A DNA stretch of 64,000 nucleotides from Terrabacter sp. MAHUQ-38 (lineage in GTDB: Bacteria; Actinomycetota; Actinomycetes; Actinomycetales; Dermatophilaceae), in assembly GCF_014518425.1 (NCBI RefSeq), contig NZ_JACVCU010000001.1, positions 1,426,001 through 1,490,000 on the forward strand, written 5' to 3'. The notes below the pieces were generated by a model. It was not told the origin of the DNA. It saw only the letters and a list, made by a program, of their open reading frames with translations, and ran no database searches. The translations under genes were made by a program, and so were the position numbers. Of this stretch, positions 1 to 64,000 are shown one piece after another (within the stretch, counting starts at the first letter, position 1; each line of letters opens with the position of its first letter).

Positions 1-94
1 TCCGGCACCGACGTCAGTGGTAGACCGGCCTCCGACGGCCGCAACGGTGACAGGTGCGCGAAGCGGGCAGCGTCCGGGGCACGGGTCTCGAACC

Positions 95-3230
<3,136 letters not shown>

Positions 3231-3256
3231 GCCCGCCGGCCAACGCGCCTCGACGC

Positions 3257-3296
3257 GAGCCCGGACGAGCCCGGACGAGCCTGGACGAGCCCGGAC
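3257..3296 (+). repeat. Four tandem 10-bp units after lysS
   Basis: The unit GAGCCCGGAC is repeated four times without gaps; the third copy has one C-to-T change. It lies in the lysS 3' region just before the terminator hairpin and codes for nothing I can support. Confidence 0.85.
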
Positions 3297-3303
3297 ATGG
3301 AAG

Positions 3304-3350
3304 CGGGCGAGGGGCGAGATGCAGGGGGGTTGCATCTCGTCCCTCGCCCG
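3304..3350. terminator. 20-bp hairpin: lysS terminator, also 3' hairpin of the antisense RNA
   Basis: Bases 3304-3323 pair with 3331-3350 over 20 bp with a single G-U pair, around a 7-base loop that is GGGGGGT on the plus strand. The stem is long and GC-rich. The lack of a clear U-tract is usual for high-GC actinobacteria. It should stop lysS transcripts. Read on the minus strand, the same stem carries a loop of A followed by six C. Confidence 0.8.
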
Positions 3351-3450
3351 GTGCGTCGTCCACATTGGGGGGCGGGACTTCGCCGAACGCCAAGGGTCTC
3401 AGGGGGGAGGAGACGGCGGGGAGGGTAGGTTCGCACGCCCTGGCGTTGGA
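3304..3450 (-). ncRNA. Probable 6C-type small RNA
   Basis: Read on the minus strand, this stretch has two stem-loops, each with exactly six consecutive C in the loop. That is the defining feature of the 6C RNA family of actinomycetes. The first is GTCTC / CTCCCCCCT / GAGAC at about 3396-3414. It is enclosed by an outer stem of AACGCCAGGG with CCTTGGCGTT (one bulged base). The second is the 20-bp terminator-like hairpin at 3304-3350. No open reading frame is credible here. The RNA would run convergent to lysS. Ends are approximate and I cannot place its promoter, although a TTG-containing stretch lies near 3500. Known family members are probably regulatory; I infer no target. Confidence 0.7.
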
Positions 3451-3695
3451 CCAATCATCCCTCTCGCTCGGGGCCCAGTCGATGGTTCGAGCAATCCTTG
3501 AACAACTCTTTACCTAGACGGAAACGCGCCACTGCAGCCCATCCTGCGGATGCACCCGGGGAGAACCTGACAATGGGCGACACGAGCGCTTGACGACGGC
3601 GAAGTCTGCGGCGATCGGGCCGGAAATCAGGATCACGCAATCCGGACAGGGCGTCCGCCCCTCGGGCACGGCCTCTGCTCCCGGCTGCTGTGCAA
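3451..3695. other. Non-coding stretch between the 6C-like RNA and the helicase 3' end
   Basis: I see no gene here. It presumably contains the minus-strand promoter of the 6C-like RNA. Reading frames that cross it have no protein-like composition. Confidence 0.5.
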
Positions 3696-6026
3696 TCAGG
3701 ACAGGACGGTCATCCGGTGCGCGGCCCGTGTCAGAGCGACGTAGAGCACGCGGATGCCGCCGGGCGACTCGCGGGTGATCTCGTCAGGGTCGACGACGAC
3801 AGTGGCGTCGTACTCGAGGCCCTTCGTCGACATCGGGTCGACGACCTGGACCCGGCCGTCGCCGAGCTCGGCGACCGGCGCGAGCGCTGCCGCGTGGGCG
3901 GCCGGCGCGACGACCGCGATGGCGCCCTCGACCTGCGCGAGCAGCTCGACGACGGCGGCACGGACCGACGAGAACGGATCGGTGCCCAGCGCCGCCTCGA
4001 CGGGCTCGACGCCGGTCTCGCGGACCGCCTGCGGGATGTCCGCGTCGGGCACCTCGCGGCGCACGACCTCGGCGGCGTAGTCGAAGATCTCGCGCGCATT
4101 GCGGTAGTTGGTGTCCATGTGGAACTGCTGCCGCGCCTGCGAGCCGAAGGCCTCCTCCCGCGCGTCGGCGGCCTCGGCGGCGTCGGGCCACGACGCCTGC
4201 GCGGCGTCGCCCACGACGGTCCACGACGCGTGCCGGCCCCTGCGGCCGATCATCCGCCACTGCATGGGGGAGAGGTCCTGCGCCTCGTCGACGAGCACGT
4301 GGGCGTACTCGTCGGGCTTGCCGACACGGCCGGCGAGGAGGCGCTCACGAGGCTCGGTCAGCACGAGGGGCGCGCCCGCCTCGCGGGCGGCGCTGACGAC
4401 GGGCTGCACCTCGGTGACGCCGTACTGGCTGAGGTCGTCGAGCTCCTCGATCTCGTAGAAGCCGCGCTCCTCCTTCGGGGCGTCCTGCACGGGTCCGACG
4501 CGCGCAGCGACGTCGTCGACGAGGGCGACGTCGGCGACCGACCAGGCACCGGTCTCGAGAGCGAGGCGGAACGACGCGGCGAGAGCCTCGACCTCGTCGT
4601 CGCGCAGCGTGCCGCGGGCGTGCCGGCGCACGAGGGCGGGGTCGCCGAGCCAGAGCAGCACCTCGCGCGGGTCGACCTGCGGCCACCAGGCCTGCATGAA
4701 CGACTCGACGTCGAGGTGGTCCTCCCACCGGTCGAGGAACTCGGCCTTGGCCTCACGCTCGCCCGTGATGCCGAGCGAGGCCCAGGCAGCCTCGCCGAGG
4801 GCGGCCTGCGCGGCGGCCGTCGCCGTGTTGCGCTGGTGCTGGCGCAGGACCTGCGAGCGCACCCGGTCGAGGTCGCGGGCCTCGAGACGCACGGGTCGGC
4901 CGGCGACCATGGCGCGGAACTCGGTGGGTCCGTCCGGGACGCGACCGCGGGACGCTGCACCCAGCAGCGTGCGGATGCGGGTGGAACCCTTGATCCGGGC
5001 GACAGCCGGAGGGTCGAGGCGCTCGGTGTGCACGACGTCGAGGACGTCGCCGAGGGCGCGGAGGATGACGCTCTCCTCGCCGAGCGAGGGAAGCACGCGC
5101 TCGATGTATGCCGTGTAGGCCCCCGAGGGGCCGACGACGAGGATGCCGCCCGACTCGAACCGGCGCCGGTCGGAGTAGAGCAGGTAGGCCGCCCGGTGGA
5201 GTGCGACGACGGTCTTGCCGGTGCCGGGGCCACCGGTGATCTCGGTGACACCCCGCGCGCTGGCGCGGATCGCCTCGTCCTGGTGGGCCTGGATCGTGGC
5301 GACGATGTCGCGCATGCGCTCGCCGCGGCTACGGGTCAGTGCGGCCATGAGTGCGCCGTCACCGACGACGACGAGGTCGTCGGGTGCCTCGGGGACCATG
5401 AGGTCGTCCTCGACCCCGATGACGGTCGTGCCGCGGCTGCGCAGCACGCGACGGCGAAGCACGCCCATCGGCTGCGTCGGGGTCGCCCGGTAGAAGGGCG
5501 AGGCGGCCGGGGCGCGCCAGTCGATGACGAGCGGCTCGTAGTCGTCGTCGCGGACGCCGAGGCGTCCGATGTAGCGGACCTCGCGGTCCTCGCTCGTGGC
5601 CTCCGACGCGGGCCGGTAGCCGTTGCCGGAGACGTCGCCGGTGGCGGCGGCTGCAGCCGCTCGCAGCATCGCGTGGTCGATGTCGAGTCGACCGAAGACG
5701 AGACCCTCGTACTGCGTGTCGAGCGCGGTGCGCCTCTTGGCGGCGTGGAACATCAGGGCGTCGCGCTCGAACAGGCCGGCGCCCTCGGCGTCGCCGACCT
5801 CGACGGACCGGCCGAACTGGCCGCGCGCCAAGCCCTCGGCCTGGACGACGTCCGCCCGCAGGCCGGCCTTCTCGAGCTCCTCGTGGACGCGGTCGACGTG
5901 GGCCTGCTCGACGGCGATCTCGCGGGCGAGCTCGTCGGGGATGCTCTTGGTCGCCACCGACGAGACATCGCGCGATCGGGTCGCGCTGCTCCGCTGGGAC
6001 GATGCGTTCGAAGTGCTCACTGACAT
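3696..6026 (-). CDS. helD: HelD-like superfamily 1 helicase/ATPase
   Basis: This is a UvrD/Rep-type P-loop ATPase of 776 aa. An N-terminal charged coiled-coil-like arm (about residues 30-65) precedes a Walker A, GGPGTGKT (265-272), followed by VVALHRAAYLL. LVDEAQDLSPMQW is the Walker B/motif II and the C-terminus has the SF1 motif VALTRA. The N-terminal arm plus early YIGRL and DWRAP segments fit HelD, which in Gram-positive bacteria binds RNA polymerase and frees stalled enzyme; a DNA repair helicase is the alternative. The start ATG at 6026 is 58 bp from the divergent acetyltransferase. There is no obvious operon partner. Confidence 0.85.
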   Translation of the reverse strand: MSVSTSNASSQRSSATRSRDVSSVATKSIPDELAREIAVEQAHVDRVHEELEKAGLRADVVQAEGLARGQFGRSVEVGDAEGAGLFERDALMFHAAKRRTALDTQYEGLVFGRLDIDHAMLRAAAAAATGDVSGNGYRPASEATSEDREVRYIGRLGVRDDDYEPLVIDWRAPAASPFYRATPTQPMGVLRRRVLRSRGTTVIGVEDDLMVPEAPDDLVVVGDGALMAALTRSRGERMRDIVATIQAHQDEAIRASARGVTEITGGPGTGKTVVALHRAAYLLYSDRRRFESGGILVVGPSGAYTAYIERVLPSLGEESVILRALGDVLDVVHTERLDPPAVARIKGSTRIRTLLGAASRGRVPDGPTEFRAMVAGRPVRLEARDLDRVRSQVLRQHQRNTATAAAQAALGEAAWASLGITGEREAKAEFLDRWEDHLDVESFMQAWWPQVDPREVLLWLGDPALVRRHARGTLRDDEVEALAASFRLALETGAWSVADVALVDDVAARVGPVQDAPKEERGFYEIEELDDLSQYGVTEVQPVVSAAREAGAPLVLTEPRERLLAGRVGKPDEYAHVLVDEAQDLSPMQWRMIGRRGRHASWTVVGDAAQASWPDAAEAADAREEAFGSQARQQFHMDTNYRNAREIFDYAAEVVRREVPDADIPQAVRETGVEPVEAALGTDPFSSVRAAVVELLAQVEGAIAVVAPAAHAAALAPVAELGDGRVQVVDPMSTKGLEYDATVVVDPDEITRESPGGIRVLYVALTRAAHRMTVLS

Positions 6027-6084
6027 CCAAGGACTCGAGGGGTGCCGCAGGCGGCGCGGGAACCATCAAGTCTACTGTCATGTC

Positions 6085-6714
6085 ATGCCAGCCACGCCTT
6101 GTGTCCCGCCGACCGGCGCGCCGCTCGTCGGCCGCGTCGTCCGCCTCGACGTGACGACGCCAGACGACGCGGCCGCGCTCTTCGCCGTCTACTCCGACCC
6201 GCGTTGCTACGAGCAGGGATACGCGATGACACGGCCGCACGAGACCGTCGCTGAGACGGAGGCGCTCGTGGCGGCGGCGGTGGCGGCTCGAGAGGCCGGC
6301 CGGACGGCCTACACGATCAGGCTGGTCGCCGACGGCGACCTCGGCCCGGCCGGCACGGTCGTCGGCACCAGCTCGCTCGGCGACGTCGACACGGTGCGCG
6401 AGCACGTGCACCTCGGGTGGACGATGTACGGCTCGCGCTGGTGGGGCACCGCCGTCAACCCGGAGAGCAAGCTGCTGCTGCTGCAGCACGCCTTCGACAC
6501 GTGCGGGTTCGGCCGCGTCAAGATCCAGACCGACGTCATCAACGCGCGCTCCCGCGCCGCGATCCTCAAGCTCGGCGCGACGTTCGAGGGGATCACGCGG
6601 CGCGACGTGAGACGCGCCGACGGGTCCTGGCGCGACTCCGCCGTGCACTCGATCCTCGTCGACGAGTGGCCCACGGTGCGAGCGGGTCTGAGGGCCCGCC
6701 TCAGCGACCAATAG
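6085..6714 (+). CDS. GNAT acetyltransferase, RimJ/RimL type
   Basis: This 209-aa protein has the RimJ/RimL arrangement. An N-terminal RLDVTTPDDAAALFAVYSDP is followed by a strand-rich core with HLGWTMYGSRWWGTAVNPESK, the acetyl-CoA region, and then NARSRAAILKLGATFEG, the conserved C-terminal helix of protein N-acetyltransferases. The substrate is unknown. I chose the ATG at 6085 because homology begins there; the longer reading frame runs back into the opposite-strand helicase. It ends 10 bp before purD, so the two may be co-transcribed. Confidence 0.85.
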   Translation: MPATPCVPPTGAPLVGRVVRLDVTTPDDAAALFAVYSDPRCYEQGYAMTRPHETVAETEALVAAAVAAREAGRTAYTIRLVADGDLGPAGTVVGTSSLGDVDTVREHVHLGWTMYGSRWWGTAVNPESKLLLLQHAFDTCGFGRVKIQTDVINARSRAAILKLGATFEGITRRDVRRADGSWRDSAVHSILVDEWPTVRAGLRARLSDQ

Positions 6715-6724
6715 GCTGTCGGCC

Positions 6725-8002
6725 GTGAAGGTCCTCGTGCTCGGCTCCGGTGCCCGTGAACACGCAATCGTCAAGGCGGTCGCGGCCGACCCCGAGGTGG
6801 ACGCGGTGATCGCCGCGCCCGGCAACCCCGGCATCGACGCGACCGCGCTGTGCGTCCAGGTCGACATCCTCGACGGCGCCGCGGTGGCGGCGCTCGCTCG
6901 CGAGCACGGGGTCGACCTCGTCGTCGTGGGCCCCGAGGCGCCGCTCGTCGCAGGCGTCGCCGACGTATGCCGTGAGGCCGGGTTCGCCGTCTTCGGTCCC
7001 TCTGCCGAGGCGGCTCGTCTCGAGGGAAGCAAGTCCTTCGCCAAGGAGGTCATGGCCGCGGCCGACGTGCCGACCGCCCTCGCCCACGTGTGTACGACGA
7101 TGGACGAGGTCGAGGCCGCCCTCGACGCGCTCGGCGCCCCGCACGTCGTGAAGGACGACGGCCTGGCCGCCGGCAAGGGCGTCGTCGTCACCGACTCCCG
7201 CGAGACCGCCGTCGAGCACGCCCGCGCCTGCCTCGCCAAGGCCGACGGCCGCCTCGTCGTCGAGGAGTTCCTCGACGGCCCCGAGGTCTCCGTCTTCTGC
7301 ATCAGCGACGGCGAGACCGTCGTCGCCCTCTCGCCGGCCCAGGACTTCAAGCGCGTCGGAGACGACGACGCCGGCCCCAACACCGGCGGCATGGGTGCCT
7401 ACTCGCCACTCGAGTGGGCGCCGGCCGGGCTCGCCGACGACATCGTCGCCCGGGTCGCGCAACCGACGATCGACGAGATGCGCCGCCGCGGCACACCGTT
7501 CGTCGGCGTCCTCTACGTCGGGCTCGCGCTGACGTCGCGCGGCCCCAAGGTCATCGAGTTCAACGCGCGCCTCGGCGATCCCGACGGGCAGGCGTCGATC
7601 GCCCGCCTCGAGACCCCCTTCGCGCAGCTCCTCTTCGCGGCGGCCACCGGCGGTCTGGCCGACTTCGGCCGGTTGCGTTGGTCGAGCGACCACGCCGTCG
7701 TCGTGGTCGTCGCGTCCGAGGGCTACCCGACGTCGCCGCGGACCGGCGACCCGATCATCGGGCTCGACGCCGCCGCCGAGGTGCCCGGCGTCGTCGTGCT
7801 CCACGCCGGCACCGCCCTCGACGGTTCGGGCACGCTCGTGTCAGCCGGGGGTCGCGTCCTCGACGTCGTCGCCGTGGCGCCGTCGCTGGCCAAGGCCCGC
7901 CGCGCCGCATACGACGCGGTGGACGTCATCGAGCTCGCGGGGTCGCACCACCGCACCGACATCGCGTCCAAGGCGGACCGCGGCGAGATCAGTCTCGGCT
8001 GA
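6725..8002 (+). CDS. purD: Phosphoribosylamine-glycine ligase PurD
   Basis: It makes GAR from phosphoribosylamine, glycine and ATP, the second step of de novo purine synthesis. The 425 aa match the family. The N-terminus KVLVLGSGAREHAI is the PurD signature. The ATP-grasp core includes VKDDGLAAGKGV and NTGGMGAYSP, and the C-terminus has EFNARLGDPDGQ. It uses a GTG start (6725) ten bases after the acetyltransferase gene. An ECF sigma gene follows rather than another purine gene. Confidence 0.97.
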   Translation: MKVLVLGSGAREHAIVKAVAADPEVDAVIAAPGNPGIDATALCVQVDILDGAAVAALAREHGVDLVVVGPEAPLVAGVADVCREAGFAVFGPSAEAARLEGSKSFAKEVMAAADVPTALAHVCTTMDEVEAALDALGAPHVVKDDGLAAGKGVVVTDSRETAVEHARACLAKADGRLVVEEFLDGPEVSVFCISDGETVVALSPAQDFKRVGDDDAGPNTGGMGAYSPLEWAPAGLADDIVARVAQPTIDEMRRRGTPFVGVLYVGLALTSRGPKVIEFNARLGDPDGQASIARLETPFAQLLFAAATGGLADFGRLRWSSDHAVVVVVASEGYPTSPRTGDPIIGLDAAAEVPGVVVLHAGTALDGSGTLVSAGGRVLDVVAVAPSLAKARRAAYDAVDVIELAGSHHRTDIASKADRGEISLG

Positions 8003-8071
8003 GGCGAACCCTCCCGGCCGAGCCGGACTCTCCCAGTCATGAGCACCGTGACCGTGGTCCGAGGAGGTCCG

Positions 8072-8674
8072 ATGGCCGAGCCCGGCGGAGTGTCGGTCGA
8101 TCGCGAGCTGTGGGTCCGGCTGGCCGACGCCGACGACGCAGCGCTGACCGAGCTGTACCGGCGGCACTGCGACGCCGTCTACAACTTCGCGTTCCGGCGC
8201 ACGGCGTCCTGGGCCGCCGCGGAGGACGTCGTGCAGGCGACCTTCACCTCCCTCTGGCGACGCGCACGCGTCGGCACGGTGGACGAGCTGCGGGCCGAGT
8301 CGGCCCGGGCCGTGCTGCTGGTGATGGCGGGGCACGAGTGCGCCAACGTCGCGCGCTCGGCTCGGCGGCAGCGGCTGCTGCACGGGCGCCTCGAGGCTGA
8401 CGCAGGGGGCGCGGTCTCGGCCGACCACGCTGCCTCCACCGCGGCGCGCGTCGACGACGAGCAACGCATGAGCGAGGTGCGCCGCGCCCTGAGCCTCATC
8501 CCGGTGGTGCAGCGGGAGGCGGTAGAACTGGTGGTCTGGTCGCACTGCTCCATGGCCGAGGCGGCCGGCGCGCTCGGCGTCCCGGTCGGGACCGTGAAGT
8601 CCCGGCTCCACCGGGCTCGTCAGAGCCTCACGAACCTGATCGAGATCGAGGCCCTCAAGGAGGCCCTGTCATGA
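8072..8674 (+). CDS. ECF-type RNA polymerase sigma factor
   Basis: This is a small sigma-70 family factor of about 200 aa. Region 2 is seen as LTELYRRHCDAVYNFAFRRT with AAEDVVQATFTSLWRR. Region 4 is seen as LSLIPVVQREAVELVVWSHCSMAEAAGALGVPVGTVKSRLHRARQ. I choose the ATG at 8072 because AGGAGG at 8062-8067 precedes it; an upstream ATG at 8039 in the same frame would add 11 residues. ECF factors usually sit beside an anti-sigma gene, but here the reading frame beginning at the ATGA overlap (8671) runs directly into purC. It lacks the extra C-terminal domain of some ECF groups. Confidence 0.9.
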   Translation: MAEPGGVSVDRELWVRLADADDAALTELYRRHCDAVYNFAFRRTASWAAAEDVVQATFTSLWRRARVGTVDELRAESARAVLLVMAGHECANVARSARRQRLLHGRLEADAGGAVSADHAASTAARVDDEQRMSEVRRALSLIPVVQREAVELVVWSHCSMAEAAGALGVPVGTVKSRLHRARQSLTNLIEIEALKEALS

Positions 8675-8736
8675 ACCTGCCCCTTCCCCCCGAACGCCCT
8701 CTGCCCGATCGTCTGAGCAGATGGCAGGCTGTGCGC
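8671..8736 (+). other. 22-codon remnant frame coupled to the sigma gene and fused to purC
   Basis: An ATG overlapping the sigma stop (ATGA) opens a frame of 22 Pro/Leu/Arg-rich codons beginning MNLPLPPERPLPDRL and continues without a stop into purC. Proteins encoded just after ECF factors often start in this style. I therefore infer that this is the start of a lost second gene, possibly the anti-sigma. Alternatively it is a real N-terminal extension of PurC. Confidence 0.45.
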
Positions 8737-9636
8737 GTGACCGACCTACCGCTTGACCTCCCCGGCTACGAGCACGTCTACTCCGGCAAGGTGCGCGACC
8801 TCTACGCGCCGCTGGGCGAGGGCGGGCAGGTGGTCGCCGACCAGCTGCTGCTCGTCGCGTCCAACCGGCTCTCGGCGTACGACTGGATGATGTCGCCCGA
8901 GATCCCCGACAAGGGCGCCGTGCTGACCCGACTCTCGCTGTGGTGGTTCGACCAGCTCGCGGACCTCGTGCCCAACCACGTCATCTCGACGGACGTGCCT
9001 GACGCCGTTGCCGGTCGCGCCGTCCTCGTGCGCAAGCTCGACATGCTCAAGGTCGAGGCCATCGCCCGCGCCTACCTCACCGGTGGCGGGCTGGAGGAGT
9101 ACCGCGAGAAGGGCTCCGTCTCGGGCGTCGCGTTGCCCGAGGGTCTCGTCGACGGCTCGAAGCTGCCCGAGCCGGTCTTCACGCCCACGACCAAGGCGCC
9201 CGTGGGGGAGCATGACCTCCCGATGGGCCCGGAGGAGGTCGAGGCGGAGCTGGGCGCCGACGTGGCCGCGGAGGTGTCGCGACTGACCAGGGCGATCCTG
9301 GCGCGCGGCAACGAGATCGCTGTCGAGCGCGGCATCCTCATCGCCGACACCAAGGTGGAGTTCGGGGTTGCGCACGACGGCACCGGCGGTCTCGTCCTCG
9401 CCGACGAGGTGCTGACCCCGGACTCGTCGCGCTTCTGGCCGGCCGAGCTTTGGGAGCCCGGGCACCCCCAGCCGTCGTACGACAAGCAGTTCGTGCGCGA
9501 CTGGCTCACCTCGCCCGAGTCGGGCTGGGATCGCAAGGCGGGCGGCCCCCCGCCGGAGCTGCCGGCGCACGTCGTCGAGCAGACTCGGGCGAAGTACGTC
9601 GAGGCGTACGAGCGTCTCACCGGCGAGTCGTTCTGA
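8737..9636 (+). CDS. purC: SAICAR synthetase PurC
   Basis: It ligates aspartate to CAIR with ATP, giving SAICAR. HVYSGKVRDLYAP near the N-terminus is the nucleotide-binding start. It is followed by NRLSAYDWMMSPEIPDKGAVLTRLS, KVEAIARAYLTGGG and the signature LIADTKVEFG. DEVLTPDSSRFW and KQFVRDWL lie at the C-terminal side. I choose the GTG at 8737, which gives 299 aa, the usual actinobacterial length. Starting at 8671 would add 22 residues that do not look like PurC. The RBS is weak (AGATGG region), so translation may partly be coupled to the sigma gene. Confidence 0.95.
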   Translation: MTDLPLDLPGYEHVYSGKVRDLYAPLGEGGQVVADQLLLVASNRLSAYDWMMSPEIPDKGAVLTRLSLWWFDQLADLVPNHVISTDVPDAVAGRAVLVRKLDMLKVEAIARAYLTGGGLEEYREKGSVSGVALPEGLVDGSKLPEPVFTPTTKAPVGEHDLPMGPEEVEAELGADVAAEVSRLTRAILARGNEIAVERGILIADTKVEFGVAHDGTGGLVLADEVLTPDSSRFWPAELWEPGHPQPSYDKQFVRDWLTSPESGWDRKAGGPPPELPAHVVEQTRAKYVEAYERLTGESF

Positions 9637-9642
9637 CCGTCA

Positions 9643-10057
9643 CCCGACGAGCTCGACGTGCACGTCGTGGCGCCGGTAGAGCTCGACACGTAGGAGTGGC
9701 CGGTCGGTGTCGTGACGGGAACGGTGTGAGGCCGCGAGCCTGCCACGCCGGCACCGCTCGTCACCGCACCACTCGCGCCTGGCCAGGTGCGACGACCGTT
9801 GACGTCCAGCCCGGCTACTCCTTGACGAGGTTGCGGCGCACGCAGAGTCCCTGGCCGTTGGCCGCGCTGCTCGCGCCGAGGGTTCCCGTGTCCGCGGCAG
9901 CACGCGCGGCCTTCGCGCGTTCGAGCGCGTCGATGCTCGAGATGAGGTCAGCGGGCGGGCCGTCGGCGTCGACTGCCTCCGCCTCACGATGCGCCACGCT
10001 GCTGGACATGTGTTCGACTCCAGCGTTTCCCTGCGACAGTCGCCCGCCTTCATCCAC
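9643..10057 (-). pseudogene. Degenerate DUF222/HNH endonuclease gene
   Basis: On the minus strand, an N-terminal stretch containing PPADLISSIDALERAKAARAA resembles the start of DUF222 proteins. It jumps directly to SAANGQGLCVRRNLVKE, the HNH core end, where the usual second Cys is Arg. A TAG stop follows, then PGWTSTVV. After a frame change comes HTVPVTTPTGHSY, the typical C-terminal end of this family. So the gene has lost most of its middle and has at least one stop and one frameshift. DUF222/HNH genes are abundant in Micrococcales and often decay. No functional reading frame is seen in this interval. Confidence 0.75.
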
Positions 10058-10130
10058 AGCGAGTTCGCTTGACCTTCAACGCATTCCGCGCTCACGTCCC
10101 ATTGTCGGCACTGCGTGCGAAGATGACGGC

Positions 10131-10703
10131 ATGTCTGCTCTTCCCGTGGCCGTCGCGCGAGGCTCCGTCAACGGCCAGGCACAGCCGAGCATCCCGGCTG
10201 GTGAGCACCTCACCCTCCGCCCCTTCCGCTACGCCGACGCCGAGGTGCTCGTGCGGGCGTACGCCGACCCGGCGATCCAACGCTGGCACCGTCGGTCCAT
10301 GACCCACGACGAGGCCCTCGAGTGGGTACGCGGTCGCGCGCACGCGCGCTGGGCCGAGGAGACGGGCGCCGAGTGGGCGGTGGTCGACCGCGCTGACCGC
10401 ATCGTCGGGCGCGTCGGCCTGCCCGTCCTCCACCTGCGCGAGGGTCTGTCCGAGGTCGGCTACTGGGTCCTGCCCGAGGGGCGCGGCAGGGGTGTCGCCG
10501 GGCGTGCGCTCACCGCGATGACGGACTGGCTCTTCGCCCTCGGCGTGCACCGGGTCGAGCTCATGCACTCGGTGCACAACGAGCCGTCGTGCCGCGTCGC
10601 CGAGAAGAACGGCTTCGAGCTCGAGGGCACGCGGCGCTCGGCGCTGTTGCACCCGGACGGCTGGCACGACATGCACCTGCACGCGCGCCTCGCGCCCGAC
10701 TGA
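10131..10703 (+). CDS. GNAT acetyltransferase, RimJ/RimL type
   Basis: This 190-aa protein starts at the ATG at 10131, where homology begins. LTLRPFRYADAEVLVRAYADPAIQRW opens the fold. EVGYWVLPEGRGRGVAGRALTAMTDW holds the acetyl-CoA loop (RGRGVAG). HNEPSCRVAEKNGFELEGTRR is the conserved C-terminal helix of ribosomal-protein-type acetyltransferases. The substrate is unknown. It lies between the HNH relic and a tubby-like gene 41 bp downstream, on the same strand. Confidence 0.85.
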   Translation: MSALPVAVARGSVNGQAQPSIPAGEHLTLRPFRYADAEVLVRAYADPAIQRWHRRSMTHDEALEWVRGRAHARWAEETGAEWAVVDRADRIVGRVGLPVLHLREGLSEVGYWVLPEGRGRGVAGRALTAMTDWLFALGVHRVELMHSVHNEPSCRVAEKNGFELEGTRRSALLHPDGWHDMHLHARLAPD

Positions 10704-10744
10704 CCGCGAGGAGTCCTCAGGCGCTGCTGTGGCACGCTGGGCGC

Positions 10745-11371
10745 ATGACCGAACCCGTCGCCGACAAGGCCCCCGCCGCCGCCGAACGCTACGTGCTGCG
10801 GCAGAAGCTCACGCTCATGGTCAACCGCTACGAGATCATCCGCGCCGACGAGCACGGCAACGAGCTCGGTCTGCTCTGCTTCGCCGAGCAGAAGCGGATG
10901 GCGTTCAAGGAGCAGGTCACCTTCTACACGGACTCCGCCAAGACCCACCCGCTCTTCGGCTTCAAGGCCCGCAAGCGCATCGACCTCGGCTCCGGCTACG
11001 ACGTGACCGACGGCAACGGCCAGCCGATCGGCTACTTCAAGAAGCAGTTCGGCGCCTCGCTCCTCAACTCGACGTGGACGCTCGCGCTGCCCGACGGGCG
11101 CGAGTTCATCGGGCGAGAGCGCAACAAGAAGGTCGCCATCGCGCGGCGTCTCTGGGAGGTGCTCCCCGTCGTCAACGACCTGCCGGGGCCGTTCCTCTTC
11201 CACTTCGACTTCACGGCCCCCGACGGGTCGGTCGCCCTCAGCTCCGACAAGAAGGTCGGGCTCAAGGACGTCTACCACGTGACGCTCCCGGCACTCGCCG
11301 ACGGCAAGCCCATCGACTGGCGGGTCGGCATGGCGATGGCGGTCGCGCTCGACGCCCTCCAGTCCCGCTGA
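10745..11371 (+). CDS. LURP-one-related / tubby-like C-terminal fold protein
   Basis: This 208-aa cytosolic protein has no signal peptide. YVLRQKLTLMVNRYEIIR, KRMAFKEQVTFYTD, LFGFKARKRIDLGSGYDVTD and IGYFKKQFGASLLNSTWTL match the LURP-one-related/phospholipid-scramblase-like beta-barrel pattern. Such proteins in bacteria have no established function; membrane lipid contact is only suggested by the fold. It precedes purS by 94 bp, and a promoter-like element between them suggests separate transcription. Confidence 0.65.
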   Translation: MTEPVADKAPAAAERYVLRQKLTLMVNRYEIIRADEHGNELGLLCFAEQKRMAFKEQVTFYTDSAKTHPLFGFKARKRIDLGSGYDVTDGNGQPIGYFKKQFGASLLNSTWTLALPDGREFIGRERNKKVAIARRLWEVLPVVNDLPGPFLFHFDFTAPDGSVALSSDKKVGLKDVYHVTLPALADGKPIDWRVGMAMAVALDALQSR

Positions 11372-11401
11372 GACGGTGTCCGGGGGGCCCGCGGCGCCCG
11401 A

Positions 11402-11430
11402 TATAGACTCTGGGCGTCCTCTGGGACGCC
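11402..11430 (+). promoter_or_regulatory. Possible purSQL promoter with inverted repeat
   Basis: TATAGACT at 11402-11409 holds a TANNNT -10 match (TAGACT). Immediately after it, GGCGTCC (11413-11419) and GGACGCC (11424-11430) form a perfect 7-bp inverted repeat with a 4-base loop. It would overlap the expected transcription start near 11416, so it is either an operator or a 5'-end hairpin. I see no good -35. GGGAGAAG further on serves as the purS RBS. Confidence 0.4.
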
Positions 11431-11465
11431 TCCATCCCCATCCAGCGCAGGGAGAAGCACCACTG

Positions 11466-11768
11466 ATGGGAAGCATCGTCGTCGACGTCATGCTCAAGCC
11501 CGAGATCCTCGACCCGCAGGGACAGGCCGTCGGTGGCGCCCTTCCGCGCCTCGGGTTCAACGGTTTCACCGACGTCCGCCAGGGCAAGCGCTTCGTGCTC
11601 ATCGTCGAGGGTGACGTCACCGACGCGCACCTCGACGCGGCCCGCGAGGCCGCCGAGACCCTCCTGTCCAACCCGGTCATCGAGGACGTCGTCTCGGTGC
11701 GCGCGCTCGACGAGAGCGGGACCGAGGGTGACGACGGGCAGGACGACGCACAGGACGACGCACAGTGA
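11466..11768 (+). CDS. purS: Phosphoribosylformylglycinamidine synthase subunit PurS
   Basis: This small subunit of the three-part FGAM synthase bridges PurQ and PurL for ammonia transfer. [18 protein letters not shown] and [18 protein letters not shown] are the PurS signatures. At 100 aa it is about 20 residues longer than usual. The extra is an acidic tail ([19 protein letters not shown]) ending in two 12-bp direct repeats at 11739-11762. Its stop overlaps the GTG of purQ. Confidence 0.95.
11739..11762 (+). repeat. Two tandem 12-bp units at the end of purS
   Basis: CAGGACGACGCA is present twice in tandem, in frame, and encodes two QDDA units just before the purS stop. This looks like recent slippage that lengthened the tail. 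Confidence 0.85.
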
Positions 11769-12460
11769 AGATCGGCGTCGTCACATTCCCAGGTTCGCTC
11801 GACGACCGTGACGCGGCGCGCGCCGTGCGCGAGTGCGGCGGCGAGGCCGTCTCCCTGTGGCACGGCGACGCCGACCTCAAGGGCGTCGACGCCGTCATCC
11901 TCCCCGGCGGCTTCTCCTACGGCGACTACCTCCGCTGCGGCGCGATCGCGCGCTTCGCCCCGGTCATGGATGCCCTCGTGCCCGCGGCGCAGGGCGGCCT
12001 GCCGGTCCTCGGCATCTGCAACGGCTTTCAGGTGCTCACCGAGAGCCACCTGCTCCCCGGCGCGCTGATCCGCAACGACCACCGCAAGTTCAACTGCGTC
12101 GACCAGCGCCTCGTCGTCGAGAACGCGACGACGGCCTGGACCGCCGACTTCGAGGCGGGCCAGGAGATCACCATCGTCCTGAAGAACGGCGAGGGTGGTT
12201 TCGTCGCCGACGAGCACACGCTCGACACGCTCGAGGGCGAGGGGCGCGTCGTCTTCCGCTACGTCCCCGATGAGCAGGGCCGCAACCCCAACGGGTCCTA
12301 CCGCCACATCGCCGGCATCACCAACGAGCGCGGCAACGTCGTCGGCCTCATGCCGCACCCGGAGCACGCGGTCGAGGAGGGCTTCGGCCCGAGCCTCGAC
12401 GGCCGCGGTTTCTTCACCTCGATCATCAAGCAGACCCTCGAGAGCGCAGCGAACGCATGA
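11765..12460 (+). CDS. purQ: FGAM synthase glutaminase subunit PurQ
   Basis: This is the class I glutamine amidotransferase that supplies ammonia to Pur[21 protein letters not shown] is the PurQ start. [13 protein letters not shown] and LGICNGFQ carry the nucleophilic Cys, and [12 protein letters not shown] has the catalytic His and Glu. The length of 231 aa is normal. It uses a GTG start inside the purS stop and its own stop overlaps purL (ATGA), so the three subunits are translationally coupled. Confidence 0.97.
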
Positions 12461-14775
12461 GCGACACCCAGACCGTCCCGCAGGCGCCGGCGGTGCCCGT
12501 CCTCGACACCGTCGAGCATGCCGCCGCCACTCCCGACGTCGACCAGCCGTGGGCCGAGCTCGGCCTCAAGCCCGACGAGTACGCCAACATCCGCGAGATC
12601 GTCGGCCGCCGCCCCACCATCGCCGAGCTCGCCATGTACTCCGTCATGTGGAGCGAGCACTGCTCCTACAAGTCGAGCAAGGTCCACTTCTCGCTCTGGG
12701 GCGAGAACACGACCGACGAGATGCGCGAGAAGCTCCTCGTCGGCATCGGTGAGAACGCCGGCGTCGTCGACATCGGTGACGGCTGGGCCGTGACCTTCAA
12801 GGTCGAGTCGCACAACCACCCGTCCTACGTCGAGCCCTACCAGGGCGCCGCGACCGGTGTCGGCGGCATCATCCGCGACATCATGTCGATGGGTGCCCGC
12901 CCGATCGCCGTCATGGACCCGCTCCGCTTCGGCAACCTGCACCATCCGGACACCCAGCGCGTCCTGCCGGGCGTCGTCGCCGGCGTCGGCGGCTACGGCA
13001 ACTGCATCGGCCTGCCCAACATCGGCGGCGAGGTCGTCTTCGACGACTGCTACCAGGGCAACCCGCTCGTCAACGCCCTGTGCGTCGGCGCCATGCGCGT
13101 CGAGGACATCCACCTCGCCAAGGCGTCGGGCGTCGGCAACAAGGTCATCCTCTTCGGTGCCAAGACGGGCGGCGACGGCATCGGCGGTGTGTCGGTGCTC
13201 GCCTCAGAGACGTTCGACGAGGGCGGCCCGACGAAGCGCCCCGCCGTGCAGGTCGGCGACCCGTTCGCCGAGAAGGTGCTCATCGAGTGCTGCCTCGACC
13301 TCTACAAGGCGGGCGTCGTCGACGGCATCCAGGACCTCGGTGGCGCCGGGCTCTCGTGCGCGACAAGCGAGCTCGCCTCCAACGGTGACGGTGGCATGCA
13401 GGTCGAGCTCGACCTCGTGCCCCTGCGCGACGCGAGCCTGCAGCCGCAGGAGATCCTCATGTCCGAGTCGCAGGAACGCATGATGGCGGTCGTCGAGCCG
13501 AAGCACCTCGAGCAGTTCCTCGCGATCACCGACCGTTGGGACGTCGAGGCGACCGTCATCGGTGAGGTCACCGACGGCGACCACCTCGTCATCACGTGGC
13601 ACGGGGAGGTCATCGTCGACGTGCCGCCGCGCTCGGTCGCCCACGAGGGGCCGACGTACAACCGCCCGCTGGCCCGGCCGGCATACCTCGACGAGCTCAA
13701 CGCGTCGGGCACCGCCTCGCTCGCCAAGCCGGAGACGGGCGACGAGATCCGCTCCCAGCTGCTGACGCTCATCGGCTCGCCCAACCTCTGCGACAAGTCG
13801 TGGGTCACCGACCAGTACGACCGCTACGTCCTCGGCAACACGGCGCTCGCCCAGCCGGACGACGCCGGCGTCGTGCGCGTCGACGAGGAGACGGGCCGTG
13901 GCGTCGCCGTCGCGACCGACTGCAACGGCCGGTTCGCCAAGCTCGACCCGTATGCGGGTGCGCAGCTCGCGCTCGCCGAGGCGTACCGCAACGTCGCCAC
14001 CGCCGGTGCAGCGCCGCTCGCCGTCACCGACTGCCTCAACTTCGGCTCGCCGGAGGACCCGGGCGTCATGTGGCAGTTCCGCGAGGCGATCCGCGGCATC
14101 GCCGAGGGCTGCAAGTTCCTCGGCATCCCGGTGACGGGCGGCAACGTGTCGTTCTACAACCAGACCGGTGACGTCGCGATCCACCCGACCCCCGTCATCG
14201 GGGTGCTCGGGGTCATGGACGACGTCTCGAAGCGGTCCGGCTCCGGCTTCCGCAGCGAGGACGCCCACGTCTACCTCCTCGGCACGACGCGCGACGAGCT
14301 CGACGGGTCCGAGTGGGCGCACGTGATCCACAAGCACCTCGGCGGCCTGCCGCCCCAGGTCGACCTCGCCGCCGAGCAGGCGCTAGGGCGGGTCCTCGTC
14401 GAGGCGGCCGGCGCCGGTGTCGTCGAGGCGGCGCACGACCTGTCCGACGGCGGGCTGGCCATCGCGCTGGCCGAGGCGTGCATGCGCCACGGCATCGGCG
14501 TGACGGTCGACGCCCTCGACCGCGTCGGCGTCGACGCAGACGGCAACCCGCTCGACGCGTTCACGGCACTCTTCTCCGAGTCGACGGCCCGCGCGCTCGT
14601 CGCGGTCCCGGCAGGCCGCGCCGCCGAGTTCGAGGCGATGCTCGGCGACGTGCCGCACGCCCGCATCGGCGTCACGGGCGGCCGCGACCTCGAGGTCCCG
14701 GGCGTCTTCTCGGTCTCCGTCGCCGAGCTCAAGTCCGCCCACGAGTTCACGCTGCCGGCGGTCTTCGGCGCCTGA
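12457..14775 (+). CDS. purL: FGAM synthase large subunit PurL (small type)
   Basis: It converts FGAR to FGAM with ATP, using ammonia delivered by PurS/PurQ. The 772 aa match the small PurL of Gram-positive bacteria. Conserved blocks include [12 protein letters not shown], the substrate-binding [49 protein letters not shown] and [11 protein letters not shown]. It is the last gene of the purSQL operon, and a strong hairpin at 14800-14834 follows. Confidence 0.97.
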
Positions 14776-14799
14776 CCTGCCGCTGCCGGCCGGCTCGAC

Positions 14800-14834
14800 G
14801 GAAGGCCCCGCCCGAATGCCGGGTGGGGCCTTCC
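14800..14834. terminator. Bidirectional terminator between purL and the GH32 gene
   Basis: Bases 14800-14813 pair with 14821-14834 over 14 bp with one G-U pair, around a 7-base loop. It sits between two convergent genes ending at 14775 and 14839, so it can serve both. Confidence 0.8.
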
Positions 14835-14838
14835 CCCT

Positions 14839-16452
14839 TCAGGTGAGCTGGACGGGGCGGATCGGGGCGGCCCACGCCGCGTGCACGGTCGCGGATCCCT
14901 GCGTCTGGAGCTCGATCGTGGTGACCTCGTCGAGGTCGGTGGCCGCGGAGAGGCTGAGCAGGCCGTCGGCAGCGAAGACCTCCACGCTGCGGCGGTCGAC
15001 CAGGACGGTGAGGCGGAGGCGACCTGCGTGCGACGGCACGGGACCGCGGTGGGCCGAGGTCCACGTCGGTCCGAGCCGGCGATCTCGTGCTGGTGTCCGA
15101 GTCACTGCGACGTCCCGGCCCGGGCTCGCCTCGAGGCTCACGGCGCCGCCTGCGCGGTCGAGCAGGTGAAGAGTCCACGCTGCCGCGCTCTCCACGTCGA
15201 CCTCGAGGCGGAAGCTGTCGCTCGGTGTCGGCCGCCCGGCGGTGCTCCGGCTCGGGGCACCTGCCGTGCGGAAGGGGAGCGCGGTCGCGGCGCCGGTGAT
15301 CGCGTCGAGCTCGTCCACCGGCCGGCTCGAGAGCAGAGGTCCACCGGGGTCCCCGGAGACCAGGGCGAGGCGCCGGACGACGGACTGCGCGCCTCCGGCA
15401 TGGCTGCCGGAGGCTCGCTCGCGTGCGTAGGCCCAGTTGTTGAGCCAGCCGATCGCGAGGCGGGAGCGGAACCGGTCAGGCGGCGGCATGCGCTCGTCGG
15501 GCCAGGTCACGGCGGCATACAGGTCGGGCCCGTGGTCGAGCCAGCGCTCGGGCGTGCCGTCGGGTGTGAACCGCGTGCCGTCCCAGCGTCCGGTCCAGTA
15601 GGCGACGCCGGTCGTGCGTCCGCGCTCAGCGCCGTTCGCGCTGGCGAGAAGCACCCAGGTGCGTCGTGCCGGGTCACCGTCGACGTCGAGCTCGAAGAGG
15701 TCAGGACACTCGAGCACGCCGAGGCCTTCGATGCCGAGGTCGGAGCGGTACGTCCAGTCACGCAGGTCGGGGGAGGTGTAGAAGCCGAGCCGGTGGCCCT
15801 CGGCAAGGACCATGACCCACTGGTCGCGCTCGTCGTCGCGGATGATCTTCGGGTCGCGGAAGTCGGCGCTCGCCGGGGTGCCCGGGTTGTCGATCACCGG
15901 GTTGCCGGGCACTGCGGTGAAGGTCGCGCCACCGTCATCGGAGACGAAGAGCGACTGGCGTTGTATGCCGTCCGCCTGCTGGGTGGCCATCGCGACGACG
16001 GCGCCGACGCCGAGACCCGCGCTGCCAGACTGGTCGACGACGGCGCTGCCGGACTCGATGTCGCCCAGACGGTCGGTGTACTTCCGGATCGAGGTCCCGG
16101 CGTCCCGCCAGGCGACGAGGTCGGTGCTCGTGGCGCGTCGCCAGTCGGTGCCGTTCCCGGTCGGGTGGTCGGAGTTGTGGAGGTACCAGATGCTCCACAC
16201 CCCGTCGACGAGAATCGGCCGTTGCGGGTCGTTCATCCACCGGGTCGGCGCGGTGAGGTGGTAGCCGGGCGCGTCGTCCGGTGCGCCTGCCGGGCGCGCG
16301 AAGCCGTCGGCCGGCTCCCCGGTGGCGCGGCCGGTTGCCGGACCGGGCGAGCACGCGGCCAGCGCGGCTGCTGCGGTCAGGCCGAGGCCTGTGGACAGGA
16401 CTGCCCTGCGGGTGGGTGGCGAAGGATTCTCGGCCGCCCGGGGGAGTTGCAT
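14839..16452 (-). CDS. Exported GH32 fructan/sucrose hydrolase lipoprotein
   Basis: A beta-fructosidase of about 537 aa, probably exo-acting on levan, inulin or sucrose. RWMNDPQRP (residues 71-78) holds the nucleophile Asp75. FRDPKI is the transition-state motif and ECPDL carries the acid/base Glu. The N-terminus has a twin-Arg TRRAVL followed by a hydrophobic stretch and lipobox LAAC (Cys34), so it should be a Tat-exported lipoprotein. The ATG at 16452 follows GGAGC; upstream codons are not protein-like. It is divergent from levansucrase, which suggests build-up and later use of levan. Confidence 0.9.
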   Translation of the reverse strand: MQLPRAAENPSPPTRRAVLSTGLGLTAAAALAACSPGPATGRATGEPADGFARPAGAPDDAPGYHLTAPTRWMNDPQRPILVDGVWSIWYLHNSDHPTGNGTDWRRATSTDLVAWRDAGTSIRKYTDRLGDIESGSAVVDQSGSAGLGVGAVVAMATQQADGIQRQSLFVSDDGGATFTAVPGNPVIDNPGTPASADFRDPKIIRDDERDQWVMVLAEGHRLGFYTSPDLRDWTYRSDLGIEGLGVLECPDLFELDVDGDPARRTWVLLASANGAERGRTTGVAYWTGRWDGTRFTPDGTPERWLDHGPDLYAAVTWPDERMPPPDRFRSRLAIGWLNNWAYARERASGSHAGGAQSVVRRLALVSGDPGGPLLSSRPVDELDAITGAATALPFRTAGAPSRSTAGRPTPSDSFRLEVDVESAAAWTLHLLDRAGGAVSLEASPGRDVAVTRTPARDRRLGPTWTSAHRGPVPSHAGRLRLTVLVDRRSVEVFAADGLLSLSAATDLDEVTTIELQTQGSATVHAAWAAPIRPVQLT

Positions 16453-16594
16453 GAGCTGCTCCGGTTGGTTGACGGTCGGTCGGCCCGGCCGCAGGCGCCT
16501 CCCGTCCCCGGACGGAAGGGCACCCGCGCCGGGGACGCGGGGCCCGCACCTGGAGCCCAACCTGTTGACTGAACCAGAGCCTCGCGTCTCATCG

Positions 16595-16628
16595 ACCGTA
16601 GGGGAGGCGAAACCTACGACCAAGTAGG
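16595..16628 (-). promoter_or_regulatory. Likely promoter of the GH32 gene
   Basis: On the minus strand TTGGTC (16618-16623) and TACGGT (16595-16600) are separated by 17 bp, a good -35/-10 pair. CCTAC-N6-GTAGG (16613-16628) surrounds the -35 as a short inverted repeat. The predicted leader to the ATG at 16452 is about 135 nt, in which I see no other feature. Confidence 0.5.
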
Positions 16629-16684
16629 GGCGTCCGGATCCCGGAAACCCCCGCGTCCCCCTCGTGGGCCGGGCGACCGGGATT

Positions 16685-16714
16685 TTGACAACGTTGTCAC
16701 CAAGCCCCTACCTT
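16685..16714 (+). promoter_or_regulatory. Levansucrase promoter overlapped by a LacI-type operator
   Basis: TTGACA (16685-16690) and TACCTT (16709-16714) form a near-consensus promoter with an 18-bp spacer. The perfect 14-bp palindrome TGACAACGTTGTCA (16686-16699) overlaps the -35 and has the central CG typical of LacI-family operators. A bound repressor would block levansucrase. No LacI-family gene is in this window. Confidence 0.7.
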
Positions 16715-16788
16715 CGTCGCCGCACCCGGAACCCGATCTCACCGCCCGACCCGCGCACCTCGAGCCGCGGGTCATCGAAGGGGAGAAC

Positions 16789-18381
16789 ATGTCGTTCCAC
16801 ACCCGCTCTCTCAAGGGAGCACTGGCCGCCGGAGTCGCGGCCGCCGGCTTGGTCATCACGGCCGGCGCCGGTGCCATGGCGGCACCGAACTCACCTGTCA
16901 GCAAAGCGGTTCCGGGATTTCCGGAGCCCACGACCCACTCGCAGCAGGCGTACGATCCCGAGTCCGACTTCACCGCGAAGTGGACCCGCGCCGACGCCCG
17001 CCAGCTCAAGGCGATGTCCGACCCCAGCGCGGGACCGCGCGAGAACTCCATGCCCGAGGACTACACGGCACCCACGGTGCCCCAGGACTTCCCGGACATG
17101 AGCAATGGCAAGGTCTGGGTCTGGGACACGTGGCCGCTCACCGACGCCGCGGCGCACCAGTACAGCTTCAAGGGCTGGGAGGTCGTCTTCTCGCTCGTCG
17201 CCGACCGCAAGCTCGGCTTCGACGCCCGGCACACGTACGCCAAGATCGGCTTCTTCTACCGGAAGGCCGGCATCCCCGCTTCGCAGCGGCCGGCCAACGG
17301 TGGCTGGACCTACGGCGGCCTCGCCCTTCCCGAGGGCGTGTCCGGCTCGGTCTTCGAGGACCAGTCGTACTCACACCAGACGCAGTGGTCCGGCTCGGCG
17401 CGCATCTTCAAGAACGGCGAGATCAAGCTGTTCTACACGGACGTCGCCTTCTACCGGAACTCCGACGGCTCGGACCGCAAGCCGTACGACCCGCGGATCG
17501 TCATGACCCCCGGGAAGATCCACGCCAACAGCAAGGGCGTGTGGTTCAGCGGCTTCGAGACCCAGAACGAGCTGCTCAAGGCAGACGGCAAGTGGTACCA
17601 GAACGGCGCACAGAACCCGTACTTCAACTTCCGCGACCCGTTCACGTTCCATGACCCGGCCCACCCCGGAAAGACGTACATGGTCTTCGAGGGCAACACG
17701 GCGACGCAGCGAGGCACACGCGAGTGCACCGAGGGCGACATGGGCTACCAGCCCGGCGACCCTCACGCCGAGACGGCCGACGAGGCGATGGACCGCGGTG
17801 CGAACCTGCAGATGGCGAACGTAGGCCTGGCCGTGGCGGAGAACAACGACCTGACGAAGTGGCACTTCCTGCCGCCGATCCTCTCGGCGAACTGCGTCAC
17901 CGACCAGACCGAGCGACCGCAGATCTACCTCAAGGACGGCAGGTACTACCTCTTCACGATCAGCCACCGCAGCACGTTCGCGGCGGGCGTCGATGGTCCT
18001 GAGGGTGTCTACGGCTTCGTGGGCAAGGGCATCCGCAGCGACTTCCAGCCGGTCAACCGCGGCTCGGGGCTCGCGCTCGGCAACCCGACGAACCTCAACT
18101 ACGCCACGGGGTTCCCGTTCGACCCGGACTACAACCAGCACCCGGGTGCGTTCCAGGCGTACTCGCACTACGTCATGCCGAACGGGCTCGTCCAGTCCTT
18201 CATCGACACGATCGGGACGAAGGACGACTTCCGGCGCGGCGGCACGCTCGGCCCGACGGTGCGCATCGACATCGAGGGTGACACCACCAAGGTCGACCGG
18301 TCGTACGGCAACGGCGGGCTCGGTGGCTTCGCCGATGTACCGGCCGACCGTGACCTCAAGCCGGGCGATCCGGTGAGCTGA
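16789..18381 (+). CDS. Levansucrase (GH68), secreted
   Basis: It transfers fructose from sucrose to make levan or fructo-oligosaccharides outside the cell. The 530 aa begin with a signal peptide (hydrophobic run about 10-30, ending AMAAP). VWDTWPL holds the nucleophile Asp113, FRDP holds Asp283, and TERPQIY holds the acid/base Glu375. WSGSARIF and the GVWFSGFETQN region are also family-like. RBS GGGGAGAAC precedes the ATG. It shares a 336-bp control region with the divergent GH32 gene and its -35 overlaps a LacI-type operator. Inulosucrase activity cannot be excluded. Confidence 0.92.
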   Translation: MSFHTRSLKGALAAGVAAAGLVITAGAGAMAAPNSPVSKAVPGFPEPTTHSQQAYDPESDFTAKWTRADARQLKAMSDPSAGPRENSMPEDYTAPTVPQDFPDMSNGKVWVWDTWPLTDAAAHQYSFKGWEVVFSLVADRKLGFDARHTYAKIGFFYRKAGIPASQRPANGGWTYGGLALPEGVSGSVFEDQSYSHQTQWSGSARIFKNGEIKLFYTDVAFYRNSDGSDRKPYDPRIVMTPGKIHANSKGVWFSGFETQNELLKADGKWYQNGAQNPYFNFRDPFTFHDPAHPGKTYMVFEGNTATQRGTRECTEGDMGYQPGDPHAETADEAMDRGANLQMANVGLAVAENNDLTKWHFLPPILSANCVTDQTERPQIYLKDGRYYLFTISHRSTFAAGVDGPEGVYGFVGKGIRSDFQPVNRGSGLALGNPTNLNYATGFPFDPDYNQHPGAFQAYSHYVMPNGLVQSFIDTIGTKDDFRRGGTLGPTVRIDIEGDTTKVDRSYGNGGLGGFADVPADRDLKPGDPVS

Positions 18382-18394
18382 CCCGACCCGTCAG

Positions 18395-19213
18395 TCAGCG
18401 GGCCCGCCACTTCCCGGCCTCGGGCGGTGGCGGGCTCTGCATTCCCTTCTCGTCGAAGGGTTTCGCGCCGGCGAGCAACCGCGTCAGTGCGGCTCCCTCC
18501 CGTAGTCCCGTCGGGAGGTTGGCGCGCGCGACGGCGCGCCGGAGCGTCTCGCCCGGAAGGGGCGAGGCGCTCGCGAGGAGGACCACGTTGCCGAACCGGC
18601 GTCCCTTGAGCACCTCATGCGTCGCGACGAGCGCCACGTGCGGCAGGCAGCCCTCGACGGTCGCGACGACGCGGGCGACCCACCGCAGGCCCGGCTCGTC
18701 GGCGAGGTTCCACAGGGCCAGGCCGCCCGACCGCACGACCCTGCTGACCTCCTCGACGTATGCCGTGCCGACCAGCTCAGGCGGGACGCGCCCTCCGGCG
18801 TACGCGTCCGTCACGACGACGTCGGCCGAGTCCTCCCTGAGCGCGCGCACACCCGTGAGCCCGTCGACGGGCCGCACCCGGATGCGGTGGCGCCGGGGCA
18901 GCGGGACCTCACGACGCACGAGCTCCGTGAGCGCGGCATCGGGCTCGAGAACGATCTGCGGCGACCCGGGGCGCGTCGCCTCGACCCACCGGGGAAGGGT
19001 GAGCCCCGCGCCACCCACGTGCGTCACGCCGAGCGGGTCGGGCGCCGGAGCCACGGCCTCGACCGCGAGCGCCAGGTGCTGGACGTACTCGAAGACGAGG
19101 AGGGTCGGGTCGTCGGGCTGGACGTGCGACTGCGGCGAGCCGTCCATGTGCACGGTGACGCCGCCGCGCACGTCCCACTCGAGCGAGACCCGCTCGGCCG
19201 AGGGCGTCGTCAC
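18395..19213 (-). CDS. Spermidine synthase-like methyltransferase-fold protein
   Basis: This protein of about 272 aa has a SAM-dependent Rossmann core. VTHVGGAGLTLPRWVEATRPGSPQIVLEPD is the nucleotide-binding start, and VRALREDSADVVVTDAY is the following acidic strand. This is the polyamine-synthase-like (spermidine synthase superfamily) group common in actinobacteria. Genuine polyamine activity is not shown. The GTG at 19213 overlaps the stop of the acetyltransferase gene upstream, so they form a two-gene operon. Confidence 0.75.
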   Translation of the reverse strand: MTTPSAERVSLEWDVRGGVTVHMDGSPQSHVQPDDPTLLVFEYVQHLALAVEAVAPAPDPLGVTHVGGAGLTLPRWVEATRPGSPQIVLEPDAALTELVRREVPLPRRHRIRVRPVDGLTGVRALREDSADVVVTDAYAGGRVPPELVGTAYVEEVSRVVRSGGLALWNLADEPGLRWVARVVATVEGCLPHVALVATHEVLKGRRFGNVVLLASASPLPGETLRRAVARANLPTGLREGAALTRLLAGAKPFDEKGMQSPPPPEAGKWRAR

Positions 19214-20001
19214 GAGAGGTCGAGGACGAGCTGGCGTTCCTCGCCGTACCGCGTGAACCCGGCTCTGCGGAGGATCGGCGACGACGTGTCGACCACGCCG
19301 TGGGTGAGGCCGAGCGTGGCACCGGTGGCGCGTGCGGCGCGCAGCCGAGCGTCGAGGACGGCGCGGTAGGCGCCCCGACCGCGGACCGAGCGGTGCGTGC
19401 TGCCACCCCAGAGACGGCATACCTCGCCGGCGAGCGTGTAGCCCCCCGTGCCCGCGGGACGTCCGTCGACGTAGGCGACCCACCGTCCGGTCGAGTCGTC
19501 GACGAGACCGCGCTGGACCTCGACGAGCGCAGTGGCGACCTGGTCGTCGGTCGGGGGCTCGCCGCCGAACGCGTCGGTGCCGACCACGATGGCGTCGCGC
19601 ACCGTCTGCTCGTCGGTGACGCGGCGCACGTCAACGTCGTCAGGCACCGCGAGGTCGGGCACGCCGTCCGCCAGCAGCAGCGCGAGCACGTCCATCCGCT
19701 CCACGACGCTCGCGCCTCGCGCCAGGAGCACCTCCTCGAGGTCCGGCGGACGCGTGAACTCGGAGAGGCGCCACCAGAGCCGCTCGCGACGCCACCCGAG
19801 CGCGACCGCGCAGATCTCGTCGGCGAGCGAGGCGGCATCCCGCTCGGAGCCGAAGACCCGCGCCGATGTGGGAGTGAGGAAGTAGTCGGGGTAGGCGACG
19901 ACGAGGTACTCCCCGTTGCGCACGTGGGGCGCGCCGTCCGGCACCCAGGTCCACTCGTTGGAGGCGGCGAGCACGGCCTCGGCGTCCCAGTTCGTCGTCA
20001 C
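19210..20001 (-). CDS. GNAT-family N-acetyltransferase
   Basis: This 263-aa protein has an N-terminal region of unclear homology (residues 1-120) and a C-terminal GNAT domain. The latter shows AYVDGRPAGTGGYTLAGEVCRLWGGSTHRSVRGRGAYRAVLDARLRAA, where RGRGAY is the acetyl-CoA loop, and ILRRAGFTRYGEERQL. The substrate is unknown. It overlaps the spermidine-synthase-like gene by 4 bp and diverges from the luciferase-like gene 22 bp away. Confidence 0.8.
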   Translation of the reverse strand: MTTNWDAEAVLAASNEWTWVPDGAPHVRNGEYLVVAYPDYFLTPTSARVFGSERDAASLADEICAVALGWRRERLWWRLSEFTRPPDLEEVLLARGASVVERMDVLALLLADGVPDLAVPDDVDVRRVTDEQTVRDAIVVGTDAFGGEPPTDDQVATALVEVQRGLVDDSTGRWVAYVDGRPAGTGGYTLAGEVCRLWGGSTHRSVRGRGAYRAVLDARLRAARATGATLGLTHGVVDTSSPILRRAGFTRYGEERQLVLDLS

Positions 20002-20023
20002 CCCGACAGGCTACGGTCGGCGC

Positions 20024-20905
20024 ATGCGATTCGGTCTGGCGATCCTGCCCGAGCACCCCTGGTCCGTGGCCGAGCCGATGTGGCGCGAGGCCGAGCTGAT
20101 GGGCTTCGACCACGCCTGGACCTTCGACCACGTCACCTGGGAGGGGCTGCCCGACTCCCCGTGGTTCGGTGCCGTGCCGACGCTCGCGGCGGCGGCCGCC
20201 GTCACGGAGCGGATCGCCCTCGGCACCTTCGTGTCGTCTCCCAACAACCACCACCCTGTCCAGTTCATGCGCGAGGTGCTGGCGCTCGACGACATCTCCG
20301 GTGGCCGCTTCCTCCTCGGTGTCGGCTCCGGCGGCGACCTCGACTCGCGCCTCACGGGTGAGGACCTCCCGCTGCGCGACCGCGTCGCCCGCTTCCACGA
20401 GTTCACCGGCCTGCTCGACCGTCTCCTCAGCGACGACCACGTCACCGCAGAGGGCCGTTTCTACACGGCGCGCGACGTGAGCACGCTCCCGGGCCCGGTC
20501 CGTGGTGGCGACACCGGCAACCGCGTGCCGCTGGTCATCGCCGCCAACGGTCCGAAGTCGATCCGGCTCGCGGTCGAGCGCGGTGACGGCTGGATGACCT
20601 ACGGCGGCACCGCCGACACCGACGAGGACTGGTGGGCCCTCGTGGCGAGCCACAGCCGGCGCGTCGACGACGCGATCGAGGTCGCCGGCCGCTCGCCCTC
20701 GGAGCTCGACCGCTACCTCAACCTGGACTCCGCTCCGACGTTCTCCCTGACGAGTGCCGCCGCGTTCGAGGACGCCGTCGGCCGCGCCGCCGAGCTCGGC
20801 TTCACCGACGTCATCACGCACTGGCCGCGCCCGACCGAGCCGCTCCGCGGCAGCCGCGCCGTGCTCGACGAGGTCGCCGCGCACGTCATGCCTCGGCTGC
20901 GCTGA
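20024..20905 (+). CDS. Luciferase-like (LLM class) flavin-dependent oxidoreductase
   Basis: This is a TIM-barrel enzyme of 293 aa that probably uses F420 or FMN. RFGLAILPEHPW, GFDHAWTFDHVTW, RIALGTFVSSPNNHHPVQFMREVLALDDISGGRFLLGVGSGG and PLVIAANGPKSIRLAVERGDGWMTYGG are characteristic. The substrate is unknown. The ATG at 20024 is preceded by only 22 bp from the divergent start, so promoters must overlap or transcripts have very short leaders. Confidence 0.85.
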   Translation: MRFGLAILPEHPWSVAEPMWREAELMGFDHAWTFDHVTWEGLPDSPWFGAVPTLAAAAAVTERIALGTFVSSPNNHHPVQFMREVLALDDISGGRFLLGVGSGGDLDSRLTGEDLPLRDRVARFHEFTGLLDRLLSDDHVTAEGRFYTARDVSTLPGPVRGGDTGNRVPLVIAANGPKSIRLAVERGDGWMTYGGTADTDEDWWALVASHSRRVDDAIEVAGRSPSELDRYLNLDSAPTFSLTSAAAFEDAVGRAAELGFTDVITHWPRPTEPLRGSRAVLDEVAAHVMPRLR

Positions 20906-20948
20906 CGCCCGGGCGCGCACTGACGGCCCCCTTCGATAGCCTGCCCGT

Positions 20949-21329
20949 ATGCCGCCCCGCCGACGTACCCCGATCGCCGAGGGCAGTGCCGCGCTCGAGG
21001 CCTGCCGCGCTGCCGAGTTCGCGGCGGACCGGAGGACCACGGCGACGGCCGTCCGCTACACCCTCGAGGAGCTCGCGACGACCGCGCCCGGCCGCACCGT
21101 CGAGGTGCGGGTCCCGCCGCACGGTGCCGTCCAGTGCATCGAGGGGCCCGTCCACACCCGCGGCACGCCCCCCAACGTCATCGAGACGGACGCGGAGACG
21201 TGGCTTCGACTCGCGGTCGGCGACCTGACGTGGGAGGCGGCGGTCGACGCGGCACGCATCCGCGCGAGCGGTCAGCGCGCCCACCTCGAGGGACTCCTCC
21301 CGCTCGTCTCGCTTAGGCTTGGGCCGTGA
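20949..21329 (+). CDS. Sterol carrier protein-like (SCP-2 family) protein
   Basis: This 126-aa protein resembles actinobacterial SCP-like proteins. [50 protein letters not shown] is followed by a [33 protein letters not shown] end typical of the SCP2 lipid-binding fold. It likely binds a hydrophobic ligand. Its stop overlaps the next GTG (GTGA); it heads a four-gene chain to thpR. Confidence 0.75.
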
Positions 21330-21601
21330 CCCAGCCGACCCAGCCGACCCCTCCACACCGGCCCGAGCGCTCGCGCATCCCGAACTTCAAGCGGTTCCTC
21401 ATCACCGGCGCGCTCGTCGGGCTGGTGATCGGGGTCTGGGTCGGGCTCCGCGAGCCGGGCGGCCCGAGCTACACGACGACGAAGCCGTTCGACACGGGCG
21501 CCGCCGTGCTCTTCCTCGGGGCACTCGGCGCCTTCTTCGGCGCGGGCCTCGCGGGCATCCTCACGATCCTGCTCGAACGCGCCGGCCGCAAGGGCTCGTG
21601 A
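21326..21601 (+). CDS. Small two-helix membrane protein
   Basis: The protein has 91 aa: a Pro-rich cytosolic N-terminus, then hydrophobic helices at about 25-42 and 60-83, and a basic tail. I do not recognise a family beyond its place in the operon. It overlaps the genes on both sides by 4 bp, so translational coupling is likely. Confidence 0.8.
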
Positions 21602-22755
21602 CGCAGGCCGCACGCCCGGGTCCGCTCGCCGGGCTCCGCGTCGTCGAGCTCGCCGGCCTCGGACCCGCGCCGTTCGCGGGCATGCTGCTCGCCGACCTCG
21701 GGGCCGACGTGATCCGCATCGACCGGCCGGGCGAGGCGACCCTGCCGCTGCCCCTCCCGCCCGAGTCCGACCTCCTGCGCCGGGGCCGTCCCTCGGTGGC
21801 GCTCGACCTCAAGCACCCTGACGGCCTTGCGACCGCCCTGGCCCTCGTCGACCGCGCCGACGTCCTGGTCGAGGGCTACCGGCCGGGTGTCGCCGAGCGT
21901 CTCGGCCTCGGTCCTGACGTGTGCCTCGCGCGCAACCCCGGCCTCGTCTACGGGCGGATGACCGGCTGGGGCCAGGACGGCCCGCTCGCCCAGACCGCGG
22001 GACACGACATCGGCTACGTCGCAGTCACCGGCGCGCTGCACGCGATCGGTCGTGCCGGAGGCCCGCCGCAGGTGCCGGTCAACCTCGTCGGCGACTTCGG
22101 CGGCGGCGCGCTCTATCTCGTCGTCGGGGTGCTCGCCGCGCTCCTCGAGGCCCGGTCGAGTGGCCGGGGTCAGGTCGTCGACGCCGCGATCGTCGACGGC
22201 ACCGCGCACCTCTCGTCGCTCGTCGTCGGGCTCGTCTCGGCGGGGCTGTGGTCCGACCGTCGGGGCACGAACCTCCTCGACACGGGCGCCCCCTTCTACG
22301 ACGTCTACGAGACGAGCGACGGCGGCTGGCTCGCCGTCGGGCCGCTCGAGCCGGCGTTCTACGCCGAGCTGCTCCGCCTGCTCGAGCTCGGCGACACGGC
22401 ACCGGACCGCCTCGACCCGTCGCAGTGGCCCGCCCTGCGCAACCTGCTCGCCGACACCTTCCGCACGCGCACCCGCGACGAGTGGACCGAGCTGCTCGGC
22501 GGCACCGACACGTGCGTCGAGCCGGTCCTCAGCTACGCCGAGGCACCCGCGCACCCCCACCTCGCCGCGCGCGGCACCTACGCCGAGCACCACGGCATCG
22601 TGCAACCCGCCCCCGCGCCGCGCTTCTCGCGCACCCCGGCGTCCCTGACGACGCCGCCCTCGACGCCGGGCGCCGACACGCGATCAGCGTTGGTCGCGTG
22701 GGGCATCGACGACGTGGACGCCCTCCTCGCCTCGGGCGCCGCGACCCAGTCATGA
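21598..22755 (+). CDS. CaiB/BaiF family CoA-transferase, alpha-methylacyl-CoA racemase type
   Basis: This 385-aa enzyme begins GPLAGLRVVELAGLGPAPFAGMLLADLGADVIRIDRPG, the class III CoA-transferase start. AMACR-like racemases share the GLGPAPFAGM and GHDIGYVAVTGALHAIGRAGGPP blocks seen here. So 2-methylacyl-CoA epimerisation before beta-oxidation is the better guess, and transfer of CoA the alternative. The GTG at 21598 overlaps the upstream stop, and its own stop overlaps thpR. Confidence 0.85.
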   Translation: MTQAARPGPLAGLRVVELAGLGPAPFAGMLLADLGADVIRIDRPGEATLPLPLPPESDLLRRGRPSVALDLKHPDGLATALALVDRADVLVEGYRPGVAERLGLGPDVCLARNPGLVYGRMTGWGQDGPLAQTAGHDIGYVAVTGALHAIGRAGGPPQVPVNLVGDFGGGALYLVVGVLAALLEARSSGRGQVVDAAIVDGTAHLSSLVVGLVSAGLWSDRRGTNLLDTGAPFYDVYETSDGGWLAVGPLEPAFYAELLRLLELGDTAPDRLDPSQWPALRNLLADTFRTRTRDEWTELLGGTDTCVEPVLSYAEAPAHPHLAARGTYAEHHGIVQPAPAPRFSRTPASLTTPPSTPGADTRSALVAWGIDDVDALLASGAATQS

Positions 22756-23321
22756 GGCTCTTCGTCGCCGTCGTCCCGCCCGACGAGGTCCTGGACGACC
22801 TCGAGGCGCACGTCGAGCCGCGCCGCGAGGCCGGCCCGGAGATCCGGTGGACCGACCGCCACCAGTGGCACGTGACCCTCGCCTTCCTCGGCGCGGTACC
22901 CGAAGCCCGCCTCGACGACCTCACCGAGGCGCTCGCCCGCTCGGCCGGCCGGCGAGACCCGCTCGTCCTGCGCCTGTCGGGTGCGGGGGCGTTCCCCAAC
23001 CCGTATGCCGCGCGCATCCTCTGGGCGGGCGTCGAGCAGGTCCGCGGTGACCTCACGAGTGCAGCGGGCGGCATACGCAGTGCGGCGAGCTCCGTGGGGG
23101 CGACCCCCGACGGCACCCGCTTCCACCCGCACCTGACGCTCGGCCGCTTCCACCGCCCCGCGGAGGCGACCCGCTGGATCCGCGCGCTCGACGCCTGGGA
23201 GGGCCCGGCGTGGCGCGTCGAGCGGTTCGCGCTCGTCGAGTCGCACCTCGGCGAGGGGCGCGGGAGGCGTCCCCGCTACGAGGTGCTCGCCGAGCTGCCG
23301 CTGCGCGGCACCGAGGACTGA
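22752..23321 (+). CDS. thpR: RNA 2',3'-cyclic phosphodiesterase (ThpR/2H family)
   Basis: This is a 2H phosphoesterase of 189 aa. MRLFVAVVPPDEV is the family start, and the two catalytic motifs are HVTLAFLG and HLTLGR. It hydrolyses 2',3'-cyclic phosphates on RNA ends. It ends 42 bp before purF and closes a chain of overlapping genes. Confidence 0.9.
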   Translation: MRLFVAVVPPDEVLDDLEAHVEPRREAGPEIRWTDRHQWHVTLAFLGAVPEARLDDLTEALARSAGRRDPLVLRLSGAGAFPNPYAARILWAGVEQVRGDLTSAAGGIRSAASSVGATPDGTRFHPHLTLGRFHRPAEATRWIRALDAWEGPAWRVERFALVESHLGEGRGRRPRYEVLAELPLRGTED

Positions 23322-23362
23322 CGGCGTCCTACGGGCGTCGGCACGTGTGGGACACTGGGGCA

Positions 23363-24925
23363 GTGGCACGTGGCGACGGTCGTTTGAACCATGACCTCAT
23401 CCCCGGCGAGAAGGGCCCGCAGGACGCCTGCGGGGTCTTCGGCGTCTGGGCCCCCGGAGAGGACGTCGCGAAGCTGACGTACTTCGGGCTCTATGCGCTG
23501 CAGCACCGCGGCCAGGAGTCCGCCGGCATCGCGACCGGCGACGGCGAGAAGATCCTCGTCTACAAGGACATGGGCCTCGTGTCCCAGGTCTTCGACGAGA
23601 CCGCCCTGTCGTCGCTGCGCGGGCACATCGCGATCGGTCACACGCGCTACTCCACGACGGGCGGCTCCACGTGGGAGAACGCCCAGCCGACCCTCGGCGG
23701 CACGGGCCACAGCACGCTCGCCCTCGCCCACAACGGCAACCTCATCAACACCGTCGAGCTCAAGGCCCTCGTCGACGAGCACTTCGGCGGCACCCGCGTC
23801 ACGGGTGAGCTCGCGCGCGGCAACACGTCCGACACTGCGCTCGTCACGACGCTTCTCTCCGCCGACGAGGACCGCACGCCCGAGCAGGCCGCCCTCGAGC
23901 TGCTGCCGAAGCTGCGCGGCGCGTTCTCCTTCGTCTTCATGGACGAGTCGACCCTGTATGCCGCCCGCGACCCGTGGGGCGTGCGACCCCTCGCGCTCGG
24001 TCGCCTCGAGCGAGGCTGGGTCGTGGCCTCCGAGACGGCGGCCCTGCAGACGATCGGTGCGGCCGTCATCCGCGAGGTCGAGCCCGGCGAGCTGATCGTC
24101 ATCGACGAGGACGGTCTGCGCTCGCACAAGTTCGCGGCGCCGCAGCCCAAGGGCTGCGTCTTCGAGTACGTCTACCTCGCCCGCCCGGATGCAGTGATCC
24201 GCGGCCGCGTCGTGCACGAGGCGCGCGTCGAGATGGGCCGCGTCCTCGCCCGCGAGCACCCCGTCGACGCCGACCTCGTGATCGGTGTGCCCGAGTCGGG
24301 CGTGCCTGCGGCCGTGGGGTATTCGCAGGAGAGTGGCACCCCGTTCGGCCAGGGCTTCGTCAAGAACGCGTACGTCGGGCGCACCTTCATCCAGCCGTCG
24401 CAGACGCTGCGCCAGCTCGGCATCCGGCTCAAGCTCAACCCGCTCGAGCACACGATCCGCGGCAAGCGCCTCGTCGTCGTGGACGACTCGATCGTTCGCG
24501 GGAACACCCAGCGCGCGCAGATCCGGATGCTGCGCGAGGCGGGTGCGGCCGAGGTGCACGTGCGCATCTCGTCGCCGCCCGTGCAGTGGCCCTGCTTCTA
24601 CGGCATCGACTTCGCCACGCGGGCGGAGCTCATCGCGACCGGCCTCGGGGTCGAGGAGATCCGCGCGTCGATCGGCGCCGACTCCCTCGGCTACATCTCC
24701 GAGGAGGGCATGGTGGGTGCGACGAACCAGCCTGCCGACGAGCTGTGCTCCGCGTGCTTCACCGGTCGCTACCCGATCGAGCTGCCCGAGGACGGCCACA
24801 TCGGCAAGCACGTCCTCGAGACGCTGCCCCTGACGGTCCGCACCGGCCACGACCGCTCGGTCGACGTCGAGGGCGTCAGCCTCGGCGTCGGCGTCGGCGG
24901 CGAGAACGCCCTCCAGCACCCCTGA
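23363..24925 (+). CDS. purF: Amidophosphoribosyltransferase PurF
   Basis: It makes phosphoribosylamine from PRPP and glutamine, the first committed purine step. DACGVFGVW gives the nucleophilic Cys after a short propeptide. LQHRGQESAGIA, RYSTTG and HNGNLIN are glutaminase motifs. LVVVDDSIVRGNTQ is the PRPP loop, and the late Cys residues (PCFYGIDF, CSACF) suggest the Fe-S type. I choose the GTG at 23363 (520 aa); another in-frame GTG at 23345 is possible. It is followed by purM after 110 bp. Confidence 0.97.
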   Translation: MARGDGRLNHDLIPGEKGPQDACGVFGVWAPGEDVAKLTYFGLYALQHRGQESAGIATGDGEKILVYKDMGLVSQVFDETALSSLRGHIAIGHTRYSTTGGSTWENAQPTLGGTGHSTLALAHNGNLINTVELKALVDEHFGGTRVTGELARGNTSDTALVTTLLSADEDRTPEQAALELLPKLRGAFSFVFMDESTLYAARDPWGVRPLALGRLERGWVVASETAALQTIGAAVIREVEPGELIVIDEDGLRSHKFAAPQPKGCVFEYVYLARPDAVIRGRVVHEARVEMGRVLAREHPVDADLVIGVPESGVPAAVGYSQESGTPFGQGFVKNAYVGRTFIQPSQTLRQLGIRLKLNPLEHTIRGKRLVVVDDSIVRGNTQRAQIRMLREAGAAEVHVRISSPPVQWPCFYGIDFATRAELIATGLGVEEIRASIGADSLGYISEEGMVGATNQPADELCSACFTGRYPIELPEDGHIGKHVLETLPLTVRTGHDRSVDVEGVSLGVGVGGENALQHP

Positions 24926-25035
24926 CCCTGCGATCCGTTCGAGGTGTGCGGGCGCGCTGGGGCGCGACGAGGTCCTCCGAACAGGCGTCCCGCGCACGCG
25001 TCCAGCTGTCGCGGCGGCGCCGGTAGGCTTGCCGG

Positions 25036-26166
25036 GTGAGCGAGACCCCCATCACCTATGCCTCTGCCGGAGTCGACGTCGAAGCGGGTGACAAGGCCGT
25101 CGAGCTGATGAAGGAGTCGGTCCGGCGCGCGACGCGGCCCGAGGTGCTCGGCGGGCTCGGCGGATTCGCCGGCATGTTCGACGCGAGCGCGATCGCCCGC
25201 ATGACCCGCCCGATCCTGGCGACCAGCACCGACGGCGTCGGCACCAAGGTCGCCGTCGCCCAAGCCCTCGACAAGCACGACACGATCGGCTTCGACCTCG
25301 TCGGCATGGTCGTCGACGACATCGTCGTGTGCGGCGCCGAGCCGCTCTTCATGACCGACTACATCGCGACCGGCAAGGTCGTGCCCGAGCGCATCGCCGC
25401 CATCGTCGGCGGCATCGCCCGCGCGTGTGAGGAGGCCGGCGTCGCGCTCGTCGGCGGCGAGACCGCGGAGCACCCCGGACTGCTCGAGCCCGACGAGTAC
25501 GACGTCGCCGGCGCCGCCACGGGCGTCGTGGAGTATGCCGCCGTGCTGGGGCCGCAGCGCGTCGCCGACGGGGACGTCGTGGTGGCTCTCGCGAGCAGCG
25601 GCCTGCACAGCAATGGCTTCAGCCTCGTGCGCAGAGTCATCGAGAGCGCCGGTTGGCAGCTCGACCGGCACGTCGACGACTTCGGCCGCACCCTCGGCGA
25701 GGAGCTGCTCGAGCCGACCCGCATCTACACGCGGCCGCTGCTCGAGCTCATCGCCGAGGACGGCGTCGACGTGCACGCCCTGAGCCACGTCACCGGCGGC
25801 GGCCTGGCGGCGAACCTCGCGCGCGTGCTGCCGACCGGCACCTTCGCCCGCCTCGACCGGTCGACGTGGACGCCGCCCGCCGTCTTCCGTACGGTCCAGG
25901 ACCTCGGCCGCGTGCCGGAGGCCGATGTCGAGCGCACCCTCAACCAGGGGATCGGCTTCGTGGCCGTGGTGCCCGAGGCGCACGCCGACCGCGCCATCGA
26001 GCTGAGCGAGGCACGCGGCATACGCGCCTGGCGGCTCGGCGAGGTGGCACTGGAGGAACGTGCGTACGCCGGCGGTCTGGTCGCACCGGGCGTCGAGGTC
26101 GTCCGCGGGGCGAAGGGCGTCGACGGCGGCGCCGTGCAGGTCGTCGGGCAGCACCCAACCGCCTGA
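25036..26166 (+). CDS. purM: AIR synthetase PurM
   Basis: It cyclises FGAM to AIR with ATP. ITYASAGVDVEAGDKAVELMKESV is the PurM start. STDGVGTKVAVAQ, GFDLVGMVVDDIVVCGAEPLFMTDYIATGK, LVGGETAEHPG and HVTGGGLAANLARVLP are characteristic. At 376 aa it is slightly long at the C-terminus. It uses a GTG start. A strong hairpin (26201-26236) terminates it. Confidence 0.97.
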   Translation: MSETPITYASAGVDVEAGDKAVELMKESVRRATRPEVLGGLGGFAGMFDASAIARMTRPILATSTDGVGTKVAVAQALDKHDTIGFDLVGMVVDDIVVCGAEPLFMTDYIATGKVVPERIAAIVGGIARACEEAGVALVGGETAEHPGLLEPDEYDVAGAATGVVEYAAVLGPQRVADGDVVVALASSGLHSNGFSLVRRVIESAGWQLDRHVDDFGRTLGEELLEPTRIYTRPLLELIAEDGVDVHALSHVTGGGLAANLARVLPTGTFARLDRSTWTPPAVFRTVQDLGRVPEADVERTLNQGIGFVAVVPEAHADRAIELSEARGIRAWRLGEVALEERAYAGGLVAPGVEVVRGAKGVDGGAVQVVGQHPTA

Positions 26167-26200
26167 GCGGCGCGGGCTGGGCACCCACGCCATGACGCGA

Positions 26201-26236
26201 CGATGCCCGCGCACCTTCGTGGGTGCGCGGGCATCG
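26201..26236. terminator. Terminator after purM
   Basis: CGATGCCCGCGCACC (26201-26215) pairs perfectly with 26222-26236 over 15 bp around a TTCGTG loop. It lies between the convergent ends of purM and the DUF3073 gene. Confidence 0.85.
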
Positions 26237-26339
26237 ATGCGTTGACCAGACTCCCGCCGCCGGGGCGGAGGGCAGCACCGATCGCGCGTCGGGTGGGAAC
26301 ACTCGACGCACGAGGTGCAGACAGAAGGGGAAGGCGAGC

Positions 26340-26534
26340 TCAGCGCTCGCCCGAGGCCCACTTCCCGTATTCGTCGTACTCGTCGTCGTCGACGGACCGT
26401 GGCTGGTTGGTGCCGTCGCGTTGCGACGGTCCGTGCAGCTCACGCTCCAGCGCGCTCAAGTCCGTATCAGGTGTGTAGTACTTGAGCTGCCGTGCGACCT
26501 TGGTCTGCTTGGCTTTGGCTCGGCCGCGCCCCAT
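26340..26534 (-). CDS. DUF3073 small protein
   Basis: This 64-aa protein begins MGRGRAKAKQTKVARQLKY, the invariant basic start of DUF3073 proteins of actinobacteria. It ends in an acidic DDDEYDEYGKWA tail. Function is unknown; the basic head suggests nucleic acid binding. I use the internal ATG at 26534, preceded by a GAGGGGG RBS, rather than an in-frame start 12 codons upstream. Confidence 0.88.
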   Translation of the reverse strand: MGRGRAKAKQTKVARQLKYYTPDTDLSALERELHGPSQRDGTNQPRSVDDDEYDEYGKWASGER

Positions 26535-26954
26535 GGCGTGACCCCCTCGTGCGTCGTGCCGGGACGGCATCGCTCCTCGGAGAACCGGGTGGCTCTTCGA
26601 TGTCCGCGTAGCGGCCCCGGGAATGTGTGTGTTCTCGTGGTGCTAACGCTACATGAGTGAGGCAAATCCCGCGCCCGCCGCCACCCACCCAGCGCACTCC
26701 GCCGGCCAGCGAGCCGTCGGCGACCAACCCTGGTGAGGTCGAGGGCCATCGGACACCCCGGTCGCGCACGCACTTCGCGCGCATGGTATTGGGAGGCCAC
26801 TCGACGTATACACCCTGTGTTGCAAAAGCGGGACGATTTGACTCTTTTCAGTGTTTAACCGCCATTGGGCTTGCCGAGACTTTACTCTGTCTTTACTGAG
26901 CCCCGGACTGGGGCGCATGCGTGTCGCTGCACCTAGCGACAGGGTGGTGGGGAT
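26535..26954. other. 420-bp divergent control region between DUF3073 and bldC
   Basis: No gene is credible here. The half next to bldC is much richer in A/T than the rest of the window. It contains TTGCCG (26871-26876) and TACTGA (26894-26899) spaced 17 bp, and a TTGACT at 26838-26843, so several promoters may drive bldC. The half near DUF3073 should hold that gene's promoter, which I cannot place. Confidence 0.5.
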
Positions 26955-27152
26955 ATGACAATGACGACTCAGGATCGACACGAGACCGAGAAGCTGCTGA
27001 CACCTGCCGAGGTTGCGGCCCTCTTCCGGGTGGACCCGAAGACGGTGACCCGATGGGCCAAAGCAGGCAAGCTGACTTCGATCCGGACCCTTGGTGGACA
27101 CCGGAGGTACCGCGAGTCAGAGGTTCGCGACCTTCTGGGTGGCGGGCACTGA
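26955..27152 (+). CDS. bldC: BldC-type MerR-like DNA-binding regulator
   Basis: The protein has 65 aa and consists almost only of a winged-helix MerR-like domain: LLTPAEVAALFRVDPKTVTRWAKAGKLTSIRTLGGHRRYRESEV. This is near-identical to the core of Streptomyces BldC, which binds DNA as head-to-tail oligomers and controls developmental timing. A second in-frame ATG at 26961 has better RBS spacing to GGTGGGG and may be the real start. The function in this presumably non-sporulating host is unknown. Confidence 0.92.
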   Translation: MTMTTQDRHETEKLLTPAEVAALFRVDPKTVTRWAKAGKLTSIRTLGGHRRYRESEVRDLLGGGH

Positions 27153-27185
27153 AGCTCGACCGTAGTTGGGGGTAAACCGGTCAAC

Positions 27186-27227
27186 CAGTCGGGGGAGAGG
27201 CACCGCGCGGTGTCGCTCCCCCGACTG
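27186..27227. terminator. Bidirectional terminator after bldC
   Basis: A 12-bp outer stem (27186-27197 with 27216-27227) encloses an inner stem of GGCACC with GGTGTC. It lies between convergent bldC and the secreted-protein gene ending at 27244. Confidence 0.85.
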
Positions 27228-27243
27228 CTACCCGGGCTGATGC

Positions 27244-27714
27244 TCAGGCGTTCCCGCGGGGGACCGGGTTCACGGTGCACACGAAGTACCTGACGACGCC
27301 GTTGTCGACGAGCGCGCCGCCGTCGATGGCCGCCCGCACCTCGTCGGTCGCGTCGAGCACGCCGTTGCCGTCGAGGTCGCCAGCAGCCAGCGCGTCGGCG
27401 TACGAGCCGGTGAGCGAGACCGCGTGCACCTGCCAGCGCCCGCCGTTGTAGCCGGTGTCGCCGGGTGCTGCCGTCGCGACGCTCCGCTGGACCGCGCCGA
27501 AGCTGTAGATGGTGTCCCACGCCTGGTCGGGTGCGCCCGTGCCGCTGAGGTCGGTCGGCGTGGCAACGGTGCGGTAGAGCTCGTGGTCGACGTAGAACGC
27601 CGGCCCGGACACCCCGCCGGCCTGGGCGGCGGAACCTGCGGCCACGAGGCCGGGGAGGGCGAGGGCTACGATCCCGAGCGACCGGACGATCCCACGGGTC
27701 AGGTTGTGCGACAT
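27244..27714 (-). CDS. Secreted hypothetical protein with a calcium-loop-like motif
   Basis: The protein has 156 aa with a Sec signal peptide (basic NLTRGIVRS, hydrophobic core, cleavage near AQAGG). I recognise no family. DLDGNGVLDATDEV near residue 120 looks like a dockerin/EF-hand-type Ca2+ loop. One Cys lies near the C-terminus. The ATG at 27714 follows an AAGGTGG RBS. Its upstream region holds an element shared with the DM13 gene at 31396. Confidence 0.75.
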   Translation of the reverse strand: MSHNLTRGIVRSLGIVALALPGLVAAGSAAQAGGVSGPAFYVDHELYRTVATPTDLSGTGAPDQAWDTIYSFGAVQRSVATAAPGDTGYNGGRWQVHAVSLTGSYADALAAGDLDGNGVLDATDEVRAAIDGGALVDNGVVRYFVCTVNPVPRGNA

Positions 27715-27783
27715 GGCTTTCCACCTTTCGGCCGGCCACCGTGACCAGCTCTCCACCGAGTCAAGCCGGATGGCGGCCGGCAC

Positions 27784-27812
27784 TCCATGACGGCGTCCTT
27801 ACCGGTCCTTAC
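27784..27812 (-). promoter_or_regulatory. Upstream element with tandem GTAAGGAC, shared with the DM13 gene
   Basis: On the minus strand GTAAGGAC occurs twice, 10 bp apart, and the proximal copy continues as GTAAGGACGCCGTCATGGA (27784-27802). A 19-bp sequence with 16 identities stands at nearly the same distance (about 70-75 bp) before the DM13 gene. This suggests common control, possibly by an ECF sigma or a repressor; which is unknown. Confidence 0.4.
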
Positions 27813-27850
27813 AGACCGGAGACGTCGGCGGAGCGTCCTATCGTGACGGG

Positions 27851-28291
27851 ATGACCAGCCGCCCCGACATCACCGCCATCACGCTCGGCGTCCGAGACGT
27901 CGAGGTGTCGCGCACCTTCTACGTCGACGGGCTCGGCTTCCGGCCGGTGCTGCACCTGCCTGGACAGATCTGCTTCGTGCAGGGTGCGCCCGGCCAGCTG
28001 CTCGCGCTGTGGGACGTGATGCAGATGCCGAGCGAGTACGGCGACGTCGGCCATGGGCCGTCCGGACCACCGATGTCCCTCGGCCACAACGTCGCCGCCG
28101 AGGAGCAGGTCGAGCAGCTGTATGCCGCTGCCCTGGCCGCCGGTGCGTCCTCCGTCACCGCCCCCGCCAGGCGCGAGTGGGGTGGCGTGAGCGCGTGCGT
28201 GGCCGACCCTGACGGGTTCCGCTGGGACTTCGTGCACAACCCGGGTTTCCGCGTCGACCCCGACGGCACCGTGCACCTCGGAGACGAGTGA
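27851..28291 (+). CDS. VOC-superfamily (glyoxalase/bleomycin-resistance fold) protein
   Basis: The protein has 146 aa with two beta-alpha-beta-beta-beta repeats. ITAITLGVRDVEVSRTFYVDGLGFRPV forms the first half, and GGVSACVADPDGFRWDFVHNPGF the second, with a likely metal-binding Glu/His pattern. Substrate is unknown. It is convergent with the PucR gene. Confidence 0.85.
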   Translation: MTSRPDITAITLGVRDVEVSRTFYVDGLGFRPVLHLPGQICFVQGAPGQLLALWDVMQMPSEYGDVGHGPSGPPMSLGHNVAAEEQVEQLYAAALAAGASSVTAPARREWGGVSACVADPDGFRWDFVHNPGFRVDPDGTVHLGDE

Positions 28292-28313
28292 CGCCCCGCC
28301 CGGCCGGGCCGGC

Positions 28314-29972
28314 TCAGTGCCCCAGCGCCCGCAGCTGGAGGCGCAGCGCGAGCCGCGTCTCGGGATCGTGCAGGTCGAGGTCCACGACGTCCGAGAGGCG
28401 CTGCATGCGGTAGCGCAGCGTGTTCGGGTGCACGTGGACGACGGCTGCCGCCGCACGCGGGTCCCCCGGGTGGTCGAGCCAGGCCGCAACCGTCTCGAGG
28501 TATACCGTCCGGTGGGCCTCGTCGTGGTCGCGCAGCGTCCCGACGGGGCCGAGGAGCTCCTCGGTCCAGATGCCGCTCAGGGCGCGGGCGTTCGTGACCG
28601 CGGCCCACGCGTCCTCGACCGTCGTCGTCGTGCCGGCGACCCTGCCGGCGTCGCGCAGGCGCTGGACCTCGGTGGCCTCACGTCGCGAGCGGTCGAGGTC
28701 CACGGTGCGTGAGACCCGTCCGCCGGCGCTCGCGGTGGCTGTCGGGCTGACCCCGGCCACCTCCTCGACGACACCGAGCAGCCACTCCCACGTGCCGGGC
28801 GCCGTGTCGCCGGGCACGTCGCGTACGAGGGAGAGAGCCACGCCGTCGAAGATCGCGAGGAGCGGCTGGCGCCACGACCTGCGGCGCGCCGCCGACTCCC
28901 AGACCTCGAGCTCACGCTCGGGGTCGCGCCCTGCGTCGTGGTCGGTGTCGTGGTCGGCGTCGCGGTCGGCCCGCACGGCCAGGTCGCGGTGGGCGCCCGA
29001 GAGCACCACGACCCGCCACGGTGGTGGCGGCAGCCATGCCTCGGCCTCGAGGGTGTCGCCGCTGAGCACGGCGCGGAGCCGGTCGGCCGCGACCCGGCGC
29101 GCGAGGTCGGCCTGCGAACGCAGCCGGAGCAGGTGAAGGGCCACGACGGACGCGGTCTGGGAGAGCGAGACGAGGACGTGCCGCGGTGGCTCCTCGTCGA
29201 CGACGCCCCAGATCGAGCCGAGCCACTCCGTGCCGGCCCGCACCGGCACGACGACACGGGCCCGGAGGCCCCGCCCGGCCGGTACGAAGAACGGCTCGTC
29301 GGATCGGGCGAGCCGCCGGAAGACGCCGCGACCCCGGAGGCTGGCGATGACCTCGTCGGGCACGCGCCGGCCGACGATCGTCGAGACGCGGGCCGGGTCG
29401 GCGACGTCCTGGGTCGAGGAGTAGGCGAGCACCCGTGACTGGGTGTCCTCGATCGTGATGGGGGCGGTGACGAGCGCGGCGCACGCGTCGGCCAGGGCGA
29501 AGAGCTCGTCGAGCACGGGCCCCTCGGCGCGCAGGGCCGGCCCGCTCGCGGCGCGGTCGAGGACGCCACGCAGGAGCCACACGACGTGCGCCCACGAGGC
29601 GTGCTCGGCCAGCTCGACGAGACTGACTCCGAGACGCGTCGCCGCCGACCTGACCTGGGGGTTGCGGGCGGCGGCGCGCCGCATGACGACGGCCCCCGTG
29701 TCGACCGCCGCCGCACCCTCGAGCAGAGCCACGGCCTCGGCCGGACGCTCGACGCCGACCCCGAGGAGCAGGTCACCGGCCTGGCCGAAGACACCCGAGG
29801 CCGGCTCGGCCAGCGTCACGTCGTCGACGGGCGGGCCGCCCGCGTCGACGACGACCGTGAGCAGGCCACCTCCGATGGTGCCGACGAGCTGCCCGATCGG
29901 AAGGCCGACCGGAGTGGTCGAGGAGGTCCGGGTCGCGGACGTGCGGCGTGGTCGCGAGGAGGCGGACGGCAT
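28314..29972 (-). CDS. PucR-family transcriptional regulator
   Basis: This 552-aa regulator has an N-terminal PucR-type sensory region, a central GGDEF-like/CdaR region, and the C-terminal HTH with AAAAVVHVHPNTLRYRMQRL, the PucR helix-turn-helix. An Asp/His-rich low-complexity segment (DRDADHDTDHDAGRD) lies near residue 340. It is divergent from the dadA-like gene across 152 bp, so it most likely controls that gene. Confidence 0.88.
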   Translation of the reverse strand: MPSASSRPRRTSATRTSSTTPVGLPIGQLVGTIGGGLLTVVVDAGGPPVDDVTLAEPASGVFGQAGDLLLGVGVERPAEAVALLEGAAAVDTGAVVMRRAAARNPQVRSAATRLGVSLVELAEHASWAHVVWLLRGVLDRAASGPALRAEGPVLDELFALADACAALVTAPITIEDTQSRVLAYSSTQDVADPARVSTIVGRRVPDEVIASLRGRGVFRRLARSDEPFFVPAGRGLRARVVVPVRAGTEWLGSIWGVVDEEPPRHVLVSLSQTASVVALHLLRLRSQADLARRVAADRLRAVLSGDTLEAEAWLPPPPWRVVVLSGAHRDLAVRADRDADHDTDHDAGRDPERELEVWESAARRRSWRQPLLAIFDGVALSLVRDVPGDTAPGTWEWLLGVVEEVAGVSPTATASAGGRVSRTVDLDRSRREATEVQRLRDAGRVAGTTTTVEDAWAAVTNARALSGIWTEELLGPVGTLRDHDEAHRTVYLETVAAWLDHPGDPRAAAAVVHVHPNTLRYRMQRLSDVVDLDLHDPETRLALRLQLRALGH

Positions 29973-30124
29973 ACCTCATGATGACCCACGGCTGTACTCC
30001 GGGCACAAGGAGAGCGGCCAACTCTGTCACCGGAGCACCACGGCTCGAGCCTGGATCGACCCCACCATGGACACAACGCACCACGCATCCCCGTTGACCA
30101 CCCCTTGACCCAGGAGTCGATCGC

Positions 30125-31393
30125 ATGGCCGCTGTCACCCCGTCCGGCACCCCCGTCCCCGAGCGCGTCGCCGTCGTCGGCGCCGGCATGGTCGGCCTCG
30201 CGACCGCGTGGTTCCTCCAGGAGCGCGGCGTCGAGGTCACCGTCATCGACCGCGACGGCGTGGCCGCCGGGGCGTCGTGGGGCAACGCCGGCTGGCTGAC
30301 GCCGGGCATCGCGACGCCGCTGCCCGAGCCTGCCGTCCTGAAGTACGGCCTGCGCGCCGTCCTCAGCCCGAGCTCGCCCGTCTACGTGCCGCCGAGCGCC
30401 CGCCCCGACTTCCTGCGCTTCGTCACCGGCTTCACCCGCCACAGCACGATGAAGGCCTGGAAGAAGGCCATGGGGTCCCTCGTCCCGGTCAACGACCTGT
30501 CGCTGCAGAGCTTCGACCTGCTCAAGGCGGGCGGCGTCGACGCCGACACCTACGAGGCGAAGTCGTTCACCGCCGCCTACCGCACCGCCGAGGAGCGCCA
30601 GACGCTGCTCGAGGAGATCGAGCACATCCACGCGTCCGGCGGCGACATCGCGTTCGACGTCCTCACCGGTGACGAGGCACGTGCCATCGAGCCGGCCCTG
30701 TCCGACCAGATCGGCGCCGCGATCGTGCTCCACGGCCAGCGGTTCATCAACCCCGGCGCCTACGTCGCCGCGCTGGCCGACTCCGTCACCGGGCGTGGCG
30801 GCAAGATCGTCACCGGCAGCGCGGTCACGGCCATCACGGACACCGCCAACGGTGTCGTCATCACCAACGACTTCGGTGGCGCCGAGCACTACGACGCCGT
30901 CGTCGTCGCGACCGGCGCCTGGCTCGGCAAGCTCGCCCGCGAGTTCGGCGTCAGGCGTGTCGTCCAGGCCGGCCGCGGCTACTCGTTCAGCGTCGCCGTC
31001 GAGGACCTGCCCAACGGCCCGGTCTACTTCCCCGCCGCCCGCGTCGCCTGCACGCCGGTCGGAGACCGACTCCGCGTCGCCGGCATGATGGAGTTCCGCC
31101 GGCCCGAGGCCGCCCTCGACCCGCGCCGCATCGCGGCCATCGTCGAGTCCGCCCGCCCGCTGCTCACGGGCGCCGACCTCGACCACCGCCAGGACGAGTG
31201 GGTCGGCTCGCGCCCCTGCACCGTCGACGGGCTGCCGCTCATCGGCGCCACGAAGAGCTCGAAGGTCTTCGTGGCCGGCGGGCACGGCATGTGGGGGATC
31301 ACGCTGGGTCCCGTCACCGGCCGCCTCCTCGCCGAGCAGATCGTCACGGGCACCGCGCCCGAGCAGCTGCGCCCCTTCGACCCGATGCGCTGA
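30125..31393 (+). CDS. dadA: FAD-dependent D-amino acid dehydrogenase (DadA-like)
   Basis: This 422-aa flavoenzyme starts with VAVVGAGMVGLATAWFLQERG (GxGxxG FAD fold) followed by GASWGNAGWLTPG, typical of DadA. The C-terminus has RPCTVDGLPLIG and AGGHGMWGITLGPVTGRLLAEQI. It should oxidise D-alanine or related D-amino acids to the keto acid, passing electrons to the membrane. RBS AGGAG precedes the ATG. It is divergent from the PucR regulator and lies next to the MurNAc salvage cluster, where D-Ala would be released from stem peptides. Confidence 0.8.
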   Translation: MAAVTPSGTPVPERVAVVGAGMVGLATAWFLQERGVEVTVIDRDGVAAGASWGNAGWLTPGIATPLPEPAVLKYGLRAVLSPSSPVYVPPSARPDFLRFVTGFTRHSTMKAWKKAMGSLVPVNDLSLQSFDLLKAGGVDADTYEAKSFTAAYRTAEERQTLLEEIEHIHASGGDIAFDVLTGDEARAIEPALSDQIGAAIVLHGQRFINPGAYVAALADSVTGRGGKIVTGSAVTAITDTANGVVITNDFGGAEHYDAVVVATGAWLGKLAREFGVRRVVQAGRGYSFSVAVEDLPNGPVYFPAARVACTPVGDRLRVAGMMEFRRPEAALDPRRIAAIVESARPLLTGADLDHRQDEWVGSRPCTVDGLPLIGATKSSKVFVAGGHGMWGITLGPVTGRLLAEQIVTGTAPEQLRPFDPMR

Positions 31394-31395
31394 CG

Positions 31396-31983
31396 TCAGG
31401 CGAGTCGGACCGCAGCCGTCCCGAACGCGACGTCGAACCGGTCGCACCAGATGACGACGGACGTCAGGCCGCCGAGGTCGGCGTCGGCCGGGATGACGTA
31501 GTTCTGGTTGCCGTCGGTGCCCTTGAGGTCGCCCAGCGCGACGTACCGTCCGTCGTCGTACCGGTGCCAGTCGGCGTCGCCCGCCGGCTGGTCGGTGAGC
31601 CACACGTCGACGTCGGGGCCGTCGCTCGTCGAGAAGCCCTCGAGCCGGAGCACGCGCGTGCCGTCGGCGAGGGCGAGTACCCGGGCCGTACCCGAGGTCG
31701 CGTGCTCCCCGTCCACGAACCGACCCTCACCGAGCACCCGGACGGATGCGGTGGTGCTCGGCCTCGTCGTGCCGCTCGGGTCAGCGGTCGGAGTCGCGAC
31801 CATCGTCGCGGCGACAGGCAACGGCTCGTCGACCACGCTGCGCGTCAGCAGGCGCCACGGCTGGAAGAGCACGAGGCCGACCGCCAGCGCCACGACGCCG
31901 GCGACGGCGAGCCAGGCCACGAGAGGCCGCCGCAGCAGGCTCCGTCGGTTCGGGTTCGTCGTGCGGGTCGGCTGCTCGGACAT
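31396..31983 (-). CDS. DM13-domain membrane-anchored protein
   Basis: This 195-aa protein has a basic N-terminus, one membrane segment (about 22-40) and a Thr/Ser/Pro linker. An extracytoplasmic DM13 domain follows (ARVLALADGTRVLRLEGFSTSDGPDVDVWLTDQP, ... YVIPADADLGGLTSVVIWCDRFDVAFGTAAV). DM13 domains are proposed to act in redox or electron transfer; the conserved Cys is present in VIWCDRF. ATG at 31983, RBS GGGAGCG. It converges with dadA with a 2-bp gap. Confidence 0.85.
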   Translation of the reverse strand: MSEQPTRTTNPNRRSLLRRPLVAWLAVAGVVALAVGLVLFQPWRLLTRSVVDEPLPVAATMVATPTADPSGTTRPSTTASVRVLGEGRFVDGEHATSGTARVLALADGTRVLRLEGFSTSDGPDVDVWLTDQPAGDADWHRYDDGRYVALGDLKGTDGNQNYVIPADADLGGLTSVVIWCDRFDVAFGTAAVRLA

Positions 31984-32057
31984 GGTCGCTCCCGGTCTGT
32001 GCCGCCGGGCCGGCGCGCCCTGCGGTGCTCCCAGCCAAGCGCCGGTCGCCGGTCGGG

Positions 32058-32076
32058 TCCATGACGAAGCCCTTAC
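32058..32076 (-). promoter_or_regulatory. Upstream element of the DM13 gene
   Basis: On the minus strand this reads GTAAGGGCTTCGTCATGGA. It matches 16 of 19 bases of the element before the secreted-protein gene at 27714, at similar distance from the start codon. Confidence 0.4.
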
Positions 32077-32093
32077 GGATCGGTGACGGCGGG

Positions 32094-33047
32094 TCAGCCG
32101 ACGACGAGGTATGCCGGGTGCTCGGGGACCCGCCCCGTCTCGAGCAGGTGCCGGGCGAGGAGGAGCGCACCGTCGAGCGCACCGCCCCGCGCAGGGCTCC
32201 GCCTCAGGCCGGCCCTGGTCAGCCGGGCGTCGAGTGCGGCGGTAACGGATGCCGCCGCGAGCAGCCCGCCCGTGGCGACGAGGGTCGGCTCGTCGAGCCC
32301 GTCGGCGGCTCGCAGCAGCGACTCGGCCAGCGCGGCGCCCGCCTGCTCGCACAGCTCGCTCGCGACCGGGTCGCCGTCGGCAGCGGCCGCCGTGACCAGC
32401 GGCGCGACCGACGCGAGGCGCTCGGGAGCATCGGGCGTCGTCATGACGAGTCGCGGCCACGTCTCCGGCACACCGAGCAGGCGGGTCGCCGCCCCGAGCA
32501 GGCGAGCCGAGCCACCTGGCAGGCCGTCGTGGGCCCGCAGTGCCGCGCGCAGCCCGGCCATGCCGAGCACCGCCGCCGACCCCGCGTCGCCGAGGACGTG
32601 CCCCCAGCCGTCGACCCGACGCCACTGCCGGTCGAAGTCCGTCCCGAACGCCACCGCTCCCGTGCCGGCCGCCACGACGGCTCCGGTGCCGAGGCCGCCG
32701 GTCGCGCCGACAAGGTTGGCGACGGCGTCGCTGACGACGACCGTGCTCCCGGCACCGAGGCCGTCGGCGACAGTCCGGAGCACCTTGGCGCGGTCGGCGA
32801 GGAAGAGCAGCCCGCGCATCGACCACACGACGACCTCGGGTGGCCTTGCGGCAGAGGCAGACTCGTCTGCGGCGAGCAGCGACCGGGCGTCCGCCACGAG
32901 CGCCGGCACGTCGATGCCGCCGGTCCGGACCCGTACGCCCGGGGCGCTGAGCACGGGGCCCGGCCCCACGGCATACGTCTGCAGGCGCAGTGCGGAACCG
33001 CCGACGTCGACGGCCACCACCGTCGGTGTCGTGGTCGGCTCGCTCAC
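32094..33047 (-). CDS. BadF/BadG-type amino-sugar kinase (GlcNAc/MurNAc kinase)
   Basis: This is an ASKHA-fold kinase of 317 aa. VVAVDVGGSALRLQ is the phosphate-1 loop, VVSDAVANLVGATGG the next conserved block, and VVAAGTGAVAFGTDFDRQWRRVDGWGHVLGDAGSAAVLG the phosphate-2 and sugar-binding region of N-acetylglucosamine kinases. By position it should phosphorylate imported MurNAc, GlcNAc or both, giving MurNAc-6-P for MurQ. It is the last gene of the murQ-led operon, starting 13 bp after the transporter. Confidence 0.85.
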   Translation of the reverse strand: MSEPTTTPTVVAVDVGGSALRLQTYAVGPGPVLSAPGVRVRTGGIDVPALVADARSLLAADESASAARPPEVVVWSMRGLLFLADRAKVLRTVADGLGAGSTVVVSDAVANLVGATGGLGTGAVVAAGTGAVAFGTDFDRQWRRVDGWGHVLGDAGSAAVLGMAGLRAALRAHDGLPGGSARLLGAATRLLGVPETWPRLVMTTPDAPERLASVAPLVTAAAADGDPVASELCEQAGAALAESLLRAADGLDEPTLVATGGLLAAASVTAALDARLTRAGLRRSPARGGALDGALLLARHLLETGRVPEHPAYLVVG

Positions 33048-33060
33048 GCGAGCGAGCCGA

Positions 33061-33969
33061 TCACTTCGCCATGCCGGCGGTCAAGCCCGCGACGATCTGC
33101 TTCGTGGCGACCAGGAAGAGCACGATGAGCGGGATCGTCGTGATGACGAGGCCGGCGAAGACCGCCGAGTAGTTCGTCGCGTTCTCGCCGAAGAACGTCG
33201 TGAGACCGACGGGCAGCGTGTACTTGTCCTCGCGGCGCAGGAGCACGAGCGGGAAGAGGAAGTCGTTCCAGATCGGTACGAAGCGGAAGACGGCCACGGT
33301 CGCCAGGGCCGGCCGGACGAGCGGGACCATGATCCGCCAGAACGTCTGCCAGCTCGTCGCGCCGTCGAGGGCCGCGGCCTCCTCGAGCTCCTCGGGCAGC
33401 TGCCGGAAGAACGTCGTCAGCACGAAGACCGAGAACGGGATGCCCGACGCGGCGTACATGAGCATCAGGCCGAGACGCGAGTCGATGAGGCCCAGACCGT
33501 CGAAGAGGTAGAAGATCGGCAGGATCGCGAGGTGGATCGGCAGCATGAGACCCGACAGGAAGAGCGACTCGAGCCAGCGGAAGATCCGCGAACGGGCACG
33601 GGCCAGGGCGTACGCCGCCATCGTCGCCACCGAGGTCGAGACCGCGACGGCCCCGACGGTGACGAGCAGCGAGTTGCCGAAGTACGTCGCGAAGTTGCCT
33701 GTCGTCCAGGCCTCGGCGTAGCTCGACGTCGTCGGGGGAGCGGGCAGCCCGAGGGGGTCGGTGATGAGGTCGGCGTTGGACCGGAAGCTGTTGCTCACCA
33801 TGAGCAGCAGCGGCACGAGTGCCAGGGCGGCATACCCCCAGAGCAGCACGCCCGCGCCCGCGCCGCCGACGGGACGGTTGACCCGGGGCGCGCGCCGGCG
33901 GGGACGCGGGGCGACAGGCGTGGTGCTCGCCTCGCCGGGCGCCTCGGTGCTGACGACAGCCGTCGTCAT
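33061..33969 (-). CDS. CUT1 ABC transporter permease, MalG type
   Basis: This 302-aa protein has about six membrane helices and the conserved cytosolic EAA loop, LPEELEEAAALDGATSWQTFWRIMVPLVRPAL, which docks the ATPase. The RRxxK-like N-terminus is long and Arg/Pro-rich. Its ATG overlaps the stop of the other permease. With the partner and the solute-binding lipoprotein it forms an importer. No ATPase gene is nearby, so it probably uses a shared MsiK-type ATPase, as is common for actinobacterial CUT1 systems. Confidence 0.92.
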   Translation of the reverse strand: MTTAVVSTEAPGEASTTPVAPRPRRRAPRVNRPVGGAGAGVLLWGYAALALVPLLLMVSNSFRSNADLITDPLGLPAPPTTSSYAEAWTTGNFATYFGNSLLVTVGAVAVSTSVATMAAYALARARSRIFRWLESLFLSGLMLPIHLAILPIFYLFDGLGLIDSRLGLMLMYAASGIPFSVFVLTTFFRQLPEELEEAAALDGATSWQTFWRIMVPLVRPALATVAVFRFVPIWNDFLFPLVLLRREDKYTLPVGLTTFFGENATNYSAVFAGLVITTIPLIVLFLVATKQIVAGLTAGMAK

Positions 33970-34865
33970 GCGGTGATCCTCCGCTCGTGGCGTCGCAACA
34001 CGGCCGTGGCGACGTAGGCACCGCCGAAGATGAGGAGGAAGAGCAGCGTCGCGAGCGCCGACGAGCTGCCGATCGCGTCGGCCGCGCCCGAGTCGAATGC
34101 TGTCCGGTAGAAGAGCAGTGACACGAAGTCCGTTGCACCCGCAGGGTTTCCGGTCGACCCGCCGAACGCGTACGGCAGCGCGAACGCCTCCATGGCGAAG
34201 ATGAACGTCAGCACGGACACCGTGCCCACCGCCGGCACGAGCAGCGGCAGGGTGATCCTGGAGAAGGCCTGTCGGTTGCTCGCGCCGTCGACGCGGGCCG
34301 CTTCGGTCAGCTCCTCCGGCACGCCGCCGAGCGCCGCTCCGTACAGCAGGACCGGGAAGCCGATCCACTGCCAGACGCTGACGAGGATGACGACCCAGAG
34401 GGCCGTCTTCGGGTCGCCGAGCCACGGAAGTGCCCACGACTCGAGGCCGAGCCCCGTCAGCAGCGTGTTGACCGGGCCGAACGTCGGCGACAGCAGCAGC
34501 GTCCAGAGATAGCCGATGACGATCGGGCTGACGAGGTAGGGCATCGCGTAGAGCGTCTGCAGCATCCGGCGGGTGCGCGGGCGGCTGTGGAGCAGGTACG
34601 CGATGGTGAGGCCGATGGTGTTCTGGATGAGCAACGTGCCGACGAAGAAGAGCACGTTGTGCAGCACCGCTCGCGGCAGGTCCGTCGTGAACGGCGCCTT
34701 CGTGAAGAGCGTCGCGAAGTTCTCGAGCCCGGCGAACGCCCCGCGGGTCGTGCCCTGCCACTGGAAGAAGGCGTACGAGAACGCCGTCACCATCGGGTAG
34801 AGCACGAACACCGCGAAGAGCGCGAGCGCCGGGGCGACGAAGACGAGGCCGGTGCGGCGCCTCAT
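33966..34865 (-). CDS. CUT1 ABC transporter permease, MalF type
   Basis: This 299-aa protein starts with VFVAPALALFAVFVLYPMVTAFSYAFF and has about six helices. The EAA loop is VPEELTEAARVDGASNRQAFSRITLPLLVP. It lies 22 bp downstream of the binding-protein gene and overlaps the second permease by 4 bp. Confidence 0.92.
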   Translation of the reverse strand: MRRRTGLVFVAPALALFAVFVLYPMVTAFSYAFFQWQGTTRGAFAGLENFATLFTKAPFTTDLPRAVLHNVLFFVGTLLIQNTIGLTIAYLLHSRPRTRRMLQTLYAMPYLVSPIVIGYLWTLLLSPTFGPVNTLLTGLGLESWALPWLGDPKTALWVVILVSVWQWIGFPVLLYGAALGGVPEELTEAARVDGASNRQAFSRITLPLLVPAVGTVSVLTFIFAMEAFALPYAFGGSTGNPAGATDFVSLLFYRTAFDSGAADAIGSSSALATLLFLLIFGGAYVATAVLRRHERRITA

Positions 34866-34887
34866 GCCGTGTCTCCTGCGGGAGCCG

Positions 34888-36216
34888 TCATGCGGTCGGC
34901 TTGAACCACGTCTTGACGCCGGCGTCCAGGTCCTGGCTCACTTCGGCGGCGTCCTTCGAGCCGAGCAGCAGCTCCTGCAGGCCCTTGCCGAGCAGGTCGG
35001 TGCCCGACGGCGCGCCGTACCGGAAGTCGGTGAGGAGCAGGTACGGCGACCCGGAGCTCGCGTAGCTGTCGCTCATCTGCTTGAGCAGCGGGTCGGTCGG
35101 CTCGACGCCGGGCACGGCCGAGATCTGCTTGATGTCGTCGGTGACCATCTGGCCGAACTCCTTGGAGGTCATCCACGTGACGAGCTCCGTGGCCTCGGCC
35201 GGGTGCTTGGACCTGGCCGAGACGGCGAAGTTGCCATCGGCCCATCCTGCCGTCGTCGCGGTCGAGCCGCTCGGCGAGCCCGGGGCCGGCGGCACCTGGA
35301 AGATGCCGATCTTCATGCCCGGGTTGGCTTTCTGGAAGACGGACAGGTCGAACGAGCCGCCGGGGATCATCGCGGCCCTCTCGGCGGAGAAGAGCGTCTG
35401 GGCGTCGGTCTGTGCCACGCCGGTGACGTTCTTCGGCATGTACTTGGCGAGCTCTCCGACGACCTGGACCGACCCGACCCAGTCGGGGTCGGTGAAGGTC
35501 TTCTTGCCCGAGAGCACCTCGCCCTGGAACGCCTTGCCGCCGAAGCGCGGTGCAGCCAGCACCTCGTGGACGATCGGCAGCGTCCAGTCGTCCTTGGCGC
35601 CCACCGCGATGGGCGTGACGCCGGCAGCCAGGAGCCTGTCGTTGGCGGCGATGAACTCGGCCCACGTCGTCGGGGCCTTGAGGCCGTTCTTGTCGAAGAG
35701 GCCCTGGTTGTAGAACATCTGGACCGTCTGACGGGCAAGTGGCACGGAGTAGGTCTTGCCGTCCTCCTTGCCCTTGGCGCTCGCGACGACGTTGTCGTCC
35801 CAGCCGGAGAGGTCGACCTTGCCGTCGAGCGGCAGCAGCGACTTGCCGGCAACCGTGCCCTGCAGCTGGCCGTAGGACCGCACCTGCGGCACGTCGGGGC
35901 CGTTCGCCCCGGCGAGGCCGGTCGCGAGGATCTTGTTGTACTCCGTCGCCTTGAACGCCTTGACGTCGATGGTGACGTCGGGGTGGGCCTTCTCGTAGGC
36001 GTCGAAGATCCTGGTGTACGCGGCCTGGTCCTCGACCCGCCACGACCACACCGTCAGGGTGACCTTGCCGTCGCCGCCCTCGCCGCCCGAACCCGACGTG
36101 CCGGTCGTCGAGGGCGAGCAGGCGGTCACGACGAGCGCGCCGGAGAGGGCGGCGATCGCGAGGACCGAGCGGCGGGCCGGCCGGGACGAGCCGGTGAGAC
36201 GGGGGGCGAACGTCAT
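34888..36216 (-). CDS. Sugar ABC transporter solute-binding lipoprotein
   Basis: The protein has 442 aa. The signal peptide ARRSVLAIAALSGALVVTACS ends in a lipobox with Cys. The mature protein is a family 1 extracellular solute-binding protein (VTLTVWSWRVEDQAAYTRIFDAYEKAHPDVTIDV, ... FYNQGLFDKNGLKAPTTWAEF). I choose the second ATG (36216), which is well spaced from AGGAG; the one 6 bases upstream is too close. Cargo is inferred from context to be MurNAc, GlcNAc-MurNAc or GlcNAc. Confidence 0.9.
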   Translation of the reverse strand: MTFAPRLTGSSRPARRSVLAIAALSGALVVTACSPSTTGTSGSGGEGGDGKVTLTVWSWRVEDQAAYTRIFDAYEKAHPDVTIDVKAFKATEYNKILATGLAGANGPDVPQVRSYGQLQGTVAGKSLLPLDGKVDLSGWDDNVVASAKGKEDGKTYSVPLARQTVQMFYNQGLFDKNGLKAPTTWAEFIAANDRLLAAGVTPIAVGAKDDWTLPIVHEVLAAPRFGGKAFQGEVLSGKKTFTDPDWVGSVQVVGELAKYMPKNVTGVAQTDAQTLFSAERAAMIPGGSFDLSVFQKANPGMKIGIFQVPPAPGSPSGSTATTAGWADGNFAVSARSKHPAEATELVTWMTSKEFGQMVTDDIKQISAVPGVEPTDPLLKQMSDSYASSGSPYLLLTDFRYGAPSGTDLLGKGLQELLLGSKDAAEVSQDLDAGVKTWFKPTA

Positions 36217-36283
36217 GGTCATGCTCCTGTCGGGTTCTGTTCCGTGCCGAGACGCTCGGCGCGTGCCTGGTGGGAGGGTGGAG

Positions 36284-37213
36284 TCAGCGTTCGGGGGTGC
36301 CGGTGGCGGGACCACCGAGTGCGGCCAGGGCCTGCGCGACCGAGCCGTCGTGCTCGGCCAGGGCCTCTCTCGCGGTGGCGACGTCGGCGCCCGCGAGCAT
36401 CGCGAGGAGGGCGGGCTTGAGCTCACCATCGGCGTCGTCGAGGGCTCGGCGGGCGCGCTCGGCGTCGGCCCCGGTCGCCTCCTGGAGGATCCGCACGACG
36501 CGGCCGCGGAGCTTCGCGTTCGTCGCGACGACGTCGACCATGAAGTTGCTCCACGTGCGGCCGAGGCGGATCATCACGGCCGTCGAGAACGAGTTGAGGA
36601 TGAGCTTCTGGGCGGTGCCCGCCTTGAGCCGGGTCGAGCCGGTCAGCGCCTCGGCCCCGGTGCGCGCCGCGAGCAGGTGGTCGGCGTGGACCGCCAGCTC
36701 CGCGGCCGGGTTGGCCGTGACGAGGGCAGTGACCGCGCCGAGCTCGCGGGCGCGGGCGAGCGCCCCCGCGACGAACGGGGTGCGGCCGGACGCAGTGAGC
36801 CCGATGGCGATGTCCCCGGCCACGAGCGCCTCGGCCTCGGACCGACCGAGCTCGACGTCGTCCTCGACGTTCTCGACCGGCTCGACGAGCGCCGCGGGGC
36901 CACCGGCGTGGTGTGCGACGACCAGGCCTGCGGGGGCGTTGAACGTCGGGCGCAGCTCGGCTGCGTCGAGGACGGCCAGGCGGCCGGACGTGCCGGCACC
37001 GAAGTAGTGGACGGTGCCTCCGGCGCGGAGCGACTCGACGGCTCGGTCGACGAGGCGGGCGAGCTCGGGGAGCACCTCGCTCACGGCGCCGGCCACCGTG
37101 GCGTCCTCGGCGTTGAGTGCCCGGAGGATGTCGAGGGAGGTTTGGGTGTCGATGGACCTCGTCCCCGGATGGCGCTGCTCGGTGGGGGCGTCCACGGTCA
37201 CCTCGTTGCTCAC
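36284..37213 (-). CDS. murQ: N-acetylmuramic acid 6-phosphate etherase MurQ
   Basis: It cleaves the lactyl ether of MurNAc-6-P to give GlcNAc-6-P and lactate. The 309 aa carry the hallmark YFGAGTSGRLAVLDAAELRPTFN, IAIGLTASGRTPFVAGAL and STRLKAGTAQKLILNSFSTAVMIRLG, all SIS-domain blocks specific to MurQ. It uses a GTG start. The promoter directly upstream predicts a nearly leaderless transcript. It heads the operon murQ-binding protein-permeases-kinase. Confidence 0.96.
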   Translation of the reverse strand: MSNEVTVDAPTEQRHPGTRSIDTQTSLDILRALNAEDATVAGAVSEVLPELARLVDRAVESLRAGGTVHYFGAGTSGRLAVLDAAELRPTFNAPAGLVVAHHAGGPAALVEPVENVEDDVELGRSEAEALVAGDIAIGLTASGRTPFVAGALARARELGAVTALVTANPAAELAVHADHLLAARTGAEALTGSTRLKAGTAQKLILNSFSTAVMIRLGRTWSNFMVDVVATNAKLRGRVVRILQEATGADAERARRALDDADGELKPALLAMLAGADVATAREALAEHDGSVAQALAALGGPATGTPER

Positions 37214-37220
37214 CCGTGTG

Positions 37221-37249
37221 AGGTTAGTTTCCTACGCACAAGCCGTCAA
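37221..37249 (-). promoter_or_regulatory. murQ promoter, probably leaderless
   Basis: On the minus strand TTGACG (37244-37249) and TAACCT (37221-37226) are separated by exactly 17 bp. The GTG start codon begins 7 bases after the -10, where transcription should start, so the mRNA would have no leader. Confidence 0.65.
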
Positions 37250-37253
37250 TGCC

Positions 37254-37266
37254 GTAAATCAGTAAC
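37254..37266. promoter_or_regulatory. Candidate MurR/RpiR operator before murQ
   Basis: GTAAATCAGTAAC is an imperfect inverted repeat of the form GTNAA-N3-NTNAC. It sits 4 bp upstream of the murQ -35 and resembles the repeat before nagZ (43179-43191). Confidence 0.4.
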
Positions 37267-37328
37267 ATTCGCGACACGATGGCCTCCACCCAGGTCGAGT
37301 GGGCACCTCGCATCGTGCCTGCGGCGAC

Positions 37329-38228
37329 TCAGTCGGTGAGGTGATGGCCGGCGACGGCCTCACGGGTGTCGACGACGGCCTTGCGCACCTTACGGAGGTT
37401 GCGCTGGGCGACGGCGATGTAGAGACAGTCGACGACGGTGAGCGCCGCGATACGGCTGGCGGTGGCGCCGGAGCGCAGGCTCGTCTCGCGGGCCGCGGTC
37501 GTCAGCAGGTAGTCGACACCGGACGCGAGCCGGGACAGCGGGAAGTTCGTGATGGCAAGCGTCTTCGCGCCGGTCGAGCGGGCCGCGGCGAGCGCCTCGA
37601 TCGTCTCCGTCGTCGTGCCGGAGTGGGAGATGCCGATGGCGATGTCCCCTCGGGTGAGCAGGGTCGCGCTCGTCAGGGCGATGTGCGGGTCGTTCCACGC
37701 GAAGGCGACGATGCCGATGCGGTGGAGCTTCTGCTGCAGGTCGGTGCCGACGATGGCGCTGGCGGCGACGCCGTAGATGTCGACGCGACCGGCCTTGGCG
37801 ATGAAGGCGGCCGCGGCAGCGAGCGCCTCGCGGTCGAGCTGCTGCGCCGTCTCCTCGACGGCGCTCGCATCGGTGAAGGCGACCTTGGCCACGATGTCGT
37901 CGATGGTGTCGCTCGCGCTGATGTCGGTACCGCTGCCGCGCATCGTGCGCGGCTGGGCCGACTCCTCGGCGAGGGCGAGGCGCAGCTGCGGGTAGCCGGG
38001 AAGCCCGAGACGGCGGCAGAAGCGCAGCACCGTCGTCTCCGACGTGCGTGCCGCCGTGGCGAGCTCGCTGATGGTCAGGCCGGCCGCGCGCCGCGCGTCG
38101 GCGAGCACGATGTCGGCAACGCGGTCCTCGGCGGGCGACAGCGAGGGCTTGATCCCACGCAGGCGGATGAGCAGCGACGCGCCGGCCACGCCTGCGGGGG
38201 ACGAGGCCCCGTCCTCGGTCCTGGGCAT
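37329..38228 (-). CDS. murR: RpiR-family regulator, MurR-like
   Basis: The protein has 299 aa. The N-terminal HTH_6 domain contains GLTISELATAARTSETTVLRFCRRLGLPGYPQLRLAL. The C-terminal SIS domain, VDIYGVAASAIVGTDLQQKLHRIG ... GISHSGTTTETIEALAAARSTGAKTLAITN, binds sugar phosphates. In B. subtilis and E. coli, MurR answers to MurNAc-6-P and represses salvage genes; that role is inferred here from context. It starts 4 bp after the serine hydrolase gene. Confidence 0.9.
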   Translation of the reverse strand: MPRTEDGASSPAGVAGASLLIRLRGIKPSLSPAEDRVADIVLADARRAAGLTISELATAARTSETTVLRFCRRLGLPGYPQLRLALAEESAQPRTMRGSGTDISASDTIDDIVAKVAFTDASAVEETAQQLDREALAAAAAFIAKAGRVDIYGVAASAIVGTDLQQKLHRIGIVAFAWNDPHIALTSATLLTRGDIAIGISHSGTTTETIEALAAARSTGAKTLAITNFPLSRLASGVDYLLTTAARETSLRSGATASRIAALTVVDCLYIAVAQRNLRKVRKAVVDTREAVAGHHLTD

Positions 38229-38232
38229 GGGG

Positions 38233-39966
38233 CTACGCTACGGCGTCGCGGCCCGCGAGCCGCCACCCATCGGCCGTGAACGCCTCGGGTGTCTTCTCGC
38301 CGTCGAGCAGGATGCCGCCCGGCCCGCTGACGAGCACCTCGTCGACAGCGACGCCTCTGCCGAGGTAGCCGCTGTCGGTCGTGTGCCGCCAGCGGACCTG
38401 CTGGGCACCGGGCCGCAGGTCGGCGCGCACCTGGACCCAGCGCCGCGTACCGGAGCCGGCGATGACTCCGTCGCAGGCCGCGGCCTCCCCGCGGTCGACG
38501 ACCTCGAACGGCACCGCCGTCCAGGTCTGGCCCTCGTCGGTCGAGCGCTCGAGGTGGAGCAGGTCCGTCTCCTCCGTGTCGAGGAAGAGGTCGAAGCCGA
38601 GGCGGGCGCCGCCCGCGCCCACCGGGAGGGTCAGCGTCGTCAGCGTCGTCGTGGCGGCGTTCTCCCCGCCGGTGAACCAGGCCGTGTCGCCGTGGCGCGG
38701 GCGGAGGCCCATGGACGCGGCCAGCCCGTGGGCCCACTCGCGGCGGGCGATGTTGGTCGAGCCCCAGCTGCGTGACGGGTGCACACGGTTGGTCAGCAGG
38801 ATCGCGAACGAGCGCGACGTGAAGTCGATGACGATAGAGGTGCCCGTGTAGCCGGTGTGGCCGGCCGTGCGCGGGCCGGCCAGCGCGTCCATGTACCACC
38901 GCTGGTCGAGCTCGAAGCCGAGGCCGTGGTCGTCTCCCGGGAAGTCGCCGTTGACGTTGGTGACCAAGGCCTCGACGCTCCTGCGACTGAGGATGCGGTG
39001 GCCCTCGTAGGTGCCGCCGTTGAGCAGCGCCTGCGACAGGGTCGCGAGGTCGTCGGCCGTCGAGAAGACCCCAGCGTGCCCGGCGACGCCGCCGAGCGAC
39101 CACGCGTTCTCGTCGTGCACCTCACCGCGCACCATGCCGCGCGGCGGTGCCGTCTGGTACTCCGTGGCCGCGGTCCGGCCCTTGTCGGTGGGGTTGTAGC
39201 CGGTGTCCGTCATGCCGAGCGGCGCCGTGATGCGGTCGTGCACGACGACGTCCAGCGGCGCGCCGCGAAGCCTCTCGACCAGGACCCCGAGGGTGATGAG
39301 GTTGAGGTCGCTGTAGAGGTAGGTGGAACCGGCCGGGTTGGTGAGCGGCTGGTCCATGACGGCCTTGATCCGCGAGGCCTTGTCGGGGTACCTGCTCCAG
39401 AGCGGCAGCCACGACGTGAAGCCGGACGTGTGGGCGAGCAGCTGGCTCACGGTGACTCTCGACTTGCCGTTCGCCGCGAACTCCGGGAGGTATGCCTCCA
39501 CCGGGCTCTCGAGCGAGACGCGGCCCTCCTCGACGAGCTGGACGACGGCGATCGACGTGAAGAGCTTGCTGACCGACGCGAGGTCGAAGATCGTGTCGGT
39601 GCGCATCGGCTCCCACTGGTCGCGGGGCAGCTCTGTCGTCGCGTCGGCGTAGCGCAGGGCCCAGCCGCTCGCGTCGCGCTCGACGACGTGGCCCTCGTGG
39701 CCCATGAGTGCGACCGCCCCGGCGAAGAGCGGGTGCGCGCCGGCGAGGGCCTCCTCGTGCGCGTGCACCTGCGCGACGGACTCCGCGATCGGCGCGGGGT
39801 CGAGCCCGAGCGAGGCTGGGCTCGCGTCGGTCAGCACGGTGTTGGGCGGCGCGAAACCGCGGTCGGGCTTGCTGAAGTCGTCGGCGGCCGCCGGCCCCGC
39901 TGTCACGAGGCTGCCCGCCAGGGCGAAGCTGCCGAGGGCTGCCGGGACGAGGGTGCGCAGGCGCAT
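38233..39966 (-). CDS. Exported beta-lactamase-fold serine hydrolase, AmiE/YbbE-like
   Basis: This 577-aa protein has a Sec signal peptide (cleavage near AAADD). The catalytic Ser-x-x-Lys is SVSK (131-134), with a YSD motif near 218-220. The first 430 residues are a class C beta-lactamase/CubicO domain. About 140 C-terminal residues form a beta-rich accessory domain (FDLFLDTEETDLLHLERSTDEGQTW). By its place between namZ and murR it probably corresponds to B. subtilis AmiE (YbbE), which removes stem peptides from MurNAc. A generic D-Ala-D-Ala peptidase is the alternative. Confidence 0.8.
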   Translation of the reverse strand: MRLRTLVPAALGSFALAGSLVTAGPAAADDFSKPDRGFAPPNTVLTDASPASLGLDPAPIAESVAQVHAHEEALAGAHPLFAGAVALMGHEGHVVERDASGWALRYADATTELPRDQWEPMRTDTIFDLASVSKLFTSIAVVQLVEEGRVSLESPVEAYLPEFAANGKSRVTVSQLLAHTSGFTSWLPLWSRYPDKASRIKAVMDQPLTNPAGSTYLYSDLNLITLGVLVERLRGAPLDVVVHDRITAPLGMTDTGYNPTDKGRTAATEYQTAPPRGMVRGEVHDENAWSLGGVAGHAGVFSTADDLATLSQALLNGGTYEGHRILSRRSVEALVTNVNGDFPGDDHGLGFELDQRWYMDALAGPRTAGHTGYTGTSIVIDFTSRSFAILLTNRVHPSRSWGSTNIARREWAHGLAASMGLRPRHGDTAWFTGGENAATTTLTTLTLPVGAGGARLGFDLFLDTEETDLLHLERSTDEGQTWTAVPFEVVDRGEAAACDGVIAGSGTRRWVQVRADLRPGAQQVRWRHTTDSGYLGRGVAVDEVLVSGPGGILLDGEKTPEAFTADGWRLAGRDAVA

Positions 39967-40002
39967 GTCACTCCTTGATCGTGCAGCAGTCGAAAGGGCA
40001 GG

Positions 40003-41325
40003 TCACTGCGCCGGGCCGGGGTAGATGAGGTACGGCTGTCGCCGGGCGTCGAAGTCGGCCAGCTCGTCCCGCCACGAGCCCACAACCTCGTCGGCCGAGG
40101 CGCCCGCCGAGATCTGCGTGCGCAGGCGCTGCGACCCGGTCAGCTTGTCGATCCAGTACGGCCGTGCCGGGTCGTAGGAGTCGTAGCGCCACGCGAAGTC
40201 GCTGTAGAGCGCCCGCGCCGCCACCAGCATCTCGACGGCGGACCGGACCGGGTCGAAGCGGGACGGGTCGGTGACGTGCAGCTGGACGCCGCCGCAGACG
40301 ACCCCGGCGTGCTTGTTGAACGTGGGCGTGAAGTAGGCCTCACGGAAGACGACGCCCGGAACGTCACGTGCCGCAAGGCGTTCGGCCCACGTGTAGTCCA
40401 CGTACGGTGCTCCGATGAGCTCGAACGGGCGTGTGGTGCCGCGTCCCTCGGAGAGGTTCGTGCCCTCGAACATGCCCGTGCCCGGGTAGGCGAGCGCGGT
40501 GTCGGGCGTCGGCATGTTGGGACTCGGCGTGACCCACGGCAGGCCGGTGACGGCATACGGCACGTCCCGGCGCCAGCCCTTGACCTCGACGACGGAGAGC
40601 TCCTCCAGCCGCGCCCCTGCATCGGCCGCGAGGAGCTCCCCGTCGAAGAAGCGCGCCAGCTCGCCGACCGTCATGCCGTGCGCCTGGACGATCTCCTTCG
40701 CGCCGACGCCGGAGGTCCACGGCGTCGTCATCATCGGGCCGATCGCCCTGCCGCCGATGGGGTTGGGGCGGTCGAGCACGACGAAGCGCGCGCCCACCGC
40801 AACGGCCGCTCGCATCGCCGTGTACATCGTCCAGATGTAGGTGTAGAAGCGCGCGCCGACGTCCTGGATGTCGAAGACGACGGTCTCGACGCCTGCCGTG
40901 CGAAAGAGCGTCGTCATCTTCGTCGCGTCGGCGCCGTAGGCGTCGTAGACCGTGAGGCCGGTGCGCGGGTCGGTGTGCGTGCCCTCGGAGCCGCCGGCCT
41001 GGGCCGTGCCCCGGAAGCCGTGCTCGGGGCCGAAGACGCCGACGATGTCGACGGAACCGGACTCGTGCATCTCGTCGACGATCGTGCGGAGGTTCGTGAG
41101 GATGCCGGTCGGGTTGGTGATGATGCCGACCTTCTGGCCCGCGAGCGTCGACCAACCCGCAGCCGCCGCGTTCTGGGCTCCGGTCGTCACGGGGTTGACC
41201 GGGTAGCTGCTCGCGTATGCCGTCGGGTTGGGTTGCGCCGCAACGGCACCCGCCGCCGTGGCCGGGATGACGACGGCGCCGAGGGCACCGGCGGTGAGCA
41301 GCTGCCTGCGGGTGGGACTGGTCAT
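40003..41325 (-). CDS. namZ: Exo-beta-N-acetylmuramidase NamZ (DUF1343)
   Basis: The protein has 440 aa. The twin-Arg TRRQLLTAG and hydrophobic run predict Tat export. DUF1343 signatures: KVGIITNPTGIL, VFGPEHGFRG, VFDIQDVGARFYTYIWTMY, LDRPNPIGG, and NMPTPDTALAYPGTGMFEGTNLSEGRGTTRPFE. In B. subtilis NamZ removes terminal MurNAc from the non-reducing end of peptidoglycan fragments. It lies 19 bp after nagZ and 36 bp before the AmiE-like gene, so all share a transcript. Confidence 0.93.
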   Translation of the reverse strand: MTSPTRRQLLTAGALGAVVIPATAAGAVAAQPNPTAYASSYPVNPVTTGAQNAAAAGWSTLAGQKVGIITNPTGILTNLRTIVDEMHESGSVDIVGVFGPEHGFRGTAQAGGSEGTHTDPRTGLTVYDAYGADATKMTTLFRTAGVETVVFDIQDVGARFYTYIWTMYTAMRAAVAVGARFVVLDRPNPIGGRAIGPMMTTPWTSGVGAKEIVQAHGMTVGELARFFDGELLAADAGARLEELSVVEVKGWRRDVPYAVTGLPWVTPSPNMPTPDTALAYPGTGMFEGTNLSEGRGTTRPFELIGAPYVDYTWAERLAARDVPGVVFREAYFTPTFNKHAGVVCGGVQLHVTDPSRFDPVRSAVEMLVAARALYSDFAWRYDSYDPARPYWIDKLTGSQRLRTQISAGASADEVVGSWRDELADFDARRQPYLIYPGPAQ

Positions 41326-41344
41326 CTGGAGCTCTCCGATCGCG

Positions 41345-43162
41345 TCAGTAGGTCAGCCCGTGCCCGAACGGGTAGAGCACGGTCGCGGGGTCATCGGCCA
41401 CCGGGATGTCGACCGGCAACGATGCCGTCGGTGCGACGTCGCCCGTGATGACGCGCGCGGCCGCCTCGACGGCCACCGGGCTGAAGGAGTACGTCGCGAC
41501 GTAGGTCGGCGCGTCGGTGAAGTACGCGATGTCGTAGGGGTCGCGCACCGCCACGACGACGACGGTCCTTCCCGTCGCGAGCAGCTGCTTGACGAGCTTC
41601 TGCTGGCCACCACGGGGGTCGGTGACCCTCGTGTCCCAGGCCTTCATGGTCGTGACGACGACGACGTCCTTGTCGGCGGCAGCAGCCACGGCGGCAGCGA
41701 CCTGCGTGTCGGTCGGCGACGAACCGGTCTGGAGGTTCTGCACCGTCCCACCCTTCGCGGTCAGGGCCGCCGCGAGGGTCGCGGTCGTCGAGACTCCGTA
41801 GCCGGTGACGAGCACCTTCTTGCCGCTCGGGTTCATCGGCAGCGCCGTGGCGTCGTTCTTGACGAGGGTCGTCGTGCGCGCCGTCACGGCGTTCGCCGCG
41901 GCGAGGTGAGCGGGGATGCCGACGACCGACGCGACCCGGGCAGGGTCGGCGTACGGCTGGGCGACGACCCCGCGGCGGTACTTGAGGCGGAGCACCCGAC
42001 GCACCTTCTCGTCGAGCTCGTCGGGCCGGATGCGGTGGCTGCGCACGGCGGCCAGCACGGCGGCGTACGCCTCGTCCATGGCGGGGCTCATGAGCAGCTG
42101 GTCGACGCCCGCGAGGAGCGCGCGCACCGGCACCTCGGCGTCACCGTACCTGTCACGGACGCCTTGCATGCCGAGCGAGTCCGTGACGATGACGCCGTCG
42201 TAGCCGAGCTCCTCGCGCAGGACCCCGGTGAGGATCGGGCGGCTCAGCGTGGCGGGGTCGCCGGAGTCGTCGAACGCCGGGAACGCGAGGTGCGCGGTCA
42301 TGATCATGTCGATGCCCTCGCGGATCGCGGCCTTGAACGGCGGGGCGTCGATGCTCTCCCACTGCTCGCGGGTGTGCGTGATGACCGGGAACGCGACATG
42401 GCTGTCGGTGGCGGTGTCGCCATGGCCGGGGAAGTGCTTCGCCGACGACGAGACGCCGCCGTCGCGCTGGTACCCGGCGACCTGTGCCGCGGCGAGCTCG
42501 GCCGCGAGGTCGGGGTGCGACGAGAACGACCGCGTGCCGATGACGGGGTTGAGCGCGTTGACGTTGACGTCGCAGACGGGCGCGAAGTTCGTGTTGACGC
42601 CCATGGCGAGCAGCTCGCGCCCGGTGATCGCGGCGGCGGTGCGCGCGTCGGGGGCGCTGTCGCCGGCTCCGAGAGCCATCGACCCGGGGAACTGGGTGGC
42701 CGGCGGGCCGATCCGGGTGACGACGCCCTGCTCCTGGTCGATCGCGACCTGCAGCGGGACCGGCGCGCTGGTGCGCCGGCCCAGCGACGCGCGTTGCAGC
42801 CCGTTCGACAGCCGTACGATCTGGTCGGGGTCCTGGACGCTGTCGGTCCACGCGAAGTAGATGACGCCGCCGAGGTGGTACTTCTGCACGACCTCGGCCG
42901 GGCTCGCGACACCGTAGAGCGGCAGGTTGCGGCTGTCAGGGGCCGTCGCGTCCTTGCCGTAGACGTTCTGGATGAAGAGCTGACCGACCTTCTCCTCCAA
43001 GGTCATCCGGCTCATCGTCGCGGTGACCCAACCGTCCTCGCCGGCGCGGCCGGTGGGAGCCGTCGTCCCTGCGGCGCGGGCACTGCCGGCTGCGACGCCC
43101 GTGGCCGCGGTGGCGAGTCCTCCGGCGAGCACGGACCGACGAGAGGGGTCTGAGATGGACAT
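41345..43162 (-). CDS. nagZ: Exported GH3 beta-N-acetylglucosaminidase NagZ
   Basis: The protein has 605 aa with a Tat-type signal (SRRSVLAGG, then an Ala-rich run). KHFPGHGDTATDSH (242-255) is the NagZ-specific Asp/His dyad, and VIVTDSLGM holds the nucleophile Asp328. A second C-terminal domain (about 400-605) makes it the two-domain secreted form found in Bacillus rather than the short cytosolic enzyme of Gram-negatives. GGAGG precedes the ATG at 43162. It heads the nagZ-namZ-amiE-murR unit. Confidence 0.93.
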   Translation of the reverse strand: MSISDPSRRSVLAGGLATAATGVAAGSARAAGTTAPTGRAGEDGWVTATMSRMTLEEKVGQLFIQNVYGKDATAPDSRNLPLYGVASPAEVVQKYHLGGVIYFAWTDSVQDPDQIVRLSNGLQRASLGRRTSAPVPLQVAIDQEQGVVTRIGPPATQFPGSMALGAGDSAPDARTAAAITGRELLAMGVNTNFAPVCDVNVNALNPVIGTRSFSSHPDLAAELAAAQVAGYQRDGGVSSSAKHFPGHGDTATDSHVAFPVITHTREQWESIDAPPFKAAIREGIDMIMTAHLAFPAFDDSGDPATLSRPILTGVLREELGYDGVIVTDSLGMQGVRDRYGDAEVPVRALLAGVDQLLMSPAMDEAYAAVLAAVRSHRIRPDELDEKVRRVLRLKYRRGVVAQPYADPARVASVVGIPAHLAAANAVTARTTTLVKNDATALPMNPSGKKVLVTGYGVSTTATLAAALTAKGGTVQNLQTGSSPTDTQVAAAVAAAADKDVVVVTTMKAWDTRVTDPRGGQQKLVKQLLATGRTVVVVAVRDPYDIAYFTDAPTYVATYSFSPVAVEAAARVITGDVAPTASLPVDIPVADDPATVLYPFGHGLTY

Positions 43163-43178
43163 GGTGCCTCCGTTGAAT

Positions 43179-43191
43179 GTGAACAATTCAC
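43179..43191. promoter_or_regulatory. Candidate MurR/RpiR operator before nagZ
   Basis: GTGAACAATTCAC is a perfect 5-bp inverted repeat around a 3-base centre, 16 bp before the nagZ ATG. GAATG and CATTC flank it as an outer pair. It resembles the repeat before murQ. Nothing else is seen in 43163-43288. Confidence 0.5.
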
Positions 43192-43288
43192 GCATTCTGC
43201 CGTTGGGCCGGAACTTACCTACGTAGCGTGGCGAAGGCAACAGCCAGCGGCGCGTCAGCTGACGACGCGCGCGCCGGGGCGGCCGCGC

Positions 43289-44866
43289 TCACCAGCCCGC
43301 GAGCGACCTCACGGTCTGGACGGTGTCGATCTCGGATACCGGCTTGTCGTCGCGGTAGCGCAGCACCCGCGCGAACCGCAGCGCCATGCCCCCGGGGTAG
43401 CGGCTCGAGCGCTGCACGCCGTCGAACGCGATCTCGACCACCTGCTCGGGCCGCAGCGGCACGACGCCCCACTGCTGGCCCGATCGCCCGGCCTCGACGT
43501 CGGCCGGGTCGACCGCCAGCTCGCCGAACCGCTCGGTCTGCCAGGCGAGCATCTCGTCGGTCATGCCCTTGAACGTCTTGCCGAGCATGACGAGCTCGCC
43601 CGTCTCGGCATCGCGCGCGCCGAGGTGGATGTTGGAGAGCCAGCCACGCCGCCGTCCGCTGCCCCACTCGACGCCGAGCACGACGAGGTCGAGCGTGTGT
43701 CGCGGCTTGACCTTGACCCACCCGGGGCCGCGGCGGCCGGCGGCATACGGCAGGGCAGGGTCCTTGACGACGACGCCCTCGTGGCCCGCGGCGACGAGGG
43801 CGTCGAAGAACTGCTGCGCCCGCTCGGGGTCGTCGGTCAGCTCACGTGGCACGAGCCACGCCGGCGGGACGGTCCGGGCCAGCCGCGCCCAGCGGGTCGC
43901 GGCCGGCTCGTCGAGGAGGTCCTCGCCGTCGAGGTGCAGGATGTCGAAGAAGTACGGCGTGAGCGGCACCTCCTCGCGCAGCCGCTCGACGTCGGCGCTG
44001 CTCGCGGTGCGCGCTCCCGTCACCTGGAACGGCTGCGGCCGGCCGGCGCGGTCGAGCGCGATGACCTCGCCGTCGAGCACCAGCGTCTCGACGTCGAGGC
44101 CGACCAGCGCCTCGGTGATCTCGGGCATCCGGTCGGTCACCTCCTCGAGCGTGCGCGTGAAGAGGCGCGCGCTGCCCGGGTCGGTGCGGTTGTCGACGTG
44201 CGCCTGCAGCCGTATGCCGTCCAGCTTGGTCTCGACGACCACCTCGCCGCCCAGCGTGGTGAGCGCCGCGGCGACGTCGGGAGCCGACCCGGCGAGCATC
44301 GGCCGCAGCGGACGGCCGACCTCGAGGGTCAGGGCGTCGAGCGCCTCGGTGCCGCCGATGAGGGCGGCCCGGGAGACCGGTCCGGCGAAGCCCGCGAGCA
44401 TCACGGCACGCCGCACCGCAGCATCGGGCACATCGGCTGCCTTGGCGATGGCCTGGAGCATGACGCCGTCGCCCGCTCCTTGGCGGGTCTCGCCGGTGAT
44501 GAGCCCACGCAGCCACGCCTGCTCGTCGGAGGTGGCCCGCGAGAAGAGGTCGCGCACCGCTGCAGACCGGCTCGCCCCCGACCCGGCGCCCGAGACCGAG
44601 GCGATGCGTGTCGCGGCGGCGTCGACCTCCTCGACCGTCAGGGTCGACGTCTGCGCCGGCTCGGGGAGGGACTGCAGACCCCGCCAGCTGACACCCAGCC
44701 GTCGCTGGGGGAGCACGCCGGACAGGTGCGACGTCACGACCTCGATCGTCCTCGGGCCGTCCGCGGCGGCACGGGCGAGGCACGTCGCCAGGGCCTCGAC
44801 CTTCGCCGTGCGCGAGGCGGTGGCGGCGACCGTGTGAGACGTGGCGACGACGTCGGAGAGCTGCAT
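43289..44866 (-). CDS. ATP-dependent DNA ligase (LigB type)
   Basis: The protein has 525 aa. An N-terminal helical DNA-binding domain (1-180) is followed by the adenylation domain with ETKLDGIR (Lys214 is the adenylated residue) and LDGEVIALD. The OB-fold motif is GWVKVKPRHTLDLVVLGVEWGSGRR. Actinobacteria carry such accessory ligases beside NAD-dependent LigA; they are thought to act in repair. No Ku or polymerase gene is nearby, so this is not the LigD system. Confidence 0.92.
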   Translation of the reverse strand: MQLSDVVATSHTVAATASRTAKVEALATCLARAAADGPRTIEVVTSHLSGVLPQRRLGVSWRGLQSLPEPAQTSTLTVEEVDAAATRIASVSGAGSGASRSAAVRDLFSRATSDEQAWLRGLITGETRQGAGDGVMLQAIAKAADVPDAAVRRAVMLAGFAGPVSRAALIGGTEALDALTLEVGRPLRPMLAGSAPDVAAALTTLGGEVVVETKLDGIRLQAHVDNRTDPGSARLFTRTLEEVTDRMPEITEALVGLDVETLVLDGEVIALDRAGRPQPFQVTGARTASSADVERLREEVPLTPYFFDILHLDGEDLLDEPAATRWARLARTVPPAWLVPRELTDDPERAQQFFDALVAAGHEGVVVKDPALPYAAGRRGPGWVKVKPRHTLDLVVLGVEWGSGRRRGWLSNIHLGARDAETGELVMLGKTFKGMTDEMLAWQTERFGELAVDPADVEAGRSGQQWGVVPLRPEQVVEIAFDGVQRSSRYPGGMALRFARVLRYRDDKPVSEIDTVQTVRSLAGW

Positions 44867-44905
44867 GTCCCGATCCTGCCCCTAGCCACCGACGCCCGGC
44901 GTCAC

Positions 44906-44949
44906 TTGACGTGGACGCCGCGAGTCGCCAAGGTAAGCAAGCGCTTAGT
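44906..44949 (+). promoter_or_regulatory. Promoter and TetR-type operator of the acyl-CoA operon
   Basis: TTGACG (44906-44911) and CAAGGT (44929-44934) are 17 bp apart. AGCAAGCGCTTAGT (44936-44949) directly follows and is one base from the AnCAAGnnCTTGnT palindrome bound by KstR2-like TetR regulators. Repressor binding there would block the start of transcription. No TetR gene lies in the window. Confidence 0.5.
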
Positions 44950-44966
44950 CGATCCAGAGGAGCACC

Positions 44967-45752
44967 ATGCCCGACACCGCCGTCGTCACCGGGGCCGCCC
45001 GAGGGATCGGCCGTGCGATCGCCGCGCGGCTCGCGCGAGAGGGCTGGCAGGTCGTCGTCGCCGACCGCGACGCCACCGAGCTCGCGGTGGTTGCCGACGA
45101 GACCGGCGCGATCGCCGTGCCAGGTGACTCGTCGACCGACGCGGGCGTGCGGCATCTCGTCGACACGGCATACGAGCACCTGGGGCACGTCGACGTCTTC
45201 TTCGCCAACGCCGGCATCGGCACGCTCAAGGGACTCGACGCGTCGGACGCCGAGTGGGCCCGCGCCCTCGAGACCAACGTGCTCGCCCACGTGCGCGCCG
45301 CCCGGCTGCTCGTGCCCCGCTGGCTGACGGCCGGCGGCGGCCGCCTCGTCGTCACCGCCTCGGCCGCCGGGTTGCTGACGATGCTCGGCGACGCGCCCTA
45401 CTCCGTCAGCAAGCACGGCGCCGTCGCCTTCGCCGAGTGGCTGAGCGCCACCTACCGGCACCGCGGGATCGTCGTGCAGGCGATCTGCCCGCAGGGCGTG
45501 CAGACCCGGATGCTCGAGGAGTCCGGGCCGCTGCGCGACCTGCTGACCCGCGATGCCACCGTCAGCGCCGACGACGTGGCCGACGCGGCCTGGGAGGCGC
45601 TCGCCGGCGACGACTTCCTCGTGCTGCCGCACCCCGAGGTGCGCGACTACTACGTCCAGCGAGCCGCCCACCCCGACGCATGGATCGCGGGCATGAACCG
45701 CCTCCAGCAGAAGCTCGACCACCACACCGCCGACCAGCAGGAGAACGCATGA
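44967..45752 (+). CDS. Short-chain dehydrogenase/reductase
   Basis: The protein has 261 aa: TGAARGIG cofactor loop, NAGIG, catalytic Ser in TASAAG and YSVSK as the YxxxK motif. The cofactor (NAD or NADP) and substrate are unknown; acyl-CoA context suggests a hydroxyacyl substrate. RBS GAGGAG. It is the first gene of a five-gene operon and overlaps the next start (ATGA). Confidence 0.88.
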   Translation: MPDTAVVTGAARGIGRAIAARLAREGWQVVVADRDATELAVVADETGAIAVPGDSSTDAGVRHLVDTAYEHLGHVDVFFANAGIGTLKGLDASDAEWARALETNVLAHVRAARLLVPRWLTAGGGRLVVTASAAGLLTMLGDAPYSVSKHGAVAFAEWLSATYRHRGIVVQAICPQGVQTRMLEESGPLRDLLTRDATVSADDVADAAWEALAGDDFLVLPHPEVRDYYVQRAAHPDAWIAGMNRLQQKLDHHTADQQENA

Positions 45753-46528
45753 CCGTCCAGCCCAGCCCCGACCCGACCACCCAGCGCACCGCCATCGTCA
45801 CCGGGGCCGCGCGCGGGATCGGCGCGGCCGTGGCCCGGCGCCTCGCCTCGGACGGGTTCGCCGTCGCCGTCCTCGACCTTGACGAGTCCGCCTGCGCCGC
45901 AGTCGTCTCCGAGATCGAGGCAGCGGGCGGCCGGGGCCTCGCCGTCGGCGTCGACGTCTCGGACGAGGCCGGCGTGCAGGCCGCCGTCGACCGCGTCGCG
46001 GCAGAGCTCGGTGCGCCGACCGTCCTCGTCAACAACGCAGGGATCATCCGCGACAACATGCTCTTCAAGATGACGGCCGGCGACTGGGACGCCGTCATGA
46101 ACGTCCACCTGCGCGGCTCGTTCCTGATGACCCGCGCGACGCAGAAGCACATGATCGACGCCACGTGGGGTCGCGTCATCAACCTCAGCTCGACATCGGC
46201 CCTCGGCAACCGCGGCCAGGCCAACTACTCCGCGGCCAAGGCAGGCCTGCAGGGCTTCACGAAGACCCTCGCCATCGAGCTCGGCAAGTTCGGTGTCACG
46301 GCCAACGCGATCGCGCCCGGCTTCATCGCGACCGACATGACGCGCCAGACGGCCGAGCGCATGGGCATCACGTTCGAGCAGTTCCTCGAGGGGGCCGCGA
46401 AGGAGATCCCCGTCGCCCGCGTCGGCCAGCCTGAGGACATCGCGGCGACGGCGTCGTTCCTCGTGCGCGACGAGGCGGGCTTCGTGTCCGGCCAGGTCAT
46501 CTACGTCGCCGGCGGGCCGAAGGACTGA
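45749..46528 (+). CDS. FabG-like short-chain dehydrogenase
   Basis: The protein has 259 aa: TGAARGIG, NNAGIIRDNMLFKMTAGDWDAVMNVHLRGSF, LSSTSALGNRGQANYSAAKAG and TANAIAPGFIATDMT. These are the 3-oxoacyl-ACP/CoA reductase features, so it probably acts on 3-oxo or 3-hydroxyacyl-CoA within the operon. Overlaps the upstream gene by 4 bp; the next start is 1 bp downstream. Confidence 0.9.
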   Translation: MTVQPSPDPTTQRTAIVTGAARGIGAAVARRLASDGFAVAVLDLDESACAAVVSEIEAAGGRGLAVGVDVSDEAGVQAAVDRVAAELGAPTVLVNNAGIIRDNMLFKMTAGDWDAVMNVHLRGSFLMTRATQKHMIDATWGRVINLSSTSALGNRGQANYSAAKAGLQGFTKTLAIELGKFGVTANAIAPGFIATDMTRQTAERMGITFEQFLEGAAKEIPVARVGQPEDIAATASFLVRDEAGFVSGQVIYVAGGPKD

Positions 46529-46529
46529 C

Positions 46530-47573
46530 GTGACCGAGGCCGCCCGCCGCCCTGACCACGACCCGCCCGGTCTGCCGCTCGACCGGCTCGCCGGCTTCAT
46601 CGACGCCGAGGTGCCGGGCCTGCTCACCGGGCCGCTCACGGGACGGGTCGTGGCGGGCGGCAAGTCCAACCTCACGTACGAGGTCGGCGACGGCACGCGC
46701 ACGGTCATCGTGCGCCGGCCCCCGCTCGGCCACGTGCTCGCGACCGCGCACGACATGGCCCGCGAGCACCGCGTCATCACCGCCCTGCGCGACACCGTCG
46801 TGCCGGTGCCGCAGACGTATGCCGTGTGCGAGGACCCCGACGTCGTCGGCGCGCCGTTCTACGTCATGGAGCGCGTCGAGGGCACGCCCTACCGCTTCGC
46901 GGTGCAGCTCGAACCCCTCGGCGCCGAGCGCGTGCGCGCGATCAGCGACCGGATGGTCGACACGCTCGTCGCCCTCCACTCGGTCGACCCGGCGGCCGTC
47001 GGCCTCGACGACTTCGGCCGTCCGGAGGGCTTCCTCGAGCGGCAGGTCCGCCGCTGGAAGCAGCAGCTCGACGCCTCACGCAGCCGCGACCTGGCAGGCA
47101 TCGACGAGCTGCATGAGCGCCTCGCCGGATCCGTTCCGGCTCAAGGCGATCCGACGATCGTCCACGGGGACTTCCGCCTCGACAACCTGCTCGTCACCAA
47201 CGCCGACGAGGTGTCGGCCGTGCTCGACTGGGAGATGGCGACGCTCGGCGACCCGCTCACCGACGTCGCCCTCCTCGAGGCGTACCAGACGCTCCCGCTC
47301 ATGATGGACAGCGTCGCCGTCTCCGACGTGTCCCGGACTCCCGGCTTCATCAGCGGCCCCGAGCTGCGCCAGAGGTATGCCGCGGCGAGCGGGCGCGACC
47401 TGGGCCACCTGTCGTTCCACCTCGGCCTCGCGTACTTCAAGCTCGCGGTGATCCTCGAGGGGATCCACTACCGCTACACGCAGGGCCAGACCGTGGGTAA
47501 GGGCTTCTCGACGATCGGCGAGGCCACCGTCCCACTGGTCGCCGCAGGCCTGGCTGCCGTGAAGGAGAGCTGA
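46530..47573 (+). CDS. APH-like phosphotransferase family protein (ACAD10/11 kinase-domain type)
   Basis: This kinase-fold protein has 347 aa. GGKSNLTYEV and TVIVRRPPLGHVLATAHDM form the nucleotide-binding lobe. IVHGDFRLDNLLV is the catalytic loop (Brenner motif) and AVLDWEMATLGDP the metal-binding Asp. This group is the bacterial counterpart of the kinase domain fused to acyl-CoA dehydrogenase in ACAD10/11, and of LvaA. It probably phosphorylates a hydroxyacyl-CoA. It uses a GTG start and is followed directly by two dehydrogenase genes. Confidence 0.85.
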   Translation: MTEAARRPDHDPPGLPLDRLAGFIDAEVPGLLTGPLTGRVVAGGKSNLTYEVGDGTRTVIVRRPPLGHVLATAHDMAREHRVITALRDTVVPVPQTYAVCEDPDVVGAPFYVMERVEGTPYRFAVQLEPLGAERVRAISDRMVDTLVALHSVDPAAVGLDDFGRPEGFLERQVRRWKQQLDASRSRDLAGIDELHERLAGSVPAQGDPTIVHGDFRLDNLLVTNADEVSAVLDWEMATLGDPLTDVALLEAYQTLPLMMDSVAVSDVSRTPGFISGPELRQRYAAASGRDLGHLSFHLGLAYFKLAVILEGIHYRYTQGQTVGKGFSTIGEATVPLVAAGLAAVKES

Positions 47574-47574
47574 C

Positions 47575-48807
47575 ATGGACTTCGGATTCGACTCCCGCAC
47601 GGAGGAGCTGCGCCAGGAGCTGCTCGCCTTCATGGACGAACGCATCACACCGTCGCTGCCCGTCTTCGACGAGCAGGTCGCGGCCCTCGACGACCGGTGG
47701 GCGTGGAGCACCGTGCCGGTCCTGCAGGACCTGCGCCGCGAGGCCCGCGACCTCGACCTCTGGAACGTCTTCCTGCCGGGCGAGCACGGCCCCGGCCTGA
47801 CCAACCTCCAGTACGCACCGCTCGCCGAGATCACCGGTCGCTGCATCCGGCTCGCCCCCGCGGCACTCAACTGCGCCGCCCCCGACACGGGCAACATGGA
47901 GGTGCTGGCGCAGTTCGGCACCGACGCGCAGCAGGCGGAGTGGCTGGGACCCTTGCTGCGCGGTGAGATCCGGTCGGCGTTCGCGATGACGGAGCCCGAC
48001 GTCGCCAGCAGCGACGCGACGAACATCGAGCTCAGCATCCGTCGGGTGTCGTCCCCGTCCGGCGACGACTACGTCATCAACGGCCGCAAGTGGTGGATCA
48101 CCGGCGCGATGAACCCCGAGTGCCGCATCTTCATCGTCATGGGCAAGACCGACCCGTCCGCCGAGCGGCACCGGCAGCAGTCGATGGTCCTCGTCCCGCG
48201 TGACACCCCCGGGCTCGAGGTCGTGCGTGGCATGGAGGTCTTCGGCTACGACGACCACGACCACGGCGGCCACGCCGAGCTGCGCTTCACCGACGTGCGC
48301 GTCCCCGTGACGAACCTCATCGGCGACGAGGGCGGCGGCTTCGCGGTCGCCCAGGCCCGTCTGGGTCCTGGACGGATCCACCACTGCATGCGGTCGATCG
48401 GCCTCGCCGAGGTCGCCGTCGAGGCGATGTGCCGCCGCGCGTCCGAGCGCGTCGCCTTCGGCAGGCCCATCGCCGAGCAGGGCGTCGTGCGCGACTGGAT
48501 CGCCGAGTCCCGCGTGCGCATCGAGCAGCTGCGCCTGCTCGTCCTCAAGACCGCGTGGCTCATGGACACCGTCGGCAACAAGGGTGCCCACACCGAGATC
48601 CAGGCGATCAAGATCGCCACCCCGAAGACGGTCGAGTGGGTGCTCGACAAGGCCATCCAGGTGCACGGCGCCGCAGGCCTCAGCCAGGACACCGAGCTCG
48701 CCGCCGCCTTCGCCGGCATCCGCACGCTGCGTTTCGCCGACGGACCCGACGAGGTGCACAAGAACGCCCTCGCCAAGGCGGAGCTGCAGAGGTATGCCGC
48801 CCGCTGA
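47575..48807 (+). CDS. Acyl-CoA dehydrogenase (ACAD11/LvaC-like)
   Basis: The protein has 410 aa. The FAD and substrate blocks are FAMTEPDVASSDATNIEL and VINGRKWWITGAMNPECRIFIVMGKTD. The C-terminus has QVHGAAGLSQDTELAAAFAGIRTLRFADGPDEVH. The VASSDATN and RTLRFADGPDEVH blocks fit the ACAD10/11-like group rather than classical fatty acyl dehydrogenases. Starts one base after the kinase stop. Confidence 0.9.
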   Translation: MDFGFDSRTEELRQELLAFMDERITPSLPVFDEQVAALDDRWAWSTVPVLQDLRREARDLDLWNVFLPGEHGPGLTNLQYAPLAEITGRCIRLAPAALNCAAPDTGNMEVLAQFGTDAQQAEWLGPLLRGEIRSAFAMTEPDVASSDATNIELSIRRVSSPSGDDYVINGRKWWITGAMNPECRIFIVMGKTDPSAERHRQQSMVLVPRDTPGLEVVRGMEVFGYDDHDHGGHAELRFTDVRVPVTNLIGDEGGGFAVAQARLGPGRIHHCMRSIGLAEVAVEAMCRRASERVAFGRPIAEQGVVRDWIAESRVRIEQLRLLVLKTAWLMDTVGNKGAHTEIQAIKIATPKTVEWVLDKAIQVHGAAGLSQDTELAAAFAGIRTLRFADGPDEVHKNALAKAELQRYAAR

Positions 48808-48832
48808 GCCGTGCACGACGAAGGGACGGACG

Positions 48833-50002
48833 ATGGACTTCGACCTCAGCGCCGAGGAGCGCGAGATCCGCGACTGGGTGCGCACGTTCGTGCGCAGGGA
48901 GATCATGCCGCTCGAGCAGCAGGCCCTCGAGCGCGAGCGCCGGCACGAGCGCGGCATCACGCCGGATGAGCTGAAGGCCTTGCAGGACAAGGCGAGGACG
49001 GCCGGCTTCTTCGGCGTCCAGACGCCCGAGAGCCACGGCGGCATGGGGCAGGGCGCCGTCGTCGCGGCGCTCATCGAGATCGAGCTCGGGCGCTCGTTCG
49101 TGCCGTTCCGGTTCGCCGGTGAGGCCGACAACATCCTCTTCAGCGCCAACGAGGAGCAGCAGGAGCGCTACCTAGTGCCGACGATCGAGGGCGTTCGGAA
49201 GTCGTGCTTCGCGATCACCGAGCCGGGAGCCGGCTCCGACGCCCGCGCGATCCGCACGAGCGCGCGGCGCGAGGGCGACCAGTGGGTCATCAACGGCGAG
49301 AAGACCTTCATCACCGGCGGCAACGAGGCCGACTTCGTCATGGTCTTCGCCGTCACGGACAGGGAGAAGGGCGCCGACGGGGGAGTCACGTGCTTCCTCG
49401 TCGACCGCGACCGCGGGTGGCGCAGCGAGCCCATCGACACGATGGGTGAGTGGGGCCCGGCCGCACTCGTCTTCGAGGATGTCCGTGTGCCGCACTCGGC
49501 GATCCTCGGCGAGGAGGGGAAGGGTTTCGAGCTCGCGATGCGCTGGATCGGCAAGGGCCGCTACATGCTCCCCGCGCGAGCGCTCGGCGCGTGCGAGCGC
49601 CTCGTCGAGATGGGGATGGAGCACGCGCGAAACCGCGTGACCTTCGGTCAGGCCATCGCCGAGCGCCAGGCCATCCAGTGGATGGTCGCCGACTCCGCCG
49701 TCGAGATCGAGGCACTGCGCTGGCTCGTCCTCACCGCGGCCTGGCAGGTCGACCGCGGCCTCGACTCGCGCCAGTCGCAGTCGATGGCGAAGCTGTACGG
49801 TGGCCTCAAGGCCAACGAGATCGTCGACCGCGTGCTGCAGATCCACGGCGGAATGGGTTACACGAGAGAGCTGCCCGTCGAGCGGTGGTACCGCGAGCTG
49901 CGCCTGCTGCGGATCTACGAGGGCACGGACGAGATCCAGCGCCGCACCATCGCGCGCAACCTGCTCAGGGGGCATGCCTCCGTCCGTGGGCACCTGGGCT
50001 GA
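48833..50002 (+). CDS. Acyl-CoA dehydrogenase
   Basis: The protein has 389 aa. FAITEPGAGSDARAIRTSA is the FAD-binding block, followed by WVINGEKTFITGGNEADFVMVFAVTD. The C-terminus has QIHGGMGYTRELPVERWYRELRLLRIYEGTDEIQRRTIARNLL, where EGTDEI carries a Glu in the position used as catalytic base in medium/short-chain enzymes. ATG at 48833. It closes the operon. Confidence 0.92.
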   Translation: MDFDLSAEEREIRDWVRTFVRREIMPLEQQALERERRHERGITPDELKALQDKARTAGFFGVQTPESHGGMGQGAVVAALIEIELGRSFVPFRFAGEADNILFSANEEQQERYLVPTIEGVRKSCFAITEPGAGSDARAIRTSARREGDQWVINGEKTFITGGNEADFVMVFAVTDREKGADGGVTCFLVDRDRGWRSEPIDTMGEWGPAALVFEDVRVPHSAILGEEGKGFELAMRWIGKGRYMLPARALGACERLVEMGMEHARNRVTFGQAIAERQAIQWMVADSAVEIEALRWLVLTAAWQVDRGLDSRQSQSMAKLYGGLKANEIVDRVLQIHGGMGYTRELPVERWYRELRLLRIYEGTDEIQRRTIARNLLRGHASVRGHLG

Positions 50003-50018
50003 CCGGGCAGCGCGACTC

Positions 50019-50058
50019 GGGCACACGGCATACGCGGGCACACGGCATACGCGGGCAC
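50019..50058 (+). repeat. Tandem 17-bp repeat containing GGCATAC
   Basis: GGGCACACGGCATACGC occurs twice in tandem (50019-50035, 50036-50052) with a third partial copy GGGCAC. It lies just after the acyl-CoA dehydrogenase gene and each unit contains the heptamer GGCATAC that is frequent in this window. Confidence 0.85.
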
Positions 50059-50113
50059 TCGTCACGGTCGCCGCGTGCTTCACACGCAACCGGGCCCGGG
50101 GCATGCTGTGGGG

Positions 50114-50500
50114 ATGGCTGGGCCTCCCGCATCCGCGAAGCAGCTCAACAAGCTCGCCGTCCGGCTCGCCGGGCACCGCGCCCTCCCGCTGTGGGCGGTG
50201 CTGCGGCACACGGGCCGGTCGAGCGGCAAGGAGTATGCGACGCCGGTCGCCGTCATCCCGACGCCGACGTCGTTCCTCATCGCGCTGCCGTGGGGTCGTG
50301 GCACCGACTGGGTGCGCAACGTCCGGCGCGCGGGTGGGTGCACGGTCCGGTGGAAGGGGCGTGAGTTCACCTGCAGCGAGCCCACGTTCGTCGAGAAGGA
50401 CGTGGCGCTCGCGACTGCCCGAGGGATCGTGCGCCTCGTCATCGAACGGAGCGACCCGGCGGGCGGGTTCCTCCAGCTCACCCGGGCGACACGCGTGTGA
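50114..50500 (+). CDS. Nitroreductase/deazaflavin-dependent oxidoreductase family (Ddn-like)
   Basis: The protein has 128 aa: LPLWAVLRHTGRSSGKEYATPVAV ... FLIALPWGRGTDWVRNVRRAGGCTVRWKGREF is the split beta-barrel F420-binding pattern of the DUF385/Ddn family. It likely uses F420; substrate unknown. The ATG at 50114 is where homology begins. Confidence 0.85.
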   Translation: MAGPPASAKQLNKLAVRLAGHRALPLWAVLRHTGRSSGKEYATPVAVIPTPTSFLIALPWGRGTDWVRNVRRAGGCTVRWKGREFTCSEPTFVEKDVALATARGIVRLVIERSDPAGGFLQLTRATRV

Positions 50501-50598
50501 AACGCACCTTTTGCCCGATTGTCCGCAGAACTGCGCCATCATGAGTCAATGAGGTCTGCGCAGGGGTTCGCAGCCGACGCCGCGCGTCGCCCGGTGGC

Positions 50599-53100
50599 GT
50601 GGTGCTGGCCGAGTGGTGCCTGCCGGTGACTCTCCCCCTGTTCGGGCGCACCCGCTGGTGGGTGGGTGCGCTCGTGGCGCTCGTGGGGATCTTCGTGCTG
50701 GGCGCGACGGCGGTGCGGTTCGCGCCTCCGGGATCGACGGTGGCCGTCTGGTGGCCGGCCGCGGGTCTCGCGGTCTCGTTCCTGCTGGCGTCGGCTCGGG
50801 GCTGGCGGGCGTGGCTGTTCGTCCTCGGCGTCGTGGTCTTCAGCGGTGCCGCGAACGTCTACGGCGGGCGGACCCTGCCGCTCGGCCTGTGCTTCGGCAT
50901 CGCCAACGCGTCCGAGGCCGCGGTCGTCTTCCAGCTGCTGACCCGCGGGGGACGGCGTCCCCGCCTCGCCTCGATGGAGGACCTGTGGCGTCTGCTCGCC
51001 GCGACGCTCGCGGGAGCGCTCGTCTTCGGGCTGCTCGCCGGCCTCACGGTGCGTTACGGACTGAACGGCCCGTTCCTCGCCACGGTGACGGCGGTGACGG
51101 CCTCGCACGTCGCGGCGGTCCTCGTCATCGCGCCGCTCGGCATCGCAGCCGGCACGCGGCGCACGAGACGCCCGGGCCTCGAGGACCTCGTCCAGTGGGT
51201 CGTCCTCGTCGGACTCACGGTGTGGGTGTTCCACACGGACCAGGTCCTGCCGCTCGCCTTCCTGCCCATCCCGGTCCTCGTCTGGGGCGCACTACGCCTG
51301 GGCCTGCGCACCGTCTCCGTGCAGCTGCTCGTCGTCGGCGCCCTGGCCGTCGCGCTGACGAGCATCGGTGGCGGACCGTTCACGGCGGCCGCGCAGGGCG
51401 GCGGCATCCGGCCGGAGACGGTGGGCGCGCTCACCCAGGCCTTCCTCGTCACGTGCGCGGTCACCGCGCTGTCCTTGTCGGTGGCGGCGACCCAGCGTCG
51501 CGAGGCGCTTGCTGACCTCCGCAGCGAGGTCGAGCTGTCGGGCGTCGTGCTCGACACCGCGGCCAGCGCGATCGTCGTCGTCGACTGCTCCGGTGCCATC
51601 GCGCGGCTCAACGCGACGGCGGCCCGGCTGCTGGGCGGCCCCGAGGACGAGTTCGTGGGCCGGCTGGCCGCGGACGTCTTCCCCGTGGCCGATCGCGAGC
51701 GGGTCGCCACGCACGTGGCCGGCATCGCCGACGGCGCCGTGCCGCTGCACGAGGAGCAGGACTGGCGCGTCGAGGGGCTCGGCGTGCGGCACATCGTGTG
51801 GACCAACGCCTACCTCACCGACGACGACGGCAACCGCACGCACCTGGTGAGGACGGGCGTCGACGTGACCGACGAGCGAGCGGCCCGGACCTTCGTCGAG
51901 GCGGTCCTCGAGGCCGCGACCGCGACCGTCATCGTCGGCACCGACCTCGAGGGTGTCATCACGCTCTTCAACCGCGGCGCCGAGAACGTCCTCGGCTGGC
52001 GGGCGTCCGAGGTGGTGAGCCGACGCGACTGGTCGCTCCTCCACGATCCAGGCGAGATCGCCCGCAGGGCAAGGGAGCTCGGGGTCGAGTCGGGTTTCGA
52101 CGTCCTCGTGCAGCGCGTCCGTGCCGGCGCGAGCACCGAGACCCGCGACTGGACGTACATCCGCAAGGACGGCACGCGGCGCACGGTCTCACTCACGATG
52201 AGCGGTATCCGTGACGAGGCGGGTCACCTGACCGGCTACCTCGGCGTCGCCGAGGACGTCACCCGGCGGCGCCAGGCGGAGGTCGCCCTCCAGGTGGCCC
52301 TCGACCGCGAGCGCCAGGCCGTCGACGAGCTGACCCAGATCGACCGCACGAAGTCCGAGTTCGCCTCGGCGGTCAGCCACGAGCTGCGCACCCCTCTCGC
52401 GAGCGTCCTCGGCTACACCGAGATGCTCGAGGACGGCGCGGCCGGTCCGCTCAGCGACCGGCAGCTCGAGCTCGTCGCGCGCGTCGACCGCAACGGCCGT
52501 CGGCTGCTCTCGCTCATCGAGGACCTGCTGCTCAACTCGCGGATCGAAGCCGGGCGGTTGGAGCTCCACCCCCGCCGCTGCGACCTGTCCGACGTCGTCG
52601 CGAGCGCGTGGACGACCGTCGAGACGGTCACCGCGCAGCGCGACCTCGTGCGCCAGGTCGAGGTGTCGCCGCGCCCGCTGTGGATCGAGGGCGACCCGGC
52701 GGCACTGGAGCGCATGGTCACCAACCTCCTGTCGAATGCCGTGAAGTTCACCCCGGACGGTGGCCGGGTCAGCCTCGCCCTCCACCCGGACGAGAAGGAC
52801 CCGGGGGCTGTGCGCCTGGTCGTGTCGGACTCCGGCATGGGCATCCCGGAGGCGGACCACGAGAAGGTCTTCGCCCGCTTCTTCCGGTCGAGCGCGGCCA
52901 ACGAACGAGCCATCCAGGGTTCCGGGCTGGGCCTGTCCATCGTCCGGGCCATCGTCGAGGGCCACGGCGGTACCGTGTCGGTCGACTCCGCTCCGGAGGC
53001 GGGGGCGACCTTCACCGTGAGACTTCCGGTGTCGGGTTCTGACGGACCGGCCCTCGCGCCGGCCGGCCGGACATATCGTGACCATGCCGACGATTCATGA
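50599..53100 (+). CDS. Membrane sensor histidine kinase: MASE1-PAS-PAS-HisKA-HATPase
   Basis: The protein has 833 aa. Eight or so membrane helices (about 10-300, with WWPAAGLAVSFLL) form a MASE1-type sensor. Two PAS domains follow at about 310-430 and 435-565. HisKA has SAVSHELRTPLAS with His594; the ATPase has NLLSNAVKFTPDGG, DSGMGIPEADHEKVFARFF and GSGLGLSIV. GTG start at 50599 is the best available, though the RBS is poor and a downstream GTG is possible. No response regulator gene is beside it. Confidence 0.88.
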   Translation: MVLAEWCLPVTLPLFGRTRWWVGALVALVGIFVLGATAVRFAPPGSTVAVWWPAAGLAVSFLLASARGWRAWLFVLGVVVFSGAANVYGGRTLPLGLCFGIANASEAAVVFQLLTRGGRRPRLASMEDLWRLLAATLAGALVFGLLAGLTVRYGLNGPFLATVTAVTASHVAAVLVIAPLGIAAGTRRTRRPGLEDLVQWVVLVGLTVWVFHTDQVLPLAFLPIPVLVWGALRLGLRTVSVQLLVVGALAVALTSIGGGPFTAAAQGGGIRPETVGALTQAFLVTCAVTALSLSVAATQRREALADLRSEVELSGVVLDTAASAIVVVDCSGAIARLNATAARLLGGPEDEFVGRLAADVFPVADRERVATHVAGIADGAVPLHEEQDWRVEGLGVRHIVWTNAYLTDDDGNRTHLVRTGVDVTDERAARTFVEAVLEAATATVIVGTDLEGVITLFNRGAENVLGWRASEVVSRRDWSLLHDPGEIARRARELGVESGFDVLVQRVRAGASTETRDWTYIRKDGTRRTVSLTMSGIRDEAGHLTGYLGVAEDVTRRRQAEVALQVALDRERQAVDELTQIDRTKSEFASAVSHELRTPLASVLGYTEMLEDGAAGPLSDRQLELVARVDRNGRRLLSLIEDLLLNSRIEAGRLELHPRRCDLSDVVASAWTTVETVTAQRDLVRQVEVSPRPLWIEGDPAALERMVTNLLSNAVKFTPDGGRVSLALHPDEKDPGAVRLVVSDSGMGIPEADHEKVFARFFRSSAANERAIQGSGLGLSIVRAIVEGHGGTVSVDSAPEAGATFTVRLPVSGSDGPALAPAGRTYRDHADDS

Positions 53101-53163
53101 CGAAGTGGCCGTGCTTCCGTCGGATCGTTGGTGGTCGCAGGTAGTCCTAGTAAGGGGTCAGGC

Positions 53164-54972
53164 GTGCGCGAGGGCGCGAAGTGGGAGGTGCTGGCCGTTC
53201 GTCGGCTCACGGAGCTGATGAACCGGGTCAGTGCCCAGGACGACCTCGCGAGCCTCTTCGACATGGTCGTGGAGGGCGCGGCCGACGTCGTCGGCTTCAA
53301 GGTCGCGGCGATCAGCCTCGTGATGCCCTCGGGCGACATCGAGGTCGTGGCCGTGGCGGGTGACGACGACGCCCGCGCCGAGCTGTTGGGCCGGCGGATG
53401 CCCCGGATCAACCTCGAGGCCGAGTTCGCCGTCGCCGAGCAGTGGGGAAGCCTGCGGTTCGTGCCGGCCGGCGGGCTGCCGGAGGGCGCGGCCGACGGGT
53501 GGGTGTCGTCGGACTGGGCGCCGCTGACGCCCGACGACGACCCTGATGCGTGGAACCCGGAGGACACCCTCATCGCGCCGTTCTTCGACGCCGTGGGCAA
53601 CCTTCTCGGCATCCTGTCCGTCGACCTGCCGCTCAGCGGCCGCCGGCCCGACCTGACGCAGCGCGCCGTGCTCGAGCTGTACGCGAACCAGACGGGCATC
53701 GCGATCTCCGCCGCTCGGCAGCGCAACGCCCTCTCGGAGCGGGTCCGCCTCGGTGAGGCGGTGCAGACCGTCGCGCGGATCTCGCAGGAGGACCTCGACC
53801 CCGCGAAGGTGCTCGACGTCGCGTCGGTGCCGATCGCGGCGGGCCTCGCGACGTCGGGCCTGTGGCTGCGCGCCTTCGCCGGTGAGGACGACGACGAGCG
53901 TGAGAGCGTGTCGGCGCGCAGCGGCGGCCCCGTCCGCACGCCGGTGTCACTCGTCGCGGTGGCCCAGGGCCTCGCGACCCGGTGCTGGAAGACCGGTGTC
54001 GTCGCGGTCGTCGACGAGAGCCGCGCCGAGCCGGCGCGGCTGTGGAGCGCGCACGACACGGCGCAGGTGACGCAGTTCCTCCGCGACGCGGGGGCCGGTT
54101 CACTCCTCGTCGCCCCGATCGGCTCCGGGTCCGTCTGCTTCGGCTACATCGCGGGCACGCGCGGACCGTCCGACCCGGACTGGACCGACGCCGAGGCACA
54201 GGCCGCCCTCGAGATGGGCCGTGACCTCGGCCGTGCCATCCGCAACGCCCGGCTGTATGCCGTCGAGAGGCGGGTCGCGGCCGAGCTGCGGGAGGCCGAC
54301 CGCGGCAAGACCCAGCTGTTCTCGACGGTCTCGCACGAGCTGAAGAACCCGCTCGCCTCGATCGTCGGGCACATCGAGCTGCTGCGTCAGGAGCCCGAGG
54401 CCAACCCCGACTGGTCGCTCGGCGTCATCGAGCGCAACACCCAGCGCCTCCAGAGCCTCGTCGACGACCTGCTGACGCTCTCACGGGTCAGTGACCCGGA
54501 CCGCGCCGTGCCCGAGGCCGACGTCGACCTGGGCGCGCTCTCGCGCGACGTCGTCGACATGTTCCGGCCGCGCGCCGAGCACCAGCAGGTCAGGCTCACC
54601 TTCGAGCTCGAGCACGAGCTGCCGCTCGTGCGCGGCAGCGCGGGCGAGCTCGAGCGGGTCGTGCAGAACCTCGTCAGCAACGCCGTGAAGTTCACCCCGG
54701 CCGGCGGTCGGGTCGCCGTGTCGGTGGGCAGCCGTCGCGACCGGGTCGTGCTGGAGTGCGTCGACGACGGCGTGGGGATCTCGCGGGACGACCAGGCGAG
54801 CCTGTTCACCGAGTTCTTCCGCGGCACCAACCCGAAGGCGCTCCGGGTGCCCGGGTCCGGACTCGGCCTCAGCATCGCGCAGCGGGTGGTCACGCGGCAC
54901 GGCGGCCGCATCGACATCGAGTCCGAGCTCGGCCGCGGGACGAGCGTCACCCTGCTCCTGCCGGCCCGCTGA
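53164..54972 (+). CDS. Cytosolic GAF-domain sensor histidine kinase
   Basis: The protein has about 602 aa with no membrane segment. Two GAF-like domains (about 10-190 and 200-370) precede HisKA with FSTVSHELKNPLAS (His391) and an ATPase with NLVSNAVKFTPAGG, DDGVGISRDDQASLFTEFF and GSGLGLSIAQ. I choose the GTG at 53164 because AAGGGG lies 6 bases upstream; another frame start is at 53128. It follows the first kinase by 63 bp, so both are probably co-expressed. Confidence 0.88.
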   Translation: MREGAKWEVLAVRRLTELMNRVSAQDDLASLFDMVVEGAADVVGFKVAAISLVMPSGDIEVVAVAGDDDARAELLGRRMPRINLEAEFAVAEQWGSLRFVPAGGLPEGAADGWVSSDWAPLTPDDDPDAWNPEDTLIAPFFDAVGNLLGILSVDLPLSGRRPDLTQRAVLELYANQTGIAISAARQRNALSERVRLGEAVQTVARISQEDLDPAKVLDVASVPIAAGLATSGLWLRAFAGEDDDERESVSARSGGPVRTPVSLVAVAQGLATRCWKTGVVAVVDESRAEPARLWSAHDTAQVTQFLRDAGAGSLLVAPIGSGSVCFGYIAGTRGPSDPDWTDAEAQAALEMGRDLGRAIRNARLYAVERRVAAELREADRGKTQLFSTVSHELKNPLASIVGHIELLRQEPEANPDWSLGVIERNTQRLQSLVDDLLTLSRVSDPDRAVPEADVDLGALSRDVVDMFRPRAEHQQVRLTFELEHELPLVRGSAGELERVVQNLVSNAVKFTPAGGRVAVSVGSRRDRVVLECVDDGVGISRDDQASLFTEFFRGTNPKALRVPGSGLGLSIAQRVVTRHGGRIDIESELGRGTSVTLLLPAR

Positions 54973-54990
54973 GCGGCCCAGGACCGCAGG

Positions 54991-55767
54991 TCAGGCCCCC
55001 TCCGGCCCCCGCACGAGCTCGACCCCGAGCGCCCGGTGGTCCGAGACGGGCAGGCGCACGGCCTCCCCGTTGGTGCCCTGGACGGCACCGCGCACGAGGA
55101 CGTGGTCGAGCTGCTGGGTGGGCGCCTCCGCCGGGAAGGTCGCGAGCTCCACGGCGGGCCGCATGCCGGTGATCCGGGTGGCCCGCTCGGGCCCCATGTT
55201 GAGGTCGCCCATGAGCACGACCGGGCCGGTGTCGTCGGCGACGTCTGCCATGAGCCGGCGCAGCTGCCGGCCGTTCCACCAGTCGATGAACGACAGGTGC
55301 GTGTTGGCCACGGTCACCGGGCCCTCGGGAGACTCGATGTCGGCGACGACCGCGACGCGCGGCTCGTCGCGCACCAGCTCGGGCCACCGCCGGCCCGAGA
55401 ACCGCATCGGCACCGGCGTCGGCACCGGGGCGAGCCGGACCACGCGCCATCCGTGCACGGGAAACCGGGAGAGCAGCGCGATGCCGTAGGCCGCCGAGTC
55501 CGGCTGCTCCTCGCCGGTGGCGGCGACCCACGTCGCGCCGTGGCTGCCCGTCAGCGCCGCGACGAAGCGGTGCTCGGGAGCATCCATGGCCTCGGCGGCG
55601 ATCGCGGTGAGATCGGCGTGGTCGGAGCGGTGCTGGTTGTGGTCCACCTCCTGCATCGCCAGGATGTCCGCGTCGAGGCGTCGGATCGCGGTCCGGAAAC
55701 CGTCGAGGTCGACGTGCTGGTCGGTCGGTACGCGCCCGTTGAGGATGTTGAACGTCGCGACTCTCAT
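54991..55767 (-). CDS. Endonuclease/exonuclease/phosphatase family protein
   Basis: The protein has 258 aa of the DNase I-like fold: RVATFNILNGR, LDADILAMQEVDHNQHRS, VANTHLSFIDWWNGRQL, VLMGDLNMGP, and the C-terminal VSDHRALGVEL with the catalytic Asp-His. It has no signal peptide. Substrate (DNA, phosphoinositide-like or other) unknown. Confidence 0.88.
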   Translation of the reverse strand: MRVATFNILNGRVPTDQHVDLDGFRTAIRRLDADILAMQEVDHNQHRSDHADLTAIAAEAMDAPEHRFVAALTGSHGATWVAATGEEQPDSAAYGIALLSRFPVHGWRVVRLAPVPTPVPMRFSGRRWPELVRDEPRVAVVADIESPEGPVTVANTHLSFIDWWNGRQLRRLMADVADDTGPVVLMGDLNMGPERATRITGMRPAVELATFPAEAPTQQLDHVLVRGAVQGTNGEAVRLPVSDHRALGVELVRGPEGA

Positions 55768-55844
55768 ACCGTGGCCCTACCCTCACGCGCCCGGCAGCTC
55801 ACGTGGCCCGCCGGCACACCGCCCCAGGTGGGTACACCAAAGAC

Positions 55845-56399
55845 ATGGGAGTCGACGACGCGCCGGACCTGCGGGAGGCGCTCAAGACGGTGGCCGTGGC
55901 ACTGAAGCAGTCCGGCGTGCCGTTCGCGCTGATGGGCGGGTATGCCGCGTGGGCGCGGGGCGGGCCCGAACCCGAGCACGACGTGGACTTCCTCATCGCG
56001 GACGAGGACGTCGACCACGTCGCGCAGTTCCTCGCCGACCAGGACCTCGACGTCGTGCAACCCCCGGAGGACTGGCTCTTCAAGGTCTTCGCGAACGGTG
56101 CGATGGTCGACATCATCCACGGTCCCGTGGGCGGCGCGGTGCACCGCGCGGAGGTCGAGCGCGCCACGACGATGGAGGTCCTGTCGGTCAAGATGCCCGT
56201 GCTCGAGGCGACCCAGCTCGTCGTGCACAAGCTGGCCGCGCTCGACGAGCACTACTGCGACCTCGCCAAGGTGCTGCCGGTGCTGCGGGCCCTGCGCGAG
56301 CAGGTGGACTGGGCGCGGGTCGAGCGCGAGACGTCCGAGAACGACTTCGCGGTCGCCGTGCTCTTCCTCGGGCGCCGGCTGGGCATCATCGAGGGCTGA
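55845..56399 (+). CDS. Nucleotidyltransferase-fold protein
   Basis: The protein has 184 aa. FALMGGYAAWARGGPEPEHDVDFLIADEDVDHV has the GG-x(n)-DxD pattern of the polymerase-beta nucleotidyltransferase superfamily (MNT/AbiEii-like, DUF1814 side). VDIIHGP may hold the third acidic residue. It stands alone with no obvious antitoxin partner. GTACACC lies just before the ATG at 55845, so the transcript could be nearly leaderless. Confidence 0.7.
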   Translation: MGVDDAPDLREALKTVAVALKQSGVPFALMGGYAAWARGGPEPEHDVDFLIADEDVDHVAQFLADQDLDVVQPPEDWLFKVFANGAMVDIIHGPVGGAVHRAEVERATTMEVLSVKMPVLEATQLVVHKLAALDEHYCDLAKVLPVLRALREQVDWARVERETSENDFAVAVLFLGRRLGIIEG

Positions 56400-56430
56400 G
56401 GGGAGCCCCCGGGCCGCCCTCGCCGCACGG

Positions 56431-56820
56431 TCACGACGCGTGGCGGCCGTGGGTCGGGCTCATGCCCGGCGACACCGAGCGGTTGGCGAGCAGCAACGTC
56501 AGGCCCACGACGATGCACACGATCTCCGCCGCGGCTGCCACGAAGACGGACAGCCCTGCCCACTCGGCATGGACGCCGAGCAGCCCCACCGTGGAGGAGA
56601 TCACGAACGCACCGAGCGTCACGGCCCCGAAACCGAAGGTGAGGAAGGCCGGGAGCCAGTGCTCCCACCGCAGGAGCATCACCGCGATCACCACGCCGGC
56701 CACGGCGTTGACGAGGAACAGAGGTCCGACGGTCTGGTTCCGCACCCCGTCGAACCACAGGTAGAGGTGCACCGCAGCGGAGACGACCAGCGCCACCGCA
56801 CCAAGGGCTCGGAGTCTCAT
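56431..56820 (-). CDS. Four-helix membrane protein of unknown function
   Basis: The protein has 129 aa with four predicted membrane helices (about 5-22, 32-50, 57-75, 85-108). It starts MRLRALGAVALVVSAAVHLYLWFDGVRNQTVGPLF, similar to small actinobacterial integral membrane proteins annotated only as hypothetical. It ends in an unstructured SPTHGRHAS tail. Confidence 0.8.
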   Translation of the reverse strand: MRLRALGAVALVVSAAVHLYLWFDGVRNQTVGPLFLVNAVAGVVIAVMLLRWEHWLPAFLTFGFGAVTLGAFVISSTVGLLGVHAEWAGLSVFVAAAAEIVCIVVGLTLLLANRSVSPGMSPTHGRHAS

Positions 56821-56916
56821 CTCGACGCTCCTGTCGTCCGGGTCACGCCGCGACGCCCGGATGCGTCGTGGTGTTGGACTCGCTGCTGACGAAGACGACC
56901 GGTGGCCGTGGGCGGT

Positions 56917-58566
56917 TCACCGGCCTCCGGCGTTCGGGCCGTATGCCGTGAGGAAGCGGTCGCGGAAGCGGTCCATGGGCCACACGGGCGCGTCGGTGCC
57001 GGGCCTGAGACCGTCCTGCCAGCGCCAGGCCGCGAGGCGGTCGAGCACGGCGGGGTCGCGCGCGATGAGGGTGACCGGCACGTCGTGGCTCGCGTTCGGG
57101 CCCGAGACGACGCTGGCCGGCTGGTGGTCGCCGAGGACGATGACGACGAGGTCGTCGTCGTGGGTGCCGCGGAGGAACGACACGATGCTCTCGAGCGAGT
57201 AGGCGATCGCCTGGCCATAGGCCGTGCGGACCCCCGAGGTGCTGCTCCACACGACCTGGCGGGGTGTCGCCGTGCCGGTCTGGGCGTGGAACACGGAGCC
57301 GTCGCCGATCGTCGCCCAGTCGACGAGCCGCGGCAGCGGCGCCCAGGGCACGTGGCTCGTGACGAGGTCGACCTCGGCCATCACCGGTGGCCGGCCCTGT
57401 CGCGCGAGCTCGAGCCGGTCGAACGCAGAGAGCGTGTACTGGTCGGGCATCGGCGCATACCCGAAGCCCGGGCCGGCGTAGCCGAGGGTGCGCGCGTCGT
57501 AGACCTCGTCGTGGCCGTAGAACGCCTTGCCCTCCGGCCAGTCGCGGCGGTTGGCCGGGACGACGGCGACGGTGCGCCAGCCGGCCTGCGCGAAGGCCCC
57601 GGTGAGGGTCAGCCGGCCCGTGTCGAGGAGCTGGTCGTAGCGCTGCTGGCTGTTCACCCACAACCCGGACTGCAAGGTCGAGTGGGCGAGCCAGCTGATG
57701 CCGCCGAACGTCGGGGAGGTGAGCCACGCGCTGCGGCTCGAGTAGCCGGCCGCCCCCAGGGCGCTCGCTCCCGAGTCCAGCGCTGCCGCGACCTCCGGTG
57801 AACGCTCCACGCCCACCCGGCCGTAGCTCTCGACGAAGACCAGGACGACGTCCTTCCCCCGGAGCGCCGTGAGCAGGTTCGGTGTCGGGGTGTCGCGGAA
57901 CGGGTCGACGGGGATCTGCGCGGCGAAGACGTCGCGGTCGCGCAGGCCGGCGTGGACCGAGCCGACCTGGTGGACGGCGAGGGCGGCCGCGCTCGTCGAC
58001 GCGACCGGAATACCCGGCGCGACGCGGACTCCGAGTGCGGCACAGGCGAGCCAGGCGGCTGCGAGGCCGGCGCCGACGCGAGCCGCGCCGTCTCGGTGCC
58101 GGTCGACGAGCCGCCCGACCCTCCGGAGGGCCAACGGCCCGAAGACGACCAGGGCAACGACGAGCAGCGCCGCGGCGCCGACTGCGAGCAGAGCCGTCAC
58201 CGGCCCTGCCGCGTCGGCGACGAGGTCCTTCGCCGACCCGACGTGGCGCCAGTCCGTGAGCGGGTTGAAGGGCCTGTAGAGCGTCGCCAGGAATGCCGCG
58301 TCGAGGACCCGCACGAGGAGGAGCAGCCCCAGAACGACCCCGAGGACGACCTCGACCCAGCGCCGCGCCACGCCGCGGAGGGTGAGCATCGCCACGACGA
58401 GCACGAGCCCCTCGACCGGGATCCGGACCAGGGCGAGCGCCGACGCCGACCATCCCGGGACGGGTGCCGGCGCGACGAGTGCGACCCACACGAGAAGGAC
58501 GGCCAGCCCGGTGACGACGTGGCCGCCCACGCGGCGGACACCCCCGCGTCGGTCCCTGTCCGTCAC
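56917..58566 (-). CDS. Membrane-anchored sulfatase/LTA-synthase-like alkaline phosphatase superfamily protein
   Basis: The protein has 549 aa. Four or five N-terminal membrane helices (about 15-215) precede an extracytoplasmic catalytic domain: VVLVFVESYGRVGVE opens the sulfatase fold, GISWLAHSTLQSGL may supply the nucleophile, and VIVLGDHQPAS is the late metal motif. Such enzymes move phosphoglycerol or phosphoethanolamine groups. The GTG at 58566 overlaps the stop of the CDP-alcohol phosphatidyltransferase gene, so the two work as a pair. Confidence 0.8.
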   Translation of the reverse strand: MTDRDRRGGVRRVGGHVVTGLAVLLVWVALVAPAPVPGWSASALALVRIPVEGLVLVVAMLTLRGVARRWVEVVLGVVLGLLLLVRVLDAAFLATLYRPFNPLTDWRHVGSAKDLVADAAGPVTALLAVGAAALLVVALVVFGPLALRRVGRLVDRHRDGAARVGAGLAAAWLACAALGVRVAPGIPVASTSAAALAVHQVGSVHAGLRDRDVFAAQIPVDPFRDTPTPNLLTALRGKDVVLVFVESYGRVGVERSPEVAAALDSGASALGAAGYSSRSAWLTSPTFGGISWLAHSTLQSGLWVNSQQRYDQLLDTGRLTLTGAFAQAGWRTVAVVPANRRDWPEGKAFYGHDEVYDARTLGYAGPGFGYAPMPDQYTLSAFDRLELARQGRPPVMAEVDLVTSHVPWAPLPRLVDWATIGDGSVFHAQTGTATPRQVVWSSTSGVRTAYGQAIAYSLESIVSFLRGTHDDDLVVIVLGDHQPASVVSGPNASHDVPVTLIARDPAVLDRLAAWRWQDGLRPGTDAPVWPMDRFRDRFLTAYGPNAGGR

Positions 58567-59357
58567 GTGAGGGACCGGACCTCGGCCTCGCCCAGCGGTC
58601 CGACCGGCCACGCGACGGGCGTCCCGACGACAGCCTTCTCGTGGGCCTGCCGCCGGAGCGTCGCGACCTCCGTCCCGAACGAGACGACGAGGAGCACGAG
58701 GCCGGCAGCGACCGCCACCGTGGAGGCAGTGGCCGGGAGGACCTCCGCCGTCGCGACGGTGAGCGCGATGCCCTGGTGGGCGGCGACGGCCTTGCGCCAG
58801 CGCCGTGGCGGGACCTGGCCGCGCAGCCACGGCATCCATCGGCCGGCGGCGCGGACGAGCAGCAGGAAGTAGCGCGCCGCCCCGATGCCGACCACCCACC
58901 AGCCGAGGTCTCGGGCGACGTGGATGCTCAGCACGAGAATGAGGAAGGCGTCGGTCTCCATGTCGAAGCGTGCGCCGAGGGGGCTAACGGTCCGGGTGCG
59001 GCGGGCGACCTGACCGTCGACGGCATCGAGCACGAGCGCGACCGCACAGAGCAGAACGAGGACGCCGCTCGATCCGGACACGACTGTGCCGGCGTCGGCC
59101 GTCAGCCCGGCGACGCCGCACACGAGTACGGCTCGGGTCAGGGTCACGCGGTCCGCCGGCAGGAGGGTGCGTCGGCCGGCGGCGACGAGCCAGTGCGCCA
59201 GCACGACGGCCAGGGCCACACCGCAGCCCATCCCGACGGTCCAGCCGAGAGCGTCGAGCCCGACGCTGTCGTGCAGCGTGGCGAGCAGCGCCAGCACACC
59301 GACGAGCCCGGTCGCCGGACCGGACGGGAACACCTGACGCACTGCGTCTCCACTCAC
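58563..59357 (-). CDS. CDP-alcohol phosphatidyltransferase family protein
   Basis: This 264-aa integral membrane protein has about seven helices. DAVDGQVARRTRTVSPLGARFDMETD is the family motif DGx2ARx8-9Gx3Dx3D that binds CDP and metal. The alcohol acceptor is not evident (inositol phosphate, glycerol phosphate or other). GTG start, with TACAAA a few bases upstream on the minus strand as a possible -10. Confidence 0.85.
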   Translation of the reverse strand: MSGDAVRQVFPSGPATGLVGVLALLATLHDSVGLDALGWTVGMGCGVALAVVLAHWLVAAGRRTLLPADRVTLTRAVLVCGVAGLTADAGTVVSGSSGVLVLLCAVALVLDAVDGQVARRTRTVSPLGARFDMETDAFLILVLSIHVARDLGWWVVGIGAARYFLLLVRAAGRWMPWLRGQVPPRRWRKAVAAHQGIALTVATAEVLPATASTVAVAAGLVLLVVSFGTEVATLRRQAHEKAVVGTPVAWPVGPLGEAEVRSLT

Positions 59358-59412
59358 CGAAGGGCTTTTGTACCAAGGACGACGGCATGGCCGCCCACGT
59401 TCACTGTCCGTT

Positions 59413-59418
59413 TAGTCT
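59413..59418 (+). promoter_or_regulatory. Possible -10 of the pteridine-type operon
   Basis: TAGTCT (59413-59418) fits TANNNT and lies 6 bases before the GTG of the first gene, so the transcript may be leaderless. No consensus -35 is seen. Confidence 0.35.
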
Positions 59419-59424
59419 GGTCGC

Positions 59425-60402
59425 GTGTCCACCGACGCTAGAGCGTTCTGGCTGGTCGAGCCCGGTAGGGGCGAGATCCGGCCCGTCGCGCTGCCCGAGC
59501 CGCGGCCGGGCGAGGTGCTCGTGCGCACGCTGCACTCCGGGGTGAGCCGGGGCACCGAGGCGATCGTGTTCCGCGGGGCAGTCCCCGTCGACCAGTACGC
59601 CGCCATGCGAGCCCCGCACCAGGAGGGCGACTTCCCCGCGCCGCTGAAGTACGGCTACCTCAGCGTCGGCGTCGTCGAGCAGGGGCCGGACGGGCTCGTC
59701 GGGCGGACGGTCTTCGCCCTCCATCCGCACCAGACGGCATACGTCGTGCCCGCGGAGGCGGTCGTCCTCGTGCCGGACGACGTGCCCCCTCGTCGCGCGG
59801 TGCTCGCGGGCACCGTGGAGACCGCCGTCAACGCGCTGTGGGACGCGGCACCTCTGCTCGGTGACCGCGTCGCGGTCGTCGGCGCGGGCATGGTCGGGTG
59901 CTGCGTCGCGCGCCTGCTGTCGCGTTTCCCCGGATCCACCGTGACCCTGGTCGACCAGGACCCGACCCGGGCGGAGGTGGCGAGCAGACTGGGCGTGGAC
60001 TTCGCCCAGCCCGTTGACCTCGGGCATGACTCGGACCGTGACCTGGTCGTCCACACGAGCGCCACGGGCTCCGGCCTCCAGCTCTCCCTCGACCTGCTCG
60101 CGGCGGAGGGCACCGTGCTCGACCTCAGCTGGTACGGCGACTCCCGGGTCGAGCTGGCGCTGGGTGGGTCGTTCCACTCGGGACGTCTCGGCATCCGCGC
60201 CAGCCAGGTGGGTTCCGTTGCGGCCGTGCGCCGCTCGCGTTACACGCACGCCCAGCGCCTCGCACTCGCCGTCGACCTCCTGCGCGACCCCGCCTTCGAC
60301 GCCGTGATCACGGGCGAGTCCCGGTTCGAGGAGCTGCCCGAGGTCATGCCGCGCCTCGCGGACGGCACGCTGCCGGCCATCTGCCACACCATCACCTACT
60401 GA
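59425..60402 (+). CDS. BchC-like medium-chain dehydrogenase without classical zinc motif
   Basis: The protein has 325 aa. LHSGVSRGTEAIVFRGAVP matches the SGxSxGTE stretch of BchC-like MDR enzymes. VAVVGAGMVGCCVARLL is the NAD(P) fold. The GHE catalytic zinc block of standard alcohol dehydrogenases is absent. Reaction unknown; oxidation or reduction of a carbonyl on a heterocycle or sugar is plausible. GTG start. First gene of an operon with PTPS-like, GT4, RibD and RibA proteins. Confidence 0.8.
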   Translation: MSTDARAFWLVEPGRGEIRPVALPEPRPGEVLVRTLHSGVSRGTEAIVFRGAVPVDQYAAMRAPHQEGDFPAPLKYGYLSVGVVEQGPDGLVGRTVFALHPHQTAYVVPAEAVVLVPDDVPPRRAVLAGTVETAVNALWDAAPLLGDRVAVVGAGMVGCCVARLLSRFPGSTVTLVDQDPTRAEVASRLGVDFAQPVDLGHDSDRDLVVHTSATGSGLQLSLDLLAAEGTVLDLSWYGDSRVELALGGSFHSGRLGIRASQVGSVAAVRRSRYTHAQRLALAVDLLRDPAFDAVITGESRFEELPEVMPRLADGTLPAICHTITY

Positions 60403-60414
60403 TCGGGGAGCTCG

Positions 60415-60816
60415 ATGTACAGCGTGACCGTCCGGGACCACATGATGATCGCCCACAGCTTCCGCGGCGAGGTGTTCGGGCCGGCGCAGCGGCTGCACGG
60501 CGCGACCTTCGTGGTCGACGTGACCTTCCGCGGGCCCGAGCTCGACGACGACGCCATCCTCGTCGACATCGGGCTGGCCACCCAACGGGTCCACGAGGTG
60601 GTCGGCGACCTGAGCTACCGCAACCTCGACGACGAGCCGGCCTTCGCCGGCACGAACACCTCGACGGAGGTGCTGGCCCGCACCGTCGCGGACCGGGTGG
60701 CCGAGCGGGTGCAGGCCGGCGACCTGGGCGGCGGCGCCGCCGGGCAGGTGACCGGGCTCCTCGTGACGCTCCACGAGTCGCACGTCGCGTGGGCGTCCTA
60801 CGAGCGCGCCCTGTGA
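60415..60816 (+). CDS. Divergent 6-pyruvoyl-tetrahydropterin synthase/QueD-fold protein
   Basis: The protein has 133 aa. AHSF (His14) and RLHGATF (His28) correspond to the zinc region, TSTEVLA to the pterin-anchoring Glu block, and LHES to the late motif. In canonical PTPS/QueD the segment reads CxxxHGH; here the Cys position is Ala24 and the last His is Ala30. So a different reaction or a binding role is likely. RBS GGGGAG. The next gene starts inside its stop (GTGA). Confidence 0.82.
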
Positions 60817-61862
60817 CCGACCTGCACGTCATCGTGCCCGCCGGGATCCACGACCCGGCGCGCCCCAGCGGGGGCAACACGTACGACCGGCACCTCGTGG
60901 CGGGCCTGCGTGACCTTGGCTGGCAGGTGCACGAGCACGAGGTCGTGGGGGCGTGGCCGCATCCGGTCTCGGCGGCGCTCGCAGGATTGGCGGCCGTGCT
61001 GGCGGAGGTGCCCGGCGGCGCCCTGGTGCTCGTCGACGGCCTCGTGGGGTGCTGCGCCGACGGCGTGCTCGTGCCGGAAGCCGACCGGCTACGCCTCGTC
61101 GTGCTCGTCCACATGCCGCTGGGACCCACGGTTCCTGGCGCGGCAGCGGGGGAGCGCCGCGTTCTCTCGGCGGCCTCTGCGGTCGTCACACCGAGCGCGT
61201 GGAGCCGCGAGCTGCTCCTCGACACCTGTGCCCTCGACCCCGAGGCGGTGCACGTCGCCCGACCAGGCGTGGACGCGCGCCCCGTGGCGCCTGGCAGCGC
61301 GAGCGGCGGCGAGCTGCTCTGCGTCGCCGCGGTCACCCCGCACAAGGGTCACACCGACCTCGCCGACGCCCTGACGCTCGTCGCCGACCTGCCGTGGCGC
61401 TGTGTCTGCGCGGGGTCGCTGGCCCTGGACCCGGCCCGCGTCGCGGACGTCCGCGACCGGCTGTCACGCGCCGGACTCTCCGAACGGGTGGGCTTTCCGG
61501 GCCCGCTCGCGGGTGTCGCCCTCGACGAGGCGTATGCCGCCGCAGACCTGCTCGTGCTGCCCTCGCTCACCGAGACCTACGGCATGGTCGTGACCGAGGC
61601 GTTGGCGCGGGGCATCCCGGTGCTCGCCACGGCGGTCGGCGGCGTGCCGGAGGCCATCGGCTCTGAGGGAGGCCCACCCGGCCTGCTCGTGCCCTCAGGC
61701 CGGCCCGACCTGCTCGCCGACGCGCTCCGCTCGTGGCTCGGCGACGACGACCTGCGCAGCCGCCTGCGACGCCGCGCCGTCGAGCGCCGACTCGCCCTGA
61801 CCCCCTGGTCGGGCACGGCCGCGGAGGTGTCGGGGGTGCTGGAGCGGGTATGGGCCGTCTGA
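60813..61862 (+). CDS. GT4-family glycosyltransferase
   Basis: The protein has 349 aa with the GT-B fold. [26 protein letters not shown] is the acceptor-side glycine loop. [20 protein letters not shown] and [38 protein letters not shown] hold the donor-binding E-x7-E motif of GT4. Sugar and acceptor unknown. GTG start overlapping the PTPS-like stop. Confidence 0.88.
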
Positions 61863-61924
61863 ACCCGTTGGCCCCCGCGGACGTCGTCCCCACGGGGGAC
61901 CTCGCAGAAAGGGGCGGAGGAGCA

Positions 61925-62941
61925 ATGCGTCGCTACCGGTCGTCGCTGCGTCCGCTCGTGGGTGCCGTGATCCTCGCCGTCCTCGTCTGGCGCCTGGGTT
62001 CGGGCCCGTTCGTGGACGCCGTGCTCGGCATCGACGCCCGCTCCCTGGCCGCGGCGGCCCTCCTCGCCGCCCTGACCACGGTGTGCGGCGCGTGGCGGTG
62101 GGTCCTCGTGGCCCGTGGTCTCGGCGTCGAGCTCTCGCTGCGCTCCGCCGTCGCCGAGTGCTACCGGTCCCAGTTCCTCAACGTGACGCTCCCCGGCGGG
62201 GTGATCGGCGACGTGCGCCGCGGCGTGCGTCACGGTCGCGACGTCGGCGACCTCGGCCGGGGGCTGCGCTCGGTCGTCTGGGAGCGCTCGGCGGGTCAGT
62301 TCGTCCTCGGGGGCCTCACGCTCGGTGCCCTCCTGCTCCTGCCGTCACCGCTGCACCCCGTGCCCGCGGGCGCAGAACCCAGCGGCACGGCAGGGGCGTC
62401 CGCTGCGTCCGCTGTCGTGGCCCTCGGCACGCTCGTCGCCGCGCTGGCCGCCTTGCTCCTCGTGAGCAGGCGAGCGAAGCGCAGCACTGACGGGAGTCTG
62501 CCGGGGCGCGTGGTGCGGGCAGCGCTCGCCGACGTACGCGCGGGCCTGCTGGGACGGCATACGTGGCCGGGTGTGGTGGCGGCGTCCGCCGTCGTCGTGG
62601 CCGGTCACGTGGTCACCTTCGTCGTCGCAGCGCGCAGTGCCGGCGTGACCGCCCCGCTGCTGGGACTGGCGCCCCTCGCGTTGGTCGTCCTCGTCGCGAT
62701 GGGCCTGCCGCTCAACGTCGCCGGCTGGGGGCCGCGCGAGGGTGCGGCCGCCTGGGCTTTCGGCGCGGCCGGCCTCGGCGCCTCGGCCGGCGTGGGCACC
62801 GCTGTGGTCTATGGCGTCATGGTGCTCGTTGCGAGCCTGCCCGGGGCTGCGCTGCTGGTCGTCGCCCGACGAGCCGCGCCAGCCCGCGACCACCCGCTGA
62901 ACGCACCCGCCCTCGTCATGGAGGGCGGTGCCCGTGGCTGA
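61925..62941 (+). CDS. LPG synthase TM-domain/flippase-like membrane protein
   Basis: The protein has 338 aa with about seven membrane helices. AECYRSQFLNVTLPGGVIGDVRRGVRHGRD is the conserved loop of the lysylphosphatidylglycerol synthase transmembrane (UPF0104) family, followed later by GLPLNVAGWGPREGAAAWAFGAAGL. This fold without its soluble domain may move lipids or lipid-linked compounds across the membrane. I choose ATG 61925 (RBS GGAGGAG) over an in-frame ATG at 61850. Confidence 0.85.
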   Translation: MRRYRSSLRPLVGAVILAVLVWRLGSGPFVDAVLGIDARSLAAAALLAALTTVCGAWRWVLVARGLGVELSLRSAVAECYRSQFLNVTLPGGVIGDVRRGVRHGRDVGDLGRGLRSVVWERSAGQFVLGGLTLGALLLLPSPLHPVPAGAEPSGTAGASAASAVVALGTLVAALAALLLVSRRAKRSTDGSLPGRVVRAALADVRAGLLGRHTWPGVVAASAVVVAGHVVTFVVAARSAGVTAPLLGLAPLALVVLVAMGLPLNVAGWGPREGAAAWAFGAAGLGASAGVGTAVVYGVMVLVASLPGAALLVVARRAAPARDHPLNAPALVMEGGARG

Positions 62942-63632
62942 CCGTCCCTACACCCTGCTCAGCTGCGGCATGTCGATCGACGGCTTCCTCAGCACCCGCG
63001 CCACCACCCGGCTGATGTTGTCCAACGACGCCGACTTCGACCGCGTCGACGGTGAGCGGGCCGCCAGCGACGCGATCCTCGTGGGGGCCGGCACCATCCG
63101 CAAGGACAACCCTCGCCTGCTCGTGCGGTCCGCAGAGCGACGTGCCGCGAGGGTGGACCGGGGTCTCCCGCCGTCGCCGACAAAGGTCACCGTCACGCGA
63201 AGAGCCGAGCTCGACTGTGCCGCAAGCTTCTTCGCTCCAGATGACACGGACAAGCTCGTGTACTGCTCGACCGACGCGGTGGACGCTGCTCGCGACCGCC
63301 TCGGTTCGGCCGCCGACGTGGTGGACGCCGGGCACGAGGTCTCGATGCGGCGGGTCTGCGAGGACCTCGTCGACCGCGGCGTGCGGCGCCTCATGGTCGA
63401 AGGAGGGGGAACGGTGCACACCCAGCTGCTCACCGACGACCTTGCCGACGAGCTGCAGCTCGTCGTCGCGCCGTTCTTCGTCGGCGACTCCGGTGCCTGC
63501 CGGTTCGTCGGCGACGGCGCCTATCCCTGGAACCCTGACCGGCGCGCCACGCTGGCCGAGGTGCGCCAGATCGGTGACGTGGTGCTCCTCCGGTACGCCC
63601 TGTCCCCGCGGTTCGGGACGGACGCGCCGTGA
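62928..63632 (+). CDS. RibD-type pyrimidine reductase (DHFR fold)
   Basis: The protein has 234 aa. [36 protein letters not shown] and [14 protein letters not shown] are the RibD C-terminal reductase blocks; there is no N-terminal deaminase domain. It should reduce a ribosylamino-pyrimidine, the product of GTP cyclohydrolase II after deamination, or a related compound. The GTG start lies inside the previous gene by 14 bp, and its stop overlaps the ribA start. Confidence 0.88.
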
Positions 63633-64000
63633 GCCGGGCGCCGGAGCGGCCTGCCGCTGCACGGATCCGGACGCAGGTCACGGTGCCGCTGGCCTTCTCG
63701 GACGGCTTCGAGACGTCGGCCCGCGCCTTCACGTTCGACGGCCTGGTCGACGGACTCGAACACGTCGCCCTCGGCCTGGGCGACCGAGCAGGCCCGCTCG
63801 ACCCGGACGCCCGGAGCGCCGTCCCGACCCTGACGCGGCTGCACAGCGAGTGCCTCACGGGTGATGTCTTCGGCAGTCAGCGCTGCGACTGCGGACCGCA
63901 GCTGCGCGAGGCCGTCGAACGCCTCGACGCCGCCGGCGGCTTCCTGCTCTACCTGCGCCAGGAGGGCCGCGGCATCGGCCTCTACGCCAAGCTCGACGCA
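63629..64000 (+). CDS. ribA: GTP cyclohydrolase II (RibA), 3' part beyond the window
   Basis: It opens GTP to the formamido- or diamino-pyrimidine that starts riboflavin and related pathways. About 124 codons are visible. [25 protein letters not shown] holds the three zinc Cys (C-x10-C-x-C), and [17 protein letters not shown] the GTP-binding and catalytic block. There is no fused RibB domain. GTG start overlaps the reductase stop. The gene is cut by the window end. Confidence 0.93.

What the first reader, a model, noticed from the sequence alone, without database searches (positions are those of the whole stretch)
32094..43162. Complete MurNAc/peptidoglycan-fragment salvage cluster with ABC importer and kinase instead of PTS
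Seen: nine same-strand genes in two units, nagZ-namZ-amiE-like-murR and murQ-binding lipoprotein-permease-permease-BadF kinase. NagZ, NamZ and the AmiE-like enzyme all have export signals; MurQ and the kinase do not. Known: in B. subtilis murQ-murR-murP-amiE-nagZ-namZ digests peptidoglycan outside the cell and imports MurNAc by the PTS permease MurP. Inference: here a CUT1 importer brings in unphosphorylated MurNAc (or GlcNAc-MurNAc) and the kinase makes MurNAc-6-P for MurQ. No ATPase gene is present, so a shared MsiK-type ATPase is likely. I know of no well characterised ABC importer for MurNAc in actinobacteria.
Basis: partly seen in the sequence, partly recalled or inferred. Interest (0 to 1): 0.82.

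Follow-up and report, generated by a model that had tools for sequence, protein, structure and literature searches.

The report
ABC-kinase route for muramic acid
A soil actinobacterium carries a gene set that appears to digest bacterial cell walls outside the cell, import the wall sugar MurNAc through a sugar ABC importer, and phosphorylate it with a separate kinase, in place of the PTS importer known from other bacteria; the substrate still has to be tested.

Summary
That genome has no PF00367-type PTS EIIB and no AnmK, but has NagA- and NagB-like genes and a MsiK/UgpC-type ATPase elsewhere. Among 78 named loci found with a binding-protein alignment, the 20 that are at least 60% identical and have 6-kb flanks all carry murQ, and 19 carry the kinase; below 60% it is 21 of 35 for murQ. 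In kinase-selected loci, 32 of 35 high-scoring kinases have murQ. The kinase's best solved match is Clostridium acetobutylicum MurK, narrowly ahead of a hexokinase. Two relatives keep murQ-kinase without the ABC genes; another has an EIIB beside murQ. A palindrome found post hoc lies in both promoter regions. Against: nothing is assayed; three relatives keep murQ with no kinase homologue, no close binding protein and no EIIB; the amidase assignment is weak; no MurR model passes its cut-off. Verdict: new variant of a known kind, a PTS-free B. subtilis-type MurNAc salvage cluster. Listed hits of my open-library searches showed no CUT1 importer for MurNAc.

The parts
41345..43162 (-). nagZ: exported GH3 beta-N-acetylglucosaminidase, two-domain Gram-positive type
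   Evidence: Pfam GH3 282 bits; best solved relative B. subtilis YbbD/NagZ 3bmx, 317 bits, DSH and VTD motifs conserved (catalytic roles recalled); twin-arginine N-terminus by eye; NCBIfam below cut-off
40003..41325 (-). namZ: exported exo-beta-N-acetylmuramidase family
   Evidence: NamZ_N 238 bits and NamZ_C 193 bits; PDB relatives 4k05 and 4jja
38233..39966 (-). amiE-like: exported serine beta-lactamase-fold hydrolase with a C-terminal MAM-like domain; amidase role inferred from position only
   Evidence: Beta-lactamase 223 bits, InhA-like_MAM 36 bits; SxxK seen in the alignments; NCBIfam best PBP4B, 177 bits, cut-off 385
37329..38228 (-). murR-like RpiR-family regulator (HTH_6 + SIS)
   Evidence: no NCBIfam model over its cut-off
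36284..37213 (-). murQ: MurNAc-6-phosphate etherase
   Evidence: NF003915 355 bits, cut-off 168; TIGR00274 290, cut-off 302; PDB 4s12 262 bits with two Glu positions conserved (their catalytic role is recalled)
34888..36222 (-). CUT1-type solute-binding lipoprotein, proposed MurNAc receptor
   Evidence: SBP_bac_1 112 bits; alignment A1; AlphaFold model pLDDT 83.5, fold of sugar-binding proteins
33966..34865 (-). permease 1 (CUT1), EAA-type loop read in the sequence
   Evidence: BPD_transp_1 75 bits
33061..33969 (-). permease 2 (CUT1), overlaps permease 1 by 4 bp
   Evidence: BPD_transp_1 73 bits
32094..33047 (-). MurK-like BadF-family kinase, proposed MurNAc 6-kinase
   Evidence: BcrAD_BadFG 52.5 bits; best sequence and fold match C. 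acetobutylicum MurK 8zo3, with S. tokodaii hexokinase close behind; D14, G16, G17, D107, G128, G130, G147-H150, D154 invariant in 20 aligned
43212..43240 (-). candidate nagZ promoter, TTGCCT-17-TAAGTT
   Evidence: conserved in an alignment of 13 upstream regions; the consensus scanner reported no promoter here
43179..43191 (-). candidate operator GTGAATTGTTCAC
   Evidence: pattern GTKANTNNTTYAC: 2 matches in the window, 0.07 expected; pattern written after seeing the alignment
37254..37266 (-). candidate operator GTTACTGATTTAC, just upstream of the murQ -35
   Evidence: same post hoc pattern
37221..37249 (-). candidate murQ promoter, TTGACG-17-TAACCT, 7 nt before the GTG start (perhaps leaderless)
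   Evidence: alignment; inference; not reported by the scanner

Best explanation
This is a PTS-free MurNAc catabolic cluster. Shown by sequence: the nine genes, their order and its conservation. Inferred: exported NagZ, NamZ and a serine hydrolase trim wall fragments outside the cell to GlcNAc, MurNAc and peptide. The lipoprotein captures MurNAc, less likely a MurNAc-bearing disaccharide, and the two CUT1 permeases import it unphosphorylated, driven by a MsiK/UgpC-type ATPase shared with other sugar importers. [quoted passage not shown] The RpiR-type regulator probably controls both units through a shared palindrome.
For: No PF00367 EIIB and no AnmK in a genome rated 100% complete, so neither of these two known sources of MurNAc-6P was found. 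NagA-like 206 bits and NagB-like 225 bits, both a little under cut-off. Binding protein and murQ: 53 of 78 loci, and 20 of 20 at 60% identity or more with 6-kb flanks. Of 14 full-flank loci without local murQ, 13 genomes have a MurQ match of 213 bits or more elsewhere (one with a stop inside); background, 26 of 58 relatives. Kinase and murQ: 32 of 35 high-scoring kinases in kinase-selected loci. Swaps: murQ-kinase without ABC in L102 and L103, with no close binding protein in those genomes; EIIB beside murQ in G021. Kinase best matched by C. acetobutylicum MurK. ATPase NF008653 476 bits, cut-off 432. Operator-like palindrome in both promoter regions.
Against: No binding or kinase assay. C. acetobutylicum MurK also takes GlcNAc, with slight preference for it (PMC5790795, passages), and the MurK match leads a hexokinase only narrowly (112 against 106 bits; the hexokinase has the higher TM-score). 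Of 26 MurQ-centred loci, 8 show no kinase-profile hit (L044, L045, L048, L052, L056, L058, L061, L062); three of these genomes (G024, G033, G034) have no kinase homologue by this query, no close binding protein and no PF00367 EIIB. Below 60% identity 14 of 35 full-flank binding-protein loci lack murQ, one beside a beta-galactosidase-like gene (by eye). The alignment used for that scan was itself built from proteins of mostly murQ-linked loci, and many loci are close relatives. The operator pattern was defined after looking.
Confidence: 0.72

Rival explanations
1. The importer takes up a larger fragment, such as GlcNAc-MurNAc or a MurNAc-peptide, and some trimming happens inside.
For: The nearest solved binding proteins bind oligosaccharides (RafE, xylan-utilisation and chitin-oligosaccharide binding proteins). 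The best NCBIfam model is the NgcE N-acetylglucosamine/diacetylchitobiose type, far below cut-off (77 against 400 bits).
Against: NagZ and NamZ carry export signals (by eye), and the intracellular enzymes of the cluster, the kinase and MurQ, act on monosaccharides in their characterised relatives.
Confidence: 0.15
2. The ABC importer and the kinase serve GlcNAc released by NagZ, and MurNAc-6P reaches MurQ by another route.
For: Solved relatives of the kinase include GlcNAc kinases (1zc6, 2ch5), and C. acetobutylicum MurK accepts GlcNAc (PMC5790795, passages). A paralogous binding protein-permease-kinase cassette at G000:C14 lies with a beta-N-acetylglucosaminidase and a NagB-II-like gene, so these protein families can serve other amino sugars.
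Against: That paralogous cassette may already serve GlcNAc. The kinase stays beside murQ where the ABC genes are absent (L102, L103). No PF00367 EIIB or AnmK was found to supply MurNAc-6P.
Confidence: 0.1
3. The cluster serves mainly recycling of the cell's own wall rather than feeding on outside peptidoglycan. This does not exclude the best explanation; it concerns the source of the sugar.
For: murQ mutants of B. subtilis, S. aureus and S. coelicolor accumulate MurNAc-6P from their own walls (PMC5061867, passages).
Against: Three hydrolases with export signals and a binding-protein importer fit scavenging equally well; nothing here separates the two.
Confidence: 0.3

Closest known systems
B. 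subtilis murQ-murR-murP-amiE-nagZ-ybbC cluster (PMC5061867, passages; that ybbC is NamZ is recalled)
   Same: nagZ, a NamZ-family gene, an RpiR-type regulator and murQ are shared, with a serine beta-lactamase-fold hydrolase where amiE would be (that AmiE has this fold is recalled)
   Different: MurP PTS permease replaced by a CUT1 importer plus a kinase; other gene order; NagZ and NamZ look Tat-exported (by eye)
Tannerella forsythia murT-murK-murQ (PMC5790795 and PMC10465942, passages)
   Same: uptake of unphosphorylated MurNAc, a BadF-family MurNAc kinase, then MurQ
   Different: MurT is a secondary transporter, here an ABC importer; the kinase is nearer the C. acetobutylicum than the Tannerella enzyme
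Clostridium acetobutylicum MurK (PDB 8zo3)
   Same: best sequence and fold match of the kinase
   Different: 20% identity in the fold alignment; substrate preference here unknown; gene context of the clostridial enzyme not seen (paper not held)
Streptomyces coelicolor SCO4305-4308 (PMC5061867, passages)
   Same: actinobacterial MurQ with a MurR-like regulator and no MurP
   Different: no ABC importer named in that cluster; two genes of unknown function
Agrobacterium YejBEF-YepA (PMC9790009, passages)
   Same: an ABC importer for peptidoglycan fragments
   Different: a peptide-type ABC importer for muropeptides, not a CUT1 sugar importer

Membership tests
B. subtilis-type murQRP-amiE-nagZ-namZ cluster | two-domain NagZ of the B. 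subtilis type | tested here: met
   317 bits to B. subtilis NagZ over both domains, catalytic motifs conserved; NCBIfam NagZ model below cut-off
B. subtilis-type murQRP-amiE-nagZ-namZ cluster | NamZ | tested here: met
   both NamZ Pfam domains
B. subtilis-type murQRP-amiE-nagZ-namZ cluster | MurQ | tested here: met
   two of three NCBIfam etherase models passed, the third 290 against 302 bits; solved etherases
B. subtilis-type murQRP-amiE-nagZ-namZ cluster | MurR regulator | tested here: inconclusive
   RpiR-family architecture, but the MurR model gives 115 against 408 bits and no model passes
B. subtilis-type murQRP-amiE-nagZ-namZ cluster | AmiE N-acetylmuramoyl-L-alanine amidase | tested here: inconclusive
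   serine beta-lactamase fold and cluster position only; AmiE itself was not compared and no curated family passes
B. subtilis-type murQRP-amiE-nagZ-namZ cluster | MurP PTS EIIBC permease | tested here: not met
   no PF00367 EIIB in the genome; 5 of 14 control genomes ring
MurK MurNAc/GlcNAc 6-kinase | BadF/BcrA family and fold | tested here: met
   PF01869; AlphaFold model pLDDT 94, first match 8zo3, hexokinase 2e2n close behind
MurK MurNAc/GlcNAc 6-kinase | catalytic Asp and phosphate-binding motifs | tested here: met
   D107, D14-x-G16-G17, G128 and G130 invariant and T129 nearly so in 20 aligned; that D107 is the catalytic Asp (Tannerella D95, PMC10465942) is inferred from the offsets
MurK MurNAc/GlcNAc 6-kinase | phosphorylates MurNAc at O6 | not testable with these tools
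   needs an assay
CUT1 sugar importer with shared MsiK ATPase | binding lipoprotein and two permeases without an ATPase gene | tested here: met
CUT1 sugar importer with shared MsiK ATPase | a MsiK/UgpC-type ATPase elsewhere | tested here: met
   G000:C16:80254 matches NF008653 at 476 bits, cut-off 432; a second, at 431.5, lies among ugp-like genes (neighbours named by eye); coupling to this importer untested
CUT1 sugar importer with shared MsiK ATPase | substrate is MurNAc | not testable with these tools
   only genomic context

The most novel reading that the evidence does not exclude
A dedicated family of CUT1 sugar-ABC importers for MurNAc, using a shared MsiK-type ATPase and coupled to a MurK-type kinase, operates in Actinomycetota and Chloroflexota. 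It would be the missing MurNAc transporter for many bacteria that have MurQ but no MurP, within a salvage island whose transport module (PTS; CUT1 importer plus kinase; other transporters plus kinase) has been swapped repeatedly beside a constant murQ.
Probability: 0.6. Interest if true: 0.72.

Novelty: new variant of a known kind. Interest (0 to 1): 0.6.

Why it matters
Some well-studied actinobacteria have MurQ but no MurP: S. coelicolor lacks a MurP orthologue (PMC5061867, passages), and a 2026 preprint finds no MurP in the mycobacteria it tested and speculates about an unknown MurNAc transporter (PMC13041923, passages; it also names a MurK in M. smegmatis). This cluster names a concrete candidate binding protein, permease pair and kinase with a clear test, in genera that include cultured soil bacteria. 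If right, it gives a sequence marker for bacteria that can eat or recycle wall sugar.

Tried and rejected
Rejected: a MurP-type PTS route in this genome (one search finds no PF00367). Rejected: AnmK as the MurNAc-6P source (one search finds none). Rejected: the idea that the binding protein is always beside murQ; 14 of 35 full-flank loci under 60% identity are not, though 13 of those 14 genomes have a MurQ match of 213 bits or more elsewhere (one with a stop inside) and the fourteenth, a 2.2-Mb genome, only 24 bits. Tried without gain: the promoter and terminator scanner (no promoter at its threshold); shared k-mers between the two promoter regions; the other six genome matches of the operator pattern (one lies just before a gene that looks like a four-carbon acid sugar kinase; by eye the rest show no link to the pathway). 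The fold search of the binding protein gave general sugar-binding proteins, so it does not name the ligand. Search in papers for NamZ listed little that bears on this.

What the counts rest on. (murQ over 150 bits, kinase over 120) gives 52 murQ and 39 murQ plus kinase of 78; (looser, over 100 and 60 bits) gives 53 and 48. The alignment for the scan (A1) was built from the window's protein, five from MurQ-selected loci, ten from kinase-selected loci and one (L120) found by binding-protein search, so the scan is centred on the murQ-linked group; the 78 loci include several of the genomes seen before and many close relatives. The 60 kinase-selected loci (L099-L118, L124-L163) were picked by me from the upper part of the list (129 of 297 genomes matched). 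Dropped before counts: profile hits under 40 bits and kinase hits of about 450 bp or less. The kinase of L111, listed, is missing, apparently through my overlap filter; so the 60 kinases counted come from 59 of 60 loci, L132 giving two. Misses among the 35 high scorers: L106 (contig ends just after the binding protein), L114 and L144. Below 300 bits 12 of 25 have murQ. Loci L037-L062 were chosen by MurQ and are not in the 32 of 35.
Full report
What is there. Nine minus-strand genes lie at 32094-43162: nagZ, namZ, an AmiE-like serine hydrolase and murR; then, after a 115-bp gap, murQ, a binding lipoprotein, two permeases and a BadF-family kinase. Pfam gives the families. NCBIfam is less generous: MurQ passes two of three etherase models and misses the equivalog narrowly (290 against 302 bits), and no model passes for NagZ, MurR, the binding protein, the permeases or the kinase. 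NagZ is closest among solved structures to B. subtilis NagZ (317 bits) with the DSH and VTD motifs conserved. MurQ matches solved etherases at up to 262 bits. NamZ has both domains of its family. The hydrolase in the AmiE position has the serine beta-lactamase fold and an SxxK motif, but its amidase role is a guess from position.

Genome context. The window lies in a 5.16-Mb genome of 18 contigs. The genome has no PF00367 EIIB and no AnmK, while 5 of 14 control genomes ring for each. It has one NagA-like gene (206 bits, cut-off 226) and one NagB-like gene (225 bits, cut-off 237). The two best MalK-type ATPases are C16:80254, beside a divergent sugar-binding-protein-like gene, and C14:132156, among ugp-like genes (neighbours named by eye); the first passes the UgpC-type model at 476 bits, the second reaches 431.5 against 432. 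Nineteen stretches of this genome match the binding protein at E up to 0.001, so a shared ATPase is plausible.

Conservation. Of 58 relatives searched, 26 have a strong MurQ. Among the 26 roughly 20-kb loci around these MurQs, nine show all nine genes in order, seven of them in the same genus; 18 of 26 have a kinase-profile hit and 8 do not. A scan of named genomes with the binding-protein alignment gave 78 loci. Of these, 53 carry murQ and 48 murQ plus kinase at loose thresholds (52 and 39 at stricter ones). At 60% identity or more with at least 6 kb on both sides it is 20 of 20 for murQ and 19 of 20 for the kinase as well; under 60%, 21 of 35 for murQ and 19 of 35 for both. Twenty of 78 show nagZ-namZ-amiE-murR-murQ-binding protein-permease-kinase in that order (the two permeases are not always separated there). 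Eight of the 16 Chloroflexota loci have murQ, and seven of these have the order binding protein-permease-permease-amiE-kinase-murQ (L208, L210, L222 cut short, L225, L227, L230, L233), with distant kinases of 95-120 bits. Fourteen full-flank loci lack local murQ; 13 of those genomes have a MurQ match of 213 bits or more elsewhere. In the tree of binding proteins these rows nest among murQ-linked ones (quick method, SH-aLRT support only, rooted on a distant paralogue).

Kinase. In kinase-selected loci 32 of 35 kinases scoring 300 bits or more have murQ in the locus, against 12 of 25 below. Kinases linked to this type of binding protein are clustered but not one clade (6 changes against 18.7 in shuffles). 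Sequence and fold searches put C. acetobutylicum MurK first, but Sulfolobus hexokinase follows closely (7.3e-12 and 2.4e-11; 112 and 106 bits; the hexokinase has the slightly higher TM-score). C. acetobutylicum MurK takes MurNAc and GlcNAc, with slight preference for GlcNAc (PMC5790795, passages). The catalytic aspartate of Tannerella MurK (PMC10465942, passages) should correspond to invariant D107 (inferred).

Swapped modules. In G021, same family, a PTS EIIB domain lies directly beside murQ, the MurP-like arrangement. In G043, another family, murQ and kinase stand with AnmK-like and symporter-like genes, and also with permeases of another, distantly related ABC set (names by eye), so its transporter is not clear. 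G024, G033 and G034 have murQ without a kinase homologue by this query, without a close binding protein and without PF00367 EIIB; my model does not explain them. The eight same-genus genomes tested, the window's included, lack EIIB.

Regulation. Alignments of 13 upstream regions each show a conserved promoter-like pair and a palindrome before nagZ, and a related palindrome before murQ. The pattern GTKANTNNTTYAC, written after seeing these, has exactly two matches in the window, at those two sites, with 0.07 expected. The genome has eight matches in all against two for the reversed control, so six lie elsewhere and the pattern is not unique to the cluster. It occurs in 14 of 28 murR-murQ gaps and 14 of 24 nagZ upstream regions, many from close relatives, with about none in shuffles. 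Binding by MurR is inferred.

A paralogous cassette. At G000:C14 a binding protein 45% identical, permeases and a kinase 34% identical stand with a beta-N-acetylglucosaminidase-family protein, a NagB-II-like protein (199 bits, cut-off 430) and a GntR-UTRA regulator. It looks like a GlcNAc-type system and shows that the families used here also serve other amino sugars.

Literature. In the listed hits of nine searches of one open library (a tenth was on NamZ) I saw no CUT1 importer for MurNAc. I saw passages, not whole texts, of PMC5061867, PMC13041923, PMC10465942, PMC6165865, PMC11382707, PMC6572805, PMC5790795, PMC13209645, PMC6593405 and PMC9790009. A 2026 review names AmpG, OppBCDF-MppA, YejBEF-YepA and MurP for wall fragments and MurNAc (PMC13209645, passages). 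The C. acetobutylicum MurK paper is not held, so an earlier mention of an ABC importer there cannot be excluded.

Judgement. It is a new variant of a known salvage system, with a practical candidate for a missing transporter.

Noticed in passing
window 30125-31393 (+) and 28314-29972 (-): A D-amino-acid dehydrogenase-like gene and a PucR/AdeR-like regulator lie beyond the cluster; both are also in 4 of the 7 same-genus loci L037-L043 (stretches of limited length) and in L044. D-alanine from wall peptides could be the link, but this is a guess.
   Followed up: partly
window 31396-31995 (-): A DM13-domain protein (102 bits) follows the kinase on the same strand; it lies at varying distance in relatives.
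   Followed up: partly
L119 (G000:C14:402001-422000): Paralogous binding protein-permease-permease-BadF kinase cassette with two SIS proteins, a ceramidase-like protein, a beta-N-acetylglucosaminidase-family enzyme and a GntR-UTRA regulator.
   Followed up: partly
L044, L045, L048 (G024, G034, G033): murQ kept with murR (and the hydrolases in two) but no kinase homologue, close binding protein or PF00367 EIIB found in the genome; the MurNAc-6P source is unexplained.
   Followed up: no
L049, L108, L109, L118, L124, L157 and others: In other families of the order a second, distantly related ABC binding protein (about 70-90 bits to this profile) stands with permeases and nagZ near murQ and the kinase; L049 also has AnmK-like and symporter-like genes. 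It may import another wall fragment.
   Followed up: no
L248 (G000:C16:18913): An operator-pattern match lies just upstream of a gene that looks like a four-carbon acid sugar kinase (by eye), a possible further target or chance.
   Followed up: no
window 38233-39966 (-): The AmiE-like protein carries a C-terminal InhA-like MAM domain.
   Followed up: no
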